Virus record (IMG/VR): IMGVR_UViG_3300044641_004147
Coordinates: 29,347-93,346 of that record
Strand: one strand, 5' to 3'
Origin: a virus
DNA length: 64,000 nt
Part shown: piece by piece, positions 1 through 64,000 of the stretch
Numbering within the stretch: position 1 is the first letter of the stretch
How the letters are laid out: every line of letters begins with the position of its first letter
Made by a program: the position numbers and the translations under genes
The notes under the pieces: model-generated
What the model was told of the DNA's origin: nothing
What the model saw: only the letters and a program-made list of their open reading frames with translations
The model's database searches: none

Positions 1-1
1 A

Positions 2-2014
2 GTAGTAAATGTTGATAACTTTGTCGGTACAGGATCTGACACAGCATTTACACTGTCTGTGACTCCCGGCGCCAAGAATCAAACACTGATTGCCATTGGT
101 GGTATTGTACAACCTAAGTCAACTTATACTCTTGCTGGCAATGTAATTACATTTAGTTCGGCACCTCCAACTGGCGCACCAATCGAAATTCAAACGTTTG
201 TTACAACCACTGTAACAGGATATACTGGTAGCCGTGGAACTGATGGAGTAGTTGGGTATACTGGCAGCGCAGGGGCATTAACTAATTGGTCTAAAAAGAC
301 GACAAATTACACAGCAGTCTCTGGTGATAGAATAATTGCTGACACAACAGGCGGAACTTTTACTATTAATTTACCTGCCACACCATTGCTAGGTTCCGCA
401 ATCAAAGTCACAGATGGCGGAAATTTTAGCCTAACTCCTTTAACAATAGGAGCCAATGGTAGTACTATTGAATCACAATCCAACGATGTATTAGTTAATA
501 TTGGAAAAGTTGACTTAGAATTTATCTATGACGGCTCAACCTGGCAAATTATTTCTACCATTGGGCCCCGAGGATATACCGGAAGTGCAAGTGGAGGTGC
601 AGGAGTAGGATTTACAGGCAGTGCTGGGGCACAAGGAGCCTCTGGCTTTACAGGCAGTGCTGGGGCACAAGGAGCCTCTGGCTTTACAGGCAGTGTCGGT
701 ACCTTTACTGGAACTACAACCGAAGTAATAAAAACTTCAAATACAACAGTTAGTACAAGTACTTCCACAGGTGCTTTAGTTGTTGCTGGGGGTGCAGGTA
801 TTGCCGGCGAATTGTACGTTGGCGGAACAACATACGTCAGCGGTAGTATTATACCTACTTCAAACAATACAATTAATATTGGTAGTCCTACTGCACGTTT
901 TGGTACAATTTATGTTTCTGCAAATACCATTGATATTGGTGGCGCAACAATTTCTACAACTCCATCGGGCGACTTAGAATTTGAGACGGCATCGGGTACG
1001 ATACCAATTACAGCAAACACAGTAAACTTTTTAAATACAGTATCAACTACTTCAATTGCACAAGGTGACTTTTCTGCTCTGGCTCCGGTGAGCCCATTAA
1101 TTAACCAAGTTTTTGTAACCAATAGTTCATATCAAAATCTTGACGACACCGCAGTTGATGTTGCAGGTGGATATATTAAAATTACAGGATCGGGGTTTGT
1201 TGAGAATAGTACAATATTGATTGGCAATACTCCAGCAATATCAACAACATTTATAAGCTCAACCGAAATTCGAGCTCAAATTCCTACAATGTCTGCAGGT
1301 ACTTATGTTATATTTTTAGTCAACGGAAATGGCCAATTGGCCATAAAGTTAGCAGGCATTACATATAGTGGATTTCCAACTTGGGTCACTGGAAGTACAT
1401 TGACCAGTAGAACATCTGGAACAGCGTTTAGTCAACAACTGTCTGCCACCGGGGCAACTCAGTATTCGTTAGCCGCTGGATCTGTTTTACCAACTGGATT
1501 AACATTGTCTAGTAGCGGTTTGTTGTCTGGTAATATCACTGTTGCATCTAATACAAACTTTACCTTTACAGTCAATGCAGATGATGCAGAAAATCAAACC
1601 AGTCCACGTACATTTAGTTTGCTAGTAAATGTAGAAGTATTGTTGCAGTATCTGGTAACATGGAGTAACAATGGTGTTGGGGAAATGGCATGGGACTATG
1701 GTAGAACACCAGGCGGACTTATTTTCAACACCATTGATAGAAACGGTGTTAGTATGAACACAGCCCGCTGGCCAACTGCACCAGGATCTGTCAGAATAAC
1801 CTTTATTGGAACTAGTACCAATATAAACGGAACATACAATTTCTCGAGTGTAATTTTACCTGGTCAAAGTGGCGGTTTTGCTGGAGTTACAAATAATGCT
1901 TATCAGGTATTAAGATCTTCGGTATCAGGGGGCTGGACTAATGTCTCTGATCCGTTTATGGCGGCATTAAACGGCGAAACAGTAATTGCTACTGTGTACT
2001 TGCTACCAAACTGA
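2..2014 (+). CDS. Modular tail fibre/adhesin, 5' end outside window
   Basis: The reading frame is open from base 2, so the true start lies upstream of the window; the GTG at 59 lies inside a continuing domain (VDNFVGTGSDTAFTLSV, matching the GNGSTTAFTLSVAP module of the gene at 30776). Visible modules in order are a beta-rich segment, short collagen-like G-x-y runs (about 218-271 and 566-712), a fibre-shaft repeat ([26 protein letters not shown]), an IPT/TIG-like domain (about 1091-1375), a He_PIG-like Ig domain (about 1376-1650) and a unique C-terminus. It is probably part of a host-binding fibre. The IPT/TIG plus He_PIG pair recurs at the N-terminus of the gene at 36736. The fibre role is inferred from repeats and context, not from a match to a named T4 fibre gene. 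Confidence 0.85.
   Translation, partial: VVNVDNFVGTGSDTAFTLSVTPGAKNQTLIAIGGIVQPKSTYTLAGNVITFSSAPPTGAPIEIQTFVTTTVTGYTGSRGTDGVVGYTGSAGALTNWSKKTTNYTAVSGDRIIADTTGGTFTINLPATPLLGSAIKVTDGGNFSLTPLTIGANGSTIESQSNDVLVNIGKVDLEFIYDGSTWQIISTIGPRGYTGSASGGAGVGFTGSAGAQGASGFTGSAGAQGASGFTGSVGTFTGTTTEVIKTSNTTVSTSTSTGALVVAGGAGIAGELYVGGTTYVSGSIIPTSNNTINIGSPTARFGTIYVSANTIDIGGATISTTPSGDLEFETASGTIPITANTVNFLNTVSTTSIAQGDFSALAPVSPLINQVFVTNSSYQNLDDTAVDVAGGYIKITGSGFVENSTILIGNTPAISTTFISSTEIRAQIPTMSAGTYVIFLVNGNGQLAIKLAGITYSGFPTWVTGSTLTSRTSGTAFSQQLSATGATQYSLAAGSVLPTGLTLSSSGLLSGNITVASNTNFTFTVNADDAENQTSPRTFSLLVNVEVLLQYLVTWSNNGVGEMAWDYGRTPGGLIFNTIDRNGVSMNTARWPTAPGSVRITFIGTSTNINGTYNFSSVILPGQSGGFAGVTNNAYQVLRSSVSGGWTNVSDPFMAALNGETVIATVYLLPN
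614..685 (+). repeat. Perfect 36-bp tandem duplication in a collagen-like segment
   Basis: Two identical 36-bp units (614-649 and 650-685), each encoding a 12-residue collagen-like block (TGSAGAQGASGF), lie head to tail, and a third partial unit begins at 686. Identity at every base, including synonymous positions, points to recent slippage or unequal recombination that lengthens the fibre in whole triplets. Confidence 0.9.
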
Positions 2015-2063
2015 CCTTTGTAGTATTCTGCAATTTGCGGACACCACGACTGCAATTTTTTGG

Positions 2064-2070
2064 CTAAATA
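2064..2070 (+). promoter_or_regulatory. Predicted T4-type late promoter (CTAAATA)
   Basis: CTAAATA lies 42 nt before the ATG at 2113, in the gap after the stop of the previous gene. The same NNTAAATA core precedes most virion genes in this window and resembles the T4 late promoter TATAAATA read by the gp55 sigma factor. A short GGCT/AGCC stem (2062-2065 with 2078-2081) brackets it. Confidence 0.7.
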
Positions 2071-2112
2071 CTATATAAGCCGCGAATATTTCGGCGAAAA
2101 TACAAGTACAAT

Positions 2113-3996
2113 ATGCCTACAGTAAATCTTACTACTCTTTTAGCAAGCGGCGATTTTCTCGGATACACTGGCAGTGCCGGTGCCACCCCTGCAGGGTATT
2201 ATGGCAGCACTGGCGGCGCCAGTATTGCGCCCAATCTTTATGTTGCAGGAACATTAACAGTTAATAGTTCAATTGTACCCACAGGCAACGGAACAGTCAA
2301 TCTAGGAAGCCCTTTAAACAGATTTGGCACACTATATATTTCCGCAAATACTATCGACATAGGCGGATCACAAATTACCACAACCGGAACTGGCGACATT
2401 TCTTTTTCGACAGCATCCGGTAATGTTGCATTAAACGCAAACACAGTTAGTTTCTTGAGTGGTGTTAGTGAAACTGGTGGCGCAATAGGTTTCACCGGAA
2501 GTCGCGGAGATTTAGGTTTTACTGGCAGTATAGGCTTCACGGGCAGTATTGGCATTGGTTTTACTGGTAGTCAGGGTATACCTGGCGCAGCCGCAGACAA
2601 AGGCTTTACGGGCAGTCAGGGCAACTTGGGTTATACAGGTAGTATTGGCCCGACAGGCTCGCAAGGTATTCCTGGAACAGCCGCAGCAGTTGGCTTCACT
2701 GGTAGCGCAGGAGTAGGATTTACCGGCAGTACTGGTTTTACTGGTAGTCAGGGTATTTCGGGCGCAGCCGCAGACAAAGGATTTACGGGCAGTCAGGGCA
2801 GTATTGGATTTGCTGGAAGCCAAGGTATACAAGGTGTAATTGGATTTACGGGTAGTCGCGGTGCATTTGATGCCATTGGTTTCACAGGTAGTCGGGGCGA
2901 TACAGGTTTTATAGGTAGTCACGGCAATGCTGGGTTTGTAGGCAGCACTGGTTTCACTGGTAGCACCGGGGTAGGATACACGGGAAGCGCAGGTGGCGAA
3001 TTGTTTACCACAGGTAATACCGCACCAGTGTCTCCAAAGGTTGGAGATTGGTGGTATTACACTAACGGCAATACGTTGTTGAGATATATGAATGTCGGTG
3101 CCGGTACATTTTGGATTGACATAACCGGTTCAACTCATAATTTCGGTCTAAGTGCAAACACCCAATTGGCAATTATACAATCATCAATGGTGGCACCATT
3201 GATGGAATATCTTGTGGTTGCTGGTGGTGGCGGAACTGACGGAGGCACACATGGCGGTGGTGGCGGTGCTGGCGGACTACTACAAGGATCAGTATCAATT
3301 GGAATAAATTACACTTACACTATTGTTGTTGGCGCCGGCGGAGTTAATCAATCCAATGGATCTAATAGCAGTATTTCTAGCATCAACTTTGAGAACTTGA
3401 TTGCAATTGGCGGAGGCTTTGGCGCCGGTCCGTCGAGTACAAGTGCAGGTGGCAGTGGTGGTAGTGGCGGTGGAGCAACAATGTATTTTGCTAGCTCGTT
3501 TGGTACCGGAACAGCAGGTCAAGGTAACAACGGTGGCGCAAATGGTGATTATAATAATATTACCACTGGTCGTGCTGGCGGTGGTGGTGGAGCCGGCGGC
3601 GCAGGATATGCAGGAAACGAAGCAACTACATCATTACGCGGCCAGGGCGGAATTGGCGTAGAATCGTCTATATCAGGCGTATCTACCTATTATGCCGGTG
3701 GTGGTGGCGGCGCAAGTTGGCAAGGTGCAACAACAGGATTTGCAGCCGGGGGCCTAGGTGGTGGCGGAGCCGGTGGAAGACAAAATAATGCCTTTAGTCC
3801 AACAAATGGTAGCGAAAATACTGGCGGAGGCGCAGGTGCAGAATTTGGTATTGGAAGATCTGGAGGATCTGGTATTGTTATTATACGATACCCCGATACT
3901 TACCTTATAGCCACTACTACTGGCAGTCCGACTATTACAGTGTCTGGTGGATATAGAATATACAAATTTACCAGTTCCGGAACCATAACATTTTAA
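2113..3996 (+). CDS. Collagen-like/glycine-rich tail fibre protein
   Basis: 627 residues. After a short N-terminus comes the fibre-shaft repeat ([25 protein letters not shown]), then a long collagen-like stretch of GFTGSQG and GIPGAAADKG triplets (about residues 130-295), a linker of the type GDWWYYTNGNTLLRYMNVGAGTFWIDITG, and a C-terminal glycine-rich domain that opens with EYLVVAGGGG and closes with GGSGIVIIRYPDTY followed by YRIYKFTSSGTITF. The same C-terminal plan is used by the genes at 26729 and 29387. It is probably a trimeric fibre with a distal glycine-rich receptor-binding tip; that function is inferred. Confidence 0.85.
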   Translation: MPTVNLTTLLASGDFLGYTGSAGATPAGYYGSTGGASIAPNLYVAGTLTVNSSIVPTGNGTVNLGSPLNRFGTLYISANTIDIGGSQITTTGTGDISFSTASGNVALNANTVSFLSGVSETGGAIGFTGSRGDLGFTGSIGFTGSIGIGFTGSQGIPGAAADKGFTGSQGNLGYTGSIGPTGSQGIPGTAAAVGFTGSAGVGFTGSTGFTGSQGISGAAADKGFTGSQGSIGFAGSQGIQGVIGFTGSRGAFDAIGFTGSRGDTGFIGSHGNAGFVGSTGFTGSTGVGYTGSAGGELFTTGNTAPVSPKVGDWWYYTNGNTLLRYMNVGAGTFWIDITGSTHNFGLSANTQLAIIQSSMVAPLMEYLVVAGGGGTDGGTHGGGGGAGGLLQGSVSIGINYTYTIVVGAGGVNQSNGSNSSISSINFENLIAIGGGFGAGPSSTSAGGSGGSGGGATMYFASSFGTGTAGQGNNGGANGDYNNITTGRAGGGGGAGGAGYAGNEATTSLRGQGGIGVESSISGVSTYYAGGGGGASWQGATTGFAAGGLGGGGAGGRQNNAFSPTNGSENTGGGAGAEFGIGRSGGSGIVIIRYPDTYLIATTTGSPTITVSGGYRIYKFTSSGTITF

Positions 3997-4008
3997 GAAA
4001 AAAATATC

Positions 4009-4602
4009 ATGACATTTGTTGCTACGCCAATTGATAATCAACTTGTTACTGTTAACGGTATTGTTTATCGTTATAATTCTTCTCTGAATGCTTGGTTTAA
4101 GTATCAAATAACTTCGGCAAATGTTATCGTCACAGACACTGCTAATATTGTCTCTAATACATCAAGTACCAGTACCACAACCGGAGCATTGACAGTTGCC
4201 GGCGGTATTGGGGTACAGGGCAATATATTTGCTGGTGCAGTATATACCAATAGTTATTTTTATGCCAACGGGTCTGTATTAAGTAGAGATGTTGGTTATA
4301 CTGGCAGTGCTGGAGCGGGCTTTACTGGCAGCAGTGGTTATACCGGATCAATTGGCTATACAGGCAGCAGCGGCACAAATGGCTTTACTGGTAGTGCAGG
4401 AGCGGGCTTTACTGGCAGCGTAGGAGTAGGCTTTACCGGCAGTCAAGGTATAATTGGTTATACCGGTAGTGCAAGCAGCGGTGGCGGTGCAACATTCTTG
4501 ACAGTGGGCACAAGAACTACAGCAATAAATGTTGGTGTAGCCACAAGCAGTTCATTGAATGTTGTGGGCCGCGCTGGAAACGTAGCAGTAAACTTTACAT
4601 AA
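4009..4602 (+). CDS. Short collagen-like fibre protein
   Basis: 197 residues. The N-terminal 90 residues (ending GAVYTNSYFYANGS) are paralogous to the N-termini of the genes at 29387 and 30776. They are followed by a GFTGS/GYTGS collagen-like run and a short C-terminus (TAINVGVATSSSLNVVGRAGNVAVNFT). It starts 12 nt after the previous stop and ends on a TAA that lies inside the next late promoter. It is likely a fibre component carrying the same N-terminal anchoring module as its paralogues but a different tip. Confidence 0.8.
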   Translation: MTFVATPIDNQLVTVNGIVYRYNSSLNAWFKYQITSANVIVTDTANIVSNTSSTSTTTGALTVAGGIGVQGNIFAGAVYTNSYFYANGSVLSRDVGYTGSAGAGFTGSSGYTGSIGYTGSSGTNGFTGSAGAGFTGSVGVGFTGSQGIIGYTGSASSGGGATFLTVGTRTTAINVGVATSSSLNVVGRAGNVAVNFT

Positions 4603-4605
4603 ATA
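4598..4605 (+). promoter_or_regulatory. Predicted late promoter (CATAAATA)
   Basis: CATAAATA overlaps the TAA stop of the preceding gene and lies 16 nt before the ATG at 4622. It matches the late motif used elsewhere in the window. Confidence 0.75.
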
Positions 4606-4621
4606 TTAAAACGAGCATAAT

Positions 4622-4885
4622 ATGGCTAATAGAATACCTTTAATAGTTAACCCCAGTTCTAATCAAATTCAGGAACTGCCTGCTATTGACAACTTAGATC
4701 TTGCAAACAGTAGCATTGTTGGCATCGACAATCTATCTGCAACTACCGCTACTATATCAGGAAATTTAGTAGTCACTGGAACCATTGTAGGCAATGTTGC
4801 CGGCATAGTCAGTGGAGGCAGTGGCAGTGGCAGCAGTGGTGTTAGTTCAAATGCTCGAATAATGGCAATAATTTTTGGAAGATAA
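4622..4885 (+). CDS. Small fibre-associated protein with Ser/Gly tail
   Basis: 87 residues. The N-terminus (MANRIPLIVNPSSNQIQELP) and the segment SGNLVVTGTIVG resemble fibre N-termini and shaft repeats, followed by a Gly/Ser linker and a short tail ending IFGR. First gene of a late unit with the genes at 4889 and 5257. No specific family is recognised; it may be a short adaptor or a truncated fibre. Confidence 0.7.
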   Translation: MANRIPLIVNPSSNQIQELPAIDNLDLANSSIVGIDNLSATTATISGNLVVTGTIVGNVAGIVSGGSGSGSSGVSSNARIMAIIFGR

Positions 4886-4888
4886 AAC

Positions 4889-5245
4889 ATGGCTAATCCT
4901 AATATTTCTAATGTTAACAGTATAATAGGCGATACAGCCTATTTGAATGCCGGGACTAGTCCTGGCACAGTAGTCTCCGGCGAAGCAGACAAAGTTAAAA
5001 AAATTGGAGCCATTGTTGCAGCCAATTATGCTAACACTGATCAAACAGTTACAGTATTTGTACTGCGTTCAGCTACCAGTTTCTTTATCGCTAATCAAAT
5101 CACAGTACCGGCAAAAGCCACAGTGTTGTTGCTAGGCAGGGAACACAGTTTCTATCTATTAGAAGCTGACGCACTAAGAGCACAGGCCAGTGCATCGGCA
5201 TCTATTACAGTCACCATAAGTTACGAAACATTATCAATAGTTTGA
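4889..5245 (+). CDS. Small conserved virion-type protein, function unknown
   Basis: 118 residues, mostly beta-strand-like (VTVFVLRSATSFFIANQITVPAKATVLLLG). It lies between a small fibre protein and a large lectin-domain protein and starts 3 nt after the previous stop, with GGAAGA as a weak ribosome site. The even, hydrophobic-patterned sequence suggests a compact beta sandwich that decorates or links the fibre. No enzymatic motif is visible. Confidence 0.7.
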   Translation: MANPNISNVNSIIGDTAYLNAGTSPGTVVSGEADKVKKIGAIVAANYANTDQTVTVFVLRSATSFFIANQITVPAKATVLLLGREHSFYLLEADALRAQASASASITVTISYETLSIV

Positions 5246-5256
5246 TTTAGTCTAAT

Positions 5257-8200
5257 ATGAGCAAAAGAAAATTAATTGGCAAATCAAGGTTACTTAATCC
5301 CTATGACAAAAGTGGTGTTTACACCACGGATGAAATAACCAACATTGAATTAGAAAATAAAAATCTATTACTAACAGGCGTAAAGCATCGCCGTCACGAT
5401 GTCTACACTGAATTTACTGGTAATGTTGATCCTTACTACAATCATGTGGTCTGTCATATTCCAGGTGCAACCTACGACACCCATGTGCTTAAAGATCAGT
5501 CCGGTAACAACTTTGATGAATTTTTATACGCCAACGACTATAGAATTGAAGCAGGCATCAATGAGTCGGGTCCAAAAGAATATCACTCGATATATTTTTG
5601 GGATCAGGCATATCATGTAACAGATGCAGCCAGTTTGCGATTAGGAACAAATAATTTTACCATTGAATTCTGGATGAAAACTGGACGAGCATTTGGCGCA
5701 GAATCGTACATCATGGGCAAAGGTTCCGGTGGCGGCCGCGCCAGTGGTGGCACCGGATGGGTAATCTATCTCACCTCAGGAAACCTAATAGGATTTTACG
5801 ACGGCTTAGGAAATACTTCAACACAGAGCACCACAGCAATTACGCACGATACTTGGACGCACATTGCTATAGTGAGATCTGCTGGTGCAGTGACCATTTA
5901 TCAAAATGGTGTTAGTGTGGGCACTGGCACTAGTTCGGGTAATTTTACAGATACTGCAACCATGGTCATTGGCAGAGACAGAGACACTGGTGCTAATTAT
6001 TATGGTGGGTACTTGTTTGATCTTCGTATTCGTACATCTGTAGTATATTCGGCTAATTTCACACCGCCCACAGATCTACTGGATATGAGCAATTCTATTC
6101 TTAGTATATCTGGTTCAGAACCATATCACCCTTATCACACAGGCATTCAACGAGAAGGTCGTACTGTCACTAACTGGGGCGGCTATAACAGCGTTAGAAA
6201 ATATCCAGATCATCCGTTCATTGTTAAGTTTCCTAGACCCACTGGCAGCGGTATGAGCTGTTCTGTTCGGGCAAACGACCGAGGGTACCAAATTGCAGAC
6301 AGTAAACCTGGGCGAAGTTTACAATTTGGTACAGGAGCATTTACTATAGAGTGCTGGGTTTTCGTATCATATGCTGGAAGAGCCTCTCAATTTGGTATAG
6401 CAGGCAAAGGCACAGGTGATGCAGCCGCTGCTGGAGCCACTGGCTGGAGTTTTATCTGTAACGGAAGTCAACTTCAATGGAGTGATGGCACCAGTGCTTT
6501 GGTAACTGGCACCAACGCAGTTTTAGGCGGCAGTGCTTGGAACCATGTGGCAGCAGTAAGAGAAGGCACCGGTACAAATCAGTTTAAGATGTATGTCAAT
6601 GGTCAATTGGCCTATACTGGAACGCTGGCCTCTAACTATAATCAAACTAGTCCGCTAGTACTCTGTGCTAGTAGAAACCATCAATATCAACCGCAAGGTG
6701 TCAGATTCTTTGGGATGAAAATTAGTAATGTTGCCAGATACACTGCACCATTTACTATTACACGATCTACTTTTTACGACACAGTGGCCACTAACGATGC
6801 TAACACCTTGCTTTATATGTTTGATACCAAAGACAAACGAGCAAGACCATTTAAGGCACAGTATATCAGCGACGGCTACGAACCGCTGTCGGCTAGAGCC
6901 AGAGGCACCACAGGGCAGCATAGACTAGGAAGCCGAGGATTGTACACTGGCAATCACAGTGTTTCAAATATAGCTGGTGGCGCCAGTAGTACATTGTTTA
7001 CATCCACTACGCAAGGAAGTTATAGCTTTGGCACCAGCGATTTCTCTATAGAATTTTGGATATGTAATCAGTACGAATGGGAGCCTATTATGAATGCTGC
7101 TCCTAGATTTTTATTTGACTGTCGAGCTAACTTCAACGATGGTACTGGATTTGCAATGAGATATAATTTCAGAGCATTGCAGATTATAACCGGAGGTATG
7201 GTTATATTAGCTGACTCATCGGCCTATTTTCCACAGCGAGCATGGTCTCATATTTGTTTGCAAAGAACTGCGGGACAATTGGCATTGTATGTCAATGGAG
7301 AAAAAAGAGCAGAAACATTTTATGCCGGCACCATGGCAGCGGCCAGCAATAAAATGTATTTTATGAACGGTGCCTTTAATGTACGCAACGATCAGCGTTG
7401 GTACGGATGGATGTCTGACATCAGAATTTTAAATGGCTCCGGAGCTTACAGTGTCGGAACTTCAAATCCGGAGCGTATTCGTGTTCCCACTCAGCCGCTA
7501 ACGGCTATTACAAATACAGTTCTGTTAACAGCAGGACAACCAACACTGAGAGATTATTCCAGTGTTGATAATCTTGTTTGGGCAGGTAATAGACCAGATG
7601 CAACTCATACTAGTTCTTGGGATGTTTATATCAGCGGGTTTGGACCTTATACCAGTCAAGATAAATCCTTAGGAATGACCACTGATTTTTGGGACGGTAG
7701 TTATTCTGGTGGTCACTCAGAGCCGGACTATAACACTGGCAATGACGCAATGATAGAGATGACTTGGATGACTAGGTTAGCCAAACCTTGGACTTTAGAA
7801 ACATGGTTCTATCAACCTCAAACCGATCCTAATGCCATTGCAACAGTACCGACTGCGGTATACACTGCAACGTCCAACAATGAAAACGGTTGGCAACTTA
7901 TAACAAACTATGCTGCCGGAGCTAACAGCTACAATGATGTGTCATTTGTTTGGCGCTCACCGAGACTGGCCGCCGGAGCCAATGAGTTTTTGAACACTAC
8001 TACCGGTAATGGAAATATACGTCCACACAGTTGGAACCATGTAGCAGTGGTCTATGATCCTAGCAAAACTACTAAAGCTGCACTTTTTGTTAATGGAAAA
8101 AGAGTAGCCACACGGGCATCGTTTACACAAAGTTATTCATTGGCCTATACCTATAGAATACAACACAGTGGATATCACGGCGCTGGTGATGTTAAAATAA

Positions 8201-9063
8201 GTGACATTGCCAGGTATGATGTTGATCAAACTACATATACCGTTCCGACTGTGGCGTCATGGACTAGAGATGCTAATACAGCGTATCTTCTACGCATAGA
8301 CAATGGTCTATTAGACAGGTCGCAAAATATGACTTATATGCTCGATGGTCTAATTAGACCCAGTTATCAGTACTCCAAGTGGGGTTCTGGTAGTATGGGC
8401 ATGAATAATTTAAACAGCACTGCAAATTACGACAGAATTTATATGAACCCAACCGCTGGTGGTTGGGCCGAAAGAGTCTGGGACTACCGTTACGGAGACT
8501 ATACTGTTGAAGGGTGGGCTCAGTGGAAAGATGCCACAGCCGGCGGAAAAGCTACGCCTACTAGTGCCCCTGGAGCCTGCATGTACCATCAAGGTAATTA
8601 TATATGGGTAGGTATTAATGCCAGCGGTAACTGGACTTTGCTGCACAGGGCCGGAGCAACTACTAACTTTACACCCACAATTATTAACTCAGTTGCAGTG
8701 GCCACTTCAACTGCTGGAACTTGGAATCACTGGGCCCTGGTGCGTAAGGATGGAGATTATCATTTATATGTTGATGGGCTGTTAGTAGCCAGGCATCTAG
8801 ATGGAAACCATGGAACTTACACCAGCAATGGCCCTACATCGGATGCTCAAAGCAGTCATAATGATTTTTACAATGTCAATGATGCTCGTGTAGGCTACGA
8901 GTATAACGAGACTACCGGAACTTGGTGGTGTGGGCACTTAGAAGATTTTAGAATGACTGCATTAGCAAGATATAGTCCGGGAGTAGTCAATGGAATATGG
9001 GCTATGTGTCATAATGGCACCAATATTTCAGCACTGCCAACTGGACCATTTCCTATTAGGTAA
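5257..9063 (+). CDS. Large adhesin with five LamG-type lectin domains
   Basis: 1268 residues. Five concanavalin-like LamG modules are recognised by the pattern of an F-x-I-E-x-W strand followed about 50 residues later by W-x-H-x-A and a V-N-G strand; their cores begin near residues 113, 355, 589, 845 and 1082. Such domains usually bind glycans. The five copies are well diverged, unlike those in the gene at 36736. No collagen or glycine-rich module is present. It is likely a surface-glycan-binding appendage of the tail; the ligand is unknown. Confidence 0.85.
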   Translation: MSKRKLIGKSRLLNPYDKSGVYTTDEITNIELENKNLLLTGVKHRRHDVYTEFTGNVDPYYNHVVCHIPGATYDTHVLKDQSGNNFDEFLYANDYRIEAGINESGPKEYHSIYFWDQAYHVTDAASLRLGTNNFTIEFWMKTGRAFGAESYIMGKGSGGGRASGGTGWVIYLTSGNLIGFYDGLGNTSTQSTTAITHDTWTHIAIVRSAGAVTIYQNGVSVGTGTSSGNFTDTATMVIGRDRDTGANYYGGYLFDLRIRTSVVYSANFTPPTDLLDMSNSILSISGSEPYHPYHTGIQREGRTVTNWGGYNSVRKYPDHPFIVKFPRPTGSGMSCSVRANDRGYQIADSKPGRSLQFGTGAFTIECWVFVSYAGRASQFGIAGKGTGDAAAAGATGWSFICNGSQLQWSDGTSALVTGTNAVLGGSAWNHVAAVREGTGTNQFKMYVNGQLAYTGTLASNYNQTSPLVLCASRNHQYQPQGVRFFGMKISNVARYTAPFTITRSTFYDTVATNDANTLLYMFDTKDKRARPFKAQYISDGYEPLSARARGTTGQHRLGSRGLYTGNHSVSNIAGGASSTLFTSTTQGSYSFGTSDFSIEFWICNQYEWEPIMNAAPRFLFDCRANFNDGTGFAMRYNFRALQIITGGMVILADSSAYFPQRAWSHICLQRTAGQLALYVNGEKRAETFYAGTMAAASNKMYFMNGAFNVRNDQRWYGWMSDIRILNGSGAYSVGTSNPERIRVPTQPLTAITNTVLLTAGQPTLRDYSSVDNLVWAGNRPDATHTSSWDVYISGFGPYTSQDKSLGMTTDFWDGSYSGGHSEPDYNTGNDAMIEMTWMTRLAKPWTLETWFYQPQTDPNAIATVPTAVYTATSNNENGWQLITNYAAGANSYNDVSFVWRSPRLAAGANEFLNTTTGNGNIRPHSWNHVAVVYDPSKTTKAALFVNGKRVATRASFTQSYSLAYTYRIQHSGYHGAGDVKISDIARYDVDQTTYTVPTVASWTRDANTAYLLRIDNGLLDRSQNMTYMLDGLIRPSYQYSKWGSGSMGMNNLNSTANYDRIYMNPTAGGWAERVWDYRYGDYTVEGWAQWKDATAGGKATPTSAPGACMYHQGNYIWVGINASGNWTLLHRAGATTNFTPTIINSVAVATSTAGTWNHWALVRKDGDYHLYVDGLLVARHLDGNHGTYTSNGPTSDAQSSHNDFYNVNDARVGYEYNETTGTWWCGHLEDFRMTALARYSPGVVNGIWAMCHNGTNISALPTGPFPIR

Positions 9064-9066
9064 CTT

Positions 9067-9297
9067 ATGCTAGATTTTCCCATTGAACCCAAAGACCTTG
9101 ATGTGCATATATTTGAAACACAAAATTTTGTGTTCCATAGTAATGCCAATGCTTGGTGGCCTGAAGGCATAACTGAAGCTGTAAACACTGCAATTGATAG
9201 GAATTATGTTAATTACTATCTTTCTTCGGGCATATATGTGACCTTAGATAAAGCAGTTTTAGCAAATTATCAAGCACCACTACACCCTAGTAGTTAA
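9067..9297 (+). CDS. Small hypothetical protein
   Basis: 76 residues (MLDFPIEPKDLDVHIFETQN...), starting 3 nt after the large LamG adhesin and probably co-transcribed with it. No family is recognised. Aromatic-rich (NANAWWPEGI, NYVNYYLSSGIYV). The position suggests an accessory or chaperone-like partner of the adhesin, but nothing in the sequence proves this. Confidence 0.6.
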   Translation: MLDFPIEPKDLDVHIFETQNFVFHSNANAWWPEGITEAVNTAIDRNYVNYYLSSGIYVTLDKAVLANYQAPLHPSS

Positions 9298-9312
9298 CAA
9301 CCCGTTACCAAA

Positions 9313-9350
9313 ATCTCTCTGGGCTAAATACACTAACGCCTAAGGGAGAT
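9313..9350 (+). promoter_or_regulatory. Late promoter inside a hairpin that covers the ribosome site
   Basis: The late motif CTAAATA (9324-9330) lies between two inverted arms: ATCTCTCT+GGGC (9313-9324) pairs with GCCT and AGGGAGAT (9338-9341 and 9343-9350), with one bulged A and two G-T pairs. The right arm contains the Shine-Dalgarno AGGGAG. A transcript from upstream can fold this and hide the ribosome site; a transcript started by the late promoter lacks the left arm. Confidence 0.65.
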
Positions 9351-9358
9351 ATGGAACT

Positions 9359-11317
9359 GTGGCAAATAAGAACTTTGTAGTTAAGAACGGCCTTACGGTC
9401 GGCAATTTAGACATCGTAGCAGATTCTGGTGACTTAACCACCAGCGGCAATGTCACAGTCAATACACTCTACGCAGACACTCTGGTTAAAACCGGTGGCG
9501 GAACATTTACAGGATTTTCGGGCTCTGCAGGATCTGCAGGCTACACAGGTAGCTCAGGTAACCCGGGCGGCTACACTGGCAGTCGTGGCGACACTGGATT
9601 TACAGGCAGCACAGGCAATTTAGGCTACACTGGTAGTCAAGGTGCTGGTTTTGTAGGTAGCCAAGGTACTACAGGTTTTGTAGGCAGCAGTGGGCAATTT
9701 GGTTACACCGGCAGCGATGGTGCCACAGGTCCACAGGGCTACAGTGGTAGTCAGGGACAATCAGGCGCTACAGGCCCTACAGGTGTGGCCGGCGTTCCTG
9801 GAACTCAAGGCGCATCGGGCGTAACAGGTCCAACTGGTCCAACTGGTCCAACCGGAGCCACAGGTGCTCCAGGCCTGGGTATTAACATCAAGGGCTCAGT
9901 TGCTACAACAGGTAATTTACCCAGCACAGGCAATTTAAACAACGATTCCTATATTGTACAAGCAGATGGACACATCTGGGTTTGGAGCGGGTCTGCTTGG
10001 TTTGATGCTGGTTTAATCTTAGGCCCAACGGGTGCCACAGGAGCCACAGGTGCTGTAGGAGCCACAGGAGCCACAGGGCCAATTGGTTTTACAGGTAGCT
10101 TTGGAGCCACAGGTGCCACAGGTGCCGTGGGCGCCACAGGTTTCACAGGATTCATTGGTAGTCGCGGCCTGCAAGGCTTTGTGGGCAGTGTGGGTTTTGT
10201 GGGCAGTCAAGGCACAGGCTTTGTAGGTAGCCGAGGTACACTAGGATTCACAGGTAGCCAAGGCGCCGGATTTACTGGCAGTCGTGGCGAAAAAGGATTT
10301 ACTGGCAGCGAAGGTAGTTTGGGTTACACTGGTAGCTCTGGCGCCACAGGACCTTCGGGTATCGCTGGCTTTTCTGGCAGTGTTGGAGCAGGTTATACAG
10401 GCAGTGAAGGAACAATAGGCTACACTGGTAGTATTGGTTACGCAGGTAGTTCTGGTGCAGGTTTTACAGGTAGTCAAGGCACCGAAGGACCATCTGGTCC
10501 GCAGGGTTTACAGGGCTTACAGGGCGTTGCTGGATTTGTAGGCAGTGTTGGCGGCCCTGGGCCATCTGGCCCATCTGGTCCAGCTGGTCCAGTTGGATAC
10601 ACTGGTAGTTCAGCTGAAGGCGCTGGAATAAATCCAAGTTTGGCCATTATTAATGCCAACACCTGGACTTCGACTAGCACAACCACCGGAGCGTTACAGT
10701 TAGCCGGCGGCGCTGGCATACAGGGTAATGTTTATGTAGGCGAATCACTGTATGTTACTGGTAATATATTACCAACCAGCAATAACTTAGTAAACTTAGG
10801 TAGTCCTACACGCAGATTTAATACCCTATATGTGTCAGCTAACACCATTGACATTGGTGGCGGCACTATTAGCCTGGATAATCTGGGTCAGTTTAACATC
10901 AAAGGTGTTCATGGTAATCTAGTCATTGGTGCAAATACAGTTAGCTTTCTGAGTAATGTAGCCAGCACTGGTTACGGCATCATGCCGCCTAATACAATTA
11001 ATTTGTATCAAGCAGGTCCGTTAAAGATTATTAATGGCACTATGCGTTGGTATGCGCCATACAATTGTTTGGTAACCAAGGTCTATCCAAGAGTGGTCAG
11101 CAGTGCTGATGCAGCAGTGCATATTAGGTTGAAGAAAAATGACAATACATTAATTACGCTGGTCATTGGCGCTAATCAATTTGATTCAGCACCATATATT
11201 GCCGGCATTAATATGTTGGCCGGAGACTATTTTACAGTAGATGTAATACAAATTGGCAGCAGTGCCAAGCCTGGTGCAGAATTGTATGTTCAGTTTCAGT
11301 ACCAATTTGTGGTATAA
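9359..11317 (+). CDS. Collagen-like tail fibre with C-terminal beta head
   Basis: 652 residues from a GTG start, supported by AGGGAG 10 nt upstream and the fibre-like N-terminus [16 protein letters not shown]. Two long collagen-like stretches (GFTGSxG and GPTGATGA triplets) flank a small domain ([27 protein letters not shown]). A shaft repeat ([26 protein letters not shown]) and a roughly 110-residue C-terminal domain ([20 protein letters not shown]...) follow; the last could be a trimeric jelly-roll-like head. An out-of-frame ATG at 9351 opens only nine codons and is not the start. Confidence 0.85.
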
Positions 11318-11323
11318 TAAATA
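11316..11323 (+). promoter_or_regulatory. Predicted late promoter (AATAAATA)
   Basis: AATAAATA overlaps the TAA stop of the previous gene and lies 19 nt before the ATG at 11343. Same motif class as the other late promoters. Confidence 0.65.
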
Positions 11324-11342
11324 TAAAATGTTGGGGATTTAA

Positions 11343-13163
11343 ATGGCTATTATTAAAGTAAATGGAACAAGTATGCAGACCTGTGCAGTCTTCGAAGACA
11401 CACGGCCTACAGGTAACAGGTTTTATTTTTGGCAAGACGCACACAAGGAAACAAACTTAGAATATGTACTAACTGGCTTATTGATTCACAATACTGCCGC
11501 TACTACTATTTCAGGGTATGGATTTCCTAGTTTTAGTCCAAATACCACTGATTGGCGTCATACTGGTATATTAATGCTAGGTGGCGAAGTTGTACATTGC
11601 AGTCATCAAATTACCACTAATAACGATCGCAGAAATAACTTAGATTTCACTATGTTAACCAGCATGGATCCTGCAAATCCTACTCGCAATCATAGATATG
11701 TCACAGACACAACCGGCAACAATGCTTTATTCAGTCAGTTCAACCATATGCAGGTTCCGGCCGCTGCCCCTAGTGTTACATACCAAACAAGATATAATGT
11801 AGTTGGCGAAATAGATTCTCAACCTCCAACTAAGGCTAGCTCAGTAAACTATTATCAAAGTTGGGCAGTTTTCTGGAGACAGAGCACCGGTAACATGATT
11901 CAAATTACCAACAACTATAACAGTTCAAGTGATACTAACTGGCCAAACCATCTCTGCCCAGGTCGTATTCAAAGTGTATTAACTGGTCCTGGTACTACTA
12001 CATTAACCTATGCTGCCCCGACTACTTATCAAAACGTTATGTTCCAGTTTTTAGGAATAGCCACAAACGGTCAGGCTATATTTTTAAACAACTCTCTGGA
12101 TAACGATCACACGCAATTATTGATGCGTTATAATGATGTTGACAATACTATAACAACATTGGCAACATTTAACGCAGCCGTGACCGCAGCCGGGACCAGT
12201 GCTGGTGGCAGTCGCGGAACAGCACATGGAAATACACTGACTAAATTTAGCAGTAAAACATTTACAGATCCTACCAGCGCCGGTAATACTGCATGGTACA
12301 CACCATTTGTTGATAGCTCGGGTAACTTCCATCCGCACTTTTTCCAGTGGAATAGAACTGCTGATACATTTACTCGTAACAGTAATATCACAGTTAACTG
12401 GGGTGCTGGTACTAACCAAAGTACAAACTGGTTACCGGACACCCTGAGTGCAGCCAGCTCGTCGACTGTGCATATGATTCAGCGTTTCTGGTATAACGAA
12501 ACATTTACAGTATCTGGCACCAGATACTTAACATTGATTCAATGTCACGGGTCCGGTGCAGTCTATGACAGTGAACCTAAATATAGAACATTTATAACTT
12601 TCAGCATTGATGCAGCTGATCCAAAGATCTTAAACTATCACAGTCGTGCAATTATTCCTGTGACACCTAAGAATATTATCTGGCTCAATGACGATCGTAC
12701 ACAGATGGGTGTGTTTACCTGGAATAACTTCTACATCTATACATTTACAGCAGGCAGTGGCTGGAGTCAAACTGCCAACTTACCATTTAGATTCGAAGCA
12801 GTGGGCCGAGACCAACTTGGAAGAATCTGGGCCGTGGACGGTGGACAATACACTTTTGGCAGATTGCACTTGATTACACCAGCTGTGCCAACCACAGTGT
12901 CTGTGGTCATGGCTCAAAGCAATTATAATTATCAAGGTTCAGTGGTTAATACCACTGCTACAGTAAATGCCTATGACCAATCTGGCAATAGAATAGCCGC
13001 AGTGGTTACACTGAAGATCGAAGGCAGTTCAATGCGTTTGGTCAGCGGCGGCACAGAATACACAGAGCTAGCAGTGACTACATCTAACAGTGCAGATACC
13101 ACTGTTAATATCAGAGTAGTTGCAGCCGGAACCAGCAACATTGTTGCTTCCGTTAACATTTAA
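11343..13163 (+). CDS. Putative propeller-like adhesin with C-terminal Ig-like domain
   Basis: 606 residues, paralogous to the protein at 13436. Shared landmarks are a segment around FTDPTSAGNTAWYTPFVDSS, the strand RTQMGVF, and D-x-L-G-R-I-W-A near residue 493, which resembles a beta-propeller blade signature. The last 90 residues look like a bacterial Ig-like domain (VNTTATVNAYDQSGNRIAA). Probably a virion surface protein. The propeller assignment is a guess from short motifs and could be another all-beta fold. Confidence 0.75.
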   Translation: MAIIKVNGTSMQTCAVFEDTRPTGNRFYFWQDAHKETNLEYVLTGLLIHNTAATTISGYGFPSFSPNTTDWRHTGILMLGGEVVHCSHQITTNNDRRNNLDFTMLTSMDPANPTRNHRYVTDTTGNNALFSQFNHMQVPAAAPSVTYQTRYNVVGEIDSQPPTKASSVNYYQSWAVFWRQSTGNMIQITNNYNSSSDTNWPNHLCPGRIQSVLTGPGTTTLTYAAPTTYQNVMFQFLGIATNGQAIFLNNSLDNDHTQLLMRYNDVDNTITTLATFNAAVTAAGTSAGGSRGTAHGNTLTKFSSKTFTDPTSAGNTAWYTPFVDSSGNFHPHFFQWNRTADTFTRNSNITVNWGAGTNQSTNWLPDTLSAASSSTVHMIQRFWYNETFTVSGTRYLTLIQCHGSGAVYDSEPKYRTFITFSIDAADPKILNYHSRAIIPVTPKNIIWLNDDRTQMGVFTWNNFYIYTFTAGSGWSQTANLPFRFEAVGRDQLGRIWAVDGGQYTFGRLHLITPAVPTTVSVVMAQSNYNYQGSVVNTTATVNAYDQSGNRIAAVVTLKIEGSSMRLVSGGTEYTELAVTTSNSADTTVNIRVVAAGTSNIVASVNI

Positions 13164-13174
13164 GAGAGAGTAAC

Positions 13175-13426
13175 ATGGGAACTAAAATTGTAGAGAAAAA
13201 AGGCCAGGGAGCCGACGGAAACGAAATCACTGTGAAAAAGATTCAATTGAGTTTTGACGGTACTAATCTCAATGCATCGGAGCTTAGAAACGACGAATCC
13301 GGTACCGAAGTTGCAACACTGTACTTGGTACAGCCGTGGAAATGTTTTTCGGATGGTACCATTGGTAATTTTACTTCAGAAGAAGATGCATTTAACTGGG
13401 CAGAAGATAATCTGTACCTGTTCTAA
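13175..13426 (+). CDS. Small hypothetical between adhesin paralogues
   Basis: 83 residues, acidic (MGTKIVEKKGQGADGNEITVKK...), with a GAGAGAG ribosome-site-like stretch upstream. It lies 11 nt after one large paralogue and 9 nt before the other, so the three are co-transcribed. No family is recognised. The interposed position suggests a subunit or assembly partner of the two large proteins. Confidence 0.65.
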   Translation: MGTKIVEKKGQGADGNEITVKKIQLSFDGTNLNASELRNDESGTEVATLYLVQPWKCFSDGTIGNFTSEEDAFNWAEDNLYLF

Positions 13427-13435
13427 GGACTAACC

Positions 13436-15346
13436 ATGGCAATTTTAAAAAATATATACTATCCAGTTATAACCGCAGCAGTCACTGAAGATCCTACTCC
13501 GGGCAGCAGCAAAATTTATATGCAATTTGAAGCATATGATCGTGTGACACTGTCACCGCTGTTTAATCAAGGATTGAATCACAGTACCACTGGAGTTGAT
13601 TTTGCTGGGTTTGGCTCCAGTTATGTAAGAAATGATAGCTGGCAAGCCGGGCAGATGGGAAAACTATTGCTCAATGGACCGGTAACTGAAGTGAACATAT
13701 CTAACACCAGTAACAACAGTATTTGGAACATGGTCGATCCTACCATGTGGCACAGCATGGACCCTACTAGGCCTATTCGTAAGGTCAGATATGACACCAA
13801 CGGAACGACTTCAGTCATAGGAATGTACGCTCCAAAGATTGTAGGACCCGACGACGGTCGTGGCGCCGCCAACGGTACCTGGGCAGAAGCCGGTGACGGC
13901 CATTGTTGGACACAGACCTGCTTGCGTTACAATCCAGTAAACATGGAAAGTTCGTTGCCTTACTCAAATCTCCGCCGAGGCAATCAAGGTGCAGGTACTC
14001 ACGGTATGCGAGCCGGCATGTGTTTTTACCCAGTGTATTTTAACACCAGCACCGGTAACATGGTTATGTTGCAGTGGGCTGGCGCAAGAACTAGTCCCGA
14101 CAACGACAACAACAACACTCCTGGTTATAACAGAGCACCATCCACTGGTTATGGAGCTAGATTCACTAACTACCTGAGTACTTCCTACGGCTGGTCAGGA
14201 AATACATCAACTTATTTCCAAAATAGAAATTCACAGTTCTTAGGCGTCGACACCGGTGGCCGCGCTATATTTTTAATCAACGATGTAGCATCTGATTTCA
14301 CCCAACAAGTTATCAGATATTTTGATGTGGATAATACCACTTCGGTGTTGTTTACTAATACCACTGCTCCTTCGGCTGCTGGTACTAATGCCGGTGGCAA
14401 CAGAGATACTGCATATGGCAGTTATTTTGCAAAATACAGTACCTTGACTTTTAGCGACCCTACCAGTGCTGGTAATGTAGCATGGTATACTCCTTATTTT
14501 GACAGCTCGGGTAAATTCCATCCATTTTTCTTTCAATGGAATAGAACCACAGATACATTTACTCGAAACAATGACATAACTGTTAACTGGGCTGGTGCAA
14601 CAAACCAAGAAAATATTTGGAGTCCTGACACAATTACGGGTAGTATGAATAACTCAGCCTTTGGGTTACAGAGATTTGTGTTTACTGATACATGGACTGT
14701 AAGCTCTACTAGATATCTAATGTTTGGTCAAGTCCACGGAACCGGAACTGTTTACGATAACATACCCAAGGCAAGAACTTTTGTAGTGTTTACAGTAGAT
14801 GCGGCTAACCCAAAACTGTTAACATATCATAGCTCTATAACAATTCCTACAACACCTAGAAATATAATCTACTTTAACGAAAACACTAGGACACAAATGG
14901 GAGTGTTTTCTGCATCGGCCTTTTACACATATAACTTTGCGCCAGGAACTGGCTGGGTATTAACTGGCACATTGCCGTTTACTTTTGCTGCCTGCGGTGT
15001 AGACAGCCTGGGTAGAATTTGGGCCATGGCACCAGGTCCGCATGGCTACGGTGAAATACACATGATTACATTGAATGTACCAGTGACCATTTCTGTGACT
15101 TCTCCACAGATCAGTTACAATTTTACTGGTACAAATATTAATTCTTCATTAACTGTCAATGCCTATGATACCGCAGGAGCAAGAATAGCTGTGGCTGTCA
15201 AACTGGTCATCGATGGAGGTTCAATGACCTTTGCCGGCAGCACATTGACTACTACTATAAATACTTCGGCTTCTGCTGATACTACTGTTCCGGTTGTTAT
15301 TACAGGTTCGGGCATCAGTAACGTTATTGCCAGCGTAGTGTTGTAA
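13436..15346 (+). CDS. Putative propeller-like adhesin, paralogue of 11343
   Basis: 636 residues. It aligns along most of its length with the protein at 11343: FSDPTSAGNVAWYTPYFDSS, FFFQWNRTTDTFTRNNDITVNW, then RTQMGVF, D-S-L-G-R-I-W-A and an Ig-like C-terminus (SLTVNAYDTAGARIAV). The N-terminal 200 residues diverge most, as expected if that part meets the receptor or a different partner. The pair probably arose by tandem duplication. Confidence 0.75.
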   Translation: MAILKNIYYPVITAAVTEDPTPGSSKIYMQFEAYDRVTLSPLFNQGLNHSTTGVDFAGFGSSYVRNDSWQAGQMGKLLLNGPVTEVNISNTSNNSIWNMVDPTMWHSMDPTRPIRKVRYDTNGTTSVIGMYAPKIVGPDDGRGAANGTWAEAGDGHCWTQTCLRYNPVNMESSLPYSNLRRGNQGAGTHGMRAGMCFYPVYFNTSTGNMVMLQWAGARTSPDNDNNNTPGYNRAPSTGYGARFTNYLSTSYGWSGNTSTYFQNRNSQFLGVDTGGRAIFLINDVASDFTQQVIRYFDVDNTTSVLFTNTTAPSAAGTNAGGNRDTAYGSYFAKYSTLTFSDPTSAGNVAWYTPYFDSSGKFHPFFFQWNRTTDTFTRNNDITVNWAGATNQENIWSPDTITGSMNNSAFGLQRFVFTDTWTVSSTRYLMFGQVHGTGTVYDNIPKARTFVVFTVDAANPKLLTYHSSITIPTTPRNIIYFNENTRTQMGVFSASAFYTYNFAPGTGWVLTGTLPFTFAACGVDSLGRIWAMAPGPHGYGEIHMITLNVPVTISVTSPQISYNFTGTNINSSLTVNAYDTAGARIAVAVKLVIDGGSMTFAGSTLTTTINTSASADTTVPVVITGSGISNVIASVVL

Positions 15347-15362
15347 TCAAAGGATAAGAACA

Positions 15363-18300
15363 GTGACTCAAGCCACCGGCGGTACAATATCGTACTATAT
15401 TAGAAACAATGTTGCTTACAAAGTACATACATTTACTACCAGCAGTACTTTAACTGTAACCGAAACAGGCAACATTGACATTTTAGCTGTAGCCGGCGGT
15501 GGTGCCGGGCATGGCTATGTTGGCGGTGGAGGTGGTGCTGGTGGACTACTGTATCAAACAAACTTATCAATTGCCAGTAATTTAACTATTACCATTGGTG
15601 CTGGATCCACTGGTGCTCAATACGGAACTACACAAGACGCTGCCAATTCGGCCGCCGGTGGGAACACCACTGTAACAGGCACTGGCGTAAGTTTAACTGC
15701 TGTTGGCGGAGGTAGTGGCGGTGGATATTCGGACTCCAATGGCAGTGCTGGTGGATCTGGCGGTGGTGTTGGTGGCGAGCAAACCGGCGGCGGTACTGGC
15801 GGTGCTGCCACTGGCAGTCAGGGTAACCGAGGCGGAAATAGCGTAAGTGGGCGCAGTGGTAATGCTACCGGAGGTGGTGGTGGCGGTGGTGCAGGTGCTG
15901 TTGGTGGCAACAGCATAGGAGCAGGTACAACCACAGCTGGATCAGGTGGTGCAGGTAAACGCGAAGGTGTGGACTTTTTCATTGATGGCTCTGGGCTATG
16001 GTATGCAGGCGGTGGTGGTGGTGGCATGTTCAATGCTGGAACTGCTGTGGCCACCGGTGGCAATGGCGGAGCTGGTGGAGGTGGCGGTGGTGGCGCTTTT
16101 GGCAGTGTAAGCACTCCCGGTGCCGGAGGAATTGGCCGCAACACTGGCGGAATTGGTCAAGGCAGTGATACTGCTGGACGAGGTGGCGACGGCGGAGCCA
16201 ATACCGGTGGCGGCGGCGGCGGAGTAGGTCACTATAGCACAGGAACTAACGGCAGAGCCGGATCTGGTGGATCCGGTATTGTTATTGTTCGGTATTCATT
16301 TACACCCACAGGATTAACTGCTACACGAAATTCTGCAACACTGACACTAAACAAATACGCAACCAATACCAGTACAGCACCAGTGACTGGCACCAGTGGC
16401 TCTAATGTTTACTCGTATTCTATTAGCCCTGCACTGCCAACGGGTTTATCTATTAACACCAGTACCGGTGCCATTGTTGGACAACCGCAGACTGCGGTCA
16501 CTGGTGTTACCTATACGGTTACAGTCAATGATGGATTTATTTCCGAAAGCAATACATTTAGTCTAACTACCACTACAAATTTGGCAACATCTATTGAAGC
16601 TGCCGGAGGTAGTTTAGGTTATTACTATAACAGTACTAGAAATACAATTTACAAAACACACACATTTACTTCAGCAGGAAATCTAGTGGTAACCACTCCG
16701 GGTACTATTACCATTTCTGCCTGGGGTGGAGGTGGTGGTGGTGGTTGGACCGCAGGATCCGGTGCAGGTGGCGCTGGAGCTTTTGTACAGGGCGATTTTG
16801 CAGCCAGTGTAGCATCTTACGGCATTGTAGCCGGAGGTGGTGGTTTGTCAAGAGCCAACGATGTTGGCCCCGGCGCAGCCCCAACTGGTGGCGGTGGCTT
16901 GCCAGGTAACGCAGGTTACGGTGGCCAAGGTGGTGGATACAGTGGATTTTTTGCAACCACTACTATTAATCAAGCTGGAGCATTATTGATTGCCGGTGGT
17001 GGTGGTGGTGGTGGCTGGGAAGGCAGGGCCGGCGGTGCTGCCGGAATTGCCGTAGGAAGCCCGGGGCAAGACGGAACAACATATGGCGGCCGCGGTGGCA
17101 GTCAAACAGCCGGTGGCTATTCGGCCAGTGGAGCCGGCAGCGCACTACAAGGTGGTAATATTGCTGCTCAAGGTGACGGAGGTGGTGGCGGAGGCGGCGG
17201 CGCTGGCTACTTTGGCGGAGGCGGTGGAACCAGTGACGGTACCGGATCTGGCGGCGGAGGTGGCAGCAGCTATTTTGCCGGCAACATAACCACTACTACA
17301 GGCGAAGCCGGCTCGGGAACGATATCTGGCGGAACTACCAGTGCATTATATCGTGGTTGGGGTATAGGAGGAGCGTCCGGGGCAAATAACGGAAATCCTG
17401 GCGCAGTGATTGTATCTTATCCGTTTGAGCCTTCGCCGTTGATAACAACAGTTGCAACTCCTAGTGTAACTTTAAATCGTTGGACCAATAACGGCGGCGT
17501 GACACCAATTACAGTCACTGGTGGACTGGCACCATATTATTACACAGTAAGTCCTGCAGTACCAGCAGGGCTACATTTTAATACATCAACTGGACAAATA
17601 ACCGGTCAACCAATTACGGCCACTGCATCAACTGTTTATACTGTTACTGTAAGAGATTCTACTATTACTCTACTTGGAGCACCAGTTAATAGCGCCATCG
17701 ATACTTTTACGCTGACAACTACTATAACATTACCCGGTGCCCAAACAGTCACTGGAGGCAGTACATCTACTACTTCTGCTAACGGACTAAACTATCAAGT
17801 ACATACATTTACATCTTCGGGCAATTTAACTCTAGGTCAAACAACTACACTAGAGTATCTTGCAGTAGCCGGTGGTGGAGGTGGTGGCGGACGACATGGT
17901 GGAGGTGGTGGCGGTGGCGGATTAGTTACCGGCACCATAGCTTTACCTGCTGGTACATATCCAATTATTGTAGGAGCCGGTGGCTCGGGAGCACAAACTG
18001 ACACACAGGGTATCGATGGTGTTGATTCGGGTATAATTCAAAGTCTGCAACACGGCTCTGGTGAGTTTGATGGCAGATCAAGCTATATACAGTTGGCTAA
18101 TAGTACAGCACTGGCATTAAATGGAGTGTCTTGGACTATAGAATGTTGGGTAATGCCAACTGGTGATTACTCAGGACAAGGTAGAACTATTTTCAGTAAG
18201 CGAGTGTCTGGCGCTACAACTACTGCATATTATGGATATTTACAGGCAACAACTGGATTTGTAGGATACTACAACGGAACAACAGAATTAACATCATCGA

Positions 18301-19358
18301 CTGTGCTTACTCCTAGAGTATGGAGTCATATTGCATGGGTTTACAACGGTACTAACATAAGAATTTTTGTAAACGGAGTATCTGTATTAAACACTGCAAC
18401 AGCAGTTAGTGAAATCAATGAGCCATTGGTAATTGGTGGAACACGGGGATACAATGCTTGGTTCCATGGATACATAAGTAACCTTAGAATTGTTAAGGGT
18501 ACAACACTGTACACAGCAGACTTTACACCGCCTATAGGCCCATTAACAGCTATCAGCGGAACAAGTTTGCTAACACTACAACATCCAACTGCTTGGGTAG
18601 ATAGTTCAACCAATGCGGCTGCTATCACTACCAGCGGCACTCCAGTACAGAGTCCGTTTAACCCATTTAACAATCTGGATGCATCCGGGGGCGGTGGTGG
18701 CGGTTCTTATTCTAGTAACGCACCAACTGCGGGTCGTGTTGGAGGATCTGGTGGCGGCGGCGGTACCAGCGGGGCAGCTGGCGGCGCAGCCTGGATAGGA
18801 CAGGGCAACGCAGGTGGACAAGGTAACAACGACGAAGGTGGTGGCGGTGGTGGCGCCGGCACTCCTGGTCAAACTGCTGTAGGCAGTGTTTATGCTGGTG
18901 CTGGTGGTACGGGCGCAATATCAAACATTGACGGTCTAAACTATTACTATGCAGGTGGCGGTGGCGGTGGATCTTGGCAACAAATTGCCGGCGCCGGCGG
19001 ACTTGGCGGTGGTGGCGGTGGTGGTGGTGGCGATACGGCAACAACCAATGCTGGTGCAGGTGGCACCGGCGGCCGCACCAATGGTGCTGCTGGTGTAGCA
19101 GGATTTAGTGGAAATGTCAACGGCGGTGCTGGCGGAGCCAACACTGGTGGCGGTGGCGGATCCAGCGGTCAGCGTGACTTCCAAAGCTATACTGGCGTAG
19201 GCGGCAATGGTGGTTCGGGTATTATAATCGTTAGATACATTACCGGTCCTGGGCAGTTGTTAACTTCAAAAGTAATACCAGAAGTATTATTTGGAAAGTA
19301 CGATAATACACCACAGATTCCGGTCGCTCCAATTGGTGGAACAGCACCATACACTTAG
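15363..19358 (+). CDS. Giant glycine-rich/LamG/He_PIG adhesin, ends at an in-frame TAG
   Basis: 1331 residues from a GTG start. Layout: glycine-rich domain 1 (about 30-310), He_PIG-like Ig domain (about 315-405), glycine-rich domain 2 (about 410-690), second He_PIG-like domain (about 690-800), glycine-rich domain 3 with a LamG domain inserted in it (LamG core about 900-1095), and the first third of another He_PIG-like domain. TAG at 19356-19358 stops the frame at a position where this domain normally has a Tyr (APYT-stop-SISPSLPDG). The same frame then continues without a break to 21242, so the intact protein would be about 1959 residues. The stop could be a real nonsense change, a base error, or a read-through site. 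Confidence 0.8.
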   Translation: MTQATGGTISYYIRNNVAYKVHTFTTSSTLTVTETGNIDILAVAGGGAGHGYVGGGGGAGGLLYQTNLSIASNLTITIGAGSTGAQYGTTQDAANSAAGGNTTVTGTGVSLTAVGGGSGGGYSDSNGSAGGSGGGVGGEQTGGGTGGAATGSQGNRGGNSVSGRSGNATGGGGGGGAGAVGGNSIGAGTTTAGSGGAGKREGVDFFIDGSGLWYAGGGGGGMFNAGTAVATGGNGGAGGGGGGGAFGSVSTPGAGGIGRNTGGIGQGSDTAGRGGDGGANTGGGGGGVGHYSTGTNGRAGSGGSGIVIVRYSFTPTGLTATRNSATLTLNKYATNTSTAPVTGTSGSNVYSYSISPALPTGLSINTSTGAIVGQPQTAVTGVTYTVTVNDGFISESNTFSLTTTTNLATSIEAAGGSLGYYYNSTRNTIYKTHTFTSAGNLVVTTPGTITISAWGGGGGGGWTAGSGAGGAGAFVQGDFAASVASYGIVAGGGGLSRANDVGPGAAPTGGGGLPGNAGYGGQGGGYSGFFATTTINQAGALLIAGGGGGGGWEGRAGGAAGIAVGSPGQDGTTYGGRGGSQTAGGYSASGAGSALQGGNIAAQGDGGGGGGGGAGYFGGGGGTSDGTGSGGGGGSSYFAGNITTTTGEAGSGTISGGTTSALYRGWGIGGASGANNGNPGAVIVSYPFEPSPLITTVATPSVTLNRWTNNGGVTPITVTGGLAPYYYTVSPAVPAGLHFNTSTGQITGQPITATASTVYTVTVRDSTITLLGAPVNSAIDTFTLTTTITLPGAQTVTGGSTSTTSANGLNYQVHTFTSSGNLTLGQTTTLEYLAVAGGGGGGGRHGGGGGGGGLVTGTIALPAGTYPIIVGAGGSGAQTDTQGIDGVDSGIIQSLQHGSGEFDGRSSYIQLANSTALALNGVSWTIECWVMPTGDYSGQGRTIFSKRVSGATTTAYYGYLQATTGFVGYYNGTTELTSSTVLTPRVWSHIAWVYNGTNIRIFVNGVSVLNTATAVSEINEPLVIGGTRGYNAWFHGYISNLRIVKGTTLYTADFTPPIGPLTAISGTSLLTLQHPTAWVDSSTNAAAITTSGTPVQSPFNPFNNLDASGGGGGGSYSSNAPTAGRVGGSGGGGGTSGAAGGAAWIGQGNAGGQGNNDEGGGGGGAGTPGQTAVGSVYAGAGGTGAISNIDGLNYYYAGGGGGGSWQQIAGAGGLGGGGGGGGGDTATTNAGAGGTGGRTNGAAGVAGFSGNVNGGAGGANTGGGGGSSGQRDFQSYTGVGGNGGSGIIIVRYITGPGQLLTSKVIPEVLFGKYDNTPQIPVAPIGGTAPYT
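19356..19358 (+). other. In-frame amber codon splitting one adhesin gene
   Basis: The TAG interrupts a He_PIG-like domain; the flanking codons on both sides encode matching halves of the same fold. A change from TAT or TAC is the simplest origin. TAG is a normal stop for the gp16-like gene (59146) and the HNH gene (62528), so TAG is not generally recoded in this phage. Confidence 0.85.
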
Positions 19359-19385
19359 TCTATTAGTCCCAGCTTACCTGATGGC

Positions 19386-21242
19386 GTGTTATTTTCCTCT
19401 GGTAACGGTGCGGTGTACGGTACACCATCTGTGGCAGTATACGATGCTACTTATACTGTTTCTATCACAGACTCATCAGCAACACCGGTTACTGCAACAA
19501 ATACCTTTGTATTGAGCACCAGCGTTAGCTATCAATATGCCATAGATTTAGTGGCAAATAGGCTGTTAAAAATTACCACTGAATATGGAATTTCAGACAC
19601 CGACAGACGATCGGCTTATATCGAAAGTCCGGGCGCACAGATCATTACAAATAACTTACAGTCTAATAACAAATCTTTGATATACGGCAATGTGTTGTCT
19701 GTGTCTAGTCTGGCTAATGTTACATATGGAATTGGCCCGGATATAGTAACCACAGTCACAGTGCCCACTACATTTAATAACTATGTCAATGTCGGTGGAA
19801 ACCTAAAGACATATTACGGTAATATTGTGGCCAATGTCAGTGGATTCTTTTTATCTAATGCATTTTATGGCACAGCGGGCTCATACACCTGGACTGTGCC
19901 TGCTGGAGTATCTAGTATCAGTGTTGCCGGAGTTGGTGGCGGTGGTGGTGGAAGCCAAAAAACTACCGGAGGTTCTGGTGGCGGTGGTGGTCAGTTAACC
20001 TATATCAACAATGTACCAGTTACTCCCGGGGATACTTATACCATTGTTATTGGTACCGGGGGCAACACTGGCAGTAACTTTGGTGTCAGTGGTGGTGATA
20101 CCTACATGTTCAAAAACACAGGAAATACTGTGCCAATATTATTGGCCACCGGCGGTCGTGGTGGAGACAGCATGTACTGGACAGACACTTCTAGTTTTGT
20201 TTCGGTATCTAGCTCTCCGGCATCAATGTCATTTTACACATTTCGGGCCACGAGTCCGTTGAATCAAACTATAACCTATAGTTTTTCTGGACCATTACCC
20301 GGTAATGTTACTGTAAATTCTTCTACTGGTGTATTGGGCGGAGTGCCCGAAACAGTAGGAAATGTAACCAATTATCCAATCACTGTGTCGGCAGTGACCA
20401 CAGCACAAACAATTACAAAGCCATTTACTTTGACAGTTAGACCATTAACTGAAGTTACTTATGTTGCAATCGGTGGAAATACATTAGGAACTGCTACCAC
20501 AGGATCCTTTACAGTGTTAAACACACCTTTTGTTGATGTTTGGGGATGTGCCGGCGGTGGTTCTACAATTGCGCCAGGAGCTGAACCGGGAGCCGGCGGT
20601 GGTGGCGGTGGCGCTAGCCAACTGAATGGTTATAGACTGACCGTGACTCCCGGGGAAACACTTACTTATAGTATTGGAAGTTATGGTCAGCCTACTACTA
20701 TCAGTCGTGGCGGTACGGTCATCTTCCAATTAAATGCTGGTAGTAGTACTACCAATTCTACTGGTGGTGCCGGCGGCACTGCTAACAGTTATTCAAGTCA
20801 TGCGGGTGGTGCAGGCGCCAACGGAGGTGGAAGATTCACCGGAGGCAGCACCGCATCCAATGTGACTGGTTGTGCCGGCGGAGGTGGTGGCGGCGGCTAC
20901 GGTGATAATAGTCCTTATACCCTTGGCGGGGCAGGCGGCAATGGCGGCACTAGCAGCGTTCCGGCTGGATCAATTTGTATCGGCAGCATAGGGGGCACAG
21001 GTGGTGCTAGAACCAATCCACCAACAAGAGGTGGAAACATACTATTGGCTGAAGGCGGTAGAGTCACCAACGAAGGCTGGCAAGGCATGGGCGGTGGAGC
21101 AGGAGGAGGAATTAAGATAAATGCTATCAGCACTACCAATTTCTACGGAGGTGGCGCTGGTGGCGCTGGTGCTGTATATACAGCTAACCAAACACCCGGT
21201 GGACCTGGTTGCCTCTACGTATATTGGAATGCTAACAGTTAA
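19386..21242 (+). CDS. Distal part of the interrupted adhesin (two glycine-rich domains)
   Basis: 618 residues if GTG at 19386 were used, but that codon lies inside the He_PIG-like fold (LPDGVLFSSGNGAVYGTP) and has no ribosome site, so this is best read as the C-terminal part of the gene that begins at 15363. It completes the Ig-like domain, adds a unique beta segment, then a glycine-rich block (about 19880-20180), another He_PIG-like domain (TYSFSGPLPGNVTVNSSTGVLGGVP) and a second glycine-rich block ending PGCLYVYWNANS. Without read-through or re-initiation this part would not be made. Confidence 0.75.
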   Translation: MLFSSGNGAVYGTPSVAVYDATYTVSITDSSATPVTATNTFVLSTSVSYQYAIDLVANRLLKITTEYGISDTDRRSAYIESPGAQIITNNLQSNNKSLIYGNVLSVSSLANVTYGIGPDIVTTVTVPTTFNNYVNVGGNLKTYYGNIVANVSGFFLSNAFYGTAGSYTWTVPAGVSSISVAGVGGGGGGSQKTTGGSGGGGGQLTYINNVPVTPGDTYTIVIGTGGNTGSNFGVSGGDTYMFKNTGNTVPILLATGGRGGDSMYWTDTSSFVSVSSSPASMSFYTFRATSPLNQTITYSFSGPLPGNVTVNSSTGVLGGVPETVGNVTNYPITVSAVTTAQTITKPFTLTVRPLTEVTYVAIGGNTLGTATTGSFTVLNTPFVDVWGCAGGGSTIAPGAEPGAGGGGGGASQLNGYRLTVTPGETLTYSIGSYGQPTTISRGGTVIFQLNAGSSTTNSTGGAGGTANSYSSHAGGAGANGGGRFTGGSTASNVTGCAGGGGGGGYGDNSPYTLGGAGGNGGTSSVPAGSICIGSIGGTGGARTNPPTRGGNILLAEGGRVTNEGWQGMGGGAGGGIKINAISTTNFYGGGAGGAGAVYTANQTPGGPGCLYVYWNANS

Positions 21243-21245
21243 ATA
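21238..21245 (+). promoter_or_regulatory. Predicted late promoter (GTTAAATA)
   Basis: GTTAAATA overlaps the TAA stop at 21242 and lies 28 nt before the ATG at 21274; AAGGAAA (21262-21268) is the ribosome site. A 4-bp CAGT/ACTG stem brackets the motif. Confidence 0.65.
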
Positions 21246-21273
21246 CTGACATAAAGAATTTAAGGAAATATAA

Positions 21274-24200
21274 ATGCCATTAGCAACTGGTGGAACTTTA
21301 ACAACCATTACAGTAGGATCAACTACCTACAATGTTCATACATTTACCAGCAGTGGAACCTTGACTTTTACTTCGGGCGGATCTATAGAATATCTTGTAG
21401 TTGCCGGTGGAGGCAGCGGAGGTGGCGATGCAGGCGCAGATGGTGGAGGCGGTGGAGGCGGATTTTTAAGTGGTACTGCGTCTGCTACAGTATCTCCTTA
21501 TACAATTACCGTTGGAGCCGGCGGCGCTGCTAATACATCTGGATCGGACTCAAGTTTTTCGCTGGCAGGCACTGCCATTGGTGGTGGCCGTGGCGGCAGA
21601 TTTATTGCTTGGAATGCAGGCGAAGCAGGACAAAATGGCGGATCCGGCGGTGGCGGTTCTGGAAACTATTTTGGTGGCCAAGCAGGCGGTACTGGAACAG
21701 CTGGCCAAGGTAACAACGGCGGCAGCGGCGCCGTGTTTAGTAATGGCAGCTACAAAGGTGGTGGCGGCGGAGGTGCCGGTAGCGTTGGTGGCGCTGCAGG
21801 TGCAACTTCGGCCGGAAACGGTGGCAGTGGTGCCGTCAGTTCAATAACTGGTGTTAATATAACTTACGCCGGCGGCGGTGGTGGCGGATCAATTCAAGAA
21901 TCTGGGGCCACCACCGGTGGCGATGCCGGTGCTGGCGGCGGCGGAGAAGGCCAAAGATCGGGTAGCAGATCTGCCACTTCTGGTCTGACAAACACAGGTG
22001 GTGGCGGTGGCGGTGGTGCCGGTGCCGGCGGCTCGGGTATCGTTATTGTTCGATATATACCAGATGCTGGATCGGGCGCTCCAGTACCAGTTTCATACCC
22101 TGTAGCCACAGGAGGAACTTCGACTACCCAAGAAGTAAATTCTATAGGAACAAAGCAAGTATACAATATACATGCTTTTACAACCAGCGGAAATTTAACG
22201 GTAACACAAGGCGGTACTTTTGAATATATGGTTGCAGCCGGGGGCGGTGGTGGTGGGTCTGACATGGGCGGCGGAGGTGGTGGCGGAGGCTTCTTAACCG
22301 GCAATATTACATTAAATCCTGGTACTTACACTGTTACTGTTGGCGCTGGAGGCACTGGAGCTACTGCCGGTACTGATCAGCCTAGAGCCATTTCTGGCGG
22401 TAGTTCGGCTATAACTCCATTTGGATTTAAAGGACACAGTTATAGTTTTGACGGTATCGGTGATGGTGTGAACTGTGGAACACAGAGCGCATACGCAATT
22501 GGATCAGGGGCCTTCTGCCTAGAGGGTTGGATATATAACCATGTAGTAAAAGACTATAGTACATTATGGACTACACGACCCGACAACGGTGCCTATGGTG
22601 ATGCGTATCATATCGGCTGGAGTGCTGTCGGCGGCATAAGTTTATATGTAGGCAGTGCAGCAGTAGTTGGCGGTGCGTCGGGTACAATTAGAGCTGGTCA
22701 GTGGCAACATATTGCAGCCTGTCGTAATTCTTCTGGCAATACTGCATTTTTTGTTGATGGCGTGCGTGTCGGTTATGTAGCCAGCTATACTAATAATTTT
22801 ACAAGATCATTATTGGGACTAGGGGATTTTCCAACTACCAAAGTTGAAAGCATCAACGGTTATATTTCAAATGCTCGTATTGTTGTTGGCAATGCAGTCT
22901 ATAACCCTACACAAACAACTTACACTGTACCAACTGCTCCGTTGACAGCAATTTCTGGCACTGTTATATTAACAGCACAGGACAATTCATTTATAGACAA
23001 TTCTCCTAATAATTTTACTTTGACTGCACAGGGAAATAGTCAGACCAGTCACTTTACACCTTTTACCGGTATGGCCATTGGCGCAGCCGGTGGTGGAGGT
23101 GGTGCGTCGGATCATACTAGTCCTGCTGCTACCAGTGCTGCTGCATCTGGTGGCTCCGGTGGTGGAGCCGCAGGAAATAATGCCAACAGAGGTATAGGAA
23201 TCACAGGACAAGGTAGTGCTGGCTCCAACAGTGCCGGATCTTGGTATCCTGGTGGTGGCGGTGGCGCTGGCGGAGCTGGCGCAACTAATCCTGCCAATGG
23301 TGGTGTTGGTCGAGAAAGTACTATTTTAGGAACTAGTTATTATTGGTCTGGCGGCGGCGCCGGGGCAGGATACACCGGAATTTCGGGCAATGGCGGCATT
23401 GGCGGTGGTGGCGGTGGTGCTCCTAAGAGTACTAATGGTGGTGGTAGTCCAGGCGCAGGTACTTACGCACAGGGTCAAGTTCCTTATATGCTGGTAGGAA
23501 ACCACGGAGCATACGGAACATTGAACGCACAAACTAATGTGCCCGGAGGCCCCGGAATTATCAACTCTGGTGGTGGCGGTGGTGGTGGTTCTCACATCGG
23601 CACTTCGAATCCTGGTGGCAATGGTGGTTCGGGCATGGTAGTAATAAAATATCTGGCCAGTGCTAATGCGTCGGGCAGTGGTGGAGCTGGTGGACCAAAT
23701 GCTGGTGGTGGCGGTGGTGCCGGCAACGACGGATATCTAGGACGAGTAGTACCTAGTGTAATAACAGTGTTTACCAGTTCGGGTAATTTAACAGTCACCG
23801 GTGCCGGCACCGTTGAATATCTTGTTGTTGGTGGTGGCGGAGGTGGCGGATCTGACATGGGTGGTGGTGGCGGAGGTGGCGGTTACCTAGCAGGATTTAC
23901 CACTCTTAGTTCTGGAACATATTTGGTTACAGTAGGAGCCGGAGGCGCAGGAGCGCCAGCTGGTATCAGTCAACCTCCGGGATCAAACGGTGGAGACAGT
24001 GCCATTCAAACTTATGCGTCTGGCATTGGAAACAACTACAGCTACTACTTTGATACCTATAACGACTTTATAAGTTTTCCTTCTAATGCAGCTTTTGATA
24101 TTGGCAGCAATGACGCTTGTAAAGAGCTATGGTTCTGGATGTACAAAGATGATGGTACATATCATACATTCTGCGGACAAAACTCTGGTACGGGCAGTAC

Positions 24201-26178
24201 AATACGACTTGCTTACAATAATGGTCAACTTTATTACAGTATTAATAACGATACAGGTAGAGGTATTACCTCAGTTGAAGCACAAACTTGGTATCATGTG
24301 GTACTGACCTATACCAGTGGCACAGCCAAATTCTTTGTAAACGGACAACTACGAGATGTTACCACAGGCTTAGGCAGTATTACTGCCAGAGCAGAAACAT
24401 ATGTTATTGGACAGGAAGATAGTATATGGATGGATGGTTACATCAGTAACTTTAGATTCTGTAATGGCAGTATACCTACTCTGTATCAAACTGCTAGTAC
24501 CACAATTGGCGCACAAATTTTTACGCCGCCAACTGCATCATTGACCACTACCAGTCAAGGAGCCACAGCGGCACATGTAAGATTACTAACTTGCCAAAGC
24601 TCTACAGTAGTTGATAATTCTACTAATAACTTTACGCCAACTAAAACTGGTGAGGTTATTTCTGTAAGATTTAATCCGTTTGAGAGATTGACCTCAGTGG
24701 GTGGCGGTGGTGGTGCCAGCGAATATAGTAACAACAACAGCCCGGGTCGCTCTGGTGGCAGTGGCGGTGGCACAGCCGGTGATAGTAGTACCACTTTTGG
24801 CCGAGGAATTCGGCCTAATTTACAAGGCTTACTGGGGCAAGGATTTGCTGGCGGTGCCAGTGGGGGCAGGTACTATCCTAGTGGTGGTGGCGGTGCCGGG
24901 GGCGCAGGTTCTAATAGTCCCGGCAACGGTGGCAACGGTGTACTAAATTCTATTTTGGGCGTAGGCTATTACTGGGCTGCTGGCGGCGGTGGTGCTGGTT
25001 ATAGCAGTAATCCTGGTAACGGCGGACTAGGTGGTGGCGGAGGCGGAGCTCCAAAACAAAGTAGTGCATTTGGTGTTGCCGGCACCGGTGGTTATCAACC
25101 GGGCACAGATGGTACAGTTGGTAGCTTAAATAGCCAAACTAACGTTCCTGGAGGCCGTGGGGGCACAAACACCGGATCTGGTGGCGGTGGTGGTGCTCAT
25201 TATAATAGTAATAATAATGGCGGAGCCGGTGGGTCTGGCATTGTAATTCTTAAATATCGTCCAGACCAAGTTACTTTGTCGGGCGGTAGTCTTAGTTTAA
25301 CTCTTACTACCTTGGATAATATCTATGGTGGAGGGTTCGGTGCCACTGGCAGCTCGTTGGCTGCTGGCAATAGAGGTAGCTTATTTGGCGGTGGTGGCGG
25401 TGGATCTGGCTCAGCCAAAGGTGGCGGTGGCGGTGGTATCAGCGTTATTGGTGTTCGTGATGGCTTGGCCTTAGGAGGCACTGCGGGCGGAACTGACGGC
25501 GGCAACGGACAAGCAGGTATTTTTGGAGAACCTGGTAGCAACGGTAACGGTGGATTATACGGCGGGGGTGGTGGTGGTACTACTTACAGCGTACTAGATC
25601 CTGCGGTAGGAAACGGTGCCCGTGGTGCATTGGCAATTTTCTGGCAAGGAAATATTTTACAGTATCCTACAGTAATACAGGCCAATAATGTGTCTGCTTT
25701 TGGTACGCCATGGGCATTGGCTCCTGGCGGAAATATTGCCCAGGGCTATTTACTTTCTAATGTAACCATTGAAAGTTTAGAAGCCGGAATAAGCGGAAAC
25801 ACCAGCACATTATTGGAACTAGAAGTGCGGTCCGAATCTAGGCCCACTGCCAACAGTAATTTGGGTATTCTCACTGATACTATAGCAAATGCTAATATTA
25901 GAGCTGTGCTCAGTGTGAATTCTGTAACTGCAACTACTCCAATTACCGCGGTAAATAACATTGCAGTCCAAGAACTTCAAATTATTACTTATAGAACCGA
26001 TGACGAAATGATGTTGGTCACTGTGCAAAATACTGGTGGTTACACCAATTCTGCACAGCGTATTGATCGTATCACAGAAGAAAACGATCCACGCAGAGTT
26101 AAGGCATATCTATTAAACTATATTGTTGGAGTTACTGGAGAAGACAACGATATTATCCAGACACAAATCTGGTTCTAA
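21274..26178 (+). CDS. Giant adhesin: repeated glycine-rich domains with two inserted LamG domains
   Basis: 1634 residues. A first glycine-rich domain (about 25-265, closing GGSGIVIVRY) is followed by two more glycine-rich domains. Each of these is interrupted after its TVTVGAGG / LVTVGAGG strand by a LamG lectin domain (cores about 390-575 and 924-1130) and then resumes with GGGGGAS. A fourth glycine-rich block follows (about 1350-1460), and the C-terminus (LELEVRSESRPTANSNLGI...) is non-repetitive and may be the anchoring or assembly domain. It is likely a multivalent glycan-binding appendage. Confidence 0.85.
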   Translation: MPLATGGTLTTITVGSTTYNVHTFTSSGTLTFTSGGSIEYLVVAGGGSGGGDAGADGGGGGGGFLSGTASATVSPYTITVGAGGAANTSGSDSSFSLAGTAIGGGRGGRFIAWNAGEAGQNGGSGGGGSGNYFGGQAGGTGTAGQGNNGGSGAVFSNGSYKGGGGGGAGSVGGAAGATSAGNGGSGAVSSITGVNITYAGGGGGGSIQESGATTGGDAGAGGGGEGQRSGSRSATSGLTNTGGGGGGGAGAGGSGIVIVRYIPDAGSGAPVPVSYPVATGGTSTTQEVNSIGTKQVYNIHAFTTSGNLTVTQGGTFEYMVAAGGGGGGSDMGGGGGGGGFLTGNITLNPGTYTVTVGAGGTGATAGTDQPRAISGGSSAITPFGFKGHSYSFDGIGDGVNCGTQSAYAIGSGAFCLEGWIYNHVVKDYSTLWTTRPDNGAYGDAYHIGWSAVGGISLYVGSAAVVGGASGTIRAGQWQHIAACRNSSGNTAFFVDGVRVGYVASYTNNFTRSLLGLGDFPTTKVESINGYISNARIVVGNAVYNPTQTTYTVPTAPLTAISGTVILTAQDNSFIDNSPNNFTLTAQGNSQTSHFTPFTGMAIGAAGGGGGASDHTSPAATSAAASGGSGGGAAGNNANRGIGITGQGSAGSNSAGSWYPGGGGGAGGAGATNPANGGVGRESTILGTSYYWSGGGAGAGYTGISGNGGIGGGGGGAPKSTNGGGSPGAGTYAQGQVPYMLVGNHGAYGTLNAQTNVPGGPGIINSGGGGGGGSHIGTSNPGGNGGSGMVVIKYLASANASGSGGAGGPNAGGGGGAGNDGYLGRVVPSVITVFTSSGNLTVTGAGTVEYLVVGGGGGGGSDMGGGGGGGGYLAGFTTLSSGTYLVTVGAGGAGAPAGISQPPGSNGGDSAIQTYASGIGNNYSYYFDTYNDFISFPSNAAFDIGSNDACKELWFWMYKDDGTYHTFCGQNSGTGSTIRLAYNNGQLYYSINNDTGRGITSVEAQTWYHVVLTYTSGTAKFFVNGQLRDVTTGLGSITARAETYVIGQEDSIWMDGYISNFRFCNGSIPTLYQTASTTIGAQIFTPPTASLTTTSQGATAAHVRLLTCQSSTVVDNSTNNFTPTKTGEVISVRFNPFERLTSVGGGGGASEYSNNNSPGRSGGSGGGTAGDSSTTFGRGIRPNLQGLLGQGFAGGASGGRYYPSGGGGAGGAGSNSPGNGGNGVLNSILGVGYYWAAGGGGAGYSSNPGNGGLGGGGGGAPKQSSAFGVAGTGGYQPGTDGTVGSLNSQTNVPGGRGGTNTGSGGGGGAHYNSNNNGGAGGSGIVILKYRPDQVTLSGGSLSLTLTTLDNIYGGGFGATGSSLAAGNRGSLFGGGGGGSGSAKGGGGGGISVIGVRDGLALGGTAGGTDGGNGQAGIFGEPGSNGNGGLYGGGGGGTTYSVLDPAVGNGARGALAIFWQGNILQYPTVIQANNVSAFGTPWALAPGGNIAQGYLLSNVTIESLEAGISGNTSTLLELEVRSESRPTANSNLGILTDTIANANIRAVLSVNSVTATTPITAVNNIAVQELQIITYRTDDEMMLVTVQNTGGYTNSAQRIDRITEENDPRRVKAYLLNYIVGVTGEDNDIIQTQIWF

Positions 26179-26197
26179 CAAATTAAAGAGGAAAAAA

Positions 26198-26575
26198 ATG
26201 GCACATTTTGCTAAAGTAGAAAACGGTACAGTTACACAGGTTATTGTAGCAGAACAAGATTTTATCGATTCTGGTGCAGTAGGAGATCCTGCAAGTTGGT
26301 TACAAACTAGCTATAATACACGCGGCGGTGTACACTATGGTCAAAATGGTGAACCCGATGGCAGCGCAGGACTACGCAAAAATTATGCAGGAATTGGTTA
26401 CACTTACGATACCGGCAGAGATGCGTTTATTCCGCCTAAGCCCTTTGACAGTTGGGTACTCAACGAGAGCACTTGTCTTTGGGAAGCGCCGGTGGAAATG
26501 CCGCATGATGGTCAGCGTTATACCTGGGATGAACCCACAACCAGCTGGGTTTTATTACCCGAAATGAACCCTTAA
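26198..26575 (+). CDS. Conserved small protein of T4-like aquatic phages, unknown function
   Basis: 125 residues, starting at the ATG at 26198 with AAAGAGG 6 nt upstream; the open frame extends further upstream but only through the end of the preceding gene. MAHFAKVENGTVTQVIVAEQDFIDS is a sequence type I recall as common in cyanophage and pelagiphage genomes, always uncharacterised. Trp-rich C-terminal half (DSWVLNESTCLWEAP, YTWDEPTTSWVLL) with a WEAP-then-W pattern that looks like a repeated small beta unit. Its place at the end of a fibre operon fits a virion or fibre-assembly role; this is inference. Confidence 0.8.
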   Translation: MAHFAKVENGTVTQVIVAEQDFIDSGAVGDPASWLQTSYNTRGGVHYGQNGEPDGSAGLRKNYAGIGYTYDTGRDAFIPPKPFDSWVLNESTCLWEAPVEMPHDGQRYTWDEPTTSWVLLPEMNP

Positions 26576-26601
26576 TCGGTTCATTTACCGGGCATAGCAG
26601 C

Positions 26602-26663
26602 TAGACTGCGCTTGACCATAAATATGTTAACGAGGACAAATTATGGTCGTTGAGCGCAGTCTA
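26602..26663 (+). promoter_or_regulatory. Late promoter in a 19-bp inverted repeat covering a start codon
   Basis: Left arm 26602-26621 (TAGACTGCGCT, then GACCATAA) pairs with right arm 26641-26663 (TTATGGTC, then AGCGCAGTCTA), 11+8 bp with a 1x4 internal loop. The late motif CATAAATA (26617-26624) spans the left arm and loop, GAGG (26632-26635) is in the loop, and ATG 26643 is in the right arm. Transcripts started at the motif lack the left arm and leave the start free; read-through transcripts can close the hairpin over it. Confidence 0.7.
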
Positions 26664-26729
26664 TTTCTTTGTGTGCAAAATCAAAGATCAGTCCTACATA
26701 CCCAAGATAATAATAAAAAGGTTGTGTAA
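26643..26729 (+). CDS. 28-residue leader peptide-like ORF
   Basis: ATG at 26643 with GAGG 7 nt upstream opens 28 codons (MVVERSLFLCVQNQRSVLHT...KKVV) and stops at TAA 26727-26729, which shares one base with the ATG of the next large fibre gene (TAATG). The spacing implies translational coupling to that gene. The late promoter and hairpin just upstream support that it is transcribed. No homology is recognised; it may act only by being translated. Confidence 0.45.
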   Translation: MVVERSLFLCVQNQRSVLHTQDNNKKVV

Positions 26730-29374
26730 TGGCAATTCTAAGAGTTGAACCCAATATAATTAACAGTAACGGAGCCTATACCATGGACTCTGTTACTGCC
26801 AACACTGTTGTGGTCAGTGGCACTATACTGCCCACAGTTAGCAATGTAATTAATATTGGTAGCCCTACACAGCGTTTTGGTACAATTTATCTAGCTGGAA
26901 ACACCATTGACTTAGGTGGTGCACAGATTAACAGCACTGAAGGCAACATTAGTTTTGCTACTACAGCAGGTAATATTGAACTTACTTCACTGCTTATTGA
27001 CTTTTTGTCCAATGTTGCAGTACAAGGTTCGCCGGGAGCACAGGGAAATATTGGCTATACAGGCTCTTCGGGCACCGCAGGAACCGCAGGTTTTACAGGT
27101 AGTCAGGGTATACCGGGTAACCCAGGCGGATATACAGGTAGTACAGGTTTCGTAGGCAGTCAAGGCGACCCTGGCGGATATACAGGTAGTCGTGGATTTA
27201 CTGGTAGTTCTGGATCCGATGGTGCCGCAGGATCACCGGGCACAGCAGGTTTTACAGGCAGTGCCGGCCCTGCCGGCGGGTATACCGGTAGTCGAGGCAA
27301 CACTGGATTCTCTGGTAGTATTGGCAATACTGGTAGTACAGGTTTTACAGGTAGTCAGGGCATCCCTGGTGCAGCCGCAGATAAAGGATACACAGGTAGC
27401 CAAGGCGATACAGGTACTCCAGGGGCCACGGGCGGTCTAGGATACACTGGTAGTCAGGGCATTCCCGGTGAAGCTGCCGCAGTAGGATATACAGGTAGTC
27501 TAGGTTTTGTAGGCAGTGCTGGCACCACAGGAGGACTGGGATTTACTGGTAGTCAGGGTATTGCTGGTGCAGCCGCAGATAAAGGATACACAGGTAGTCA
27601 AGGCGATCTAGGTTACACTGGTAGTGTAGGATCAATTGGCGTCACCGGATTCACAGGTAGTCGGGGAGCTTTTGATGCAGTAGGATTTACTGGTAGCCAG
27701 GGCACAACTGGGTTTGTCGGTAGTCAAGGCAATTTAGGATACAGTGGTAGTAAAGGCGACACCGGCTTAGGATTTACAATTGCTAAATCATATGTTAGCG
27801 TAGCCGCACTGACAGCAGATACAAGCCCAACAAGTATCGCAGCAGGACAATTTGCCATAATTGAAACTGGCAACGTTAACGATGCCGAAAACAGTAGATT
27901 ATATTTGTGGACTGGTAGCGCATACAATTATGTAAATGACTTATCTGGTGCAATCGGTCTAACAGGTCCGCAAGGATCTACTGGCTTTGTGGGTAGTCAA
28001 GGAACTACTGGATTTGTAGGAAGCCAAGGTGGCAGTGGTTACACAGGTAGCCTAGGAGTAGCTGGTGGCATAAATTATGCAGTTACTAATTCTGGAGCCA
28101 GCAGTTATACCATTGCTGGGTCTAGCAATCCTACACTGACACTGATCAAAGGGTTTACTTACTATTTTACAGTTTCAGCTAGTGGACATCCTTTCTGGAT
28201 TAAAACAGCACAGGCCACAGGCACAGGTAGTGCTTATACTAGCGGTGTAACCAACAACGGTGTTGAGTCTGGTACAGTGACATTTACGGTACCATTTGAT
28301 GCCCCGGCTACTCTTTACTATATTTGCCAACACCATGGCTCAATGGTTGGTACGCTGAATATAGTAGAATCTATGCAGGGGTATGTAGGTAGCCAAGGCG
28401 TTGGCTACACCGGATCAAAGGGCACTGGTGCAATAACAACAGCATCTTCTGCTCCTGCTACACCCAACACTGGTGATTTGTGGTACAACACAGTACGAGA
28501 TGTTCTACTGCGATATATGAATGTGGGCACTGGGTCGTTCTGGATTGATATGTCAGGACCGGTATACAATTTTGGCATCAGTGCTGTAACTTCAACAGCT
28601 ATCTATCTTTCTGCACAAGGACCAACGGTTGAATATTTAATGGTAGCCGGTGGCGGAGGCGGTGGTGGAGGCGTATCTGCTGCATACAATTCTGGATCGG
28701 GAGGAGCCGGCGGCCTGTTAACTAGTTCTGCGGTATTTACACCTGGTACAACATATACCATTACAGTGGGTGCTGGCGGAGCAGGTGGCGCTACTGTGGC
28801 CGGTACCACTGGATCAAATACAACATTAAGTGGTTTAAACATCACAGCGTACGGCGGTGGTGGAGGCGGTGGTTCGGGCAATGGACTCAATGGTGGTTCA
28901 GGTGGGGGTGGCGGCGGCCCAGCTGGAGCCACTACAGGTGGTAAAGGTGTTTACCCTGGATCAACCTATATTGATGGACCTCGACAAGGATACGATGGTG
29001 GCAACGGACCCGGTGGTTATGGTGGCGGTGGTGGCGGTGGTGCCGGCGGAGCAGGCAGCGGCGGAACTGCAGGAATTGGAGTGTCCAGTTCTATTAGCGG
29101 AACATCAGTTGGATATGCCGGAGGTGGTGGCAGTTCGGGCTATGGTGCTGGTACCGGCAATGGCGGAGCAGCAACAAGTAATTCTGGTAGCGGTGGAGCA
29201 GCAGGATGGGCATCTCCTCAGAATGCTGGAGGTGCTGGCGGATCTGGAATTGTAATATTACGATACCTTGACACATATTCCGCACCATCACTGACCACCG
29301 GAAGCCCAACGGTTACTGTTGCCGGCGGGTATAGAATATACAAATTTACCACTAGTGGTAGTATAACATTTTAA
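26729..29374 (+). CDS. Collagen-like fibre with cupredoxin-like and glycine-rich domains
   Basis: 881 residues. A shaft repeat (NVINIGSPTQRFGTIYLAGNTIDLGG) leads into about 240 residues of collagen-like triplets. After a small domain (VAALTADTSPTSIAAGQ...) comes a cupredoxin-like domain (about 447-548) with His487 in GHPFWI and Cys533, His536 and Met539 in YICQHHGSM, the spacing expected for a blue-copper-type site. Then the GDLWYNTVRDVLLRYMN linker and a C-terminal glycine-rich domain closing GGSGIVILRY. Whether copper is bound is unknown; the fold may serve only as a rigid knob. Confidence 0.85.
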   Translation: MAILRVEPNIINSNGAYTMDSVTANTVVVSGTILPTVSNVINIGSPTQRFGTIYLAGNTIDLGGAQINSTEGNISFATTAGNIELTSLLIDFLSNVAVQGSPGAQGNIGYTGSSGTAGTAGFTGSQGIPGNPGGYTGSTGFVGSQGDPGGYTGSRGFTGSSGSDGAAGSPGTAGFTGSAGPAGGYTGSRGNTGFSGSIGNTGSTGFTGSQGIPGAAADKGYTGSQGDTGTPGATGGLGYTGSQGIPGEAAAVGYTGSLGFVGSAGTTGGLGFTGSQGIAGAAADKGYTGSQGDLGYTGSVGSIGVTGFTGSRGAFDAVGFTGSQGTTGFVGSQGNLGYSGSKGDTGLGFTIAKSYVSVAALTADTSPTSIAAGQFAIIETGNVNDAENSRLYLWTGSAYNYVNDLSGAIGLTGPQGSTGFVGSQGTTGFVGSQGGSGYTGSLGVAGGINYAVTNSGASSYTIAGSSNPTLTLIKGFTYYFTVSASGHPFWIKTAQATGTGSAYTSGVTNNGVESGTVTFTVPFDAPATLYYICQHHGSMVGTLNIVESMQGYVGSQGVGYTGSKGTGAITTASSAPATPNTGDLWYNTVRDVLLRYMNVGTGSFWIDMSGPVYNFGISAVTSTAIYLSAQGPTVEYLMVAGGGGGGGGVSAAYNSGSGGAGGLLTSSAVFTPGTTYTITVGAGGAGGATVAGTTGSNTTLSGLNITAYGGGGGGGSGNGLNGGSGGGGGGPAGATTGGKGVYPGSTYIDGPRQGYDGGNGPGGYGGGGGGGAGGAGSGGTAGIGVSSSISGTSVGYAGGGGSSGYGAGTGNGGAATSNSGSGGAAGWASPQNAGGAGGSGIVILRYLDTYSAPSLTTGSPTVTVAGGYRIYKFTTSGSITF

Positions 29375-29386
29375 ACGGAATTTATA

Positions 29387-30763
29387 ATGGCATTTCCAGG
29401 ATCACCGATTAATGGACAAATAACTGTAGTTAACAATATTAGCTACACTTACGAAGCGGCATCAAATGCTTGGTATAGAACTGGAGAAACTTCGGCTAAT
29501 CTAATAACCGTAGACACAGTTTCAATATCATCAAATGCCACTAGCACCAGCACTACCACAGGAGTATTAACGGTTGCCGGTGGCGCAGGTATTGCGGGTA
29601 ATGTATTTGCTGGTGCAGTGTATACTAACAGTTATTTTTATGCCAATGGCTCAGCATTTGCCGGAGGTACTGGTGGAGTTGGATTTACCGGATCTGCTGG
29701 TGCAGGTTTCACTGGCAGCGCAGGATTTGTTGGATCTGCTGGAACGGTAGGATTTACTGGTAGCACCGGAGTAGGATATACAGGAAGCGCAGGTGGTGGA
29801 TCATTTACCACTGGCAATACTGCACCAGGTTCTCCTGCAACTGGAGCATTCTGGTTTAATACCAATGATGATACTTTGTACCAGTATATGAATACTGGGT
29901 TAGCGTCTTATTGGATTGATATAACAGGATCAGAATATAATTTTGGTGTAAGTGCAGTTACTCAAGGAGCCATAGCTTCAACCGCTGCTTCAACACCGTC
30001 AATTGAATATTTGGTTGTGGCTGGCGGCGGTAGTGGAGCCAAAGGGCAGTCAAGTGTAGGAACTGGTGGTGGTGGTGCAGGTGGCCTGTTAACTGGTACC
30101 GTAGTTCCAGCTGTTGGAACTAGCTACACTATTACAATAGGTGCGGGTGGCGCAGAGCAACCTACAATGAATATGCCTGGTAATGCAGGCAGCAACTCTT
30201 CCATTGGTGCTTTAGTTTTAACTTATGGTGGCGGCCGTGGCGGATTCTGGAGCACTAACTTTGCTGGTGGCGGCGCTGGCAACGGCGGATCAGGTGGCGG
30301 CCGTGGAGGTAGTACCTCTTTTATAGGTTATGGAGTATACCCTGGATCTCCATACATAGATGCTCCTAGACAAGGTTACGATGGCGGCAATGGTACTGGA
30401 ACAGTAGGCGGTGGTGGAACCACTGGCGGAGGTGGTGGCGGTGCTGGAGGCGCAGGCACTGGTTCAACAGGCGGTATAGGGTTGAGTAGCAGTATATCAG
30501 GATCGGCTGTTACATATGCTGCTGGTGGAGCCGGCGGCGCTGGTACTGCTGGTGGATTGACAGGAGCAGCCAATACCGGAAACGGTGGCGCTGGCGGAAG
30601 TGGTGTTGATGCAGGCGCAGGTAAAGCCGGAGGATCTGGCGTGGTTATTATAAGATACCCTTCGCAGTATTCGACTGCAACAACAACCGGATCACCTTCC
30701 TATACTAATGTAAATAATTACAAAACATTCATATTTACAAGCTCCGGCACAATAACATTTTAA
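29387..30763 (+). CDS. Glycine-rich tail fibre protein
   Basis: 458 residues. The N-terminal module (INGQITVVNNISYTYEAASNAWYR ... GAVYTNSYFYANGS) is paralogous to the genes at 4009 and 30776; then a short GFTGS run, a GAFWFNTNDDTLYQYMNTG linker and a C-terminal glycine-rich domain ending GGSGVVIIRYPSQY and YKTFIFTSSGTITF. GGAA serves as a weak ribosome site. It is probably an alternative or shorter fibre sharing an attachment module with its paralogues. Confidence 0.8.
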   Translation: MAFPGSPINGQITVVNNISYTYEAASNAWYRTGETSANLITVDTVSISSNATSTSTTTGVLTVAGGAGIAGNVFAGAVYTNSYFYANGSAFAGGTGGVGFTGSAGAGFTGSAGFVGSAGTVGFTGSTGVGYTGSAGGGSFTTGNTAPGSPATGAFWFNTNDDTLYQYMNTGLASYWIDITGSEYNFGVSAVTQGAIASTAASTPSIEYLVVAGGGSGAKGQSSVGTGGGGAGGLLTGTVVPAVGTSYTITIGAGGAEQPTMNMPGNAGSNSSIGALVLTYGGGRGGFWSTNFAGGGAGNGGSGGGRGGSTSFIGYGVYPGSPYIDAPRQGYDGGNGTGTVGGGGTTGGGGGGAGGAGTGSTGGIGLSSSISGSAVTYAAGGAGGAGTAGGLTGAANTGNGGAGGSGVDAGAGKAGGSGVVIIRYPSQYSTATTTGSPSYTNVNNYKTFIFTSSGTITF

Positions 30764-30775
30764 AGAGATATAACA

Positions 30776-32164
30776 ATGGCATTTCCATCATCTGCAGCAA
30801 ATGGTCAAATAATTTCAAATAATGGCATTGCATATATCTACAACCTTTCCACAAATTCTTGGAAAAAATACGCCTCTACAAGTGCTAATATTATTACCAC
30901 TGACACAGCCAATGTAACATCAAATACTTCAAGTACTAGTACCACAACTGGCGCCTTACAAGTTACCGGCGGTATAGGTGTGCAAGGTAATGTCTTTGCC
31001 AGTGCAGTGTATACCAACAGTTATTTTTATGCAAATGGAACAGTATTCAGCGGTGGCGCAGGTTCTACTGGTTTCACTGGTAGTGCTGGCTCAGTTGGGT
31101 TTACTGGTAGTTTGGGTACAACTGGTTTTGTGGGTAGTCAAGGATCCTCAGGATTTACAGGTAGTTTTGGATCAACTGGTTTCACTGGTAGTACTGGCGT
31201 AGGCTTTGCTGGCAGTGCCGGGTTTACAGGTAGCACCGGTACAGGATTTACTGGTAGCACCGGCGCACAAGGTATAATTGGATTTACTGGCAGTTCCGGA
31301 ACTGGTGGCGGAGGTGGTGGTGGCTATACAGGCAGTGCCGGAACACCAGGCACCTTAGCGTCTGGTCAAGCAACTAATACATTCACGGGCAACGGATCTA
31401 CCACAGCGTTTACTCTGTCAGTGGCACCTGTTAGCAAAGATGCAGTTACTGTTAACATTGACGGTGTTACACAACAGCGCAGTGGTTACACAGTTAATGG
31501 CTTTGTTCTTACCTTAGATGAAGCTCCATTATCGGGTGAAGTCGTTGAAGTTACTGTGGCCACATATGGCACCACAAATTTTGTAACTAGAACTTATACT
31601 GGCAATGGTAGCACAGCCAATTATGCAGTTACACTAGGCGCCACAGTTGATTCAGTGATTGTCACAGAAAATGGCGTGGTACAGACTCCAACATCAGATT
31701 ATACTATCACAGGCAATGTACTGTCATTTGTAGGAGGAGCGCCAGCAGCTGGCACAGCCATTGGCGTTAGAGAAATTCCTGCAGGCTCTGTTGGTGGTAA
31801 CAGTGTTTACAGTAGAACAGCAATCACTGCCACAGCCGGACAGATTAGTTTTGCTGTGGCATACAATGTAGGATTCTTAGAAGTATACTTCAACGGTGCT
31901 TTGTTAAATGCCATTGACTACACAGCCACAAACGGATCCACTGTAGTATTAACCGATTCGGCTGCTGTCGGAGACATTGTAGAGTTTATTACATACAATG
32001 TAGTGCCAGTTACACAAGTACCCACAGCTACATTTAACAGTACTAACTTAACAGCTAATTTAGCTATTACCGCTGGCTACAGTGCGGTCAGTGTGGGTCC
32101 AATAAATATTGCTGACGGAGTATCTATTAGCATTGCAGATGGACAGAAATGGGTGATATTATAA
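30776..32164 (+). CDS. Collagen-like fibre with repeated beta modules
   Basis: 462 residues. Same N-terminal attachment module as 4009 and 29387, then a GFTGS collagen-like run. Three copies follow of a beta module of the type FTGNGSTTAFTLSVAPVSKDAVTVNIDGVTQ (starting near residues 203, 280 and 345), which also forms the visible N-terminus of the first gene in the window. A short C-terminal domain ends DGQKWVIL. The repeated module is a common phage fibre building block. Confidence 0.8.
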   Translation: MAFPSSAANGQIISNNGIAYIYNLSTNSWKKYASTSANIITTDTANVTSNTSSTSTTTGALQVTGGIGVQGNVFASAVYTNSYFYANGTVFSGGAGSTGFTGSAGSVGFTGSLGTTGFVGSQGSSGFTGSFGSTGFTGSTGVGFAGSAGFTGSTGTGFTGSTGAQGIIGFTGSSGTGGGGGGGYTGSAGTPGTLASGQATNTFTGNGSTTAFTLSVAPVSKDAVTVNIDGVTQQRSGYTVNGFVLTLDEAPLSGEVVEVTVATYGTTNFVTRTYTGNGSTANYAVTLGATVDSVIVTENGVVQTPTSDYTITGNVLSFVGGAPAAGTAIGVREIPAGSVGGNSVYSRTAITATAGQISFAVAYNVGFLEVYFNGALLNAIDYTATNGSTVVLTDSAAVGDIVEFITYNVVPVTQVPTATFNSTNLTANLAITAGYSAVSVGPINIADGVSISIADGQKWVIL

Positions 32165-32165
32165 T

Positions 32166-33194
32166 ATGCCAAGTAAAGCAAGACAATTAGGATCGGCAAT
32201 TAGCACAGGAGGTGCACTGAGCGGGGGCGCCGGGGCTACACTCACAGTAGGAAACACAGCACAGCGGCCAGCAAGCCCTGTCAATGGCCAGATGTATCTG
32301 AATAGTACAACAAGTTACGTACAAGTTTACTACAACAACACATGGAATAATTTGAACTTTGTTGGCGGAATAGTTGCAACCGGTGGAACTGTAAGCATCG
32401 TTGGTGGCTACAAATATCACACTTTTACTTCGTCTGGCACTTTTGTTGTAACACAAACCGGTCCTGCATCAACTATCGATATTATAGTCGTAGGTGGCGG
32501 TGGCGCAGGTGGCGGCGGCGGATATTCCCAGGTCCGAGGTGGCGGCGGCGGCGCAGGTGGCGTATTAGAAAACATTGGAATTTCTGTTTCAACAACAAGT
32601 TATGCTATAGTAATTGGTGCAGGTGGAGCTGGAGTTGCTGGACTTGGTGGCACAGGTGGTGCAGGAACTAATACTACAGCATTGGGATTTACAGCATCGG
32701 GCGGCGGCGGCGGTGGCTCTTACCTTACAGGGCCTACCGCAGGCGCATCAGGTGGCGGTGGCGGAACAGGAGAAGTATCTGGTAGGTTACCGGGTGCAAG
32801 TGCCACACAAGGATTTGCCGGTGGCAACGGTGTTGCATACGCTAATAGTACCGCAGCAAGCGGTGGCGGCGGCGGTGGAGCCGGTTCTTTGGGATTAAAT
32901 GCGTCCGGTGGCACTGGCGGTAACGGCGGCGCCGGAAAAACAGCCGCAATATTTACAACGTTTGGTGTCGCCGGTGTGTTTGCAGGCGGCGGCGCCGGCG
33001 GCGGTGGCGTTACTTCTGGAATTGCTGGCTCAGGCGGTGGCGGTGCTGGTGCAGCAGGTAGCGGTGCTGGCGGCGCAGCAACAATAAATTCTGGTTCGGG
33101 CGGCGGTGGTGGCGCATCGGGCGGCGGCAACCCCGATGATCGAGCAGGCGGTGCCGGTGGTTCGGGTATAGTTATCATAAGGTACGCAATATAA
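32166..33194 (+). CDS. Glycine-rich adhesin tip protein
   Basis: 342 residues. A short N-terminal segment with RPASPVNGQMYLNSTTSYVQVYYNNTWNNL, also seen at 34786 and 35731, precedes one glycine-rich domain (about 95-342) that closes GGSGIVIIRYAI. Three such proteins (32166, 34786, 35731) share this two-part plan and may be alternative tips. It starts 1 nt after the previous stop, so translation is likely coupled. Confidence 0.8.
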   Translation: MPSKARQLGSAISTGGALSGGAGATLTVGNTAQRPASPVNGQMYLNSTTSYVQVYYNNTWNNLNFVGGIVATGGTVSIVGGYKYHTFTSSGTFVVTQTGPASTIDIIVVGGGGAGGGGGYSQVRGGGGGAGGVLENIGISVSTTSYAIVIGAGGAGVAGLGGTGGAGTNTTALGFTASGGGGGGSYLTGPTAGASGGGGGTGEVSGRLPGASATQGFAGGNGVAYANSTAASGGGGGGAGSLGLNASGGTGGNGGAGKTAAIFTTFGVAGVFAGGGAGGGGVTSGIAGSGGGGAGAAGSGAGGAATINSGSGGGGGASGGGNPDDRAGGAGGSGIVIIRYAI

Positions 33195-33195
33195 T

Positions 33196-33834
33196 ATGGC
33201 AAGCACAATAAACGCATCAACAACTTCAACCGCAGGTTTGGTCTACAACGCAGACGCCAGCGGTATACTACAGTTACAAAGCAACGGCGTCACCGGATTG
33301 ACAGTAGAAGCCAATGCCAGTGTAACTGTTAATACAACTTTGCAAACACCTAATGGTCGTGTAGAACCATTGGTGTTGGGTACTGCACAAACAACAACCA
33401 GTGGAACAAATATAGATTTTACTGGAATTCCCGTATGGGCCAAGAGAATCACAGTGATGCTAAATGGTGTTTCGACCAACGGAACAAGCGGACTGATAGC
33501 ACAGTTAATAGTGGCCGGTACTCCTGTTACTAGTGGATATATTGGAGCCAGTGATCACGCGATTTCTGGCATAGGCCCGGCCGCACACACCACTGGTTTT
33601 GGATTATCGGATGTAAGCACACTGGCAGCATACGCAATGAATGGCTGTTTGACATTTATTAAATTTTCGGATACTGTCTGGAATGGGTCGTTTGTTGGAT
33701 CTAGTATTACTGCTGGCTTTGTATTAGGAGCAGGATATGTGCCGGTCACTGGTGATGTAACTGGTGTTCGTATAACTACGCTAGGTGGAGCAAACACCTT
33801 TGACGCCGGCACAGTAAACATCATGTACGAATAA
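33196..33834 (+). CDS. Small tail fibre/receptor-binding type protein
   Basis: 212 residues. The N-terminus (STAGLVYNADASGILQLQSNGVTGLTVEANASVTVNTTLQ, given here in part) is typical of short phage fibre genes, and the C-terminal 140 residues form a beta-rich domain (GIPVWAKRITVMLNGVSTNG...) of the kind found at the ends of fibres in several marine phages, as I recall them. It begins 1 nt after the preceding gene. Likely a fibre with a jelly-roll-like tip; the receptor is unknown. Confidence 0.75.
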   Translation: MASTINASTTSTAGLVYNADASGILQLQSNGVTGLTVEANASVTVNTTLQTPNGRVEPLVLGTAQTTTSGTNIDFTGIPVWAKRITVMLNGVSTNGTSGLIAQLIVAGTPVTSGYIGASDHAISGIGPAAHTTGFGLSDVSTLAAYAMNGCLTFIKFSDTVWNGSFVGSSITAGFVLGAGYVPVTGDVTGVRITTLGGANTFDAGTVNIMYE

Positions 33835-33846
33835 CAGGAATAAACA

Positions 33847-34773
33847 ATGCCATACGGAAAATTAGCATTAGATCAAATTGAAACTTCTGGCAGCTTGGCT
33901 GTCACTGGAAATGTCACAGTGTCTGGCAACTTGTCGGCTGCAAACATGTCAGGTCAAAATAGAATTATCAATGGAGCTATGGTAGTAGATCAACGCAATA
34001 CCGGAGCCAGTCAAACCATCACTGCTGCCGCTGCACTAGCCTATACAGTTGACCGTTGGTATGCTTATTCAACTGGGGCTAACGTAACCGGGCAACAAAT
34101 AGCTGGTAGCGGATTCAATTTGTTTGCTTATAGATTTACAGGCGCTGCCAGTGTGACTGCAATAGGATTTGGGCAACGTATTGAATCACTCAATTCAGGT
34201 GACATGGCAGGAACTACAGCCACACTCAGCGTAGAACTTGCCAACACATTGTTGACCTCTGTGTCATGGACTGCATTTTATGCCAACACCACTGACACGT
34301 TTGGCACATTGGCCAGCCCAACTAGAACACAAATAGCCACAGGCACATTCACTGTAAACTCAACATTAGCTCGTTACAGCACAAGAATAAATATTCCCAG
34401 TGCAGCCACTACCGGTATTGAAATTTTGTTCACGGTAGGGGCACAAACTTCAGGTACTTGGACCATAGACAACGTTCAACTTGAGCCCGGTACACTGGCT
34501 ACACCATTTAAGCGTAGGCAGGTTGGAGAAGAATTGTTATTGTGTCAACGCTATTACGAAGTAAAAACAGCATATTCTGTCACCAAAGGTGCTCAATATG
34601 ACAGTGCTTCTTGGATTTTTGTTCCGCAATATGTGACTAAAAGAGTTATTCCTAATATCACTTGCACCGCCTCTTTCTCCAATCCTTCGAGTCGTAGGAC
34701 AACAACAGCAGCGGTTATGACATCTGCTAATGCACTAGACGGCGCAACTGTATTCATTGACGCAGAATTATAA
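33847..34773 (+). CDS. Fibre protein with carbohydrate-binding-like domain
   Basis: 308 residues. A short coiled N-terminus (GSLAVTGNVTVSGNLSAAN) precedes a widespread phage fibre domain recognisable by NRIINGAMVVDQRNTGA, YTVDRWYAYS, WTIDNVQLEPGTLATPFKRR and E-x-L-x-L-C-Q-R-Y-Y-E. The central part resembles a carbohydrate-binding beta sandwich. AGGAA lies upstream of the start. Probably binds a surface glycan of the host. Confidence 0.85.
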   Translation: MPYGKLALDQIETSGSLAVTGNVTVSGNLSAANMSGQNRIINGAMVVDQRNTGASQTITAAAALAYTVDRWYAYSTGANVTGQQIAGSGFNLFAYRFTGAASVTAIGFGQRIESLNSGDMAGTTATLSVELANTLLTSVSWTAFYANTTDTFGTLASPTRTQIATGTFTVNSTLARYSTRINIPSAATTGIEILFTVGAQTSGTWTIDNVQLEPGTLATPFKRRQVGEELLLCQRYYEVKTAYSVTKGAQYDSASWIFVPQYVTKRVIPNITCTASFSNPSSRRTTTAAVMTSANALDGATVFIDAEL

Positions 34774-34785
34774 GGATCTCAAACA

Positions 34786-35724
34786 ATGGCACTAACACTA
34801 GACGGAACTAACGGATTAACATTACCAAGTTGGACCACTGCTGGCAGACCCGCTACGCCACAGAATGGTCAAATGGGATTGAATACTACTCTGGGATACA
34901 TTGAGTGGTATTCGGACACTTTTTTAACTTGGTATCCTATATTTTCAGGACCAGCCTATTCAGTAAATTACTTGATTGTTGCTGGCGGAGCTGGCGGCAG
35001 TGACTACGGCGGCGGCGGAGCCGGCGGCTTATTAACTGGAACCAGTTTTCCACTTAGCCCTAGTGTTGTTTATACAGTTACTGTGGGTGCCGGCGGAACT
35101 GGTGGGTCTACCGGTACTGGTGGATCAAATTCATCTTTTATTGATCTTACTGCCATCGGCGGCGGTAGAGGAGCAGCTACATCAGGCACAGGTGCATCTG
35201 GTGGATCGGGTGGCGGTGGAGGACATTCATCTGGTGCGGGCGGAGCTGGCACAGCAGGTCAAGGTAATAATGGCGGTACTGGTGGACCCGGTAGCCCGCA
35301 ATTTACTGCGGGCGGCGGTGGTGGCGCCGGAGCAGTAGGAGCAGTGGGAACTACAGTGACCGGTGGTGCGGGCGGCGGCGGACTAGCATCGAGTATTACA
35401 GGATCTAGTGTCACGTATGCTGGAGGTGGTGGCGGCGGAAGTTTTTCAGGGTCTGGCGGATCCGCTGCTGGAGGAGCAGGTGGCGGTGGCAATGGTGGAA
35501 GAAGCGGCACAGGTATTACAGCAGGAACAGTCAACACCGGAGGCGGTGGCGGTGGCTATGGTAATACCGGCTTTAGCGGTACCGCTGGTGGCTCGGGTAT
35601 AGTGATAATAACATATTCGAGTCTAGCACGACGGGGAACCGGTGGCGCAGTTACCAGCTATACATCAGGCGGCAGTACTTTTTGGGTACACTCATTTACC
35701 ACATCAGGAACATTTACAGCGTAA
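34786..35724 (+). CDS. Glycine-rich adhesin tip protein
   Basis: 312 residues with the N-terminal pattern RPATPQNGQMGLNTTLGYIEWYSDTF and one glycine-rich domain (about 60-280) closing GGSGIVIITY, then a 30-residue tail ending WVHSFTTSGTFTA. Same plan as 32166 and 35731. AAGGA lies 11 nt before the start. Predicted to be a surface-exposed, rigid binding tip. Confidence 0.8.
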   Translation: MALTLDGTNGLTLPSWTTAGRPATPQNGQMGLNTTLGYIEWYSDTFLTWYPIFSGPAYSVNYLIVAGGAGGSDYGGGGAGGLLTGTSFPLSPSVVYTVTVGAGGTGGSTGTGGSNSSFIDLTAIGGGRGAATSGTGASGGSGGGGGHSSGAGGAGTAGQGNNGGTGGPGSPQFTAGGGGGAGAVGAVGTTVTGGAGGGGLASSITGSSVTYAGGGGGGSFSGSGGSAAGGAGGGGNGGRSGTGITAGTVNTGGGGGGYGNTGFSGTAGGSGIVIITYSSLARRGTGGAVTSYTSGGSTFWVHSFTTSGTFTA

Positions 35725-35730
35725 ACAATC

Positions 35731-36723
35731 ATGCCAAGAACAAGAATTAAATCAAACAGCATAGACACTATCACAGGCGCAGGCTTGCCCGTAGGTACTA
35801 CAGCACAGCGTCCGGCTAGTCCCAGCAATGGACTGATGCGTATCAACAGTACCACAAGTTATATGGAAGTATACTATAATGGTACATGGAGCAATATTAG
35901 TCCAGTCGGAATTTATCCAATAGACTATTTAATTGTTGCCGGTGGCGGTGGTGGCGGTGGATCTGACTGTGGGGGTGGTGGCGGTGCAGGTGGACTGTTA
36001 GGCTCTAGTACAAATGTAATTCCTACTACATCTTATGCTATTACCATTGGCGCCGGTGGTGGTGCTGGAACTTCTACTTTTGGTGGCAACGGTGGTAGTT
36101 CTTCAATTGGCACATTAGCTATAACCGCCATTGGTGGCGGTGGTGGCGGTAAAGGTAATGTTAACGACACCATCACTGGTGCTGGCCAAGTCGGAGGCTC
36201 GGGTGGCGGTGGTGGCTGGGGCGCCAGATTGGGAGCCGCTGGAACTGCTGGACAGGGAAATGCCGGTGGTAATGGTAATGGTAGTCAAGGCGGAAGTACC
36301 ACAGGTGGAGGTGGAGGTGGAGCCGCCGCAGCAGGCACCAGCAACAGTGATCCTGGGAACGGTGGCGCTGGCTCATCAGCATATTCAACTTGGGCTACAG
36401 CAACATCCACAGGAGCCGGTGGATTTTATGCTGGCGGTGGGGGCGCCGGAACAGACACATCAACATCATCAGGCGGTGCAGGTGGCGGAGGTGCAGGCGC
36501 TCGAGGAAGTCCAGCTACTACTCCTACTGCTGGAACAGTAAACACTGGTGGTGGTGGCGGTGGCGGCCGAGGTTATAGTGGCACTGGAGGCGCCGCCGGA
36601 GGATCTGGTATAGTAATTATTCGCTATCAAAGTACTTTTCAACGAGGATCTGGCGGCACAATTACCACTTCTGGCGGCTACTATTATCACACCTTTACTT
36701 CGTCCGGAACATACACAGCATAA
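35731..36723 (+). CDS. Glycine-rich adhesin tip protein
   Basis: 330 residues. RPASPSNGLMRINSTTSYMEVYYNGTW opens the protein, followed by one glycine-rich domain (about 65-300) closing GGSGIVIIRY and the tail YYYHTFTSSGTYTA. Closest in plan to the gene at 32166. It starts 6 nt after the previous stop without a clear ribosome site, so coupling is likely. Confidence 0.8.
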   Translation: MPRTRIKSNSIDTITGAGLPVGTTAQRPASPSNGLMRINSTTSYMEVYYNGTWSNISPVGIYPIDYLIVAGGGGGGGSDCGGGGGAGGLLGSSTNVIPTTSYAITIGAGGGAGTSTFGGNGGSSSIGTLAITAIGGGGGGKGNVNDTITGAGQVGGSGGGGGWGARLGAAGTAGQGNAGGNGNGSQGGSTTGGGGGGAAAAGTSNSDPGNGGAGSSAYSTWATATSTGAGGFYAGGGGAGTDTSTSSGGAGGGGAGARGSPATTPTAGTVNTGGGGGGGRGYSGTGGAAGGSGIVIIRYQSTFQRGSGGTITTSGGYYYHTFTSSGTYTA

Positions 36724-36735
36724 TTTGGGTAAACT

Positions 36736-39700
36736 ATGACAACACGAATCAGTAGTAATAACTTAGACACTTCAGTAACAGCTCAATTTGGGCCAAAAAT
36801 TTCTGGCATCGTTGTAACCAATGACAGTTACACTAACCTAGATGATACCGCAGTGGATATAGCCGGAGGCTACATTAAAATTATAGGCACAGGTTTTGCT
36901 ACAGGTTGTCAAGTTTTAATTAACACTACACCAGCAACCAGTGTTACTTATATCAGCAGTACCGAAGTTAGAGCACAGTTGCCAGCCACAGCCGCAGGTA
37001 CTTATGTGGTTTATTTGGTTAACACAGATGGTGGTGTGGCTATCAGATTCAATGGCGTTACTTTCAGCGGTATACCCACTTGGTCTACCAGCAGTGCTTT
37101 AGCTGGGGCTGACACAGACTCTGCAATAAGTATCCAATTAGCAGCCACTGGCGACACTCCTATGACCTATGCACTACAGGCTGGCAGTAGCTTACCTGTG
37201 GGCTTGTCTTTAAACAGCAGTGGCCTGCTGTCAGGCGCGGTCACCGGACTTAACAACGATACCACTTATAATTTTACCGTTGTGGCCACGGATGCACAAT
37301 TGCAAGACAGTCCCAGAGCATTTAGCATTACCATTACCTCTGGAGATCCAAGTTGGGCGTATGTCTCAACATTGTTAAACGCAGATGTTATGCCATTTAA
37401 CGCAGATACTAGTACTAATAACTTTGCCGTAAGTGCGTTTGGCGATACTAGACCTAATAATTTTGGCCCCTACACACCAGGTTATTATAGTGTGGCTATG
37501 AATGGTGGAACCAGTGGTGATCTATTGAGTTTTCCTAGCAGTTCTACGGCATACAATCTCAGTGGCGGAACTTGGACAGTTGAGATGTGGATGTATCCCA
37601 CAATGTCCACATTTTCGGATGGAGATTGTAGAATACTAATGGCCGGGTCAAACGGTACTAACTCGGCATGGCAGTTATTTATAAACAGTAATCGTCTCAT
37701 CGGATTTGGGATTCCATTCGGAGGCACTACAAGCGTATTCACAGGCAACAGTGCTTTTTCTTTTAATACATGGACCCATGTGGCTGTGGTATGCCAGGCC
37801 GGAAGTGCTATAATTTATGTAAATGGTGTAAGTGCTGGTGGCCCAACAAGTATAACATTACCTGCTTCTGTGTCTGTGGGATTTAAGATAGGCTACGATA
37901 ACGTAGGAACAGTCAGTACACAGTTTGCTGGATTTATTACTAATGTTCGCATCAACACAACAACAGCAATATACACAGCCGCCTTTACACCACCCACAGC
38001 ACCTTTAACGGCTGTTTCTGGAACCAGCCTGCTAACCTGCCAAAGCAATAGATATCTAGACACAAGTACAAATGCACTATCTGTTACTGTTGCCGGTAGT
38101 CCGCGGATATCAGGATTTGATCCATTTGTACCTGCCACTAATTACAGTACCTATGGTAGTACTTACTTTGATGGCACCGGTGATTATTTGTCTGTTCCTT
38201 CTAATAGTGCATTTGCATTTGGCACTGGGGATTATACAATAGAGGCATGGGTTTATATTACAGTAAGTGCTGCTCAGGCAATAGTAGGTAACGGAGACGG
38301 CGCTGTGGCGAACCCGTACTTTTACATTAATGGAACTACCCCTACTCTTTTCTTTAATAACGCCGCACTGGCATCGGGACCTGCTATTCCTCTAAATGCC
38401 TGGACACATGTTGCGGTTACAAGATCTGGTACACTAGTTCAAGTATTTACTAATGGAGTAGCCGGTACCGGTGCCACAAACGCAACCTCAATGATATCGT
38501 CTGGACTAACCATCGGTGCATCAAGCGTGCCGTCTCAGTTTATCACCGGATATATATCTAATCTTCGAGTCGTCAAAGGCACCGCGGTCTATACTTCGGC
38601 ATTTACTCCATCCACTCAACCACTAACTGCTATTGCCAACACCAGTTTACTAACACTGCAAACTAACACGCCAGCCAACAACAGCGTATTCATCGATAAC
38701 AGTACCAACAACTTCTTAATCACTCGCAACGGTAATACCACACAGGGCACATTCAGTCCCTACGGTGCAGGTTGGAGCAACTACTTTGATGGCACTGGGG
38801 ATTTTTTAAGTTTTCCTGCCACTGCGGCAACGAGCTTTGGTACAGGTGACTATACCATTGAGTTCTGGATATACCTAGTGGGTACTGGCGATTTCACTGT
38901 GTTTGATAATCAAGGTTCGGGCGGCGCCAGTCAAATATCTAGAATAAGTGGAACATTATATCACGGCAGTGCCAGTACCTGGTCATATACATTTACCAGA
39001 GATGTTTGGACACACATTGCTTTTAGCAGACAAGGAACTAATTTAAGATTATTTGCCAACGGAGCACTCCAGCAAACTCAAACCAATAGTAGCGTCGTTG
39101 GAAGTGCATCGAATACAAATACCATTGGCATGAGAAATGACAATTTTTATTCATTCAATGGATATCTTTCTAATCTGCGTATTGTAAAGGGCACAGCAGT
39201 ATACACTGCCGCATTTACACCAAGTGCAACACCACTACAACCCATTGCCAACACTAGTTTACTAACCTGTGCAGATCCTAGATTTGTAGATGATTCAGGA
39301 AACAACTTTGCCATTACTCGTAACGGTGATGTTAGCATTCAACGATTCAGTCCTTTTGCTGGCACCACATTGCCCGCACCCGCCTACAGTGCTTACTTTG
39401 ATGGCACTGGGGATCATTTAATTGTTCCTGCTATTACACCAACTGCTGGCAATGCAACAGTTGAGTTTTGGATATATCCTGCAACAACACAAGCGTACAT
39501 AGGAGATGCATTCATTGTAGGCACAACAGACAATACTGCAGGCACCTGGGCAATTAGTTTGAGCTCAAACAATACCATAGGTGTTTGGGTTGACGCCTAT
39601 AATAGTATTAAATTTGTTTCAACTACTGCTGTTAATAGAACTACCTGGAATCATATTGCACTGGTTAAAACAGGTGGTATAATCTACTTGTATGTAAATG

Positions 39701-41187
39701 GTGTACAGCAGGCATCAACATACTCTCAAGCAGGAACTTTTGGGCGCAATGCTACTATACACATCGGTCAATATTCCGCTGGCGGACAAAATTTTACCGG
39801 GCACATATCCAATTTAAGGATAGTTTATGGTACCGCAGTTTATACCGCAAACTTCACTCCACCCACAGCACCATTAACTGCAATAGCCAATACCAGTTTA
39901 TTAACCTGTCAGAGTGCAACATTCACGGACAATTCAACTAATGCATTTAGCATAACTGCTTTCGGCAACAGCCAACCATCACTATTCAGTCCATTTGCAG
40001 TCGCTTACTTGACTAAGCAAAGTTATACACCTGCGGTCTTCGGTGGCAGTATGTACTTTGATGGCACTGGTGATTTTTTAACTGTTCCTGACTCTACCGC
40101 TTTTACCATGGGAGCTGGCGATTTTACGCTTGAATGTTGGATAAATTTGTCAACAATTTCCGGTTCTCAAATAGTAATTGGAACTTGTGATTCAGGTGGT
40201 TCTCAGGGTTCTATGAGTTTTGTCCTGCAGGTTAACAGTGGAACACCTAGAATAGGAGTAGGTTATAACGGTGCTATGTATTTTGCTACAGCAGCATCTG
40301 CAATTACACCCAACCAGTGGTATCATATTGCAGGTGTTCGCAATGGTGCTAGTGTCTATATATATGTAAATGGAGTTCGATCTGCTCCTTTAGATATGGC
40401 AGCATTAGCTATAACTGATTCGTCACAAGTTGTTGGCATTGGTAGAAACGGTAATTTCAACGGGGAATATGTAACTGGATACATCAGCGATCTTCGCATA
40501 GTTAAAGGTCAAGCAGTTTACACCAGTAACTTTGCTCCTCCAGTAGCACCCTTGTCATTCAACGCAAATGCTGTATTACAAGTCAACGGAACCAGCGCCG
40601 GCGTACTAGACGGTTCAGCAATGGTCAATTTAGAAACGGTTGGTGGCGCACAAATTAGTACAAGTATTAAGAAATACAGCACTGGTAGCATATACTTTGA
40701 TGGCACTGGGGATTATTTGGCTACAAACAGTACACTAATAACAAATTTTGGAGCAGGACTGTTTACTATAGAATCTTGGGTATATTTTAATTCTGTGTCA
40801 GGTACTCAATATATAATGTCAACTTATCAAGATTCAGGCACAGGCTGGGCCCTTGGCTTATTCAACTCAAAGTTTAATTTTTGGTCAACAGGAGACGGGC
40901 CAGATATTGTTGGCACAACCACTCCTGTTATTAACACATGGTATCACTTGGCAGCATCGGGCCAAACAGGATCAATAAAACTTTTTGTAAACGGAATTCA
41001 AGAAGGATCTACATATACTGGCGCAACAGCATTAAACTCTACATCCACTTTGCGTGTTGGCGACGGAGCAGGTGCCGCAGCCGGCCAAGCCTTAAACGGC
41101 TATCTAGACGATGTTCGTATCACCCGCGGTGCGGCCCGTTATATCACTACCTTTACTCCGCCTACGGGTGCATTCAGAGGCAAGTAA
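36736..41187 (+). CDS. Giant adhesin: IPT/TIG, He_PIG and six LamG domains
   Basis: 1483 residues. The N-terminus is an IPT/TIG-like plus He_PIG-like pair (about 10-200) paralogous to that in the first gene of the window. Six LamG lectin domains follow, each opening with a YFDGTGDxL strand (or a variant of it), at about residues 251, 474, 681, 885, 1104 and 1316. Five of them share the DNA string TACTTTGATGGCAC nearly unchanged, which suggests recent duplication. The protein ends after the sixth LamG. It closes the adhesin array and is likely a multivalent glycan-binding appendage. Confidence 0.88.
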   Translation: MTTRISSNNLDTSVTAQFGPKISGIVVTNDSYTNLDDTAVDIAGGYIKIIGTGFATGCQVLINTTPATSVTYISSTEVRAQLPATAAGTYVVYLVNTDGGVAIRFNGVTFSGIPTWSTSSALAGADTDSAISIQLAATGDTPMTYALQAGSSLPVGLSLNSSGLLSGAVTGLNNDTTYNFTVVATDAQLQDSPRAFSITITSGDPSWAYVSTLLNADVMPFNADTSTNNFAVSAFGDTRPNNFGPYTPGYYSVAMNGGTSGDLLSFPSSSTAYNLSGGTWTVEMWMYPTMSTFSDGDCRILMAGSNGTNSAWQLFINSNRLIGFGIPFGGTTSVFTGNSAFSFNTWTHVAVVCQAGSAIIYVNGVSAGGPTSITLPASVSVGFKIGYDNVGTVSTQFAGFITNVRINTTTAIYTAAFTPPTAPLTAVSGTSLLTCQSNRYLDTSTNALSVTVAGSPRISGFDPFVPATNYSTYGSTYFDGTGDYLSVPSNSAFAFGTGDYTIEAWVYITVSAAQAIVGNGDGAVANPYFYINGTTPTLFFNNAALASGPAIPLNAWTHVAVTRSGTLVQVFTNGVAGTGATNATSMISSGLTIGASSVPSQFITGYISNLRVVKGTAVYTSAFTPSTQPLTAIANTSLLTLQTNTPANNSVFIDNSTNNFLITRNGNTTQGTFSPYGAGWSNYFDGTGDFLSFPATAATSFGTGDYTIEFWIYLVGTGDFTVFDNQGSGGASQISRISGTLYHGSASTWSYTFTRDVWTHIAFSRQGTNLRLFANGALQQTQTNSSVVGSASNTNTIGMRNDNFYSFNGYLSNLRIVKGTAVYTAAFTPSATPLQPIANTSLLTCADPRFVDDSGNNFAITRNGDVSIQRFSPFAGTTLPAPAYSAYFDGTGDHLIVPAITPTAGNATVEFWIYPATTQAYIGDAFIVGTTDNTAGTWAISLSSNNTIGVWVDAYNSIKFVSTTAVNRTTWNHIALVKTGGIIYLYVNGVQQASTYSQAGTFGRNATIHIGQYSAGGQNFTGHISNLRIVYGTAVYTANFTPPTAPLTAIANTSLLTCQSATFTDNSTNAFSITAFGNSQPSLFSPFAVAYLTKQSYTPAVFGGSMYFDGTGDFLTVPDSTAFTMGAGDFTLECWINLSTISGSQIVIGTCDSGGSQGSMSFVLQVNSGTPRIGVGYNGAMYFATAASAITPNQWYHIAGVRNGASVYIYVNGVRSAPLDMAALAITDSSQVVGIGRNGNFNGEYVTGYISDLRIVKGQAVYTSNFAPPVAPLSFNANAVLQVNGTSAGVLDGSAMVNLETVGGAQISTSIKKYSTGSIYFDGTGDYLATNSTLITNFGAGLFTIESWVYFNSVSGTQYIMSTYQDSGTGWALGLFNSKFNFWSTGDGPDIVGTTTPVINTWYHLAASGQTGSIKLFVNGIQEGSTYTGATALNSTSTLRVGDGAGAAAGQALNGYLDDVRITRGAARYITTFTPPTGAFRGK

Positions 41188-41193
41188 AATCTC

Positions 41194-41222
41194 TTGCAAG
41201 TCCGATTTATTTGCTATATAAT
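41194..41222 (+). promoter_or_regulatory. Consensus sigma70-type promoter, leaderless
   Basis: TTGCAA (41194-41199), a 17-nt spacer and TATAAT (41217-41222). The -10 box ends 6 nt before the ATG at 41229, so the expected start site coincides with the first base of the start codon, and no Shine-Dalgarno is present. Confidence 0.8.
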
Positions 41223-41228
41223 AGCATA

Positions 41229-44200
41229 ATGAAAATTGCTATCATTGACATAATCGGACTTCCATACGATGGCACCACGGTATACCGCCAAGGACTAGGT
41301 GGATCTGAAAGTGCTGTTACCTACATGAGTGCAGAACTGGCCGCACTGGGATTTGAGGTAACAGTATTCAATAACTGTAACATCGACCACGCACAGGCCG
41401 GCAAGTACTCGGGCGTAACTTACCGCCCACTTTCAGATCTTGCCCACGATCACTATTTTGACATTGTGGTCAGCAGTCGCACTATTATTCCGTTTATGCC
41501 GCCGGAACGGTATCATGAATTGCAGGACAATCGTGCTATGCCACTGCAAGGTTATAATATCTATAACCGAATCTGTGCTCAGGCAAAGATGCGTGTGCTT
41601 TGGATGCATGACACATTTTGTCTTGGTGATAACTATATCGAAGAATTAGCAGTCGGCAATCGCATCACAGATATTTTCACACTCAGCGACTTTCATTTAA
41701 CCTATGTGGCCAACTGCAACCATGGCCGTCGTAGAAACTTTGAAGTACTAAAGTCAAAACTGTTTATCACTCGCAACGGTGCTAAAAAGTTTGATGTTCC
41801 AGTTAATGTATCCGCCAAGGACCGTAACTTATTTGTTTACAATGCGTCTGTGACCAAAGGCATGATACCATTGGTTAACGAAATTTGGCCCATGGTACGA
41901 CAAGTCATACCTACTGCAAGATTAAAGGTCATTGGCGGCTATTATAGATTCAGCGAGGCACATGGTCCCGACCAACAAGAGCAAGATTGGCGGCGTATGG
42001 TTGCAGACCCAAAGTATTCTGCCCAGGGCATAGAGTTCACTGGTGTTATTCCACAAAGTGAAATTGCAGAAATACTAGCACAGGCCTACATGATGATCTA
42101 TCCTGGAGCATTTCCAGAGACATTTGGCATCAGCAGTTTAGAAAGTTTAATTTACAATACACCTGTGGCCACTTGCAGGTTTGGTGCCTTAGAAGAAATT
42201 GTGCCGGAGTTGGCAGGCTACCACTTAGATTATGCCATTGAGCCCAACAGTCTATTCACAGATATAGATCGTAGTCGTCAGTGTCAGCTATTTGCTGACA
42301 TGGTTATTCGTGCATGGAATAACCCATACCTACACCAGCAAAAACAATATTACTGTAATGCAGTCAAAGACATTGCCGGTTGGGATAGTGTAGCCTTACA
42401 GTGGAAGCAATGGTTCTATCGCAAAACCGGTAACTATCTCAGCAGAGATCAGTACCGCCGTGTGAGTAAAATAAACCATGCAGTACATAAAATCTGGGGT
42501 CGTAGATACACCAACACTGTAGAATTTGAATCATACAAATCCGGCCAAGAACAACCTATTCGTGTAGTCAGTACTTTTTATAATGCCGAACAATACATCG
42601 GCAAGTTTATTACCAGTGTGGCCTGTCAAGACTACAACAGCTACGAAGTTTATATGGTCAATGATGCCAGCACTGACAGTACTGCGGCAGCAATTCATAG
42701 TGCGCTGGCTCAGCTGCCTGCAGAAATTGCACAAAAGTTTCATGTAGTCAACAACAGAGAAAATCGTGGCGCAGTGGCTAACCAAGTGGCAGTGCTTCGT
42801 GCCTTGGCAGACACAGACAGTATTGTAATGGTCATTGACGGTGACGATTGGTTAGTCAATGACAACAGTATATTCAGCTACTACAACACCGTCTATGATG
42901 GCACCGTAGAATTTACCTATGGTAGTTGCTGGAGTGTAGTTGATAATATTCCGTTGATTAGCCAACCCTACCCTGCGGAGATTAAACAGGCCCGTGCTTA
43001 TAGAAAACATCAGTTTAACTGGATACTACCTTACACACACCTGCGTACATTTAAATCTCAATTGATTAAAAATATACCTGACAGTGCATTTCAAGACAGT
43101 CACGGACAATGGTATCGAGCTGGCGGAGATGGCAGTACCTTTTACAATTTAATCGAAGCTGCTGATCCTGCGGGTGTTCGTTGCTTGCCCGAGATTGTTT
43201 ACTGTTACAACGATGCCAGCCCGCTTAACGATTACAAAGTCAACGGCCAAGAACAAAATCGTACAGCACAAGAAATAGTCAATAGAACCACAGAAGAAAA
43301 GAAAGAATCACCTAAAATGGATTACATCCCAGTATTAGAAAACGAATATCAGTGGGCCTGCGACACGCCCAGCGACATTAACCAACACCTGCCACTGCTG
43401 AGGTCCTTGGCCGACGAGTGCAACACTGTGGTTGAATTGGGTGTGCGTACTGGAATCTCTACCAGAGCATTGTTAGTCAGCAGGGCTCGTTTATACAGCT
43501 ATGATATTAGCTTAGAGCAGTCAGTGACCAATCTGTTTAATTTGGCCAAGCAAGCCGGAAAAGTCTGTAGTTATGAATCTGCTGACAGTTTGACAATGAC
43601 TATTCCGGAAACTGATTTACTGTTCATTGACACATATCATACCTATGCACAGTTATCGGCTGAACTCAGACAGCATCACAGTCGTGCAAAAAAATATATA
43701 GCCTTCCACGACACATTTACCTATGGATTAAAAACAGATCAAGACCCTAAGAAAGGTATACTGACAGCCATTATGGAGTTCATGGTTGAACATCCTGAAT
43801 GGCGTTTGAAATATCACACTTCTGAGAACAATGGATTTACAGTTTTAGAAAAGTCTGCACCAGCATCTAAGTCAGTGACTACAATGGCAAAGAAGATTCT
43901 AGTGGCTATTCCTACTGCTAGAAATATCGAAGCAGAAACTTTTAAAAGCATTTACGATCTAGAAGTGCCCGACGGATACAGGGTTGATTTTCAATATTTC
44001 TATGGCTACAACATTGATCAGGTACGCAACTTAATTGCCGACTGGGTAGTTCGTGGCTATGATTATCTGTTTAGTGTAGATTCAGACATTGCGTTTCCAC
44101 CAGATACACTAAAGAGGTTATTAGCACACAATGTTGACATGGTATCGGGACTGTATATTCAACGCAAGCCCGGGCAACACACTTTAGAAGTCTACGAACA

Positions 44201-45173
44201 TAACGGTCAGGGTGGCGTCAGTAATATTCCCTACGGAAAAATCAAAGGGCGCGGTCTAGTAGAAATTGCCAGTTCTGGCTTTGGCTGTGTGTTGGTCCGG
44301 GGCGAAGTTATGCGAGCTATTCCGTATCCGCACTTCAAATATCACAGCGCCATTGATCATCGTAACACCATCAGCGAAGATGTGGATTTCTGCAAAAAGG
44401 CGTTAGCTCAAGGATTTAAGATTTGGGCAGACACAGACATTCAATGCCGACACATTGGCAGTTCAGAATTTCTAGTAGATAACAATATTCCTGCTGTGGA
44501 AACACCTGTGGTTAACATACAGGATCGTCTGCGCGAATTAGGCAATCAGCGACTGCTGCCTAAAACGCATATAGACTATCTGTTGCAGTTAAAGTTGTCA
44601 GGATACACCCCTAAGGTAGTCTATGACATTGGCAGTTGCGTTATGCATTGGACCAATGAATCATTGAGAATTTGGCCCGATGCTCATTATGTGTTGTTTG
44701 AGGCTATGCCATCTGTGGAATTTTTATATCAAGAGCGCGGAATCAGAGATTATCACATTGGAGTGTTAGCTTCCGAGTCTGGCCGTACTGTGGAATTCTG
44801 GCAAAATGATTACCATCCTGGTGGCAACAGCTACTACAAAGAAAATGTGGCTATTAACCCTGGTGTTCCTGAATACTTTATGCGTAAGTACACAACAAAA
44901 ACATTGGCCGAAGTAGTGGCACAGCGTCAGTTTCCCTTGCCCGATCTGGTTAAAATGGATGTGCAAGGTGCCGAAATGGATATTGTTCGTGGTGCAGAAG
45001 GTATTATTAAACATGCCCAACATGTTATATTAGAATTGCAAAAAGTTGAATACAATACTGGCGCACCACTGCACCAAGAAGTAATTGCATATATGGATCA
45101 ACTGGGCTTTGACTGTCTGGGCATTTTCAGTGACAACGGCCCGGACGGTGACTATCACTTTGTTCGCCGATAA
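41229..45173 (+). CDS. Five-domain glycosyltransferase/methyltransferase fusion
   Basis: 1314 residues; the start at 41229 is chosen because a consensus promoter ends 6 nt upstream. Domain 1 (about 1-410) is a GT4-like glycosyltransferase (GLGGSESAVTYMSAEL; FPETFGISSLESL). Domain 2 (about 438-680) is a GT2-like transferase with DGDDW at 537-541. Domain 3 (about 720-878) is a class I methyltransferase-like fold (VVELGVRTGISTRALL, then LLFIDTYHTY). Domain 4 (about 886-1080) is a second GT2-like domain with DSDIAFP near 951. Domain 5 (about 1130-1314) is an FkbM-type methyltransferase (VKMDVQGAEMDIVRGAE; D1244). It probably builds or caps a glycan. Targets could be phage fibres, the host surface or modified DNA bases; the sequence does not decide. 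Confidence 0.85.
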   Translation: MKIAIIDIIGLPYDGTTVYRQGLGGSESAVTYMSAELAALGFEVTVFNNCNIDHAQAGKYSGVTYRPLSDLAHDHYFDIVVSSRTIIPFMPPERYHELQDNRAMPLQGYNIYNRICAQAKMRVLWMHDTFCLGDNYIEELAVGNRITDIFTLSDFHLTYVANCNHGRRRNFEVLKSKLFITRNGAKKFDVPVNVSAKDRNLFVYNASVTKGMIPLVNEIWPMVRQVIPTARLKVIGGYYRFSEAHGPDQQEQDWRRMVADPKYSAQGIEFTGVIPQSEIAEILAQAYMMIYPGAFPETFGISSLESLIYNTPVATCRFGALEEIVPELAGYHLDYAIEPNSLFTDIDRSRQCQLFADMVIRAWNNPYLHQQKQYYCNAVKDIAGWDSVALQWKQWFYRKTGNYLSRDQYRRVSKINHAVHKIWGRRYTNTVEFESYKSGQEQPIRVVSTFYNAEQYIGKFITSVACQDYNSYEVYMVNDASTDSTAAAIHSALAQLPAEIAQKFHVVNNRENRGAVANQVAVLRALADTDSIVMVIDGDDWLVNDNSIFSYYNTVYDGTVEFTYGSCWSVVDNIPLISQPYPAEIKQARAYRKHQFNWILPYTHLRTFKSQLIKNIPDSAFQDSHGQWYRAGGDGSTFYNLIEAADPAGVRCLPEIVYCYNDASPLNDYKVNGQEQNRTAQEIVNRTTEEKKESPKMDYIPVLENEYQWACDTPSDINQHLPLLRSLADECNTVVELGVRTGISTRALLVSRARLYSYDISLEQSVTNLFNLAKQAGKVCSYESADSLTMTIPETDLLFIDTYHTYAQLSAELRQHHSRAKKYIAFHDTFTYGLKTDQDPKKGILTAIMEFMVEHPEWRLKYHTSENNGFTVLEKSAPASKSVTTMAKKILVAIPTARNIEAETFKSIYDLEVPDGYRVDFQYFYGYNIDQVRNLIADWVVRGYDYLFSVDSDIAFPPDTLKRLLAHNVDMVSGLYIQRKPGQHTLEVYEHNGQGGVSNIPYGKIKGRGLVEIASSGFGCVLVRGEVMRAIPYPHFKYHSAIDHRNTISEDVDFCKKALAQGFKIWADTDIQCRHIGSSEFLVDNNIPAVETPVVNIQDRLRELGNQRLLPKTHIDYLLQLKLSGYTPKVVYDIGSCVMHWTNESLRIWPDAHYVLFEAMPSVEFLYQERGIRDYHIGVLASESGRTVEFWQNDYHPGGNSYYKENVAINPGVPEYFMRKYTTKTLAEVVAQRQFPLPDLVKMDVQGAEMDIVRGAEGIIKHAQHVILELQKVEYNTGAPLHQEVIAYMDQLGFDCLGIFSDNGPDGDYHFVRR

Positions 45174-45176
45174 ATA
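45169..45176 (+). promoter_or_regulatory. Predicted late promoter (GATAAATA)
   Basis: GATAAATA overlaps the TAA stop of the glycosyltransferase and lies 17 nt before the ATG at 45194. CTTT and GTT at 45158-45164 can pair with AAC and AAAG at 45176-45184, which would bury the motif and part of the ribosome site; the pairing is weak. Confidence 0.65.
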
Positions 45177-45193
45177 ACTTAAAGAGGCAGGCT

Positions 45194-45373
45194 ATGAGAC
45201 TAAAGGAATTTATCAGAACAACATTCAACAATGACGGCGTACTAGATGTCTATGAGCATGGCCGTCACGAAGTTAACCAACCATTTAACAGCGAAACTGG
45301 CGAAAAGTTCAAGGATCAAGACGAAGCATTGTCTTGGTTATTAAAATACTACCCTAATTATTTTACGCCCTGA
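45194..45373 (+). CDS. 59-residue late protein, function unknown
   Basis: ATG at 45194 with AAAGAGG 6 nt upstream and a late promoter in front; the frame closes at TGA 45371-45373. The product (MRLKEFIRTTFNNDGVLDVY ... WLLKYYPNYFTP) is charged and soluble. Its 3' end overlaps the end of the convergent Nudix gene by 16 nt. The N-terminus resembles those of the charged proteins near 60985 and 61943 (M-(K/R)-x-x-x-(F/Y)-x-x-(E/D)), but no family is recognised. Confidence 0.65.
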   Translation: MRLKEFIRTTFNNDGVLDVYEHGRHEVNQPFNSETGEKFKDQDEALSWLLKYYPNYFTP

Positions 45374-45789
45374 TTTAGCAGGCGTTGCACCGTTTTTAGT
45401 TTTTCGATAACTTCGTTAAAATTAATGGTGCGCCAAACGCCAGGGTGCAAGGGCTTTGGATGATCTTCGACTGCACACCAAGCGTACCCTTTGTGTTCTT
45501 CGTTGAGCACAGGCACAAACTCATCATCCACAGGAATTAAAAATGTGTGATAAGTGAATTTGTTGTTTTCGCTGGTAAACTTTTCAATTGGATACAGTTT
45601 GGCATTGGGTATAACGCCGCCCAATTCTTCTTCAATTTCTCTGGCTAGGCCTTCTGACACAGTTTCGCCTCGCTCTATTTTGCCGCCAGGTAAACCCCAG
45701 GTATTAGCATATTTGTTTCCGCTACGCAGTAGGAACAAATATCGTTTGGTGCTAATACTGTAAATTAGTGCTCCAGTACTTTCAATCAA
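45358..45789 (-). CDS. Nudix hydrolase
   Basis: 143 residues with a complete Nudix box at residues 36-58 (GKIERGETVSEGLAREIEEELG fits G-x5-E-x7-R-E-U-x-E-E-x-G-U). Family members hydrolyse nucleoside diphosphates linked to another moiety, such as oxidised dNTPs, nucleotide sugars or capped RNA; the substrate here is unknown. A TTG start (45789-45787) overlaps the TGA of the upstream gp15-like gene, so it is coupled to virion genes and expressed late. A role with the neighbouring glycan enzyme (nucleotide sugars) is possible but speculative. Confidence 0.88.
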   Translation of the reverse strand: MIESTGALIYSISTKRYLFLLRSGNKYANTWGLPGGKIERGETVSEGLAREIEEELGGVIPNAKLYPIEKFTSENNKFTYHTFLIPVDDEFVPVLNEEHKGYAWCAVEDHPKPLHPGVWRTINFNEVIEKLKTVQRLLNQGVK

Positions 45790-47153
45790 ATCGTTAAACT
45801 CCAGCGTGAATTATCATAACGACCTTCGACGCTCTTAGTCCAAATATTATTTTCCCATTTGTACTGAGCGCCAGTGGTCATGTTAGTAACATATTCTACA
45901 CTGGATGTGGCCTGGCTGTCAAATGCTACGGTCCAATAAAGGCCATTAAATTCCACAATATCGTTGGCATTGGCAATCAATTGTGTGTAGCCTGGCGGAT
46001 TCCAAGCCGATGCTGGATCTGTGTTATCTGGATGACCCACGGCATGTAACAGCAAATATCTAGCACCATTGTTTGGAGTCAACAAATTAGCATTGACATC
46101 AATGGTCTGCGGATTAATAATAGCATCCACTGGGTCTAGCGTGTTAGTTGGCACAGTATCCATGTCTGGTGTATAGAGAACCAATGTGTCGTCACTGGGG
46201 TGTAGTGCAATAGTGCCCACTAGCTCACTGCCATTGGCTTGCATCATTCTAACACGGCTAATACCATTTCGGATTCCGCCGTACTGTGTTGTTAGTGCTT
46301 GCCAGCTGTGCGAAGTTCGAAGATTAATTTCGTCTGTGATGGTAGTTTCTGTAGCCGACAAATCGTTTTTCTTTAGCAGTCTTAGAGTGTTACCGTTGTA
46401 GACAATGTCATAGTTGTCAAAGGTCAAGTAGACAAATGCTAATTCAAAGCCGTCCCCATCTGTAGGATCGAGAACACTGCTGATAATTTTATGAATAACA
46501 CCTAGTTGTTTGACCTTGGCCGGAGCACTTATCCAAATTGGTAGTTCAAAGGTTAAGCTGGCAATGTCAATATTTTCTTCTGTGCCCACAGGCACACTGC
46601 GATTGCTCCAACTAATATCTGTTAACAATACATAGCTTAAACTGGTCCAGTCGATATAGTTGTCGGTGCTTTGAATTTCCATTGCCGGGTTGAACATGAT
46701 CATGATCTGTTCCAGCAATTGTAGTTTTTGTTCAGTGTTACTGGTCCATACATCTACTTTAAGAGTTAGTTTGTATGGCACTGGCATCAGACGCTCAACA
46801 GTATAAGTGCCGCCTTGTTGATCTGTGTACTGTCCAGTGGATTCATCATAACCACGGGTGCGAATATTCATTTTACTAACAAAGTTAGGTTCTTGCACTC
46901 GCTCACGATCATAGGTTAATTGGTTAATATGCACAGCCATGGCTGGCACAGCCTTGATAGTATTTTCACTGTTTTGTCTTAGTATTTGACTGGCCTGTCT
47001 ACTGGCATCACCATAAAACACCGGCACACGCTGATAAACAGCATGACCTTGGTCGTCGTTACTGAGTTGAACTTGAAAGTTACTCATAATCCTGACAAAC
47101 TGTGTCAGGAATCTGCGTATTTGTCTGTCGTAGAAAAATGTAGTATAGCTCAT
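45786..47153 (-). CDS. 15: Tail sheath stabiliser, T4 gp15-like
   Basis: 455 residues. The first 235 residues follow the T4 gp15 plan: FFYDRQIRRFLTQFVRIMSNFQV at the N-terminus, RVPVFYGD, INQLTYDRERVQEPN, a YKLTLKVDVWTSNTEQKLQLLEQIM strand-helix, then LTFELPIWISAP. T4 gp15 has about 270 residues and forms the ring that ends the tail and joins it to the neck; this copy carries about 180 extra C-terminal residues. Starts in a TGATG overlap with the gp14-like gene. The identification is by motif recall and needs a profile search. Confidence 0.75.
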   Translation of the reverse strand: MSYTTFFYDRQIRRFLTQFVRIMSNFQVQLSNDDQGHAVYQRVPVFYGDASRQASQILRQNSENTIKAVPAMAVHINQLTYDRERVQEPNFVSKMNIRTRGYDESTGQYTDQQGGTYTVERLMPVPYKLTLKVDVWTSNTEQKLQLLEQIMIMFNPAMEIQSTDNYIDWTSLSYVLLTDISWSNRSVPVGTEENIDIASLTFELPIWISAPAKVKQLGVIHKIISSVLDPTDGDGFELAFVYLTFDNYDIVYNGNTLRLLKKNDLSATETTITDEINLRTSHSWQALTTQYGGIRNGISRVRMMQANGSELVGTIALHPSDDTLVLYTPDMDTVPTNTLDPVDAIINPQTIDVNANLLTPNNGARYLLLHAVGHPDNTDPASAWNPPGYTQLIANANDIVEFNGLYWTVAFDSQATSSVEYVTNMTTGAQYKWENNIWTKSVEGRYDNSRWSLTI

Positions 47154-48334
47154 CAGTTATCAGGATTAGGTTTAAGAGCTTGGCTGAGACCTTGACGCTC
47201 TTGATGCGTACCAGCATTGTCAGCAAAAGTACGATTGTTGTTAATAAATCCACTCTTAAGAGTTTGATTCTGCGCTCCAGGAGTCAACGGACTGCGAACA
47301 TTGTCTTCAATCTTGACCCAGCGTTTACCGTCAAATCTAAATAACCTATTAGGTACATAATCTACACGCAGACAGTAATCACCGGTATTGGGCGCAGATG
47401 GAAAGCTAATACCAGAAACCAATGGAAATCCGTTTGGTGCTTGCCCGTCTCCGGTTAACCACCCTTTGACTTTGGCGTCTGGGCTGATTCTAGCCAAGTC
47501 TGCAGATATCATTAAGTCGCTGGCATCGGCACCTAACAATGTATTAGAAGCAAAATTATCAGCAGTGACAACTTTACTAGGAGCAGCCTGCCCACTGGTG
47601 TCCAATGGCTGTATAAAAATACCCGAGGTATCATACCCACTTTTTGGCACTTCAACTTCTGCCTGTTGCACAATGGCGTCATTGATATCAGTGTAGGTAT
47701 TGTAAGTGCTGATCACATCTCTTAGAGTCATTTCTTCACCGTTGGCACCTGTTTCAATTTTATTGAGGATATCTTTGTATTCCTGGCTGTCCACCAGTGG
47801 GTTAATCTTACAACGCCACAGGTGTGGCCACCAAGTTGGACTAAAGCCTTCACTGGCTCGTTGGCAGTCGCCAACTATAAAAAATCTCTTTAGTGCCACA
47901 GGCACATCGTTTAATGCATCGTAATCTTTGAGATGCAATAGCTCAATGACATCGCCGCTCATAATTTTGCGACCTACTAAGTTGACCATGTCATTGATGT
48001 GGAATGTTAAAAACAGCGTACCAGTGGCTAAAAATAGTCCAAACTGTGTTAGGTCAAAATCGCTGTCACTAACCTGATAAATTCCACGCATAGGATATAC
48101 CGTGGTGTCATAGACTCTGTCACGGTTTTCTAAAAACAGCAGGTCTTGAATCTGCTGTTCGCTTTGGTTGGCATACTGTGGCTGTGTGTAATCGTCAACG
48201 CCTTGATTTCTAGTACCTAGATACTTGTGTACCAAGACGCCCGTTCCGCCCACAGTGAACATTTCCGAAATTCTACGGTCAAAGAACTTGTAGTCGTTTG
48301 AGTGATTTTCGCGCCAGAGCGATAAACGAGGCAT
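47153..48334 (-). CDS. 14: Neck protein, T4 gp14-like
   Basis: 393 residues. N-terminal SLWRENHSNDYKFFDRRISEMF and the segment GRKIMSGDVIELLHLKDYDAL...FFIVGDCQRASEGFSPTWWPHLWRC resemble T4 gp14, where a GDLIYFP segment is followed by PFYQLG. It is longer than T4 gp14 (256 residues). Its direct coupling to the gp15-like gene matches the 14-15 order of T4. Read leftward from a late promoter at 48356 with AAGGA as ribosome site. The match is weaker than that for gp15 and rests partly on context. Confidence 0.6.
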   Translation of the reverse strand: MPRLSLWRENHSNDYKFFDRRISEMFTVGGTGVLVHKYLGTRNQGVDDYTQPQYANQSEQQIQDLLFLENRDRVYDTTVYPMRGIYQVSDSDFDLTQFGLFLATGTLFLTFHINDMVNLVGRKIMSGDVIELLHLKDYDALNDVPVALKRFFIVGDCQRASEGFSPTWWPHLWRCKINPLVDSQEYKDILNKIETGANGEEMTLRDVISTYNTYTDINDAIVQQAEVEVPKSGYDTSGIFIQPLDTSGQAAPSKVVTADNFASNTLLGADASDLMISADLARISPDAKVKGWLTGDGQAPNGFPLVSGISFPSAPNTGDYCLRVDYVPNRLFRFDGKRWVKIEDNVRSPLTPGAQNQTLKSGFINNNRTFADNAGTHQERQGLSQALKPNPDN

Positions 48335-48355
48335 AAATGGGTATCCTTATTGCTA

Positions 48356-48363
48356 TATTTATG
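48356..48363 (-). promoter_or_regulatory. Predicted late promoter (minus strand CATAAATA)
   Basis: On the minus strand CATAAATA lies 21 nt before the ATG at 48334, with AAGGA between. The motif's CATAAAT is perfectly complementary to ATTTATG at the start codon, so a read-through RNA could pair them, while a late-started RNA could not. Confidence 0.7.
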
Positions 48364-48366
48364 GAC

Positions 48367-48395
48367 TTGACAAACTATAATTTTGGATGTATAAT
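48367..48395 (+). promoter_or_regulatory. Consensus sigma70-type promoter, leaderless
   Basis: TTGACA (48367-48372), a 17-nt spacer, TATAAT (48390-48395), then 6 nt to ATG 48402. The upstream in-frame ATG at 48387 overlaps the promoter itself and is not likely to be transcribed. Confidence 0.85.
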
Positions 48396-48401
48396 AGTGA
48401 A

Positions 48402-48662
48402 ATGCAGGAGCGTCACGACTTAAACCGAAAAAAACTGGAAGAGTGCTTTGCCCAGTTGCAGGGTATGAGTATGGTACCAAAAAGTAAAATGTTTAAGTTT
48501 TACAAAAATGCCAGCGTGGCATTCACGGACTTAGACAAAGAATTTGTAGAATGTCGGCGACTCAAGCATATTTCGTCCAGATACGAAACACTGGAACAAC
48601 AGTACAACGAATGTATTACAGTTTTTGAACAGTGGAGCATAATGGCTACCCTGATGTACTGA
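48402..48662 (+). CDS. Small charged protein, probably early, unknown function
   Basis: 86 residues from the ATG that follows the promoter. Helix-rich and charged (MQERHDLNRKKLEECFAQLQ ... YETLEQQYNECITVFEQWS), with coiled-coil-like spacing. No family is recognised. It ends immediately before the next sigma70-type promoter, so it forms a single-gene unit; the strong host-type promoter suggests early expression. Confidence 0.7.
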   Translation: MQERHDLNRKKLEECFAQLQGMSMVPKSKMFKFYKNASVAFTDLDKEFVECRRLKHISSRYETLEQQYNECITVFEQWSIMATLMY

Positions 48663-48663
48663 C

Positions 48664-48692
48664 TTGACAAACGGTTCAAAATCTGCTATAAT
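48664..48692 (+). promoter_or_regulatory. Perfect-consensus sigma70-type promoter
   Basis: TTGACA (48664-48669), a 17-nt spacer, TATAAT (48687-48692). Unlike its neighbours it has a normal leader with AAAGGAG (48707-48713) 7 nt before the ATG at 48721. Confidence 0.88.
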
Positions 48693-48720
48693 TAATAAAT
48701 TACAGTAAAGGAGTTGTCTT

Positions 48721-49878
48721 ATGGCTACAGTTGCTGGCGTTAAAATTAAAACCAAAGCACCTAAAATTCGAAATCCCCTGTTTGCTGATGAAAAGTACAC
48801 AGGCTCAGAGCCAGAGTGGCCAACTGAGGCAAAAGATTGGGACGATGCTAAATTCGACAATCTGTTGCGCCGTAGCTTCTACTACTACAATTATTACTAC
48901 AACCAAAAAGAAACTAAAAAACATGTGGTAGATTGGATGCGCCGTAGCACAGAATTCGACAAAGACGAAATTCGTGCCTTTGAGCGAGCCAACGATCGTT
49001 GGTTGCCCATGACCGCTTGCAGTTTGATACTGGCGCATCGCAAAGGCATGCCGTTCCGCACTCGTCACAGTGACTATCTCAATAAGACTATCTTGGAAAT
49101 TATTGAGCGCAGTCGCGAAGAAATCGAAGAAGTTGTTGCCACACCAGAGCAGGTTGCAGTTCGCCCTACTATCCAAGATCGTTTGGCAGAAAAGACCGGT
49201 GAGCTAATTGGCGAACTTGAAGGTCACTATGACGAAATGGATACCAGTACAGTTAAGTTCTATGATTGGTTTGTGGCCAATAATGTAGTTCAGAGCCAAT
49301 TGGGCAGGTACGAAGCACTTTACACCCGGCGTCTTGAAGAACTAGAAGAAGCACAGACAAAGAAAGACCCACAGCTCAAGGAAGCCTACAGCCACTTTAA
49401 AGCCGTGGATTTTAAGAAGCGTATTAGTTGGATCAACGATTTGTTGAGTGCCATTGAGCAGTATCGCGGCGTTAAAAAGGCCGCTAAAAAAGCTCGTGTT
49501 AAAAAGGCTCCTAGCAAAGAAAAGGTAGTGGCCAAACTCAAGTACGCCAAAGATGACAAGGCAATGAAGATTGTCAGTATTAATCCTGCAGACATTGTAG
49601 GGGCCGCAGAGCTTTGGATTTACAATAACAAGACTCGTAAGCTGGGCAAATATGTTGCTGGCAGTTATCATACTCTAGGTGTTAAAGGTACTACAATTAC
49701 CGGATACGACCCTGATAAAAGTGTGGCAAAAACTCTACGCAAGCCCGAAGAACAGCTTAAAGAGTTTGCCAAAGCAGGCAAGATTGCACTACGCACCTTT
49801 ATTAAGGAGATCAAAGCAGTCGAAGTCAAACTCAACGGGCGCATTAACACAGATACTCTGCTACTGCGTATAGGCTAA
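48721..49878 (+). CDS. Conserved charged phage protein, unknown function
   Basis: 385 residues. N-terminal helical region with a Tyr-rich patch (RRSFYYYNYYYN, near residue 52), central charged helices, a Lys/Arg/Ala-rich linker (VKKAAKKARVKKAPSKEKV, about 250-270), and a C-terminal region (ADIVGAAELWIYNNKTRKLGKY...). I recall similar uncharacterised proteins in cyanophages and pelagimyophages. The basic linker suggests nucleic acid binding; the strong early-type promoter suggests a role soon after infection. Downstream is a terminator-like hairpin. Function remains unknown. Confidence 0.75.
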   Translation: MATVAGVKIKTKAPKIRNPLFADEKYTGSEPEWPTEAKDWDDAKFDNLLRRSFYYYNYYYNQKETKKHVVDWMRRSTEFDKDEIRAFERANDRWLPMTACSLILAHRKGMPFRTRHSDYLNKTILEIIERSREEIEEVVATPEQVAVRPTIQDRLAEKTGELIGELEGHYDEMDTSTVKFYDWFVANNVVQSQLGRYEALYTRRLEELEEAQTKKDPQLKEAYSHFKAVDFKKRISWINDLLSAIEQYRGVKKAAKKARVKKAPSKEKVVAKLKYAKDDKAMKIVSINPADIVGAAELWIYNNKTRKLGKYVAGSYHTLGVKGTTITGYDPDKSVAKTLRKPEEQLKEFAKAGKIALRTFIKEIKAVEVKLNGRINTDTLLLRIG

Positions 49879-49894
49879 GTTCGAGTTCGACTCC

Positions 49895-49929
49895 AGTCCT
49901 GTGCATAAATACTTGCACAGGACTTTTTT
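49895..49929 (+). terminator. Terminator hairpin whose loop holds a late promoter
   Basis: Perfect 10-bp stem AGTCCTGTGC (49895-49904) / GCACAGGACT (49915-49924), a 10-nt loop and a run of six T up to 49929. It would end transcripts of the upstream gene. The loop carries the late motif core, and the right arm carries AGGA, the ribosome site for the gp13 gene at 49930. Confidence 0.85.
49904..49911 (+). promoter_or_regulatory. Predicted late promoter (CATAAATA) in the terminator loop
   Basis: CATAAATA lies 18 nt before the ATG of the gp13 gene. The predicted start near 49917 falls inside the right arm, so late RNA cannot form the hairpin and keeps AGGA (49919-49922) exposed. Confidence 0.75.
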
Positions 49930-51060
49930 ATGGCTACACTTAAACCAGGTTTAACGCCGACTGGCGCACTTATTACAGACAACCTAGGCGGCCCCGGGCA
50001 GATCGCTTTTGATCCTACGCCACTGGATTCTTTAAGTCAAAAGAAAAACGAAATCATTGACTACATCAGACTACGCCTAGGCGATCAAATTGTCGATGTT
50101 GAACTAGACAAAGAACACTACGAGCTGGCTATAAAAAATGCATTTAACAGATACAGACAGCGGGCTCAGAACAGCGTCGAAGAAAGCTATGCTTTCCTAG
50201 AGTTACTGCCTAACACACAAGAATATATACTGCCACAGGAAATAATGACTGTTCGCAGTGTTTATCGCAGAGGTATCGGCAGTGTCACAGGAACCACAGC
50301 CAGCCAATTTGAACCTTTTGCATCAGGGTATTTGAACACTTACATGCTGGTAGCTGGCCGCGTAGGTGGTCTAGTTAACTACGAATTGTTTACACAATAT
50401 CAAGAGCTGGCTATGAAGATGTTTGGTGGCCATATTGACTTTACTTGGAACCCTTCTACACGAAAACTTACACTGATTCGTAAGATTCCCGATCAAACAA
50501 CCACTTACATTCGATTGAATAGCATGACTGCCTCCGGTTTAACTCCAGGCAGTACAATTACACTGGCTACCAGCACATCTACCTCAGTGGCTGTTGGTGC
50601 TAGCCTTGTTATTAATAACTGCCCTATAGCAGGATACAATAACAACTATATGGTTACCGCAGTAGATACTGTGCTACAGACTCTTACTGTAACAGCAGTA
50701 CAAGCTCTAGGTGCAACCAGTGTCACAGGGTTTGATCTAAGTAAAACTCGTGTCAGTAGCCCTGCCACAGATGTTCCAGCAGAAGTGGTAATGTTACGCA
50801 CTTACAATCATAAACCTGATGTAATGTTGCTTAACGATCACTTTATCTTTCCCTGGATTCAGGACTATGCTTATAGTTTTGCCAAGCGTATTGTTGGTGA
50901 AGCTCGTAGTAAGTTTCAAACCATTGCTGGACCGCAGGGCGGAACCAGTCTAAACGGTGACGCACTTAAAACCGAAGCACAGGCCGAAATGGAAAAACTA
51001 GAAGAAGAGTTAAAGAACTATGTTGACGGTTCGGCCCCTCTAACCTGGGTTATCGGCTAA
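49930..51060 (+). CDS. 13: Neck protein, T4 gp13-like
   Basis: 376 residues. Matches the T4 gp13 plan: an N-terminal helix with IDYIRLRLGDQIVDVELDKEHYELAIKNAFNRY, then EYILPQEIMTVRSVYRRG, a central FGGHIDFTWNPSTRKLTLIR strand pair, and a C-terminal helical part with FAKRIVGEARSKF and GGTSLNGDALKTEAQAEMEKLEEEL. gp13 joins the filled head to the tail. Roughly 70 residues around 190-270 (TASGLTPGSTITLATSTSTSVAVGA...) look like an inserted beta domain. It is separated in orientation from gp14 and gp15, unlike T4. Confidence 0.82.
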   Translation: MATLKPGLTPTGALITDNLGGPGQIAFDPTPLDSLSQKKNEIIDYIRLRLGDQIVDVELDKEHYELAIKNAFNRYRQRAQNSVEESYAFLELLPNTQEYILPQEIMTVRSVYRRGIGSVTGTTASQFEPFASGYLNTYMLVAGRVGGLVNYELFTQYQELAMKMFGGHIDFTWNPSTRKLTLIRKIPDQTTTYIRLNSMTASGLTPGSTITLATSTSTSVAVGASLVINNCPIAGYNNNYMVTAVDTVLQTLTVTAVQALGATSVTGFDLSKTRVSSPATDVPAEVVMLRTYNHKPDVMLLNDHFIFPWIQDYAYSFAKRIVGEARSKFQTIAGPQGGTSLNGDALKTEAQAEMEKLEEELKNYVDGSAPLTWVIG

Positions 51061-51068
51061 TTAAATCC

Positions 51069-51097
51069 TTGACAAAATTGCTATTAACTCATACAAT
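51069..51097 (+). promoter_or_regulatory. Consensus sigma70-type promoter, leaderless
   Basis: TTGACA (51069-51074), a 17-nt spacer, TACAAT (51092-51097), then 6 nt to ATG 51104. No Shine-Dalgarno is present between the promoter and the start. Confidence 0.82.
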
Positions 51098-51103
51098 CGC
51101 TGT

Positions 51104-51751
51104 ATGATTATTGGCATCTGTGGATTCATTGGCAGCGGCAAAGACACTGCCGCAGACTATTTGGTTAACTTTCATGAATTTCGCCGTGAAAGTTTTGCTG
51201 GCATTCTCAAAGACGCAGTCTCGGCAGTGTTTGGCTGGGACAGAGAAATGCTAGAAGGTCGTACTAGGCAAAGCCGCGAATGGCGTGAACAGGTAGACTC
51301 ATGGTGGGGGCAAAGGCTCAACATTCCTGAATTAACCCCTAGGTGGGTCCTACAGTACTGGGGCACTGAAGTTCTACGCCGCGGGTTTCATGACGATATC
51401 TGGATTGCAGGACTAGAGAACAAATTGCGTACCAGCAGTGACAATGTAGTGATCAGTGACTGTAGATTCCCTAATGAAATCCAAGCAATTAAAAACCAAG
51501 GTGGCCGAGTAATCTGGGTTCAGCGTGGTACGTTACCTGAATGGCATGAATATGCTGTGGCTGTAAACAAAGGCCCCGGTCATATTGGTTGGGCTTTGGG
51601 CAAAGAGCGCCTGGGCAAATACAAAATACATGCCAGCGAAACCAGCTGGGTAGGCACAGACTTTGATGCTGTCATTGACAATAACGGATCATTGGATGAT
51701 CTGTACAATCAAATCAAAAATCTGGTACAAGATCCGCAGGCTTCCAACTAA
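51104..51751 (+). CDS. 1: Deoxynucleoside monophosphate kinase, T4 gp1-like
   Basis: 215 residues. P-loop GFIGSGKDT at residues 7-15, followed by the AADYL helix, F-A-x-x-L-K-D-A near residue 32, WVLQYWGTEVLRRGF and ISDCRFPNE, which together fit the T4 gp1 dNMP kinase family. It phosphorylates dNMPs for phage DNA synthesis. A host-type promoter rather than a late one agrees with an early metabolic role, even though it sits among virion genes. Its 3' end overlaps the convergent minus-strand gene by 38 nt. Confidence 0.82.
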   Translation: MIIGICGFIGSGKDTAADYLVNFHEFRRESFAGILKDAVSAVFGWDREMLEGRTRQSREWREQVDSWWGQRLNIPELTPRWVLQYWGTEVLRRGFHDDIWIAGLENKLRTSSDNVVISDCRFPNEIQAIKNQGGRVIWVQRGTLPEWHEYAVAVNKGPGHIGWALGKERLGKYKIHASETSWVGTDFDAVIDNNGSLDDLYNQIKNLVQDPQASN

Positions 51752-52064
51752 GCCTACTTTTAAATACTTCCTGTTGACAGTTTAGGCATATAGTTTTTAA
51801 GTTAGGCCAACTGTTATTACGCAGATTTCCATCTAGATAAAATACCCTGAGTTGATCATCGGGGTATTTTGCTTTGAATCCACACTTCTCACACTGCGGT
51901 TTTTTTCTGTAACCGTGCTTGAACCAAGACGGCGGTTGTGGCTTAGGCGTGCGACCTTTGTGTATGCAACTGGTACACATTCTTCTATAATGTGTGACAC
52001 CGTTCTTAACATAGTTAATTGCCACTGGATGTTGGCCGCATTGGCATAAAGATCTACATTGCAT
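51714..52064 (-). CDS. Zinc-binding HNH-like protein lacking catalytic residues
   Basis: 116 residues with two Cys clusters: C7-C9-C30-C33 and C58-C61-C93-C96. The second half keeps the HNH frame (CEKCGF ... YLDGNLRNNSWPNLKTICLNC), but where HNH nucleases carry His-His before the D-G-N there is F75-Y76, and the final His after the last Cys pair is Q97. It may therefore bind DNA without cutting. A late motif lies 4 nt before the ATG, predicting a leaderless late mRNA. It could be a domesticated homing-nuclease relative. Confidence 0.7.
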   Translation of the reverse strand: MQCRSLCQCGQHPVAINYVKNGVTHYRRMCTSCIHKGRTPKPQPPSWFKHGYRKKPQCEKCGFKAKYPDDQLRVFYLDGNLRNNSWPNLKTICLNCQQEVFKSRLSWKPADLVPDF

Positions 52065-52068
52065 ATAG

Positions 52069-52076
52069 TATTTATC
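52069..52076 (-). promoter_or_regulatory. Predicted late promoter, minus strand (GATAAATA), nearly leaderless
   Basis: On the minus strand GATAAATA ends 4 nt before ATG 52064, leaving no room for a leader. Confidence 0.6.
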
Positions 52077-52108
52077 GTGCTGACCTTTGCAAAGGACCTG
52101 TAACGATA

Positions 52109-52157
52109 TCCTTTTATGCTGGCCAGAATAAATAACTACAATGTAATCTTAAAAGGA
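52109..52157 (+). promoter_or_regulatory. Late promoter flanked by arms that pair over the ribosome site
   Basis: TCCTTTTA (52109-52116) is perfectly complementary to TAAAAGGA (52150-52157), which contains the ribosome site of the sheath gene. The late motif AATAAATA (52127-52134) lies in the 33-nt loop. RNA started there lacks the left arm; RNA reading in from upstream can hide AAGGA. Confidence 0.65.
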
Positions 52158-52164
52158 AAATCAT

Positions 52165-55100
52165 ATGGCAGCATTAGTATCCCCTGGCATTAGCATCACA
52201 GTTATCGACGAAAGCCAATACTTACCAACCGCGGTTGGAACAGTTCCTTTCGTGCTATTTGCTAGTGCCGAGAATAAAGTAGTAAACAACGCCATTGCCC
52301 CGGGTACCAAGAAAGCCAATGCAGGCAAGGTATATGGTATTAGCAGCCAACGAGAATTAGTAGCCACATTTGGTGCTCCTACATTCCGTTTGAGTGCTTC
52401 TGGTACTCCGCTACATGGCAATGAGCTAAACGAATACGGTCTATTAGCCGCTTACAGCGCACTAGGCGTAGGTAATCGTGTCTGGGCCATCCGTGCCGAT
52501 ATTAACTTAGATGAGTTAGTTGGCACCACAGTTCGCCCAATCGGTGAAGTACCCGATGGTACTAACTGGTTAGACACCGCAGAAACAGAATGGGGTGTTT
52601 ACGAATACGATCAAATCAATAACGATTATGTGAACAAGGTTCCGCTGATTATTTCTAGCTGGAATGATATCACAGTCACCGGTGGTGTACCAACACCAAA
52701 CCAAAGCCTAGGCACAATTGGTGCTTATGCAGTGGTAGTTCGTGATGCTAATAACTACACATTCTACAAAAATAGTCTCAATGACTGGGTACAAATTGGC
52801 AGTTTAGATTGGCAAAATAGCCACCCTGCTGTATCTGGTACAAACAGCAGTCCTAACTTTACCGCAGGCAGAAGTTTCAGCATCAACGGCGTTGCTGTAA
52901 ATATTCCAGCTGGTACGCCTGATGTGGCCACCGTGGTTACTATTATTAATGCTCTAAACATCAATGGTGTTACTGCCGATATTGTCAATGGTTTCCTAGC
53001 ACTATATGTAGATGGAACCAGTAGCAGCACAGGCGGAACAGCCAATGGCGCTATTGCACTAGTCGACGGTACTGGTACAGGCCTAGCAGAACTAGGCATT
53101 GGTGCTGGCACATACTACGCTCCAGAGCTATACTATGGTAGTTTTAACCAAAACCCAAGTTGGAGCAGCTTTGATCCAATTCCTCGACCAACAGGTTCTG
53201 TATGGTTGAAGACCAGTGTTGCTGGCAATGGTGCAAACTTTGCAGTTAAGCAGTGGAATGGCACAACCAAGGCCTGGAACAAGTTGGCTACACCAATTTA
53301 CGCCGATGGATATGATGCACTATACGGTCTAGACAGCACCGGTGGTGGCCAGAATCTTCGTGCAGGTGCTATGTTTGTTAAGTATGACACCAACAATAAC
53401 GGCAACCTAAGCTTCAAACTATACGAATTAGTAATGGGCGGCAAGGTTGAAGTGTCTGGTTCTACTGTAGCCGGATCATTTGTATCTGGCAGCACATTTA
53501 CAATGCTAGTAAGCCAGCCTGGCACAAACATGCCAAGCACATACAATATTACAATCACTGGTACAAACGCCAGCGATTTTGTTACAGCTATTCTAGCCGC
53601 TAACATTCCTAATGTCACAGCCCGTGTAAACGGAGCAGGCGTAATCACAGTTCTGCACAATGCTGGTGGTTTAGTTACATTAGTTAATACTACAGTTGGC
53701 ACTAACCCAATTACCACAGCTGGCTTTACCACCAGCACCGTTGGCGTAGTTCCAAATCTAGTACCTGGTAGCATCACGCTAACCAACTGGCGTCTAGCTA
53801 CATACACATTCAGTGACACTGAGCCATACACAGCACCAGATGATGGTCGTCTATGGTACTACAGCGATCCTACAGCAGTTGATATCATGATCTGTGACAC
53901 CAATGGCTGGAAGGGTTACAAGAATGTAGCTCGTGATGCTCGTGGCTTTAACCTACAAGTAACTGATCCAGGTGGCGTTATTATTGCTGCCAGCGAGCCA
54001 GTTACACAAAGTGATGGCACACAGCTAGAGCCGGGTGATCTATGGTTAGACAGCAGTGATCTAGAAAACTATCCAAAACTATATCGCCGTACTGCTACTA
54101 ACAGATGGCAACTAATTGATAACACCGACAGCATTAGCCAAAACGGTATTGTATTTGCTGATGTTCGTTGGGATGGTGACAGCAACCACACTGGTGGTAA
54201 CACAGATCCGATCTCTGGAGATTATCCTAGCTGTGCAGACATGCAGTCCAGCAACTATATTGACTTAGACGCTCCGGATTTCCGCTTGTTCCCACGCGGC
54301 ACATTGCTATTCAACACTCGTCGTAGCGGCTACAATGTTAAGAAATACATTGGTAACTACTTCAATGCACAGGCATTCCCAAATAACATTCTGCCAACAG
54401 TCAAGGCAGCTTGGGTCACAGATAGTGGCAACAAGCAAGATGGTACACCATATGCTGGACACTGGGCACAGCGAGCAGTTATTGTTCGTGCTCTAAAGGC
54501 AGCACTAGACGGAAGCCTAGACATCCGCGAAGAAGGTTATAACTTTAACCTATTGACCTGCTCTGGATATCCAGAGTTGATACCTAACTTGATCGCACTA
54601 AACAACGATCGTAGCAACACAGGCTTTATCATTGGCGACACACCGATGACATTGCCAGCTACAATCAGTGACATCACTAACTACAACAATACTGTAGCAG
54701 TGAATCGCGATCCGTATGTGGCTCTGTACTATCCAAGTGCATTGACTAACGACCTAAGTGGTAACGAAGTTGCAGTACCTGCTAGCCATATTATGTTACG
54801 CACATACATTCGCAACGACAATGTAGCATATCAGTGGTTTGCACCAGCCGGTACACGCCGCGGTCTAGTAGACAATGCTACAGCAATTGGATATGTTGAT
54901 GCTAGAAGTGGATTGTTTGTTAATACCGGTATTGGCAAGGGTCTGCGCGATGCACTATATGAACTAAATCTAAACCCAATTACTTTACTGTTGGGTACAG
55001 GTCTAGTAGTGTATGGTCAGAAGACACGCAACCCAGTATCCAGCGCACTGGATCGTGTAAACGTTGCACGACTGGTAAACTATTTGCGTGTGGTGCTACA

Positions 55101-55374
55101 ACCACTGGCCAACCAATTCTTGTTTGAGCCAAATGACAAGATCACTCGTGATCAAGTTAAGCAGGTTGTTGAAAGTGTACTAAATGATCTAGTAGCCAAG
55201 CGTGGTCTGTATGATTACTTGGTTGTCTGTGATAACAGCAACAATACACCAGACCGTATCGCAAGAAACGAGCTGTACATCGATATCGCTGTCGAGCCAA
55301 TGAAGGCTGTAGAATTTATCTACATTCCAATTCGCTTGAAGAACCCAGGTGCCATCAGCGGAGGCACAGCTTAA
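52165..55374 (+). CDS. 18: Tail sheath protein, T4 gp18-like
   Basis: 1069 residues against about 660 in T4. N-terminal VSPGISITVIDES is a typical sheath start. The C-terminal 320 residues carry the conserved sheath core: HWAQRAVIVRALKAALDGS (about 763), NRDPYVALYYP, RGLVDNATAIGYVD, VNVARLVNYLRVVLQPLANQFLFEPND (FEPND near 987), LYDYLVVCDNSNNTPD and AVEFIYIPIRL. The excess length lies between residues about 180 and 740, where several beta-rich inserts (for example NITITGTNASDFVTAILAANIP) would decorate the outside of the sheath. It contracts to drive the tube into the host. Driven by the late promoter at 52127. Confidence 0.93.
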   Translation: MAALVSPGISITVIDESQYLPTAVGTVPFVLFASAENKVVNNAIAPGTKKANAGKVYGISSQRELVATFGAPTFRLSASGTPLHGNELNEYGLLAAYSALGVGNRVWAIRADINLDELVGTTVRPIGEVPDGTNWLDTAETEWGVYEYDQINNDYVNKVPLIISSWNDITVTGGVPTPNQSLGTIGAYAVVVRDANNYTFYKNSLNDWVQIGSLDWQNSHPAVSGTNSSPNFTAGRSFSINGVAVNIPAGTPDVATVVTIINALNINGVTADIVNGFLALYVDGTSSSTGGTANGAIALVDGTGTGLAELGIGAGTYYAPELYYGSFNQNPSWSSFDPIPRPTGSVWLKTSVAGNGANFAVKQWNGTTKAWNKLATPIYADGYDALYGLDSTGGGQNLRAGAMFVKYDTNNNGNLSFKLYELVMGGKVEVSGSTVAGSFVSGSTFTMLVSQPGTNMPSTYNITITGTNASDFVTAILAANIPNVTARVNGAGVITVLHNAGGLVTLVNTTVGTNPITTAGFTTSTVGVVPNLVPGSITLTNWRLATYTFSDTEPYTAPDDGRLWYYSDPTAVDIMICDTNGWKGYKNVARDARGFNLQVTDPGGVIIAASEPVTQSDGTQLEPGDLWLDSSDLENYPKLYRRTATNRWQLIDNTDSISQNGIVFADVRWDGDSNHTGGNTDPISGDYPSCADMQSSNYIDLDAPDFRLFPRGTLLFNTRRSGYNVKKYIGNYFNAQAFPNNILPTVKAAWVTDSGNKQDGTPYAGHWAQRAVIVRALKAALDGSLDIREEGYNFNLLTCSGYPELIPNLIALNNDRSNTGFIIGDTPMTLPATISDITNYNNTVAVNRDPYVALYYPSALTNDLSGNEVAVPASHIMLRTYIRNDNVAYQWFAPAGTRRGLVDNATAIGYVDARSGLFVNTGIGKGLRDALYELNLNPITLLLGTGLVVYGQKTRNPVSSALDRVNVARLVNYLRVVLQPLANQFLFEPNDKITRDQVKQVVESVLNDLVAKRGLYDYLVVCDNSNNTPDRIARNELYIDIAVEPMKAVEFIYIPIRLKNPGAISGGTA

Positions 55375-55384
55375 TATAGGTACA

Positions 55385-55411
55385 TAATGGAGCAGAGACC
55401 CTGCTCCATTA
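55385..55411 (+). other. Perfect 11-bp hairpin between sheath and tube genes
   Basis: TAATGGAGCAG / CTGCTCCATTA around a 5-nt loop, 11 nt after the sheath stop. There is no T-run, so it is more likely an mRNA 3'-end stabiliser, processing site or weak terminator. Confidence 0.75.
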
Positions 55412-55425
55412 CCAGACTTAAATTA

Positions 55426-55433
55426 GGTAAATA
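55426..55433 (+). promoter_or_regulatory. Predicted late promoter (GGTAAATA)
   Basis: GGTAAATA lies 21 nt before the tube start at 55455, followed by CAGGAG (55441-55446) as ribosome site. Confidence 0.65.
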
Positions 55434-55454
55434 TTTGCAACAGGAGACGAAAAT

Positions 55455-56072
55455 ATGGCAATCGCATCGTTGACGAGATTCACAGTACCGTTGGCCACTG
55501 ACCAAAGCGCCAGTAGCCAGGGACTATTGATGCCAAAATTGCCCTTCCGCTTTAGGGCCAGTTTTGAGGGGTTTGGCGTTAGTGCTAACAAAGTAGAACT
55601 AACAAAACAAGTAGTAAGTTTTGCACGACCAACAGTTACATTTGGTGACATTGATATTCATGTTTATAACAGTATTGTCCGATTGGCAGGTAAGCCAACT
55701 TGGAACGATATTCAAGTTGTACTGCGTGACGATGCTCCAGGTAATGTTACCAAGTTGGTTGGTGAACAACTTCAGAAGCAATTTGACTTCATGGAACAAA
55801 GTAGTGCTGCCTCGGGCATTGACTACAAGTTTATCACACGCTGCGAAATGCTAGACGGTGGTAACGGAGTCAACGAACCGACAGTGTTGGAAACATGGGA
55901 ACTATATGGTTGCTATATCCAAAGTGCGGCATATGGCGAATTAAACTACAGCACTAACGATCCTGTGCAGATTACACTGACACTAAAGTTCGATAATGCT
56001 GTTCAGACACCTGGAGGCGTTGGAATTGGTACATTCATTGGACGTACCATTGGAACTAACGTAACACAATAA
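55455..56072 (+). CDS. 19: Tail tube protein, T4 gp19-like
   Basis: 205 residues, close to T4 gp19 (163) with small extensions. PKLPFRFRASFEGFG at the N-terminus, VELTKQVVSFARPTVTFGDIDIHVYNSIVRLAGKPTWNDIQVVLRDD (given in part by its key motifs) and the C-terminal LTLKFDNAVQ strand are typical of the tube fold. It stacks as hexamers inside the sheath. Its position directly after the sheath gene matches T4 order. A rho-independent terminator follows. Confidence 0.9.
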   Translation: MAIASLTRFTVPLATDQSASSQGLLMPKLPFRFRASFEGFGVSANKVELTKQVVSFARPTVTFGDIDIHVYNSIVRLAGKPTWNDIQVVLRDDAPGNVTKLVGEQLQKQFDFMEQSSAASGIDYKFITRCEMLDGGNGVNEPTVLETWELYGCYIQSAAYGELNYSTNDPVQITLTLKFDNAVQTPGGVGIGTFIGRTIGTNVTQ

Positions 56073-56090
56073 CGCCCTGGTGACACCCTT

Positions 56091-56119
56091 AATGCCCGGT
56101 TTAGGCCGGGCATTTTTTT
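56091..56119 (+). terminator. Rho-independent terminator after the tube gene
   Basis: Perfect 9-bp stem AATGCCCGG (56091-56099) / CCGGGCATT (56106-56114), a 6-nt loop, and a run of seven T at 56113-56119. It isolates the sheath and tube units from the next late unit. Confidence 0.92.
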
Positions 56120-56121
56120 GA

Positions 56122-56129
56122 CATAAATA
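56122..56129 (+). promoter_or_regulatory. Predicted late promoter (CATAAATA), leaderless
   Basis: CATAAATA ends exactly 5 nt before ATG 56135. With the T4 late spacing the start site is the A of the ATG, and there is no Shine-Dalgarno. Confidence 0.75.
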
Positions 56130-56134
56130 TTGTT

Positions 56135-57838
56135 ATGGCAAATATTTTCAGCGACATTTTTAAATTTGCAGGTTCGGTTATTAACCAGGCCCTGACTCCG
56201 GATAACCTACGGGACTACAGACACGCCAGCAAATTATTCGTCGACGACCAATACAGACTACTGCCCAAGATGGGCTATCTGTTTCATGTGGCATTCGACA
56301 TCAACGATCCACAGGCTACTAGATCAGATCCACAGAATCCGAATGCACTTAGAGAACTTGGAATGTTGGTTAAGTCTGTGAGCTTGCCTAAGTTTTCCAT
56401 TGATACAAAAAAATATAACGCATACAATCGTCCGAACTATGCACAGAGTAAAATCAACTACGATCCTATTACTATTACATTTCACGATGACAGTGCCAAT
56501 GTAATTAGAAACTTTTGGTTTGACTATTTTAATTACTATTACAGGGACAGCGATTATCAACAAGAGATGTATGGGATTCCTCACAAATACGAAAGTTCGA
56601 GACCATCAGACAAATGGGGATATTCACCAAGGCTGCAAATGGCACCAAGCTATCTTAATTCAATAAGAATTTACAGTTTGCATCAAAAGAAGTTCAGTGA
56701 ATATGTGTTGATCAATCCAATCATTAAAACTTTTAGACATGGTGATCACCAACAAGGATCTAACGAAACAGTTCAACATGAAATGACCATTGAATACGAA
56801 AGTATTCTTTACTTCTATGGATCTGTAACGCCTAGTAATGTCAAAGGCTTTGCTGATTTGCATTACGATAAGATGCCCAGTCCACTGACTCCTGCTGGCG
56901 GTGGCACAAAGAGTATTTTAGGTCCCGGTGGCCTATTAGATACTGCCGATGATGTTATACGCGATATAAAAGATAATAATTACGGTTCGGCTCTTTTCAA
57001 AGGGCTCAAGGGATTAAAGACTGCTGGCAGCATGGATTTGAAAAAAGCTGCGGTTGGTGAACTGCTAGGTATAGGTACAGGTATACTGCGAGGTAACAAT
57101 CCACAGAATAGTATTTTTATTCCTAGCTTGCCTAGTCTGGGCGGCGCCTTGAGTTCTATCAGTGGCGGTGGGTTTGGAGGAGCATTAGGTGCAGGCCTAC
57201 TAGGCGGCGTACTAGGAGGCGGGTCTGGTATTCAGTCAGGCGCCAGTAGCTGGCTCAGTGCTTTTACCAGCCAGCCGCTATTGTTATCCGGTGGAGGTTC
57301 TTCTAATCAAGAAATGAGTGATGCTACCAGTTATCTAGAAGGGGTAGCACCTTATTCATCATATTATGATTTTCCTGGCCCTGACGGAGAAGAAAATTTT
57401 ATCAACGGTTACAATATCAGTGATGCATATAGCGGAGAAACAACGCTCAGCGATTTAGGATACAGCCCAGGGCCAAGCAATCAAGGAAATATGTTTGACT
57501 ATGGCGAAATACAGGACTTAGATAACAACATTAATATAGGCACATCGGCTTTGTATGATCTTGAAGTTGAAGCCAACCAACTAAAAGAACAACAACAGCT
57601 AACAGTTGATGCCGTCAACTCTTTAGATACTAAAAAACAAGAATTATTAGGACTGGGTCTAACCGAAGACGACCCAGATGTCATTGAATTAAATCAACAG
57701 ATCGAAATGCAAATAGCCATTGCCAGCGACCAAGACAGCAGGCTCAATGAGCTTAGTGATAAGAGCACCAATTTGGCCGCCGAAGTTGAGCGACAGATTG
57801 TCAAGAAAGAAGGCTTAACCGGAGTAGGCGGAATATGA
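56135..57838 (+). CDS. Tube-fold virion protein with long C-terminal coiled coil
   Basis: 567 residues. The N-terminal 240 residues look like a second tail-tube-fold protein: LLPKMGYLFHVAFDI, LVKSVSLPKFSIDTKKYNAYNR, YDPITITFHDDSANVIRNFWFDYF, HEMTIEYESILYFYG. This fits a tube terminator or initiator (gp54-like or gp48-like) or a baseplate hub partner, but I cannot choose. A Gly/Ala-rich stretch (about 330-375) and a C-terminal coiled coil (about 470-560, YDLEVEANQLKEQQQL...) follow. The next gene starts in an ATGA overlap. Confidence 0.75.
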   Translation: MANIFSDIFKFAGSVINQALTPDNLRDYRHASKLFVDDQYRLLPKMGYLFHVAFDINDPQATRSDPQNPNALRELGMLVKSVSLPKFSIDTKKYNAYNRPNYAQSKINYDPITITFHDDSANVIRNFWFDYFNYYYRDSDYQQEMYGIPHKYESSRPSDKWGYSPRLQMAPSYLNSIRIYSLHQKKFSEYVLINPIIKTFRHGDHQQGSNETVQHEMTIEYESILYFYGSVTPSNVKGFADLHYDKMPSPLTPAGGGTKSILGPGGLLDTADDVIRDIKDNNYGSALFKGLKGLKTAGSMDLKKAAVGELLGIGTGILRGNNPQNSIFIPSLPSLGGALSSISGGGFGGALGAGLLGGVLGGGSGIQSGASSWLSAFTSQPLLLSGGGSSNQEMSDATSYLEGVAPYSSYYDFPGPDGEENFINGYNISDAYSGETTLSDLGYSPGPSNQGNMFDYGEIQDLDNNINIGTSALYDLEVEANQLKEQQQLTVDAVNSLDTKKQELLGLGLTEDDPDVIELNQQIEMQIAIASDQDSRLNELSDKSTNLAAEVERQIVKKEGLTGVGGI

Positions 57839-58203
57839 ACACAAACAATCTAGGCACAATCGACATAAACAGTCGAAGCAATGCATCTAACTTTTTCAAC
57901 AATTTAACTTTACCTAGTATATCAGTTAGTCAAAATGTCGACGATGCAATCATTGGCTATTTTCAGCAGGTAGCTGAAAATAAAGAAGCCGCAAAGGCAT
58001 TAGCATCTGCGGTTATTCTAACCAGCGTGAGCCAAGGCATTGATCCAATGGAAACTTTGCAACAATTTATGAAAATGGGCAAGGCAGAGCTCAATGGTTA
58101 CTTAACAATGTTTTTAAACTTAAACAGAGTTGGAACCAGTTACCTAGGTATCAGTAATCAGCCAGTGACTGGCAAATATGTCGCAAGAACTATATTACCA
58201 TAA
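57835..58203 (+). CDS. Conserved small virion-type protein, unknown function
   Basis: 122 residues, helical (VDDAIIGYFQQVAENKEAAKALASAVILTSVSQGIDPMETL), ending GKYVARTILP. I recall similar proteins with the same LNxYLxxFLNLNR-x-x-TS-x-LG pattern in many T4-like cyanophages, always uncharacterised. Overlaps the upstream gene by 4 nt (ATGA) and the downstream gp4-like gene by 1 nt (TAATG), so translation is tightly coupled. Probably a tail or head-completion accessory protein. Confidence 0.75.
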   Translation: MNTNNLGTIDINSRSNASNFFNNLTLPSISVSQNVDDAIIGYFQQVAENKEAAKALASAVILTSVSQGIDPMETLQQFMKMGKAELNGYLTMFLNLNRVGTSYLGISNQPVTGKYVARTILP

Positions 58204-58640
58204 TGGCCAAATACGCTAACGGAAAATTTCAAGTAAAGAATGCCGCAAAATATGTAGGCAAGAAACAACCTACCTATAGGTCAGGTTGGGAATTTACTTT
58301 TATGCAGTTTTGCGACAACAATCCTGCTGTGGTTAATTGGGCCAGCGAACCTTTTATGATTCCCTATAGGAATCCTTTTACTGGCAAGAATACAATTTAT
58401 GTACCGGATTTTATGATAGTCTATGTTGACAAAAATCAACAGAAACATGCAGAGGTAGTAGAAGTCAAACCACGCAAAGAAGTTAGCATGGAAAGTGCCC
58501 GCAGTGACAGAGATCGAGCTGCCGCTGCATTGAATGCTGCCAAATGGATGGCTGCTAAAGCCTGGTGTGCCCAACAGGGTCTGCACTTCCGTATAGTAAC
58601 CGAAGAAGATATCTATGCTGGTATCAAAAAAACCCGCTAA
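58203..58640 (+). CDS. 4: Head completion protein, T4 gp4-like nuclease fold
   Basis: 145 residues, matching T4 gp4 (150). YRSGWEFTFMQFCDNNPAVVNWASEPFMIPY, then VPDFMIVY and VVEVKP give the residues E30, E49, D69, E87 and K89 expected for a TnsA/restriction-endonuclease-like D-ExK site. In T4 gp4 (also called gp50) acts on packaged heads before tail joining. The WASE and Y-x-PDF motifs are well kept, so the fold is likely active. It lies between tube-type genes and the small terminase. Confidence 0.88.
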   Translation: MAKYANGKFQVKNAAKYVGKKQPTYRSGWEFTFMQFCDNNPAVVNWASEPFMIPYRNPFTGKNTIYVPDFMIVYVDKNQQKHAEVVEVKPRKEVSMESARSDRDRAAAALNAAKWMAAKAWCAQQGLHFRIVTEEDIYAGIKKTR

Positions 58641-58643
58641 ATA
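58636..58643 (+). promoter_or_regulatory. Predicted late promoter (GCTAAATA), leaderless
   Basis: Overlaps the stop of the gp4-like gene and ends exactly 5 nt before ATG 58649; no Shine-Dalgarno. Same geometry as the promoters at 56122 and 63070. Confidence 0.7.
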
Positions 58644-58648
58644 TCTGC

Positions 58649-59146
58649 ATGACCAAAAAACTTGAAGAATTTTTTAACTTGCCCGAATCTGGTTTAGAGC
58701 AACCTGCAGGTGCCGAAGCTGATATTGAGCAAAAGAAAGAACTCATTACCAGTGCAGAAAACATTATTGATCGTATAGATCGTGCGCTACCTGAAGTTCG
58801 TGAACTTGACGGCGCCGACGATGAGCTAGACGAATTAGCTAAACTGGCCAGAGACAAGTTTGAGGACTTAATGGACTTAGGAATGAATGTAGAGGCACGC
58901 TACAGCGGCCAAATACTGCAAACTGCTGGTATACTGCTAGGTCATGCACTAACAGCCAAGCAGGCTAAAATTGACAAAAAACTACGCATGGTTGATCTGC
59001 AATTGAAAAAAATGCGCTTAGATCAAGTATCGGCCAAGGAAGGCAATGGCCCAACGCCCTTAGAAGGACAAGCAGTAGTTTTAGATAGAAATGAACTACT
59101 AAAGCAAATTCTCAGCGAGCGCAATGACTCAAAGAAATTACAGTAG
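58649..59146 (+). CDS. terS: Terminase small subunit, T4 gp16-like
   Basis: 165 residues from ATG 58649, chosen because a late promoter ends 5 nt upstream. T4 gp16 has 164. A charged N-terminus, a long central helical hairpin (LARDKFEDLMDLGMNVEARY ... TAKQAKIDKKLRMVDLQLKKM) and a C-terminal tail with GPTPLEGQAVVLDRNELLKQIL fit gp16, which ends similarly ([20 protein letters not shown]...). It forms rings that regulate the packaging motor. Here it is several kb from the large subunit and separated by unrelated genes. Confidence 0.78.
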   Translation: MTKKLEEFFNLPESGLEQPAGAEADIEQKKELITSAENIIDRIDRALPEVRELDGADDELDELAKLARDKFEDLMDLGMNVEARYSGQILQTAGILLGHALTAKQAKIDKKLRMVDLQLKKMRLDQVSAKEGNGPTPLEGQAVVLDRNELLKQILSERNDSKKLQ

Positions 59147-59154
59147 CATAAATA
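59147..59154 (+). promoter_or_regulatory. Predicted late promoter (CATAAATA)
   Basis: CATAAATA starts right after the TAG stop of the gp16-like gene and lies 24 nt before ATG 59179. ATAAAT in the motif can pair with ATTTAT at 59166-59171. Confidence 0.7.
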
Positions 59155-59178
59155 TAGATAACTGGATTTATTATTACC

Positions 59179-59772
59179 ATGAAACCATTCACACAGTACC
59201 TGTACCATACGCAGAAAACCTATGAGTTTCGTGTAAAGGTCGCCGAGGTTGAAATGAGCGAAGAAAACCTGGCAAAAATTAAAAACGCATTAGAGGCTTA
59301 TGGCGTAGAAAGCATGGGCAAGCCTAAGCGTTTACCTATACAAGAACACACAGATTTTCCTAAGATGGGTCCTTGCGAATGTCACATCATTGACATTGGC
59401 CTAAAGTACCCAACAACCACAGAGCAATTACAGCACATTGTAGCCGAAAGAGCTATGTTAGACAAAGGTTGCGTATGTGTTTATACCAAGGATCAATTTG
59501 AACAAAACATGGTCACAGAGCCAGCACCAGCAAAGAAAGGTCCTGTGCTAACAGACCCAGATTTAGAAGATCAACCCGGCGCACAAGAACTAGTCGGCCA
59601 GGCTCGAGTTGGCAGCTTTATCAAAGAGCTAATAAAAAACAAGGAAACTAAATTTGAAATAGCCGGTAAAGAAAAAGCCGACCCTACAAGTTTAGACACA
59701 TTACCCCTAGGGACCAAGAGCCCAGTTGGCAGCAGCCAAAATAAAATACCAAGCCCCGTTAAAGGAAAATAA
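59179..59772 (+). CDS. Conserved phage protein, unknown function
   Basis: 197 residues. An N-terminal alpha/beta domain (KTYEFRVKVAEVEMSEENLAKIKNAL; PCECHIIDIGLKYPTTTEQLQHIVAERA) looks like a small ferredoxin-like fold and is followed by a flexible Pro/Lys-rich tail with a PGAQELVGQARVGSFIKEL helix. I recall relatives in marine T4-like phages. First gene of a late unit that runs through 62541; probably a virion or assembly protein, but this is by context only. Confidence 0.72.
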   Translation: MKPFTQYLYHTQKTYEFRVKVAEVEMSEENLAKIKNALEAYGVESMGKPKRLPIQEHTDFPKMGPCECHIIDIGLKYPTTTEQLQHIVAERAMLDKGCVCVYTKDQFEQNMVTEPAPAKKGPVLTDPDLEDQPGAQELVGQARVGSFIKELIKNKETKFEIAGKEKADPTSLDTLPLGTKSPVGSSQNKIPSPVKGK

Positions 59773-59773
59773 A

Positions 59774-60982
59774 ATGGATATGGATTTCAGCAAAATATTA
59801 TCAACCTTCTCTGCTTTGTCAACTACTCAATCTTTAGGCGAAGCAGAAAAGAAAGAAACCACTTGGACAGACATGAGTGGTAAAAAGCATCCTGCTACAC
59901 AAGTCAAAGGTGACAAGTATACAGGCAAGGAAGCTGAAAAAGATGAAAAAGAAAAGAAGGTCAAAGAATCTGTAGGATACAAGCCTGTAGACATGGCATC
60001 ACTGATTGCCAGAATGGACGCTATCGTTGAGTCTGAAAAAGTTGATGAAGACGATGTTGAAGAAGGCAACGAATTCTCTGGCGAACTAGCCAAGGCCAAG
60101 GCCGCTGGTAAAAAAGAATTTGAAGTAGACGGCAAGAAGTACGATGTCAAAGAAGGCAAGAAGCCAGACTTCCTAGACGCAGACAAGGACGGCGATAAAA
60201 AAGAGCCAATGAAAAAAGCTCTTAAAGATAAAGAAGAAGTTAAAGAGGCCGACGATCGCCCTGCCAGTAAAGAAAAAGATACAACCTGGACTGACAAGGA
60301 AGGCAAGAAGCATCCTGGCAAGCAAGTTCAGGGTTGGCAAAGTGTCAAAGCCGACAAAGAAGCCGACAAAGAAAAGAAAGCCACAATGAAAGAATCTGCA
60401 CTTGGCGAGTGCGGAATGATGGCCAGCGACGGTTCTGGTATGGGCGATAGTGGTATGAGCGTTAATACAAATATTGACACACGCACTGGTCGTAAAAGCG
60501 TTAGCGTCACTGCCGACGGTGAAGCTGCTGACCAATTAATGCAGATGCTAAAACTAGCTGGCATGGGCGGCGGTTCGTCATCCATGGGCGATGTTGACGG
60601 CGACGGTGATCATGACATGGCCGACCACGCTTCGGAACTGACCGGCGGCAAGGCCGATGTTAAAGTTGTCAGTGTACCTCTAGCACATGCCGAAGGCGGT
60701 TTTAAGTTTGGCGGTGACAAAGAAGTTGACGAAACTTATGCCAATGAACCCGACGAACAAGTACAGGGCATTGATGCACAACTACGCCAAGGTACAGACT
60801 TACATAAAGAAAAGAATATGGTCAAGCACAGCTATCGTCAAGGCGATAACCCAATGGCCATGAGCGAAAGCGAAGAATTGGCTGCACTAGAAGCACAGCT
60901 TTTCGAAGAGCTAGCCAGTATTAAAAAAGTCAAAGACGAAAAGAAGGACGATAAAAAGTCCATGAAAAAGAAAATGAAGTAA
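59774..60982 (+). CDS. Highly charged protein with internal repeat and EF-hand-like loops
   Basis: 402 residues from ATG 59774, with AAAGGAAAA just upstream. Very rich in Lys, Glu and Asp. A WTDxxGKKHPxxQVxG motif appears twice (from about residues 29 and 170). Two Asp-rich loops, DADKDGDKKEPM (about 135) and DVDGDGDHDMADH (about 273), resemble calcium-binding EF-hand or dockerin loops. The N-terminus (SKILSTFSALSTTQSLGEAEK) and the C-terminal SEELAALEAQLFEELASIKK are amphipathic helices. Possible roles are scaffold, core or decoration protein. No enzyme motif is visible. Confidence 0.72.
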   Translation: MDMDFSKILSTFSALSTTQSLGEAEKKETTWTDMSGKKHPATQVKGDKYTGKEAEKDEKEKKVKESVGYKPVDMASLIARMDAIVESEKVDEDDVEEGNEFSGELAKAKAAGKKEFEVDGKKYDVKEGKKPDFLDADKDGDKKEPMKKALKDKEEVKEADDRPASKEKDTTWTDKEGKKHPGKQVQGWQSVKADKEADKEKKATMKESALGECGMMASDGSGMGDSGMSVNTNIDTRTGRKSVSVTADGEAADQLMQMLKLAGMGGGSSSMGDVDGDGDHDMADHASELTGGKADVKVVSVPLAHAEGGFKFGGDKEVDETYANEPDEQVQGIDAQLRQGTDLHKEKNMVKHSYRQGDNPMAMSESEELAALEAQLFEELASIKKVKDEKKDDKKSMKKKMK

Positions 60983-60984
60983 TT

Positions 60985-61941
60985 ATGAAAAAATTAGCAG
61001 ACTACTTTGTTGAATCTGAACAGGCTGTAACTGAAAAAGCAGTTAGCCAGCAACAGCAAAAATTCATGGGTATGGTTCATGCCATGCAAAAAGGCGAAAA
61101 AGTCAAGGGCGCCAGTCCTGAACTAAAAAAAGTAGCCAGTACAATGAAAAAATCAGATGCCGAAGATTTTGCTAAGACCAAACATAAAGGTCTGCCCAAA
61201 GAAGTTGGCGAAGATGCTGTTGACGACTTCTTGGCTCGGGGTGGAAAAATTCAAGTTGGTAAAACTCATAAGCCTCGCAAAGCCGAAAAGTGGCAAGGGT
61301 CATCGCATATTGGTGCAGCCGGCGGCAAAGGAACAAAAGGTAAAGTATCAGGTATGGGAGCTAATACAAATCCAAAAGGCGGAAAACCTGTGGTTACCGC
61401 AGACATACACACAGAAAGCGCAGTGATGCAAGGCGTTCGTCAAGTATCGGAAGCTAGGCTAATTGCCGAAGCTGGTGTAACTGTTGGTCACATTATTAAG
61501 AGATTCAAACACGAAGTTAAAAACTTTGTCGAAGATGGTGATCTGGACACCGACTTGTATCACGCATTATTTGACTATTATATGGACAACGGCGAAATGC
61601 CTTATGGCGTGGCCAAAGCCCGTAGCGGCGATCCATTTGAGTGGATCAGTGAGCGTTTTTATAGAGATCTTCAAGACGAAGGTCTAGTAGAAGCCGCAGA
61701 TCCTTTAGAAATTCCTGCATACCAGCGCAAGGGCAGTGCAAGATTAGGCAACTTCCCTGCGCCAGTGGCTCCAAAAGTTGATACAATTGGTAAGGCCAGA
61801 CCAGAGAATATTCCGGCTGTACAGCGCAAGGCAGCGGGACAAGATTTCCCTGTAAGTATGGATCAAGTTCAAGACACTAGCGATAAGATTAGTTCACTTG
61901 ATACACTACGCAAAATGGCAGGACTGCCTCCTCGGGTCTAA
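60985..61941 (+). CDS. DUF3008-like protein of T4-like phages
   Basis: 318 residues. The N-terminal SQQQQKFMGMVHAMQKGEK ... SPELKKVASTMKKSDAEDFAKTKHKGLPK matches the DUF3008 pattern as I recall it. It continues with a basic Gly-rich stretch (GGKIQVGKTHKPRKAEKWQGSSHIGAAGGK), a helical domain (TVGHIIKRFKHEVKNFVEDG...DLYHALFDYYMDNGEMP) and a C-terminal tail ending LRKMAGLPPRV. The N-terminus MKKLADYFVESEQAVTEK resembles its upstream neighbour's. Function unknown; the late operon context suggests a virion-internal or assembly role. Confidence 0.72.
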   Translation: MKKLADYFVESEQAVTEKAVSQQQQKFMGMVHAMQKGEKVKGASPELKKVASTMKKSDAEDFAKTKHKGLPKEVGEDAVDDFLARGGKIQVGKTHKPRKAEKWQGSSHIGAAGGKGTKGKVSGMGANTNPKGGKPVVTADIHTESAVMQGVRQVSEARLIAEAGVTVGHIIKRFKHEVKNFVEDGDLDTDLYHALFDYYMDNGEMPYGVAKARSGDPFEWISERFYRDLQDEGLVEAADPLEIPAYQRKGSARLGNFPAPVAPKVDTIGKARPENIPAVQRKAAGQDFPVSMDQVQDTSDKISSLDTLRKMAGLPPRV

Positions 61942-61942
61942 G

Positions 61943-62305
61943 ATGAGAGCTTCCGAGTTCGTTCGTGAGGACAAAAAGCCTTTACGCAAAGCACTGGTGC
62001 AAGCGGCACCTCACTTAACAACTTACGATCAACTAGACAATAACAACAGCCCGTATCTAGCCTACAGATTTGGCGTTGCATTGGCTCCGGCACCCGATAG
62101 TATAGGCTACGCAGAAGGACCAATTGGTAGCAGATTTACCATGGTTGACTACAGTGATGCTGACACTAAAATTCGCAAAGCAGCCGAAAAGAAGATGGGC
62201 ATTAAAAGTAGTTCGGACACTGGTGCAGGGTCCAAAGAACTGCCTGGTATTAACACACAAAGCCCAATGTCTCCAAAAGGGCCAGTTAAGCCTAAGAGAA
62301 AATGA
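61943..62305 (+). CDS. Conserved small phage protein, unknown function
   Basis: 120 residues from ATG 61943, 1 nt after the previous stop. Carries DQLDNNNSPYLAYRFGVALAP and FTMVDYSDADTKIRKAAEKKMG, a pattern I recall in several aquatic T4-like phages without known function. The N-terminus MRASEFVREDKKPLRKAL resembles those of small neighbouring proteins. Ends in an ATGA overlap with the next gene. Confidence 0.72.
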   Translation: MRASEFVREDKKPLRKALVQAAPHLTTYDQLDNNNSPYLAYRFGVALAPAPDSIGYAEGPIGSRFTMVDYSDADTKIRKAAEKKMGIKSSSDTGAGSKELPGINTQSPMSPKGPVKPKRK

Positions 62306-62541
62306 GCGATCCAATCAAGGACTTACAGCACCTAGCCGGAATTAAAAAGAATCAAAGTCCGACTGCAAATCGAGATGGCGGCCTAAGTCCAATTGGTAGT
62401 AATATAAGCGTAACCGGAATGGAAAAGCGCCGGTTAGAAAAAGAACATAACATTAAACCCGGAACTGATGAATGGTTCCAATTATGGTTTAGTCGTCCTT
62501 ACCTAACCGGCGAGCCACCGGTGGGTTCTAAGCGGCATTAA
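62302..62541 (+). CDS. Conserved small phage protein, unknown function
   Basis: 79 residues. MSDPIKDLQHLAGIKKN at the N-terminus and GTDEWFQLWFSRPYLTGEPP at the C-terminus are recurrent in aquatic T4-like phages as I recall them; the function is unknown. It overlaps the previous gene by 4 nt and the 3' end of the convergent HNH gene by 14 nt, so it closes the late operon. Confidence 0.7.
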   Translation: MSDPIKDLQHLAGIKKNQSPTANRDGGLSPIGSNISVTGMEKRRLEKEHNIKPGTDEWFQLWFSRPYLTGEPPVGSKRH

Positions 62542-63064
62542 CAGCCGATTTGTCCACACCTAAATATTTGTACCACGATTCGTGCGGTACATGGAATGGA
62601 CGATTCTTCCACTGTGCAATCAGACTGTAGTAGTCTGGCTTAAACGGCATACGATGTGGCTTCCACAACTTACTGCCCTTTTTGTAATTGCAAGGCTTAC
62701 AGGCTGTCACAGAGTTTTCCCAAGTGGTTTTACCCCCAGCAGCTCTAGGAATCACATGATCCAGTGTTAATTCTTTGTTGTCAAATGTGTCATTGCAGTA
62801 AGCACAGGTATACAGGTCGCGCAAAAACACATTGGCACGACTAAACTTAACCGACTTCTTGTAGTTAAAATACTCTTTGGTCATACAGACGCTGGGTATT
62901 TCCATAGTGATGTGCTCACTACGGATTAACTTACCCGGATAAGTTTCCAAAATTTCTACGCGATCCAAAAAGTACAGTTTTACAGCGTGTTCCCATGGGA
63001 CCACACTCAACGGCAGGATTGAAATTGGATTGAAATCTGCGTTTAATAGAAGTGTTGTGCTCAT
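62528..63064 (-). CDS. HNH endonuclease
   Basis: 178 residues. Zinc-binding CAYC (C87, C90) and CKPC (C122, C125) frame an HNH core with D102-H103 (LTLDHVIPRAAGG), N117 (WENSVTACKPCN) and a final N126 typical of the McrA-like branch. The N-terminal domain (LLLNADFNPISILPLSVVPWEHAVKLYFLDR) is typical of stand-alone phage and bacterial HNH proteins. HNH nucleases next to terL are known to assist packaging cleavage in some phages; here it is divergent and may instead be an early host- or self-DNA nuclease. Confidence 0.88.
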   Translation of the reverse strand: MSTTLLLNADFNPISILPLSVVPWEHAVKLYFLDRVEILETYPGKLIRSEHITMEIPSVCMTKEYFNYKKSVKFSRANVFLRDLYTCAYCNDTFDNKELTLDHVIPRAAGGKTTWENSVTACKPCNYKKGSKLWKPHRMPFKPDYYSLIAQWKNRPFHVPHESWYKYLGVDKSAVNAA

Positions 63065-63069
63065 AAGTA

Positions 63070-63077
63070 TATTTAAC
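63070..63077 (-). promoter_or_regulatory. Predicted late promoter, minus strand (GTTAAATA), leaderless
   Basis: On the minus strand GTTAAATA ends exactly 5 nt before ATG 63064. No ribosome site is present. Together with the sigma70-type promoter further upstream it gives the HNH gene both an early and a late promoter. Confidence 0.6.
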
Positions 63078-63095
63078 CAATCGTCGAACTAGATG

Positions 63096-63124
63096 ATTAT
63101 AACACAAAGCATGTCGAATGTCAA
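63096..63124 (-). promoter_or_regulatory. Perfect-consensus sigma70-type promoter, minus strand
   Basis: Minus-strand TTGACA (63124-63119), a 17-nt spacer and TATAAT (63101-63096). It drives the HNH gene and overlaps the first codons of the divergent terL gene. Confidence 0.8.
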
Positions 63125-64000
63125 ATTTAAAACCACTCGAGAATTCGTTAATTAAGCGACCGCACCAACAGCAGTCGTGGACCGAACACGATCTAATCGA
63201 GTTTGCTCGTTGTGCAGACCCAGCAACCGGGCCGGCATACTTTATGAATAATTACTTTTACATACAGCATCCTACCAAGGGCAGTATGTTATACAAGGCT
63301 TTTAGTTTTCAGGAAAAACTAATTGACACATATCATAACAACAGATTCAGTATTGCATTGATGCCTCGCCAGACTGGTAAAAGTACATCGGCTGCTGGGT
63401 ACTTACTGTGGTACGCAATGTTTGTTCCGGACAGCACTATATTGATTGCCGCACACAAGTACACAGGCGCACAGGAAATTATGCAACGGGTACGATACGC
63501 ATATGAAAATGTACCTAACTTTATTCGTGCAGGTGTGACCAGTTACAACAAGGGTAGCATAGACTTTGAAAACGGATCGCGCATAGTAGCACAGACAACT
63601 ACAGAAACAACCGGTCGTGGTATGTCTATATCACTACTATACTGTGACGAGTTTGCGTTCGTTAGACCCAGCATTGCCAAAGAATTCTGGACTAGTATTT
63701 CGCCTACACTATCAACCGGTGGTAAGGCCATTATTACCAGCACACCCAACAGCGATGAAGACCAGTTTGCTGAAATTTGGAAAAGTTCAAATAAAACTAT
63801 TGACGAGTTTGGTAACGAAACAGGCATCGGCCGCAATGGTTTTAAGTCCTATAAAGCACACTGGAGCGAGCACCCTGATCGCGATGAACAATGGAAATCT
63901 GAAGAAATGGGTCGCATTGGCGAAGAGCGGTTCCGCCGAGAACACGAATGCGAGTTCTTAATTTTTGATGAGACACTGATCAATTCTATCACTTTAGCTG
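63118..64000 (+). CDS. terL: Terminase large subunit, T4 gp17-like, 3' end outside window
   Basis: 294 codons are visible before the window ends. ATPase motifs: Walker A MPRQTGKST (82-90), Walker B LLYCDEFAF (173-181) and the coupling motif TSTP (207-210), all as in T4 gp17 (SRQLGKTT, YIDECAF). TTTETTGRGMS precedes Walker B as expected. The Walker A lies about 80 residues nearer the N-terminus than in T4, so the N-terminal region is shorter. The ATG at 63118 is chosen because the ATG at 63110 region opens a different, short frame; no Shine-Dalgarno is visible. It packages DNA into the prohead; the nuclease domain lies beyond the window. Confidence 0.93.
   Translation, partial: MSNLKPLENSLIKRPHQQQSWTEHDLIEFARCADPATGPAYFMNNYFYIQHPTKGSMLYKAFSFQEKLIDTYHNNRFSIALMPRQTGKSTSAAGYLLWYAMFVPDSTILIAAHKYTGAQEIMQRVRYAYENVPNFIRAGVTSYNKGSIDFENGSRIVAQTTTETTGRGMSISLLYCDEFAFVRPSIAKEFWTSISPTLSTGGKAIITSTPNSDEDQFAEIWKSSNKTIDEFGNETGIGRNGFKSYKAHWSEHPDRDEQWKSEEMGRIGEERFRREHECEFLIFDETLINSITLA

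Follow-up and report, generated by a model that had tools for sequence, protein, structure and literature searches.

The 64,000-nucleotide window analysed here is a portion of a 93-kb IMG/VR virus record, which is an incomplete large contractile-tailed phage. It carries a gene that runs through 1314 codons without interruption, from the ATG at 41229 to the stop codon at 45171-45173, and that lies between a fibre array and sheath-related genes (Table 1). The LamG-type gene of the array ends 41 bases upstream of this ATG, in agreement with an earlier note on this DNA that had placed the enzyme gene beside fibre genes. The same note named a Nudix hydrolase gene as a neighbour, which holds, with the correction that this gene lies downstream on the minus strand, convergent with the enzyme gene and with a 59-codon ORF between them; Nudix is a recurrent neighbour, with synteny in L002, L010, L033, L042 and L058. 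The window also encodes a very long tail sheath protein (1069 aa, 52165-55374) that is about 38% identical to the sheaths of Pseudomonas phages such as PA5oct and of Sinorhizobium phage Phosso. A scan of genome contigs yielded one match, to a contig of 12 kb from a Gammaproteobacteria MAG, which is too weak for naming a host.

Table 1. Features of the enzyme locus and of its relatives. Positions refer to the window, except where a locus handle precedes them.
Feature	Position	Strand	Evidence
LamG-type fibre/adhesin protein, 1483 aa, candidate acceptor	36736..41187	+	baseplate/virion PHROGs; homologues beside enzyme gene in 250-kb and 208-kb relatives
Sigma70-like promoter, TTGCAA-N17-TATAAT	41194..41222	+	-10 ends 6 bases before enzyme ATG
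Five-module glycosyltransferase/methyltransferase gene	41229..45173	+	single open frame, domain matches, dN/dS of relatives
Module 1, aa 1-430, GT4, GT-B fold, E297-x7-E305	41229..42518	+	PF13692/PF00534, invariant motif, fold matches
Module 2, aa 436-690, GT2, GT-A, D479 and D537-G-D539-D540	42534..43298	+	PF00535, invariant motifs, profile matches
Module 3, aa 697-880, putative Methyltransf_24/CmcI-like SAM methyltransferase, variable slot	43317..43868	+	PF13578, homologue matches, invariant residues
Module 4, aa 884-1105, GT-A, phrog_1574, STIV A197-like	43878..44543	+	PHROG, profile, fold, invariant motifs
Module 5, aa 1118-1314, FkbM-family SAM methyltransferase	44580..45170	+	PF05050, TIGR01444, PDB fold matches
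59-codon ORF 3' of enzyme gene	45194..45373	+	late-promoter-like motif 25 bases upstream
Nudix hydrolase, convergent	45358..45789	-	phrog_1198, 1.6e-28
Heptose-type cassettes	L042:13041-14836, L033:8512-10253, L008:12004-13461, L013:3364-4830, L054:5634-7959		

Pfam, NCBIfam and PHROG matches bear out the view, put forward in the earlier note, that three glycosyltransferase-like and two methyltransferase-like domains are joined in a single protein; the HMM profile search and structure prediction that it proposed as a check recovered five modules by profile and gave confident models for four of them. Module 1 matches PF13692/PF00534 (2e-8/1e-6 at residues 208-334), and E297 and E305 are invariant across 50 sequences. 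AlphaFold2 modelled residues 1-690 with a mean pLDDT of 92.4 and a pTM of 0.92. The Foldseek matches of module 1 are GT-B glycosyltransferases that include glycogen synthase, BshA, WaaG, PimA, sucrose-phosphate synthase and MshA, and chondroitin polymerase was also among the matches of the 1-690 model. The GT-B fold with its E-x7-E motif assigns module 1 to the retaining GT4 family. Module 2 matches PF00535 (1.6e-18 at 446-604; 67.7 bits against a cut-off of 23.3), carries D479 and D537/D539 as motifs invariant across the 50 sequences, and accounts for the profile matches of modules 1-2 to TagF, chondroitin synthase and SpsA; with a score above the cut-off and a DxD-type motif, it belongs to the inverting, GT-A-type GT2 enzymes. 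Module 4 matches phrog_1574 (2.7e-22 at 886-1081) and its nearest solved relative, by sequence and by fold, is STIV A197 (2c0n), which was retrieved by profile at 4.6e-7 and as the best Foldseek match at 5.6e-11 (TMt 0.69). D951-x-D953, E1050-D1051 and H1075 are invariant in 45 relatives and provide the DxD motif and C-terminal histidine of an A197-like GT-A enzyme. The Methanobacteriales phage vir323 likewise has a member of the A197-like family close to its tail genes.

The two remaining modules are of methyltransferase type. Module 5 scores above the curated cut-offs of both PF05050 (2.4e-11 at 1219-1295; 44.5 bits against 22.7) and TIGR01444 (43.9 against 37.7), has a SAM motif in which D1133 and G1135 are invariant, and includes SAM O-methyltransferases among its PDB fold matches, all of which identify it as a member of the FkbM family; AlphaFold2 modelled modules 4 and 5 mostly above 90 pLDDT. 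Module 3 is matched by PF13578 (1.1e-4 at 735-828) at 23.4 bits in the whole protein and 26.9 bits as a domain alone, for a cut-off of 26.3. Among its 32 homologues, 21 match PF13578 and four match RMNT_CmcI, and E736, G738, D801, H827 and D828 are invariant. No significant match to module 3 emerged from a profile search of the PDB. Because its homologues were misaligned into module 4 in the input alignment, AlphaFold2 scored this module below about 65, and its probable identity as a Methyltransf_24-type SAM methyltransferase is drawn from sequence only.

The E-values and the conservation reject a chance origin of the ORF and its modules, and purifying selection acts in relatives of the gene, with a dN/dS of 0.04-0.05 in three close pairs (L078/L021, L020/L026 and L038/L006; module 3 lies outside this calculation). 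No internal start with a Shine-Dalgarno sequence was found at the module borders, so that separate products from the gene are unlikely. No transmembrane segment was seen in the enzyme, whose highest 19-residue hydropathy is 1.26.

The enzyme gene has a promoter-like site of its own, and its transcript is probably leaderless. A match of at least 10/12 in that position occurs in 13 of 47 loci (the window and its relatives), compared with a mean of 0.3 and a maximum of 4 of 47 in shuffles. A T4-like late motif, NATAAATA, is found 13-38 bases upstream of seven other genes of the window, several of them structural. Eighteen relatives have an upstream neighbour that is encoded on the other strand, and in 16 of them this motif points to that neighbour, as against 3.9% of background windows. 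About five of these 18 also carry the late motif in the direction of the enzyme gene, further away, and for this reason early expression, before the late structural genes, is inferred. Two perfect TTGACA-N17-TATAAT promoters lie elsewhere in the window (48367-48395 and 48664-48692); six bases separate the -10 of the former from an ATG, which suggests other leaderless genes with host-type promoters.

Environmental viral loci with this family number at least 80 in a related-locus search of viral contigs, and 50 of them remained for classification by module after removal of near-duplicates. The GT4-GT2 pair and the A197-like domain are present in 50/50 relatives, in one gene in 41 and split across neighbouring genes in nine, and FkbM is present in 35/50, though absences of modules are not firm because many contigs are short. 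Modules are exchanged around this core. Between GT2 and the A197-like domain lies a slot that is taken up by a further GT2-like domain in 15/50 relatives or is empty. Methyltransf_24 is absent from this position in all 50, and the slot methyltransferase was seen in two places only, the window and a near-identical contig that is cut by its end (L012/L116). Methyltransf_24 relatives elsewhere stand alone, are fused to a GT2-like domain or lie within a 1209-aa GT25-GT17-MT-GT2 protein. An extra GT25 is found in L025 and L043, and GT4 is duplicated in L077 and L071 and, as a separate gene, in L059. The family has been overlooked because the annotated phage collection contains no record that spans 80% of the enzyme, the matches being to single modules. 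Two proteins of uncultured Caudovirales phages retrieved by Foldseek, UniProt A0A6J5T3W3 and A0A6J5M7M7 (68% and 51% identity over modules 1-2), belong to the same family; already deposited, they are named by domain only.

Fibre linkage is likewise observed beyond the window. Thirty-six non-redundant relatives offer 5 kb or more of flanking sequence; in 28 of them the examined flank contains a homologue of the window's fibre genes, and the other eight loci had none at the search sensitivity used. The LamG homologues form one cluster at 172-187 kb in a 250-kb relative and at 153-158 kb in a 208-kb relative, and the enzyme gene adjoins these clusters at 192-196 kb and 149-153 kb, respectively. 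In L082, an ORF at 6882-7586 resembles a fatty-acid desaturase by eye and lies directly 3' of a capsid-like gene.

In five relatives the enzyme gene also adjoins the heptose-type cassettes of Table 1, which encode an HldE-II-like adenylyltransferase, an HldE-I-like kinase and a cupin, with an additional HAD protein in L042 and L033 and with HldD and a sulfotransferase in L054. HldE-II-like genes occur in 8/30 records and PF01370 epimerases in 8/25 contigs, and NTP_transferase was found in none of the 25. Since the HldE and HldD matches, strong as they are, fall below the NCBIfam cut-offs, heptose is a proposal only. The adenylyltransferase, kinase, cupin and HAD genes are also seen in the MT24-only loci L129-L131, and sulfotransferase-like genes lie downstream of GT2-like/MT24 fusions on other viral contigs (L084-L094). 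A reading by eye of one L054 ORF as TPR/heptosyltransferase-type was dropped, having no family support. HldE/HldD-type genes, nucleotide-sugar epimerases (PF01370 included) and nucleotidyltransferases were not found on the window's own incomplete 93-kb contig, and the earlier description of the protein as a complete short pathway is therefore too strong: its modules are transferases only.

We put at about an even chance the interpretation that the protein is a soluble cytoplasmic enzyme that assembles a methylated glycan, with the phage's own tail-fibre/LamG-type proteins as the likeliest acceptor. Three glycosyltransferase and two methyltransferase modules, with parts swapped among relatives, make a methyl-capped sugar chain the probable product. 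Catalytic activity, the order of action, the identity of the sugars and the methyl positions are what we infer for such an enzyme. The three glycosyltransferase modules would add sugars from host nucleotide-sugar donors, which in some relatives may come partly from ADP-heptose-type enzymes of the phage. O-methylation of sugars in the chain, probably as a cap, would fall to the two SAM-dependent modules. The chain would most likely be received by the tail-fibre/LamG-type proteins encoded beside the enzyme gene. The host-type promoter would drive the gene, probably ahead of the late structural genes, and transcription at that stage would have the enzyme present during fibre synthesis.

On a broader scale, it is conceivable, if still doubtful, that large environmental phages share a widespread exchangeable cassette in which a constant GT4-GT2-A197-like core, one variable slot (empty, or holding a second GT2-like domain or a methyltransferase), an optional FkbM, GT25 or duplicate GT4 and, in some, ADP-heptose-type and sulfotransferase genes would produce lineage-specific capped glycans on receptor-binding fibres. 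Were this so, virions would show a diversity like that of serotypes. With its fixed core and one exchangeable position, the family lends itself to testable predictions on glycan structure. Glycosylated phage virions are documented in few systems, and glycosylated fibres, if confirmed, would matter for how the phage recognises its host and for how stable its fibres are outside the cell.

Among the three targets considered in the earlier note, the fibres are the best supported, by the fibre-gene linkage, the A197-like glycosyltransferase domain, the solubility of the enzyme and the sugar-nucleotide-type genes of some relatives. Proximity to fibre genes is circumstantial as to the identity of the acceptor, and fibre proteins as the target are, in our estimation, roughly as probable as all other targets together. 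Host-surface glycans are a real and possible alternative, to which we would assign something over a fifth of the probability: the enzyme would modify a surface glycan or a cytoplasmic precursor, e.g., one that is lipid-linked or LPS-type, and thereby alter the receptor or block superinfection. The resemblance of the modules to LPS, capsule and teichoic-acid transferases argues for such a role, and the ADP-heptose-type and sulfotransferase genes that adjoin the enzyme gene in some relatives could also indicate LPS-like glycans. The host-type promoter fits early expression, and early-type transcription is equally compatible with host modification. Against it stand the enzyme's lack of a membrane segment, the embedding in the fibre array that is retained in divergent relatives, and module 4, whose closest solved viral relative is a glycosyltransferase linked to capsid glycosylation. 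The capsid protein is a possible substrate of that same relative, STIV A197, and virion proteins other than fibres (capsid, sheath or tube) are also to be weighed as acceptors. Capsid and tail-tube subunits of mycobacteriophages carry glycans (cited in PMC12619734), a podovirus (ctKR88) has a gene matching module 1 near its major capsid gene, and in the window the enzyme gene has sheath-related genes on one side. The recurring neighbour in the largest relatives is nevertheless the fibre/LamG cluster, and the window has no adjacent capsid gene, which makes such acceptors rather improbable.

Decoration of DNA bases, also proposed in the earlier note, is disfavoured and in our judgement very unlikely. 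Glycosyltransferases of DNA-hypermodifying phages are known (cited in PMC12619734), one relative has a Tet/JBP match above the cut-off, and the many GT-B fold matches include a distant one to a DNA alpha-glucosyltransferase of a phage. That Tet/JBP match is confined to one of 25 related contigs, however, and PF00303 (thymidylate-synthase/dCMP-hydroxymethylase) occurs in two of the 25, neither being one of the two largest. Neither PF00303 nor Tet/JBP was found on the window's incomplete contig, and Pfam, NCBIfam and PHROG scans of the enzyme list no DNA glucosyltransferase family, which sets it apart from T4-type DNA glucosylation. Hardly more probable is that the enzyme makes a glycoside, free or of small-molecule type, for some other purpose, for example counter-defence; BshA and MshA among the fold neighbours of module 1 would suit this, but a single chain with three glycosyltransferase and two methyltransferase modules better suits the building of an oligosaccharide, and the fibre linkage would stay unexplained.

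The reading of the protein as a builder of methylated glycans, with fibres as likeliest acceptor, finds its closest functional parallel in PBCV-1 A064R, a protein of GT-GT-methyltransferase architecture that, according to in vitro tests by others, makes the terminal part of a capsid glycan and methylates it (PMC9614988). Together with A061L, this chlorovirus system resembles the enzyme in that one viral polypeptide combines glycosyltransferase domains with a methyltransferase and produces a methylated sugar end. Most PBCV-1 glycosyltransferases are predicted to be soluble, and their genes are expressed early (PMC9614988). By contrast, A064R comes from a virus of green algae, has 638 aa and three domains of other families, and targets a capsid N-glycan, whereas the phage enzyme has five modules in the order GT-GT-MT-GT-MT, with GT4, GT2 and A197-like glycosyltransferases, and is encoded by a tailed phage. 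Judged from domain order and families, it falls outside the A064R family; it may work analogously, with other modules, and the likeness is one of function only. STIV A197, an essential viral glycosyltransferase that may glycosylate the capsid protein, is a viral GT-A enzyme matched to module 4 by profile and fold, but is a stand-alone protein of an archaeal virus (PMC10551542). PBCV-1 A111/114R and other multi-glycosyltransferase proteins of giant viruses share with the enzyme the presence of several glycosyltransferase modules per chain, and differ in their module sets, as far as can be told short of a detailed comparison, and in lying outside a phage fibre locus. In mycobacteriophages, glycans are carried by virion proteins, the capsid and the tail tube (Freeman et al., 2023, as cited in PMC12619734), and no comparable fusion is described for them in the accessible literature. 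The open-access literature yielded no characterised phage enzyme joining three glycosyltransferases and two methyltransferases, and no paper on a glycosylated phage tail together with a glycosyltransferase. What is new here is a multi-module viral glycan assembly of a known type, found in tailed phages and equipped with an exchangeable slot.

Follow-up and report, generated by a model that had tools for sequence, protein, structure and literature searches.

A hairpin with a late-promoter motif at its loop as a probable timing switch for a gp13-type phage neck gene

The stretch of viral DNA analysed here, called the window throughout, is 64,000 nucleotides long and forms part of a 93,346-base IMG/VR viral record. 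The element of interest lies between two genes on its plus strand. The upstream gene (48721 to 49878) codes for 385 amino acids and matches the profile of phrog_11903, a family with no assigned function; most relatives have a similar gene, kept directly 5' of the neck gene, and its product often carries GRINxDTLLLKV at the C-terminus. The downstream gene (49930 to 51060) encodes a 376-amino acid gp13-type neck protein, or head-tail adaptor Ad2 (phrog_211, E = 4.5e-33), which is homologous to the annotated neck proteins of PA5oct and the Rak2-like jumbo phages. Ahead of the upstream gene, at 48664 to 48692 on the plus strand, stands a sigma70-type promoter, TTGACA-17-TATAAT with a TG before the -10, which is a 12/12 match and would be expected to act as the early promoter of that gene. 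Judging by this perfect promoter, gp13 of the window would be situated as T4 gene e is, 3' of an early or middle unit. Of 47 loci, 25 have a sigma70-type promoter ahead of the upstream gene that matches at 10 or more of 12 positions, and in 12 the match is perfect, while only 2 to 3% of control stretches reach that level and none of 1258 is perfect. Since about half of the loci are without a strong promoter of this kind, early read-through may not be general to all of them. Further upstream, at 48356 to 48395, a minus-strand late motif (before a minus-strand gene starting at 48334) adjoins a perfect plus-strand sigma70-type promoter at 48367 to 48395, an arrangement of divergent late and early promoters.

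The stop codon of the phrog_11903 gene lies 16 nt 5' of a plus-strand hairpin that occupies 49895 to 49924. The preliminary description of this DNA had given it a perfect 10-bp stem; the stem is indeed perfect, but by sequence and fold it extends to 11 bp, made up of a left arm at 49895 to 49905 (AGTCCTGTGCA) and a right arm at 49914 to 49924 (TGCACAGGACT) that enclose the loop TAAATACT at 49906 to 49913. A T4-type late promoter motif, CATAAATA, spans 49904 to 49911 on the same strand. It had been placed wholly in the loop, which is true of six of its letters, the first two belonging to the left arm. The AGGA that had been assigned to gp13 as its Shine-Dalgarno sequence sits at 49919 to 49922, within the right arm as described, and a purine-rich Shine-Dalgarno is likewise found in the right arm of hairpin loci among the relatives. 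The T6 tract that had been noted after the stem is also present (49924 to 49929, plus strand): its first T belongs to the closing pair of the stem, with the ATG of gp13 directly after the tract at 49930, so that the tract forms the spacer between Shine-Dalgarno and start codon and possibly the tail of an intrinsic terminator, although it is not conserved.

Within the 64 kb, counting both strands, no other perfect stem of 10 bp or longer has a T tail. Dinucleotide shuffles of the same sequence (n = 20) gave no tailed stems of this length, and 0.4 stems per shuffle when the tail was not required. The fold has a z-score of -3.8, and the Shine-Dalgarno is predicted to be paired with a probability of 1.00 in read-through RNA of the window. 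Membership in a known riboswitch or other Rfam family was rejected, as there were no matches at the gathering score in window 44000 to 64000. A tRNA remnant was also considered because the sequence TTCGAGTTCGACTC just 5' of the hairpin resembled a T arm, but an ARAGORN search returned no tRNA.

The late motif is credible in its own right. ATAAATA occurs 14 times in the window, and 9 of these sites lie 11 to 45 nt before the start of an open reading frame, compared with 16 of 352 for permutations of its letters (p ~1e-8); this enrichment argues for a late motif in the window. ATAAATA has also been predicted to mark late promoters in both CBB and GAP32 (PMC5259590). A gp55-like late sigma factor (PHROG 12791) is encoded by two relatives that both carry the hairpin, G002 and G006, and also by GAP32, XaC1, and PA5oct, while the 93-kb contig of the window, possibly a fragment, yielded none. 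At T4 late promoters, transcription begins some 13 nt beyond the octamer's first base. Applied to the motif of the window (-13 to -6), this geometry puts the predicted late start at 49917 on the plus strand, which is base 4 of the right arm. The late promoter is thus placed such that its RNA would be without the left arm, and AGGA would occupy positions +3 to +6 of that RNA.

Comparison of the regions upstream of gp13 in 80 relatives from viral contigs yielded 50 distinct regions with both TAAATA and a Shine-Dalgarno, the window included. The Shine-Dalgarno is predicted to be paired in read-through RNA with a probability above 0.9 at 45 of these 50 loci, one of them lying exactly at the edge. 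TAAATA is invariant in the aligned relatives and stands at the hairpin loop of every aligned locus, while the arms around it vary widely (TCCTGT/ACAGGA, TCCCGAT/ATCGGGA, TCCTATA/TATAGGA, and ACCCCGATAAC/GTTATCGGGGT among them). In 32 aligned sequences, 94.1% of stem cells are paired, falling to 38 to 45% when the partner is slid by one to three columns; the sequences had been trimmed around the stem, which favours the modelled pairing and is offset only partly by the slid and shuffled controls. Double, compensatory changes are seen in 8 of the 10 modelled pairs, and compensated cells number 60 compared with 16 in shuffles, counts that do not represent independent events because the loci share ancestry. 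None of 500 shuffles matched the real data in cells paired, compensated cells, or covariation score, and 11 of 500 matched the number of pairs with double changes. Among the non-canonical cells, G.U outnumbers A.C by 14 to 3 in stems that were picked blind to strand, an excess that points to selection on the transcribed RNA rather than on the DNA. No good hairpin was found in the relatives L035, L068, L076, L077, and L081, and none of this type was visible by eye in PA5oct, Atu_ph07, Phosso, or Vibrio phage 2.275. On this comparative evidence, the hairpin is a real and conserved regulatory element.

Predicted folding energies suggest what the element may do. In the window, opening the Shine-Dalgarno is predicted to cost 12.3 kcal/mol in read-through RNA and 0.1 kcal/mol in RNA starting from 49917; for the 45 loci, the predicted medians are 13.3 and 1.2 kcal/mol, respectively. 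When the folded late RNA is extended by 41 nt into the coding region, weak pairing of the Shine-Dalgarno is still predicted. Early in infection, host polymerase starting from the sigma70-type promoter would read through the phrog_11903 gene and then the hairpin. In the resulting RNA, the left arm would mask the gp13 Shine-Dalgarno and neck protein would not be made; in the phage of the window, the T6 after the stem would probably also stop part of the early transcripts. Later, a gp55-like sigma would bind CATAAATA across the top of the hairpin and direct RNA synthesis from about 49917 in the right arm, giving a transcript whose Shine-Dalgarno would lie open, two nucleotides from the 5' end. 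Without its left arm, such RNA could form neither hairpin nor terminator.

We therefore favour the view, with a probability of roughly 0.8, that the hairpin times the expression of the gp13 neck gene, acting as a switch in which a Shine-Dalgarno lock is combined with a late start inside the hairpin itself. This reading draws on the anatomy of the locus, its conservation and covariation, the G.U bias, the opening energies, the early-type promoter, and the late sigma of relatives, and from these we infer the start point, the early versus late timing, the translational repression, and the termination. It had already been suggested for this DNA that early RNA hides the ribosome site and late RNA frees it, and that idea gains strong support from the 45 of 50 relatives, the compensatory changes, the folding energetics, and the early-type promoter upstream.

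The hairpin could instead serve primarily to end transcription of the early upstream unit as an intrinsic terminator, holding the late motif and the Shine-Dalgarno only through the shortness of the intergenic space, in which case the hiding of the Shine-Dalgarno would have no role. The window does have what defines an intrinsic terminator, a GC-containing stem with a U-rich tract right behind it, in the form of a strong 11-bp stem and T6, and a strong early-type promoter stands upstream. T-runs of at least four are also found in 20 of 45 gp13 spacers compared with 10 of 318 spacers of other genes, an excess that keeps the terminator idea in play, though part of it may stem from longer stems with A-rich left flanks. 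Against this explanation, only 27 of the 45 hairpin loci (~60%) pass a lenient rule for a U-rich tail, and the 18 that fail nonetheless keep both the hidden Shine-Dalgarno and the late motif. The T-run is also labile: on the gp13 tree it has undergone about 13 changes, of which strongly supported branches force at least 9, whereas the hairpin needs 3. A terminator as the conserved core was rejected on these two grounds, and termination as the primary function appears unlikely. The terminator that the preliminary description had proposed is thus plausible for the window and is probably active there at T6, but it does not hold as the conserved part of the element. From these comparisons we conclude that the conserved device would be a lock on translation that has the late start within it, to which termination may be added as an optional extra.

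Two other explanations would give the hairpin no part in timing gp13 translation. At the DNA level, the near-perfect inverted repeat with a promoter at its centre might be an operator for a dimeric regulator that overlaps the late promoter, or might extrude as a cruciform, and PMC2988022 offers a precedent in I-TevI of T4, which binds an operator overlapping its own late promoter. We consider this very unlikely, as arm sequence and loop length both vary among relatives so that pairing rather than any half-site is kept, the G.U excess fits pairing of the transcribed strand and not of DNA, and the Shine-Dalgarno of the right arm lies at a workable spacing from the ATG. It is harder still to credit a hairpin that mainly protects or processes RNA, as a 5' or 3' stability element or an RNase site. 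Stable hairpins close to gene ends often shield 3' ends, which speaks for such a role, but it would leave unexplained why one locus after another places the late motif at the loop and keeps the Shine-Dalgarno within the right arm, and the predicted late gp13 RNA would itself be without the hairpin. A fuller version of the timing switch is more tentative, and we place its chances a little under even. In this version, a single 36-nt element would have three roles in the phage of the window and in many relatives, as early terminator, read-through lock, and core of the late promoter; the late start inside the hairpin would remove both blocks, the terminator would have been repeatedly gained and lost over a stable lock, and the Shine-Dalgarno of the late RNA would lie 2 to 4 nt from the 5' end.

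The element does not appear to be a dispersed module, since its exact core occurs once in the genome of the window and a covariance model finds a single strong match in the window, the gp13 site itself; a repeated element of the same genome was rejected on this basis. In almost all of the relatives' genomes that were searched, the gp13 site again gave the strongest model hit. The idea that every late-motif gene in these genomes has this property was likewise rejected, because a buried Shine-Dalgarno was found in only a minority of them, and six metagenomic genomes held few other late-motif genes of this kind. In GAP32, a buried Shine-Dalgarno is present in 12 of 37 late-motif genes compared with 20 of 254 genes without the motif (p = 1.2e-4), and the device may therefore be used more broadly in Rak2-like phages. 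Among jumbo-phage isolates, other late-motif genes with hairpins that bury the Shine-Dalgarno were seen in GAP32 (L144-L161), XaC1 (L093), K64-1 (L096), and PA5oct (L095), the tail sheath gene of K64-1 being one of them.

Two further sites of the window deserve mention as observations in their own right. At 56090 to 56135, a GC-rich hairpin that has a T7 tract (GCCCGGTTTAGGCCGGGCATTTTTTT) stands two bases ahead of the CATAAATA late motif, which in turn precedes a tail-tube-like gene; terminator and late promoter are here placed back to back without being merged. At 26602 to 26663, the inverted repeat TAGACTGCGCT / AGCGCAGTCTA flanks a CATAAATA motif and the ATG at 26643, and this might be a structured late leader with a larger loop.

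In T4, the gene e switch is chiefly known for silencing a few dangerous or mobile genes early in infection, namely lysozyme and homing endonucleases. In the divergent, mostly uncultured phages compared here, a structural gene appears to be guarded by the same device, with clear compensatory evolution, which suggests a general answer to the problem of late genes that lie trapped 3' of early promoters. This raises the question of what harm premature neck protein might do. The element also supplies a search model for late promoters of unstudied phages, and it carries a warning for annotation, as hairpins of this kind may be catalogued as simple terminators.

The nearest counterparts at the neck gene itself are in GAP32, K64-1, and XaC1 (Rak2-like jumbo phages and XaC1), all of which have a hairpin before the gene, a CTAAATA motif, and a Shine-Dalgarno in the right arm. 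Both GAP32 and XaC1 have T6 to T8 after this hairpin along with their gp55-like sigma. They differ from the window in that the late motif is shifted toward the left arm rather than placed at the loop tip, and in their longer loop. The excerpts of the CBB paper (PMC5259590) contain no mention of such a switch, and no earlier description of a gp13 switch was found in the literature searched, which covered few subscription journals and included some papers as partial text. The gp13-type switch is absent from T4 gene 13, whose upstream hairpin is a different one; that hairpin (GGGGCC-GCAA-GGCCCC, L092:1597-1615) stands just before the Shine-Dalgarno and has a loop without the late motif.

Elsewhere in T4 the logic is already known. 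According to PMC3014915 and PMC2988022, it is shared by soc, 49, segB, I-TevI, I-TevII, I-TevIII, and mobE of Aeh1. These resemble the gp13 case in being late genes in early or middle units whose ribosome site is hidden by structure in the longer RNAs and which have a late promoter nearby; they differ in being mostly accessory or mobile genes, none of them gp13. In the soc leader, read by eye, the start codon seemingly lies in an arm and the Shine-Dalgarno in the loop. The closest match is gene e, for which PMC3014915 reports experiments in which folding of the longer early transcripts lowers lysozyme synthesis by ~100-fold, while RNAs from nearby late promoters are without the 5' part. As in the gp13 element, the hairpin of gene e masks the Shine-Dalgarno in read-through RNA, a late promoter (TATAAATA) lies within it, and late RNA is without the left arm (PMC3014915). 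Read directly from the sequence, the geometry is nearly identical: the left arm comes first, then a loop with the late motif, then a right arm that contains the Shine-Dalgarno, and a short spacer leads to the ATG. The gene e logic that had been proposed, a translational lock with the late start placed within it, is strongly supported. The gp13 element differs in that it precedes a neck protein gene rather than lysozyme, occurs in different and mostly uncultured phages, and has a longer and more perfect stem with a T-run after it in many members. In the literature, gene e has been compared among close relatives of T4, whereas the covariation at gp13 is drawn from divergent loci. The kind of switch is thus already known from T4, and the gp13 case would add to it another gene, strong comparative evidence, and a terminator that appears to have been added in many lineages.
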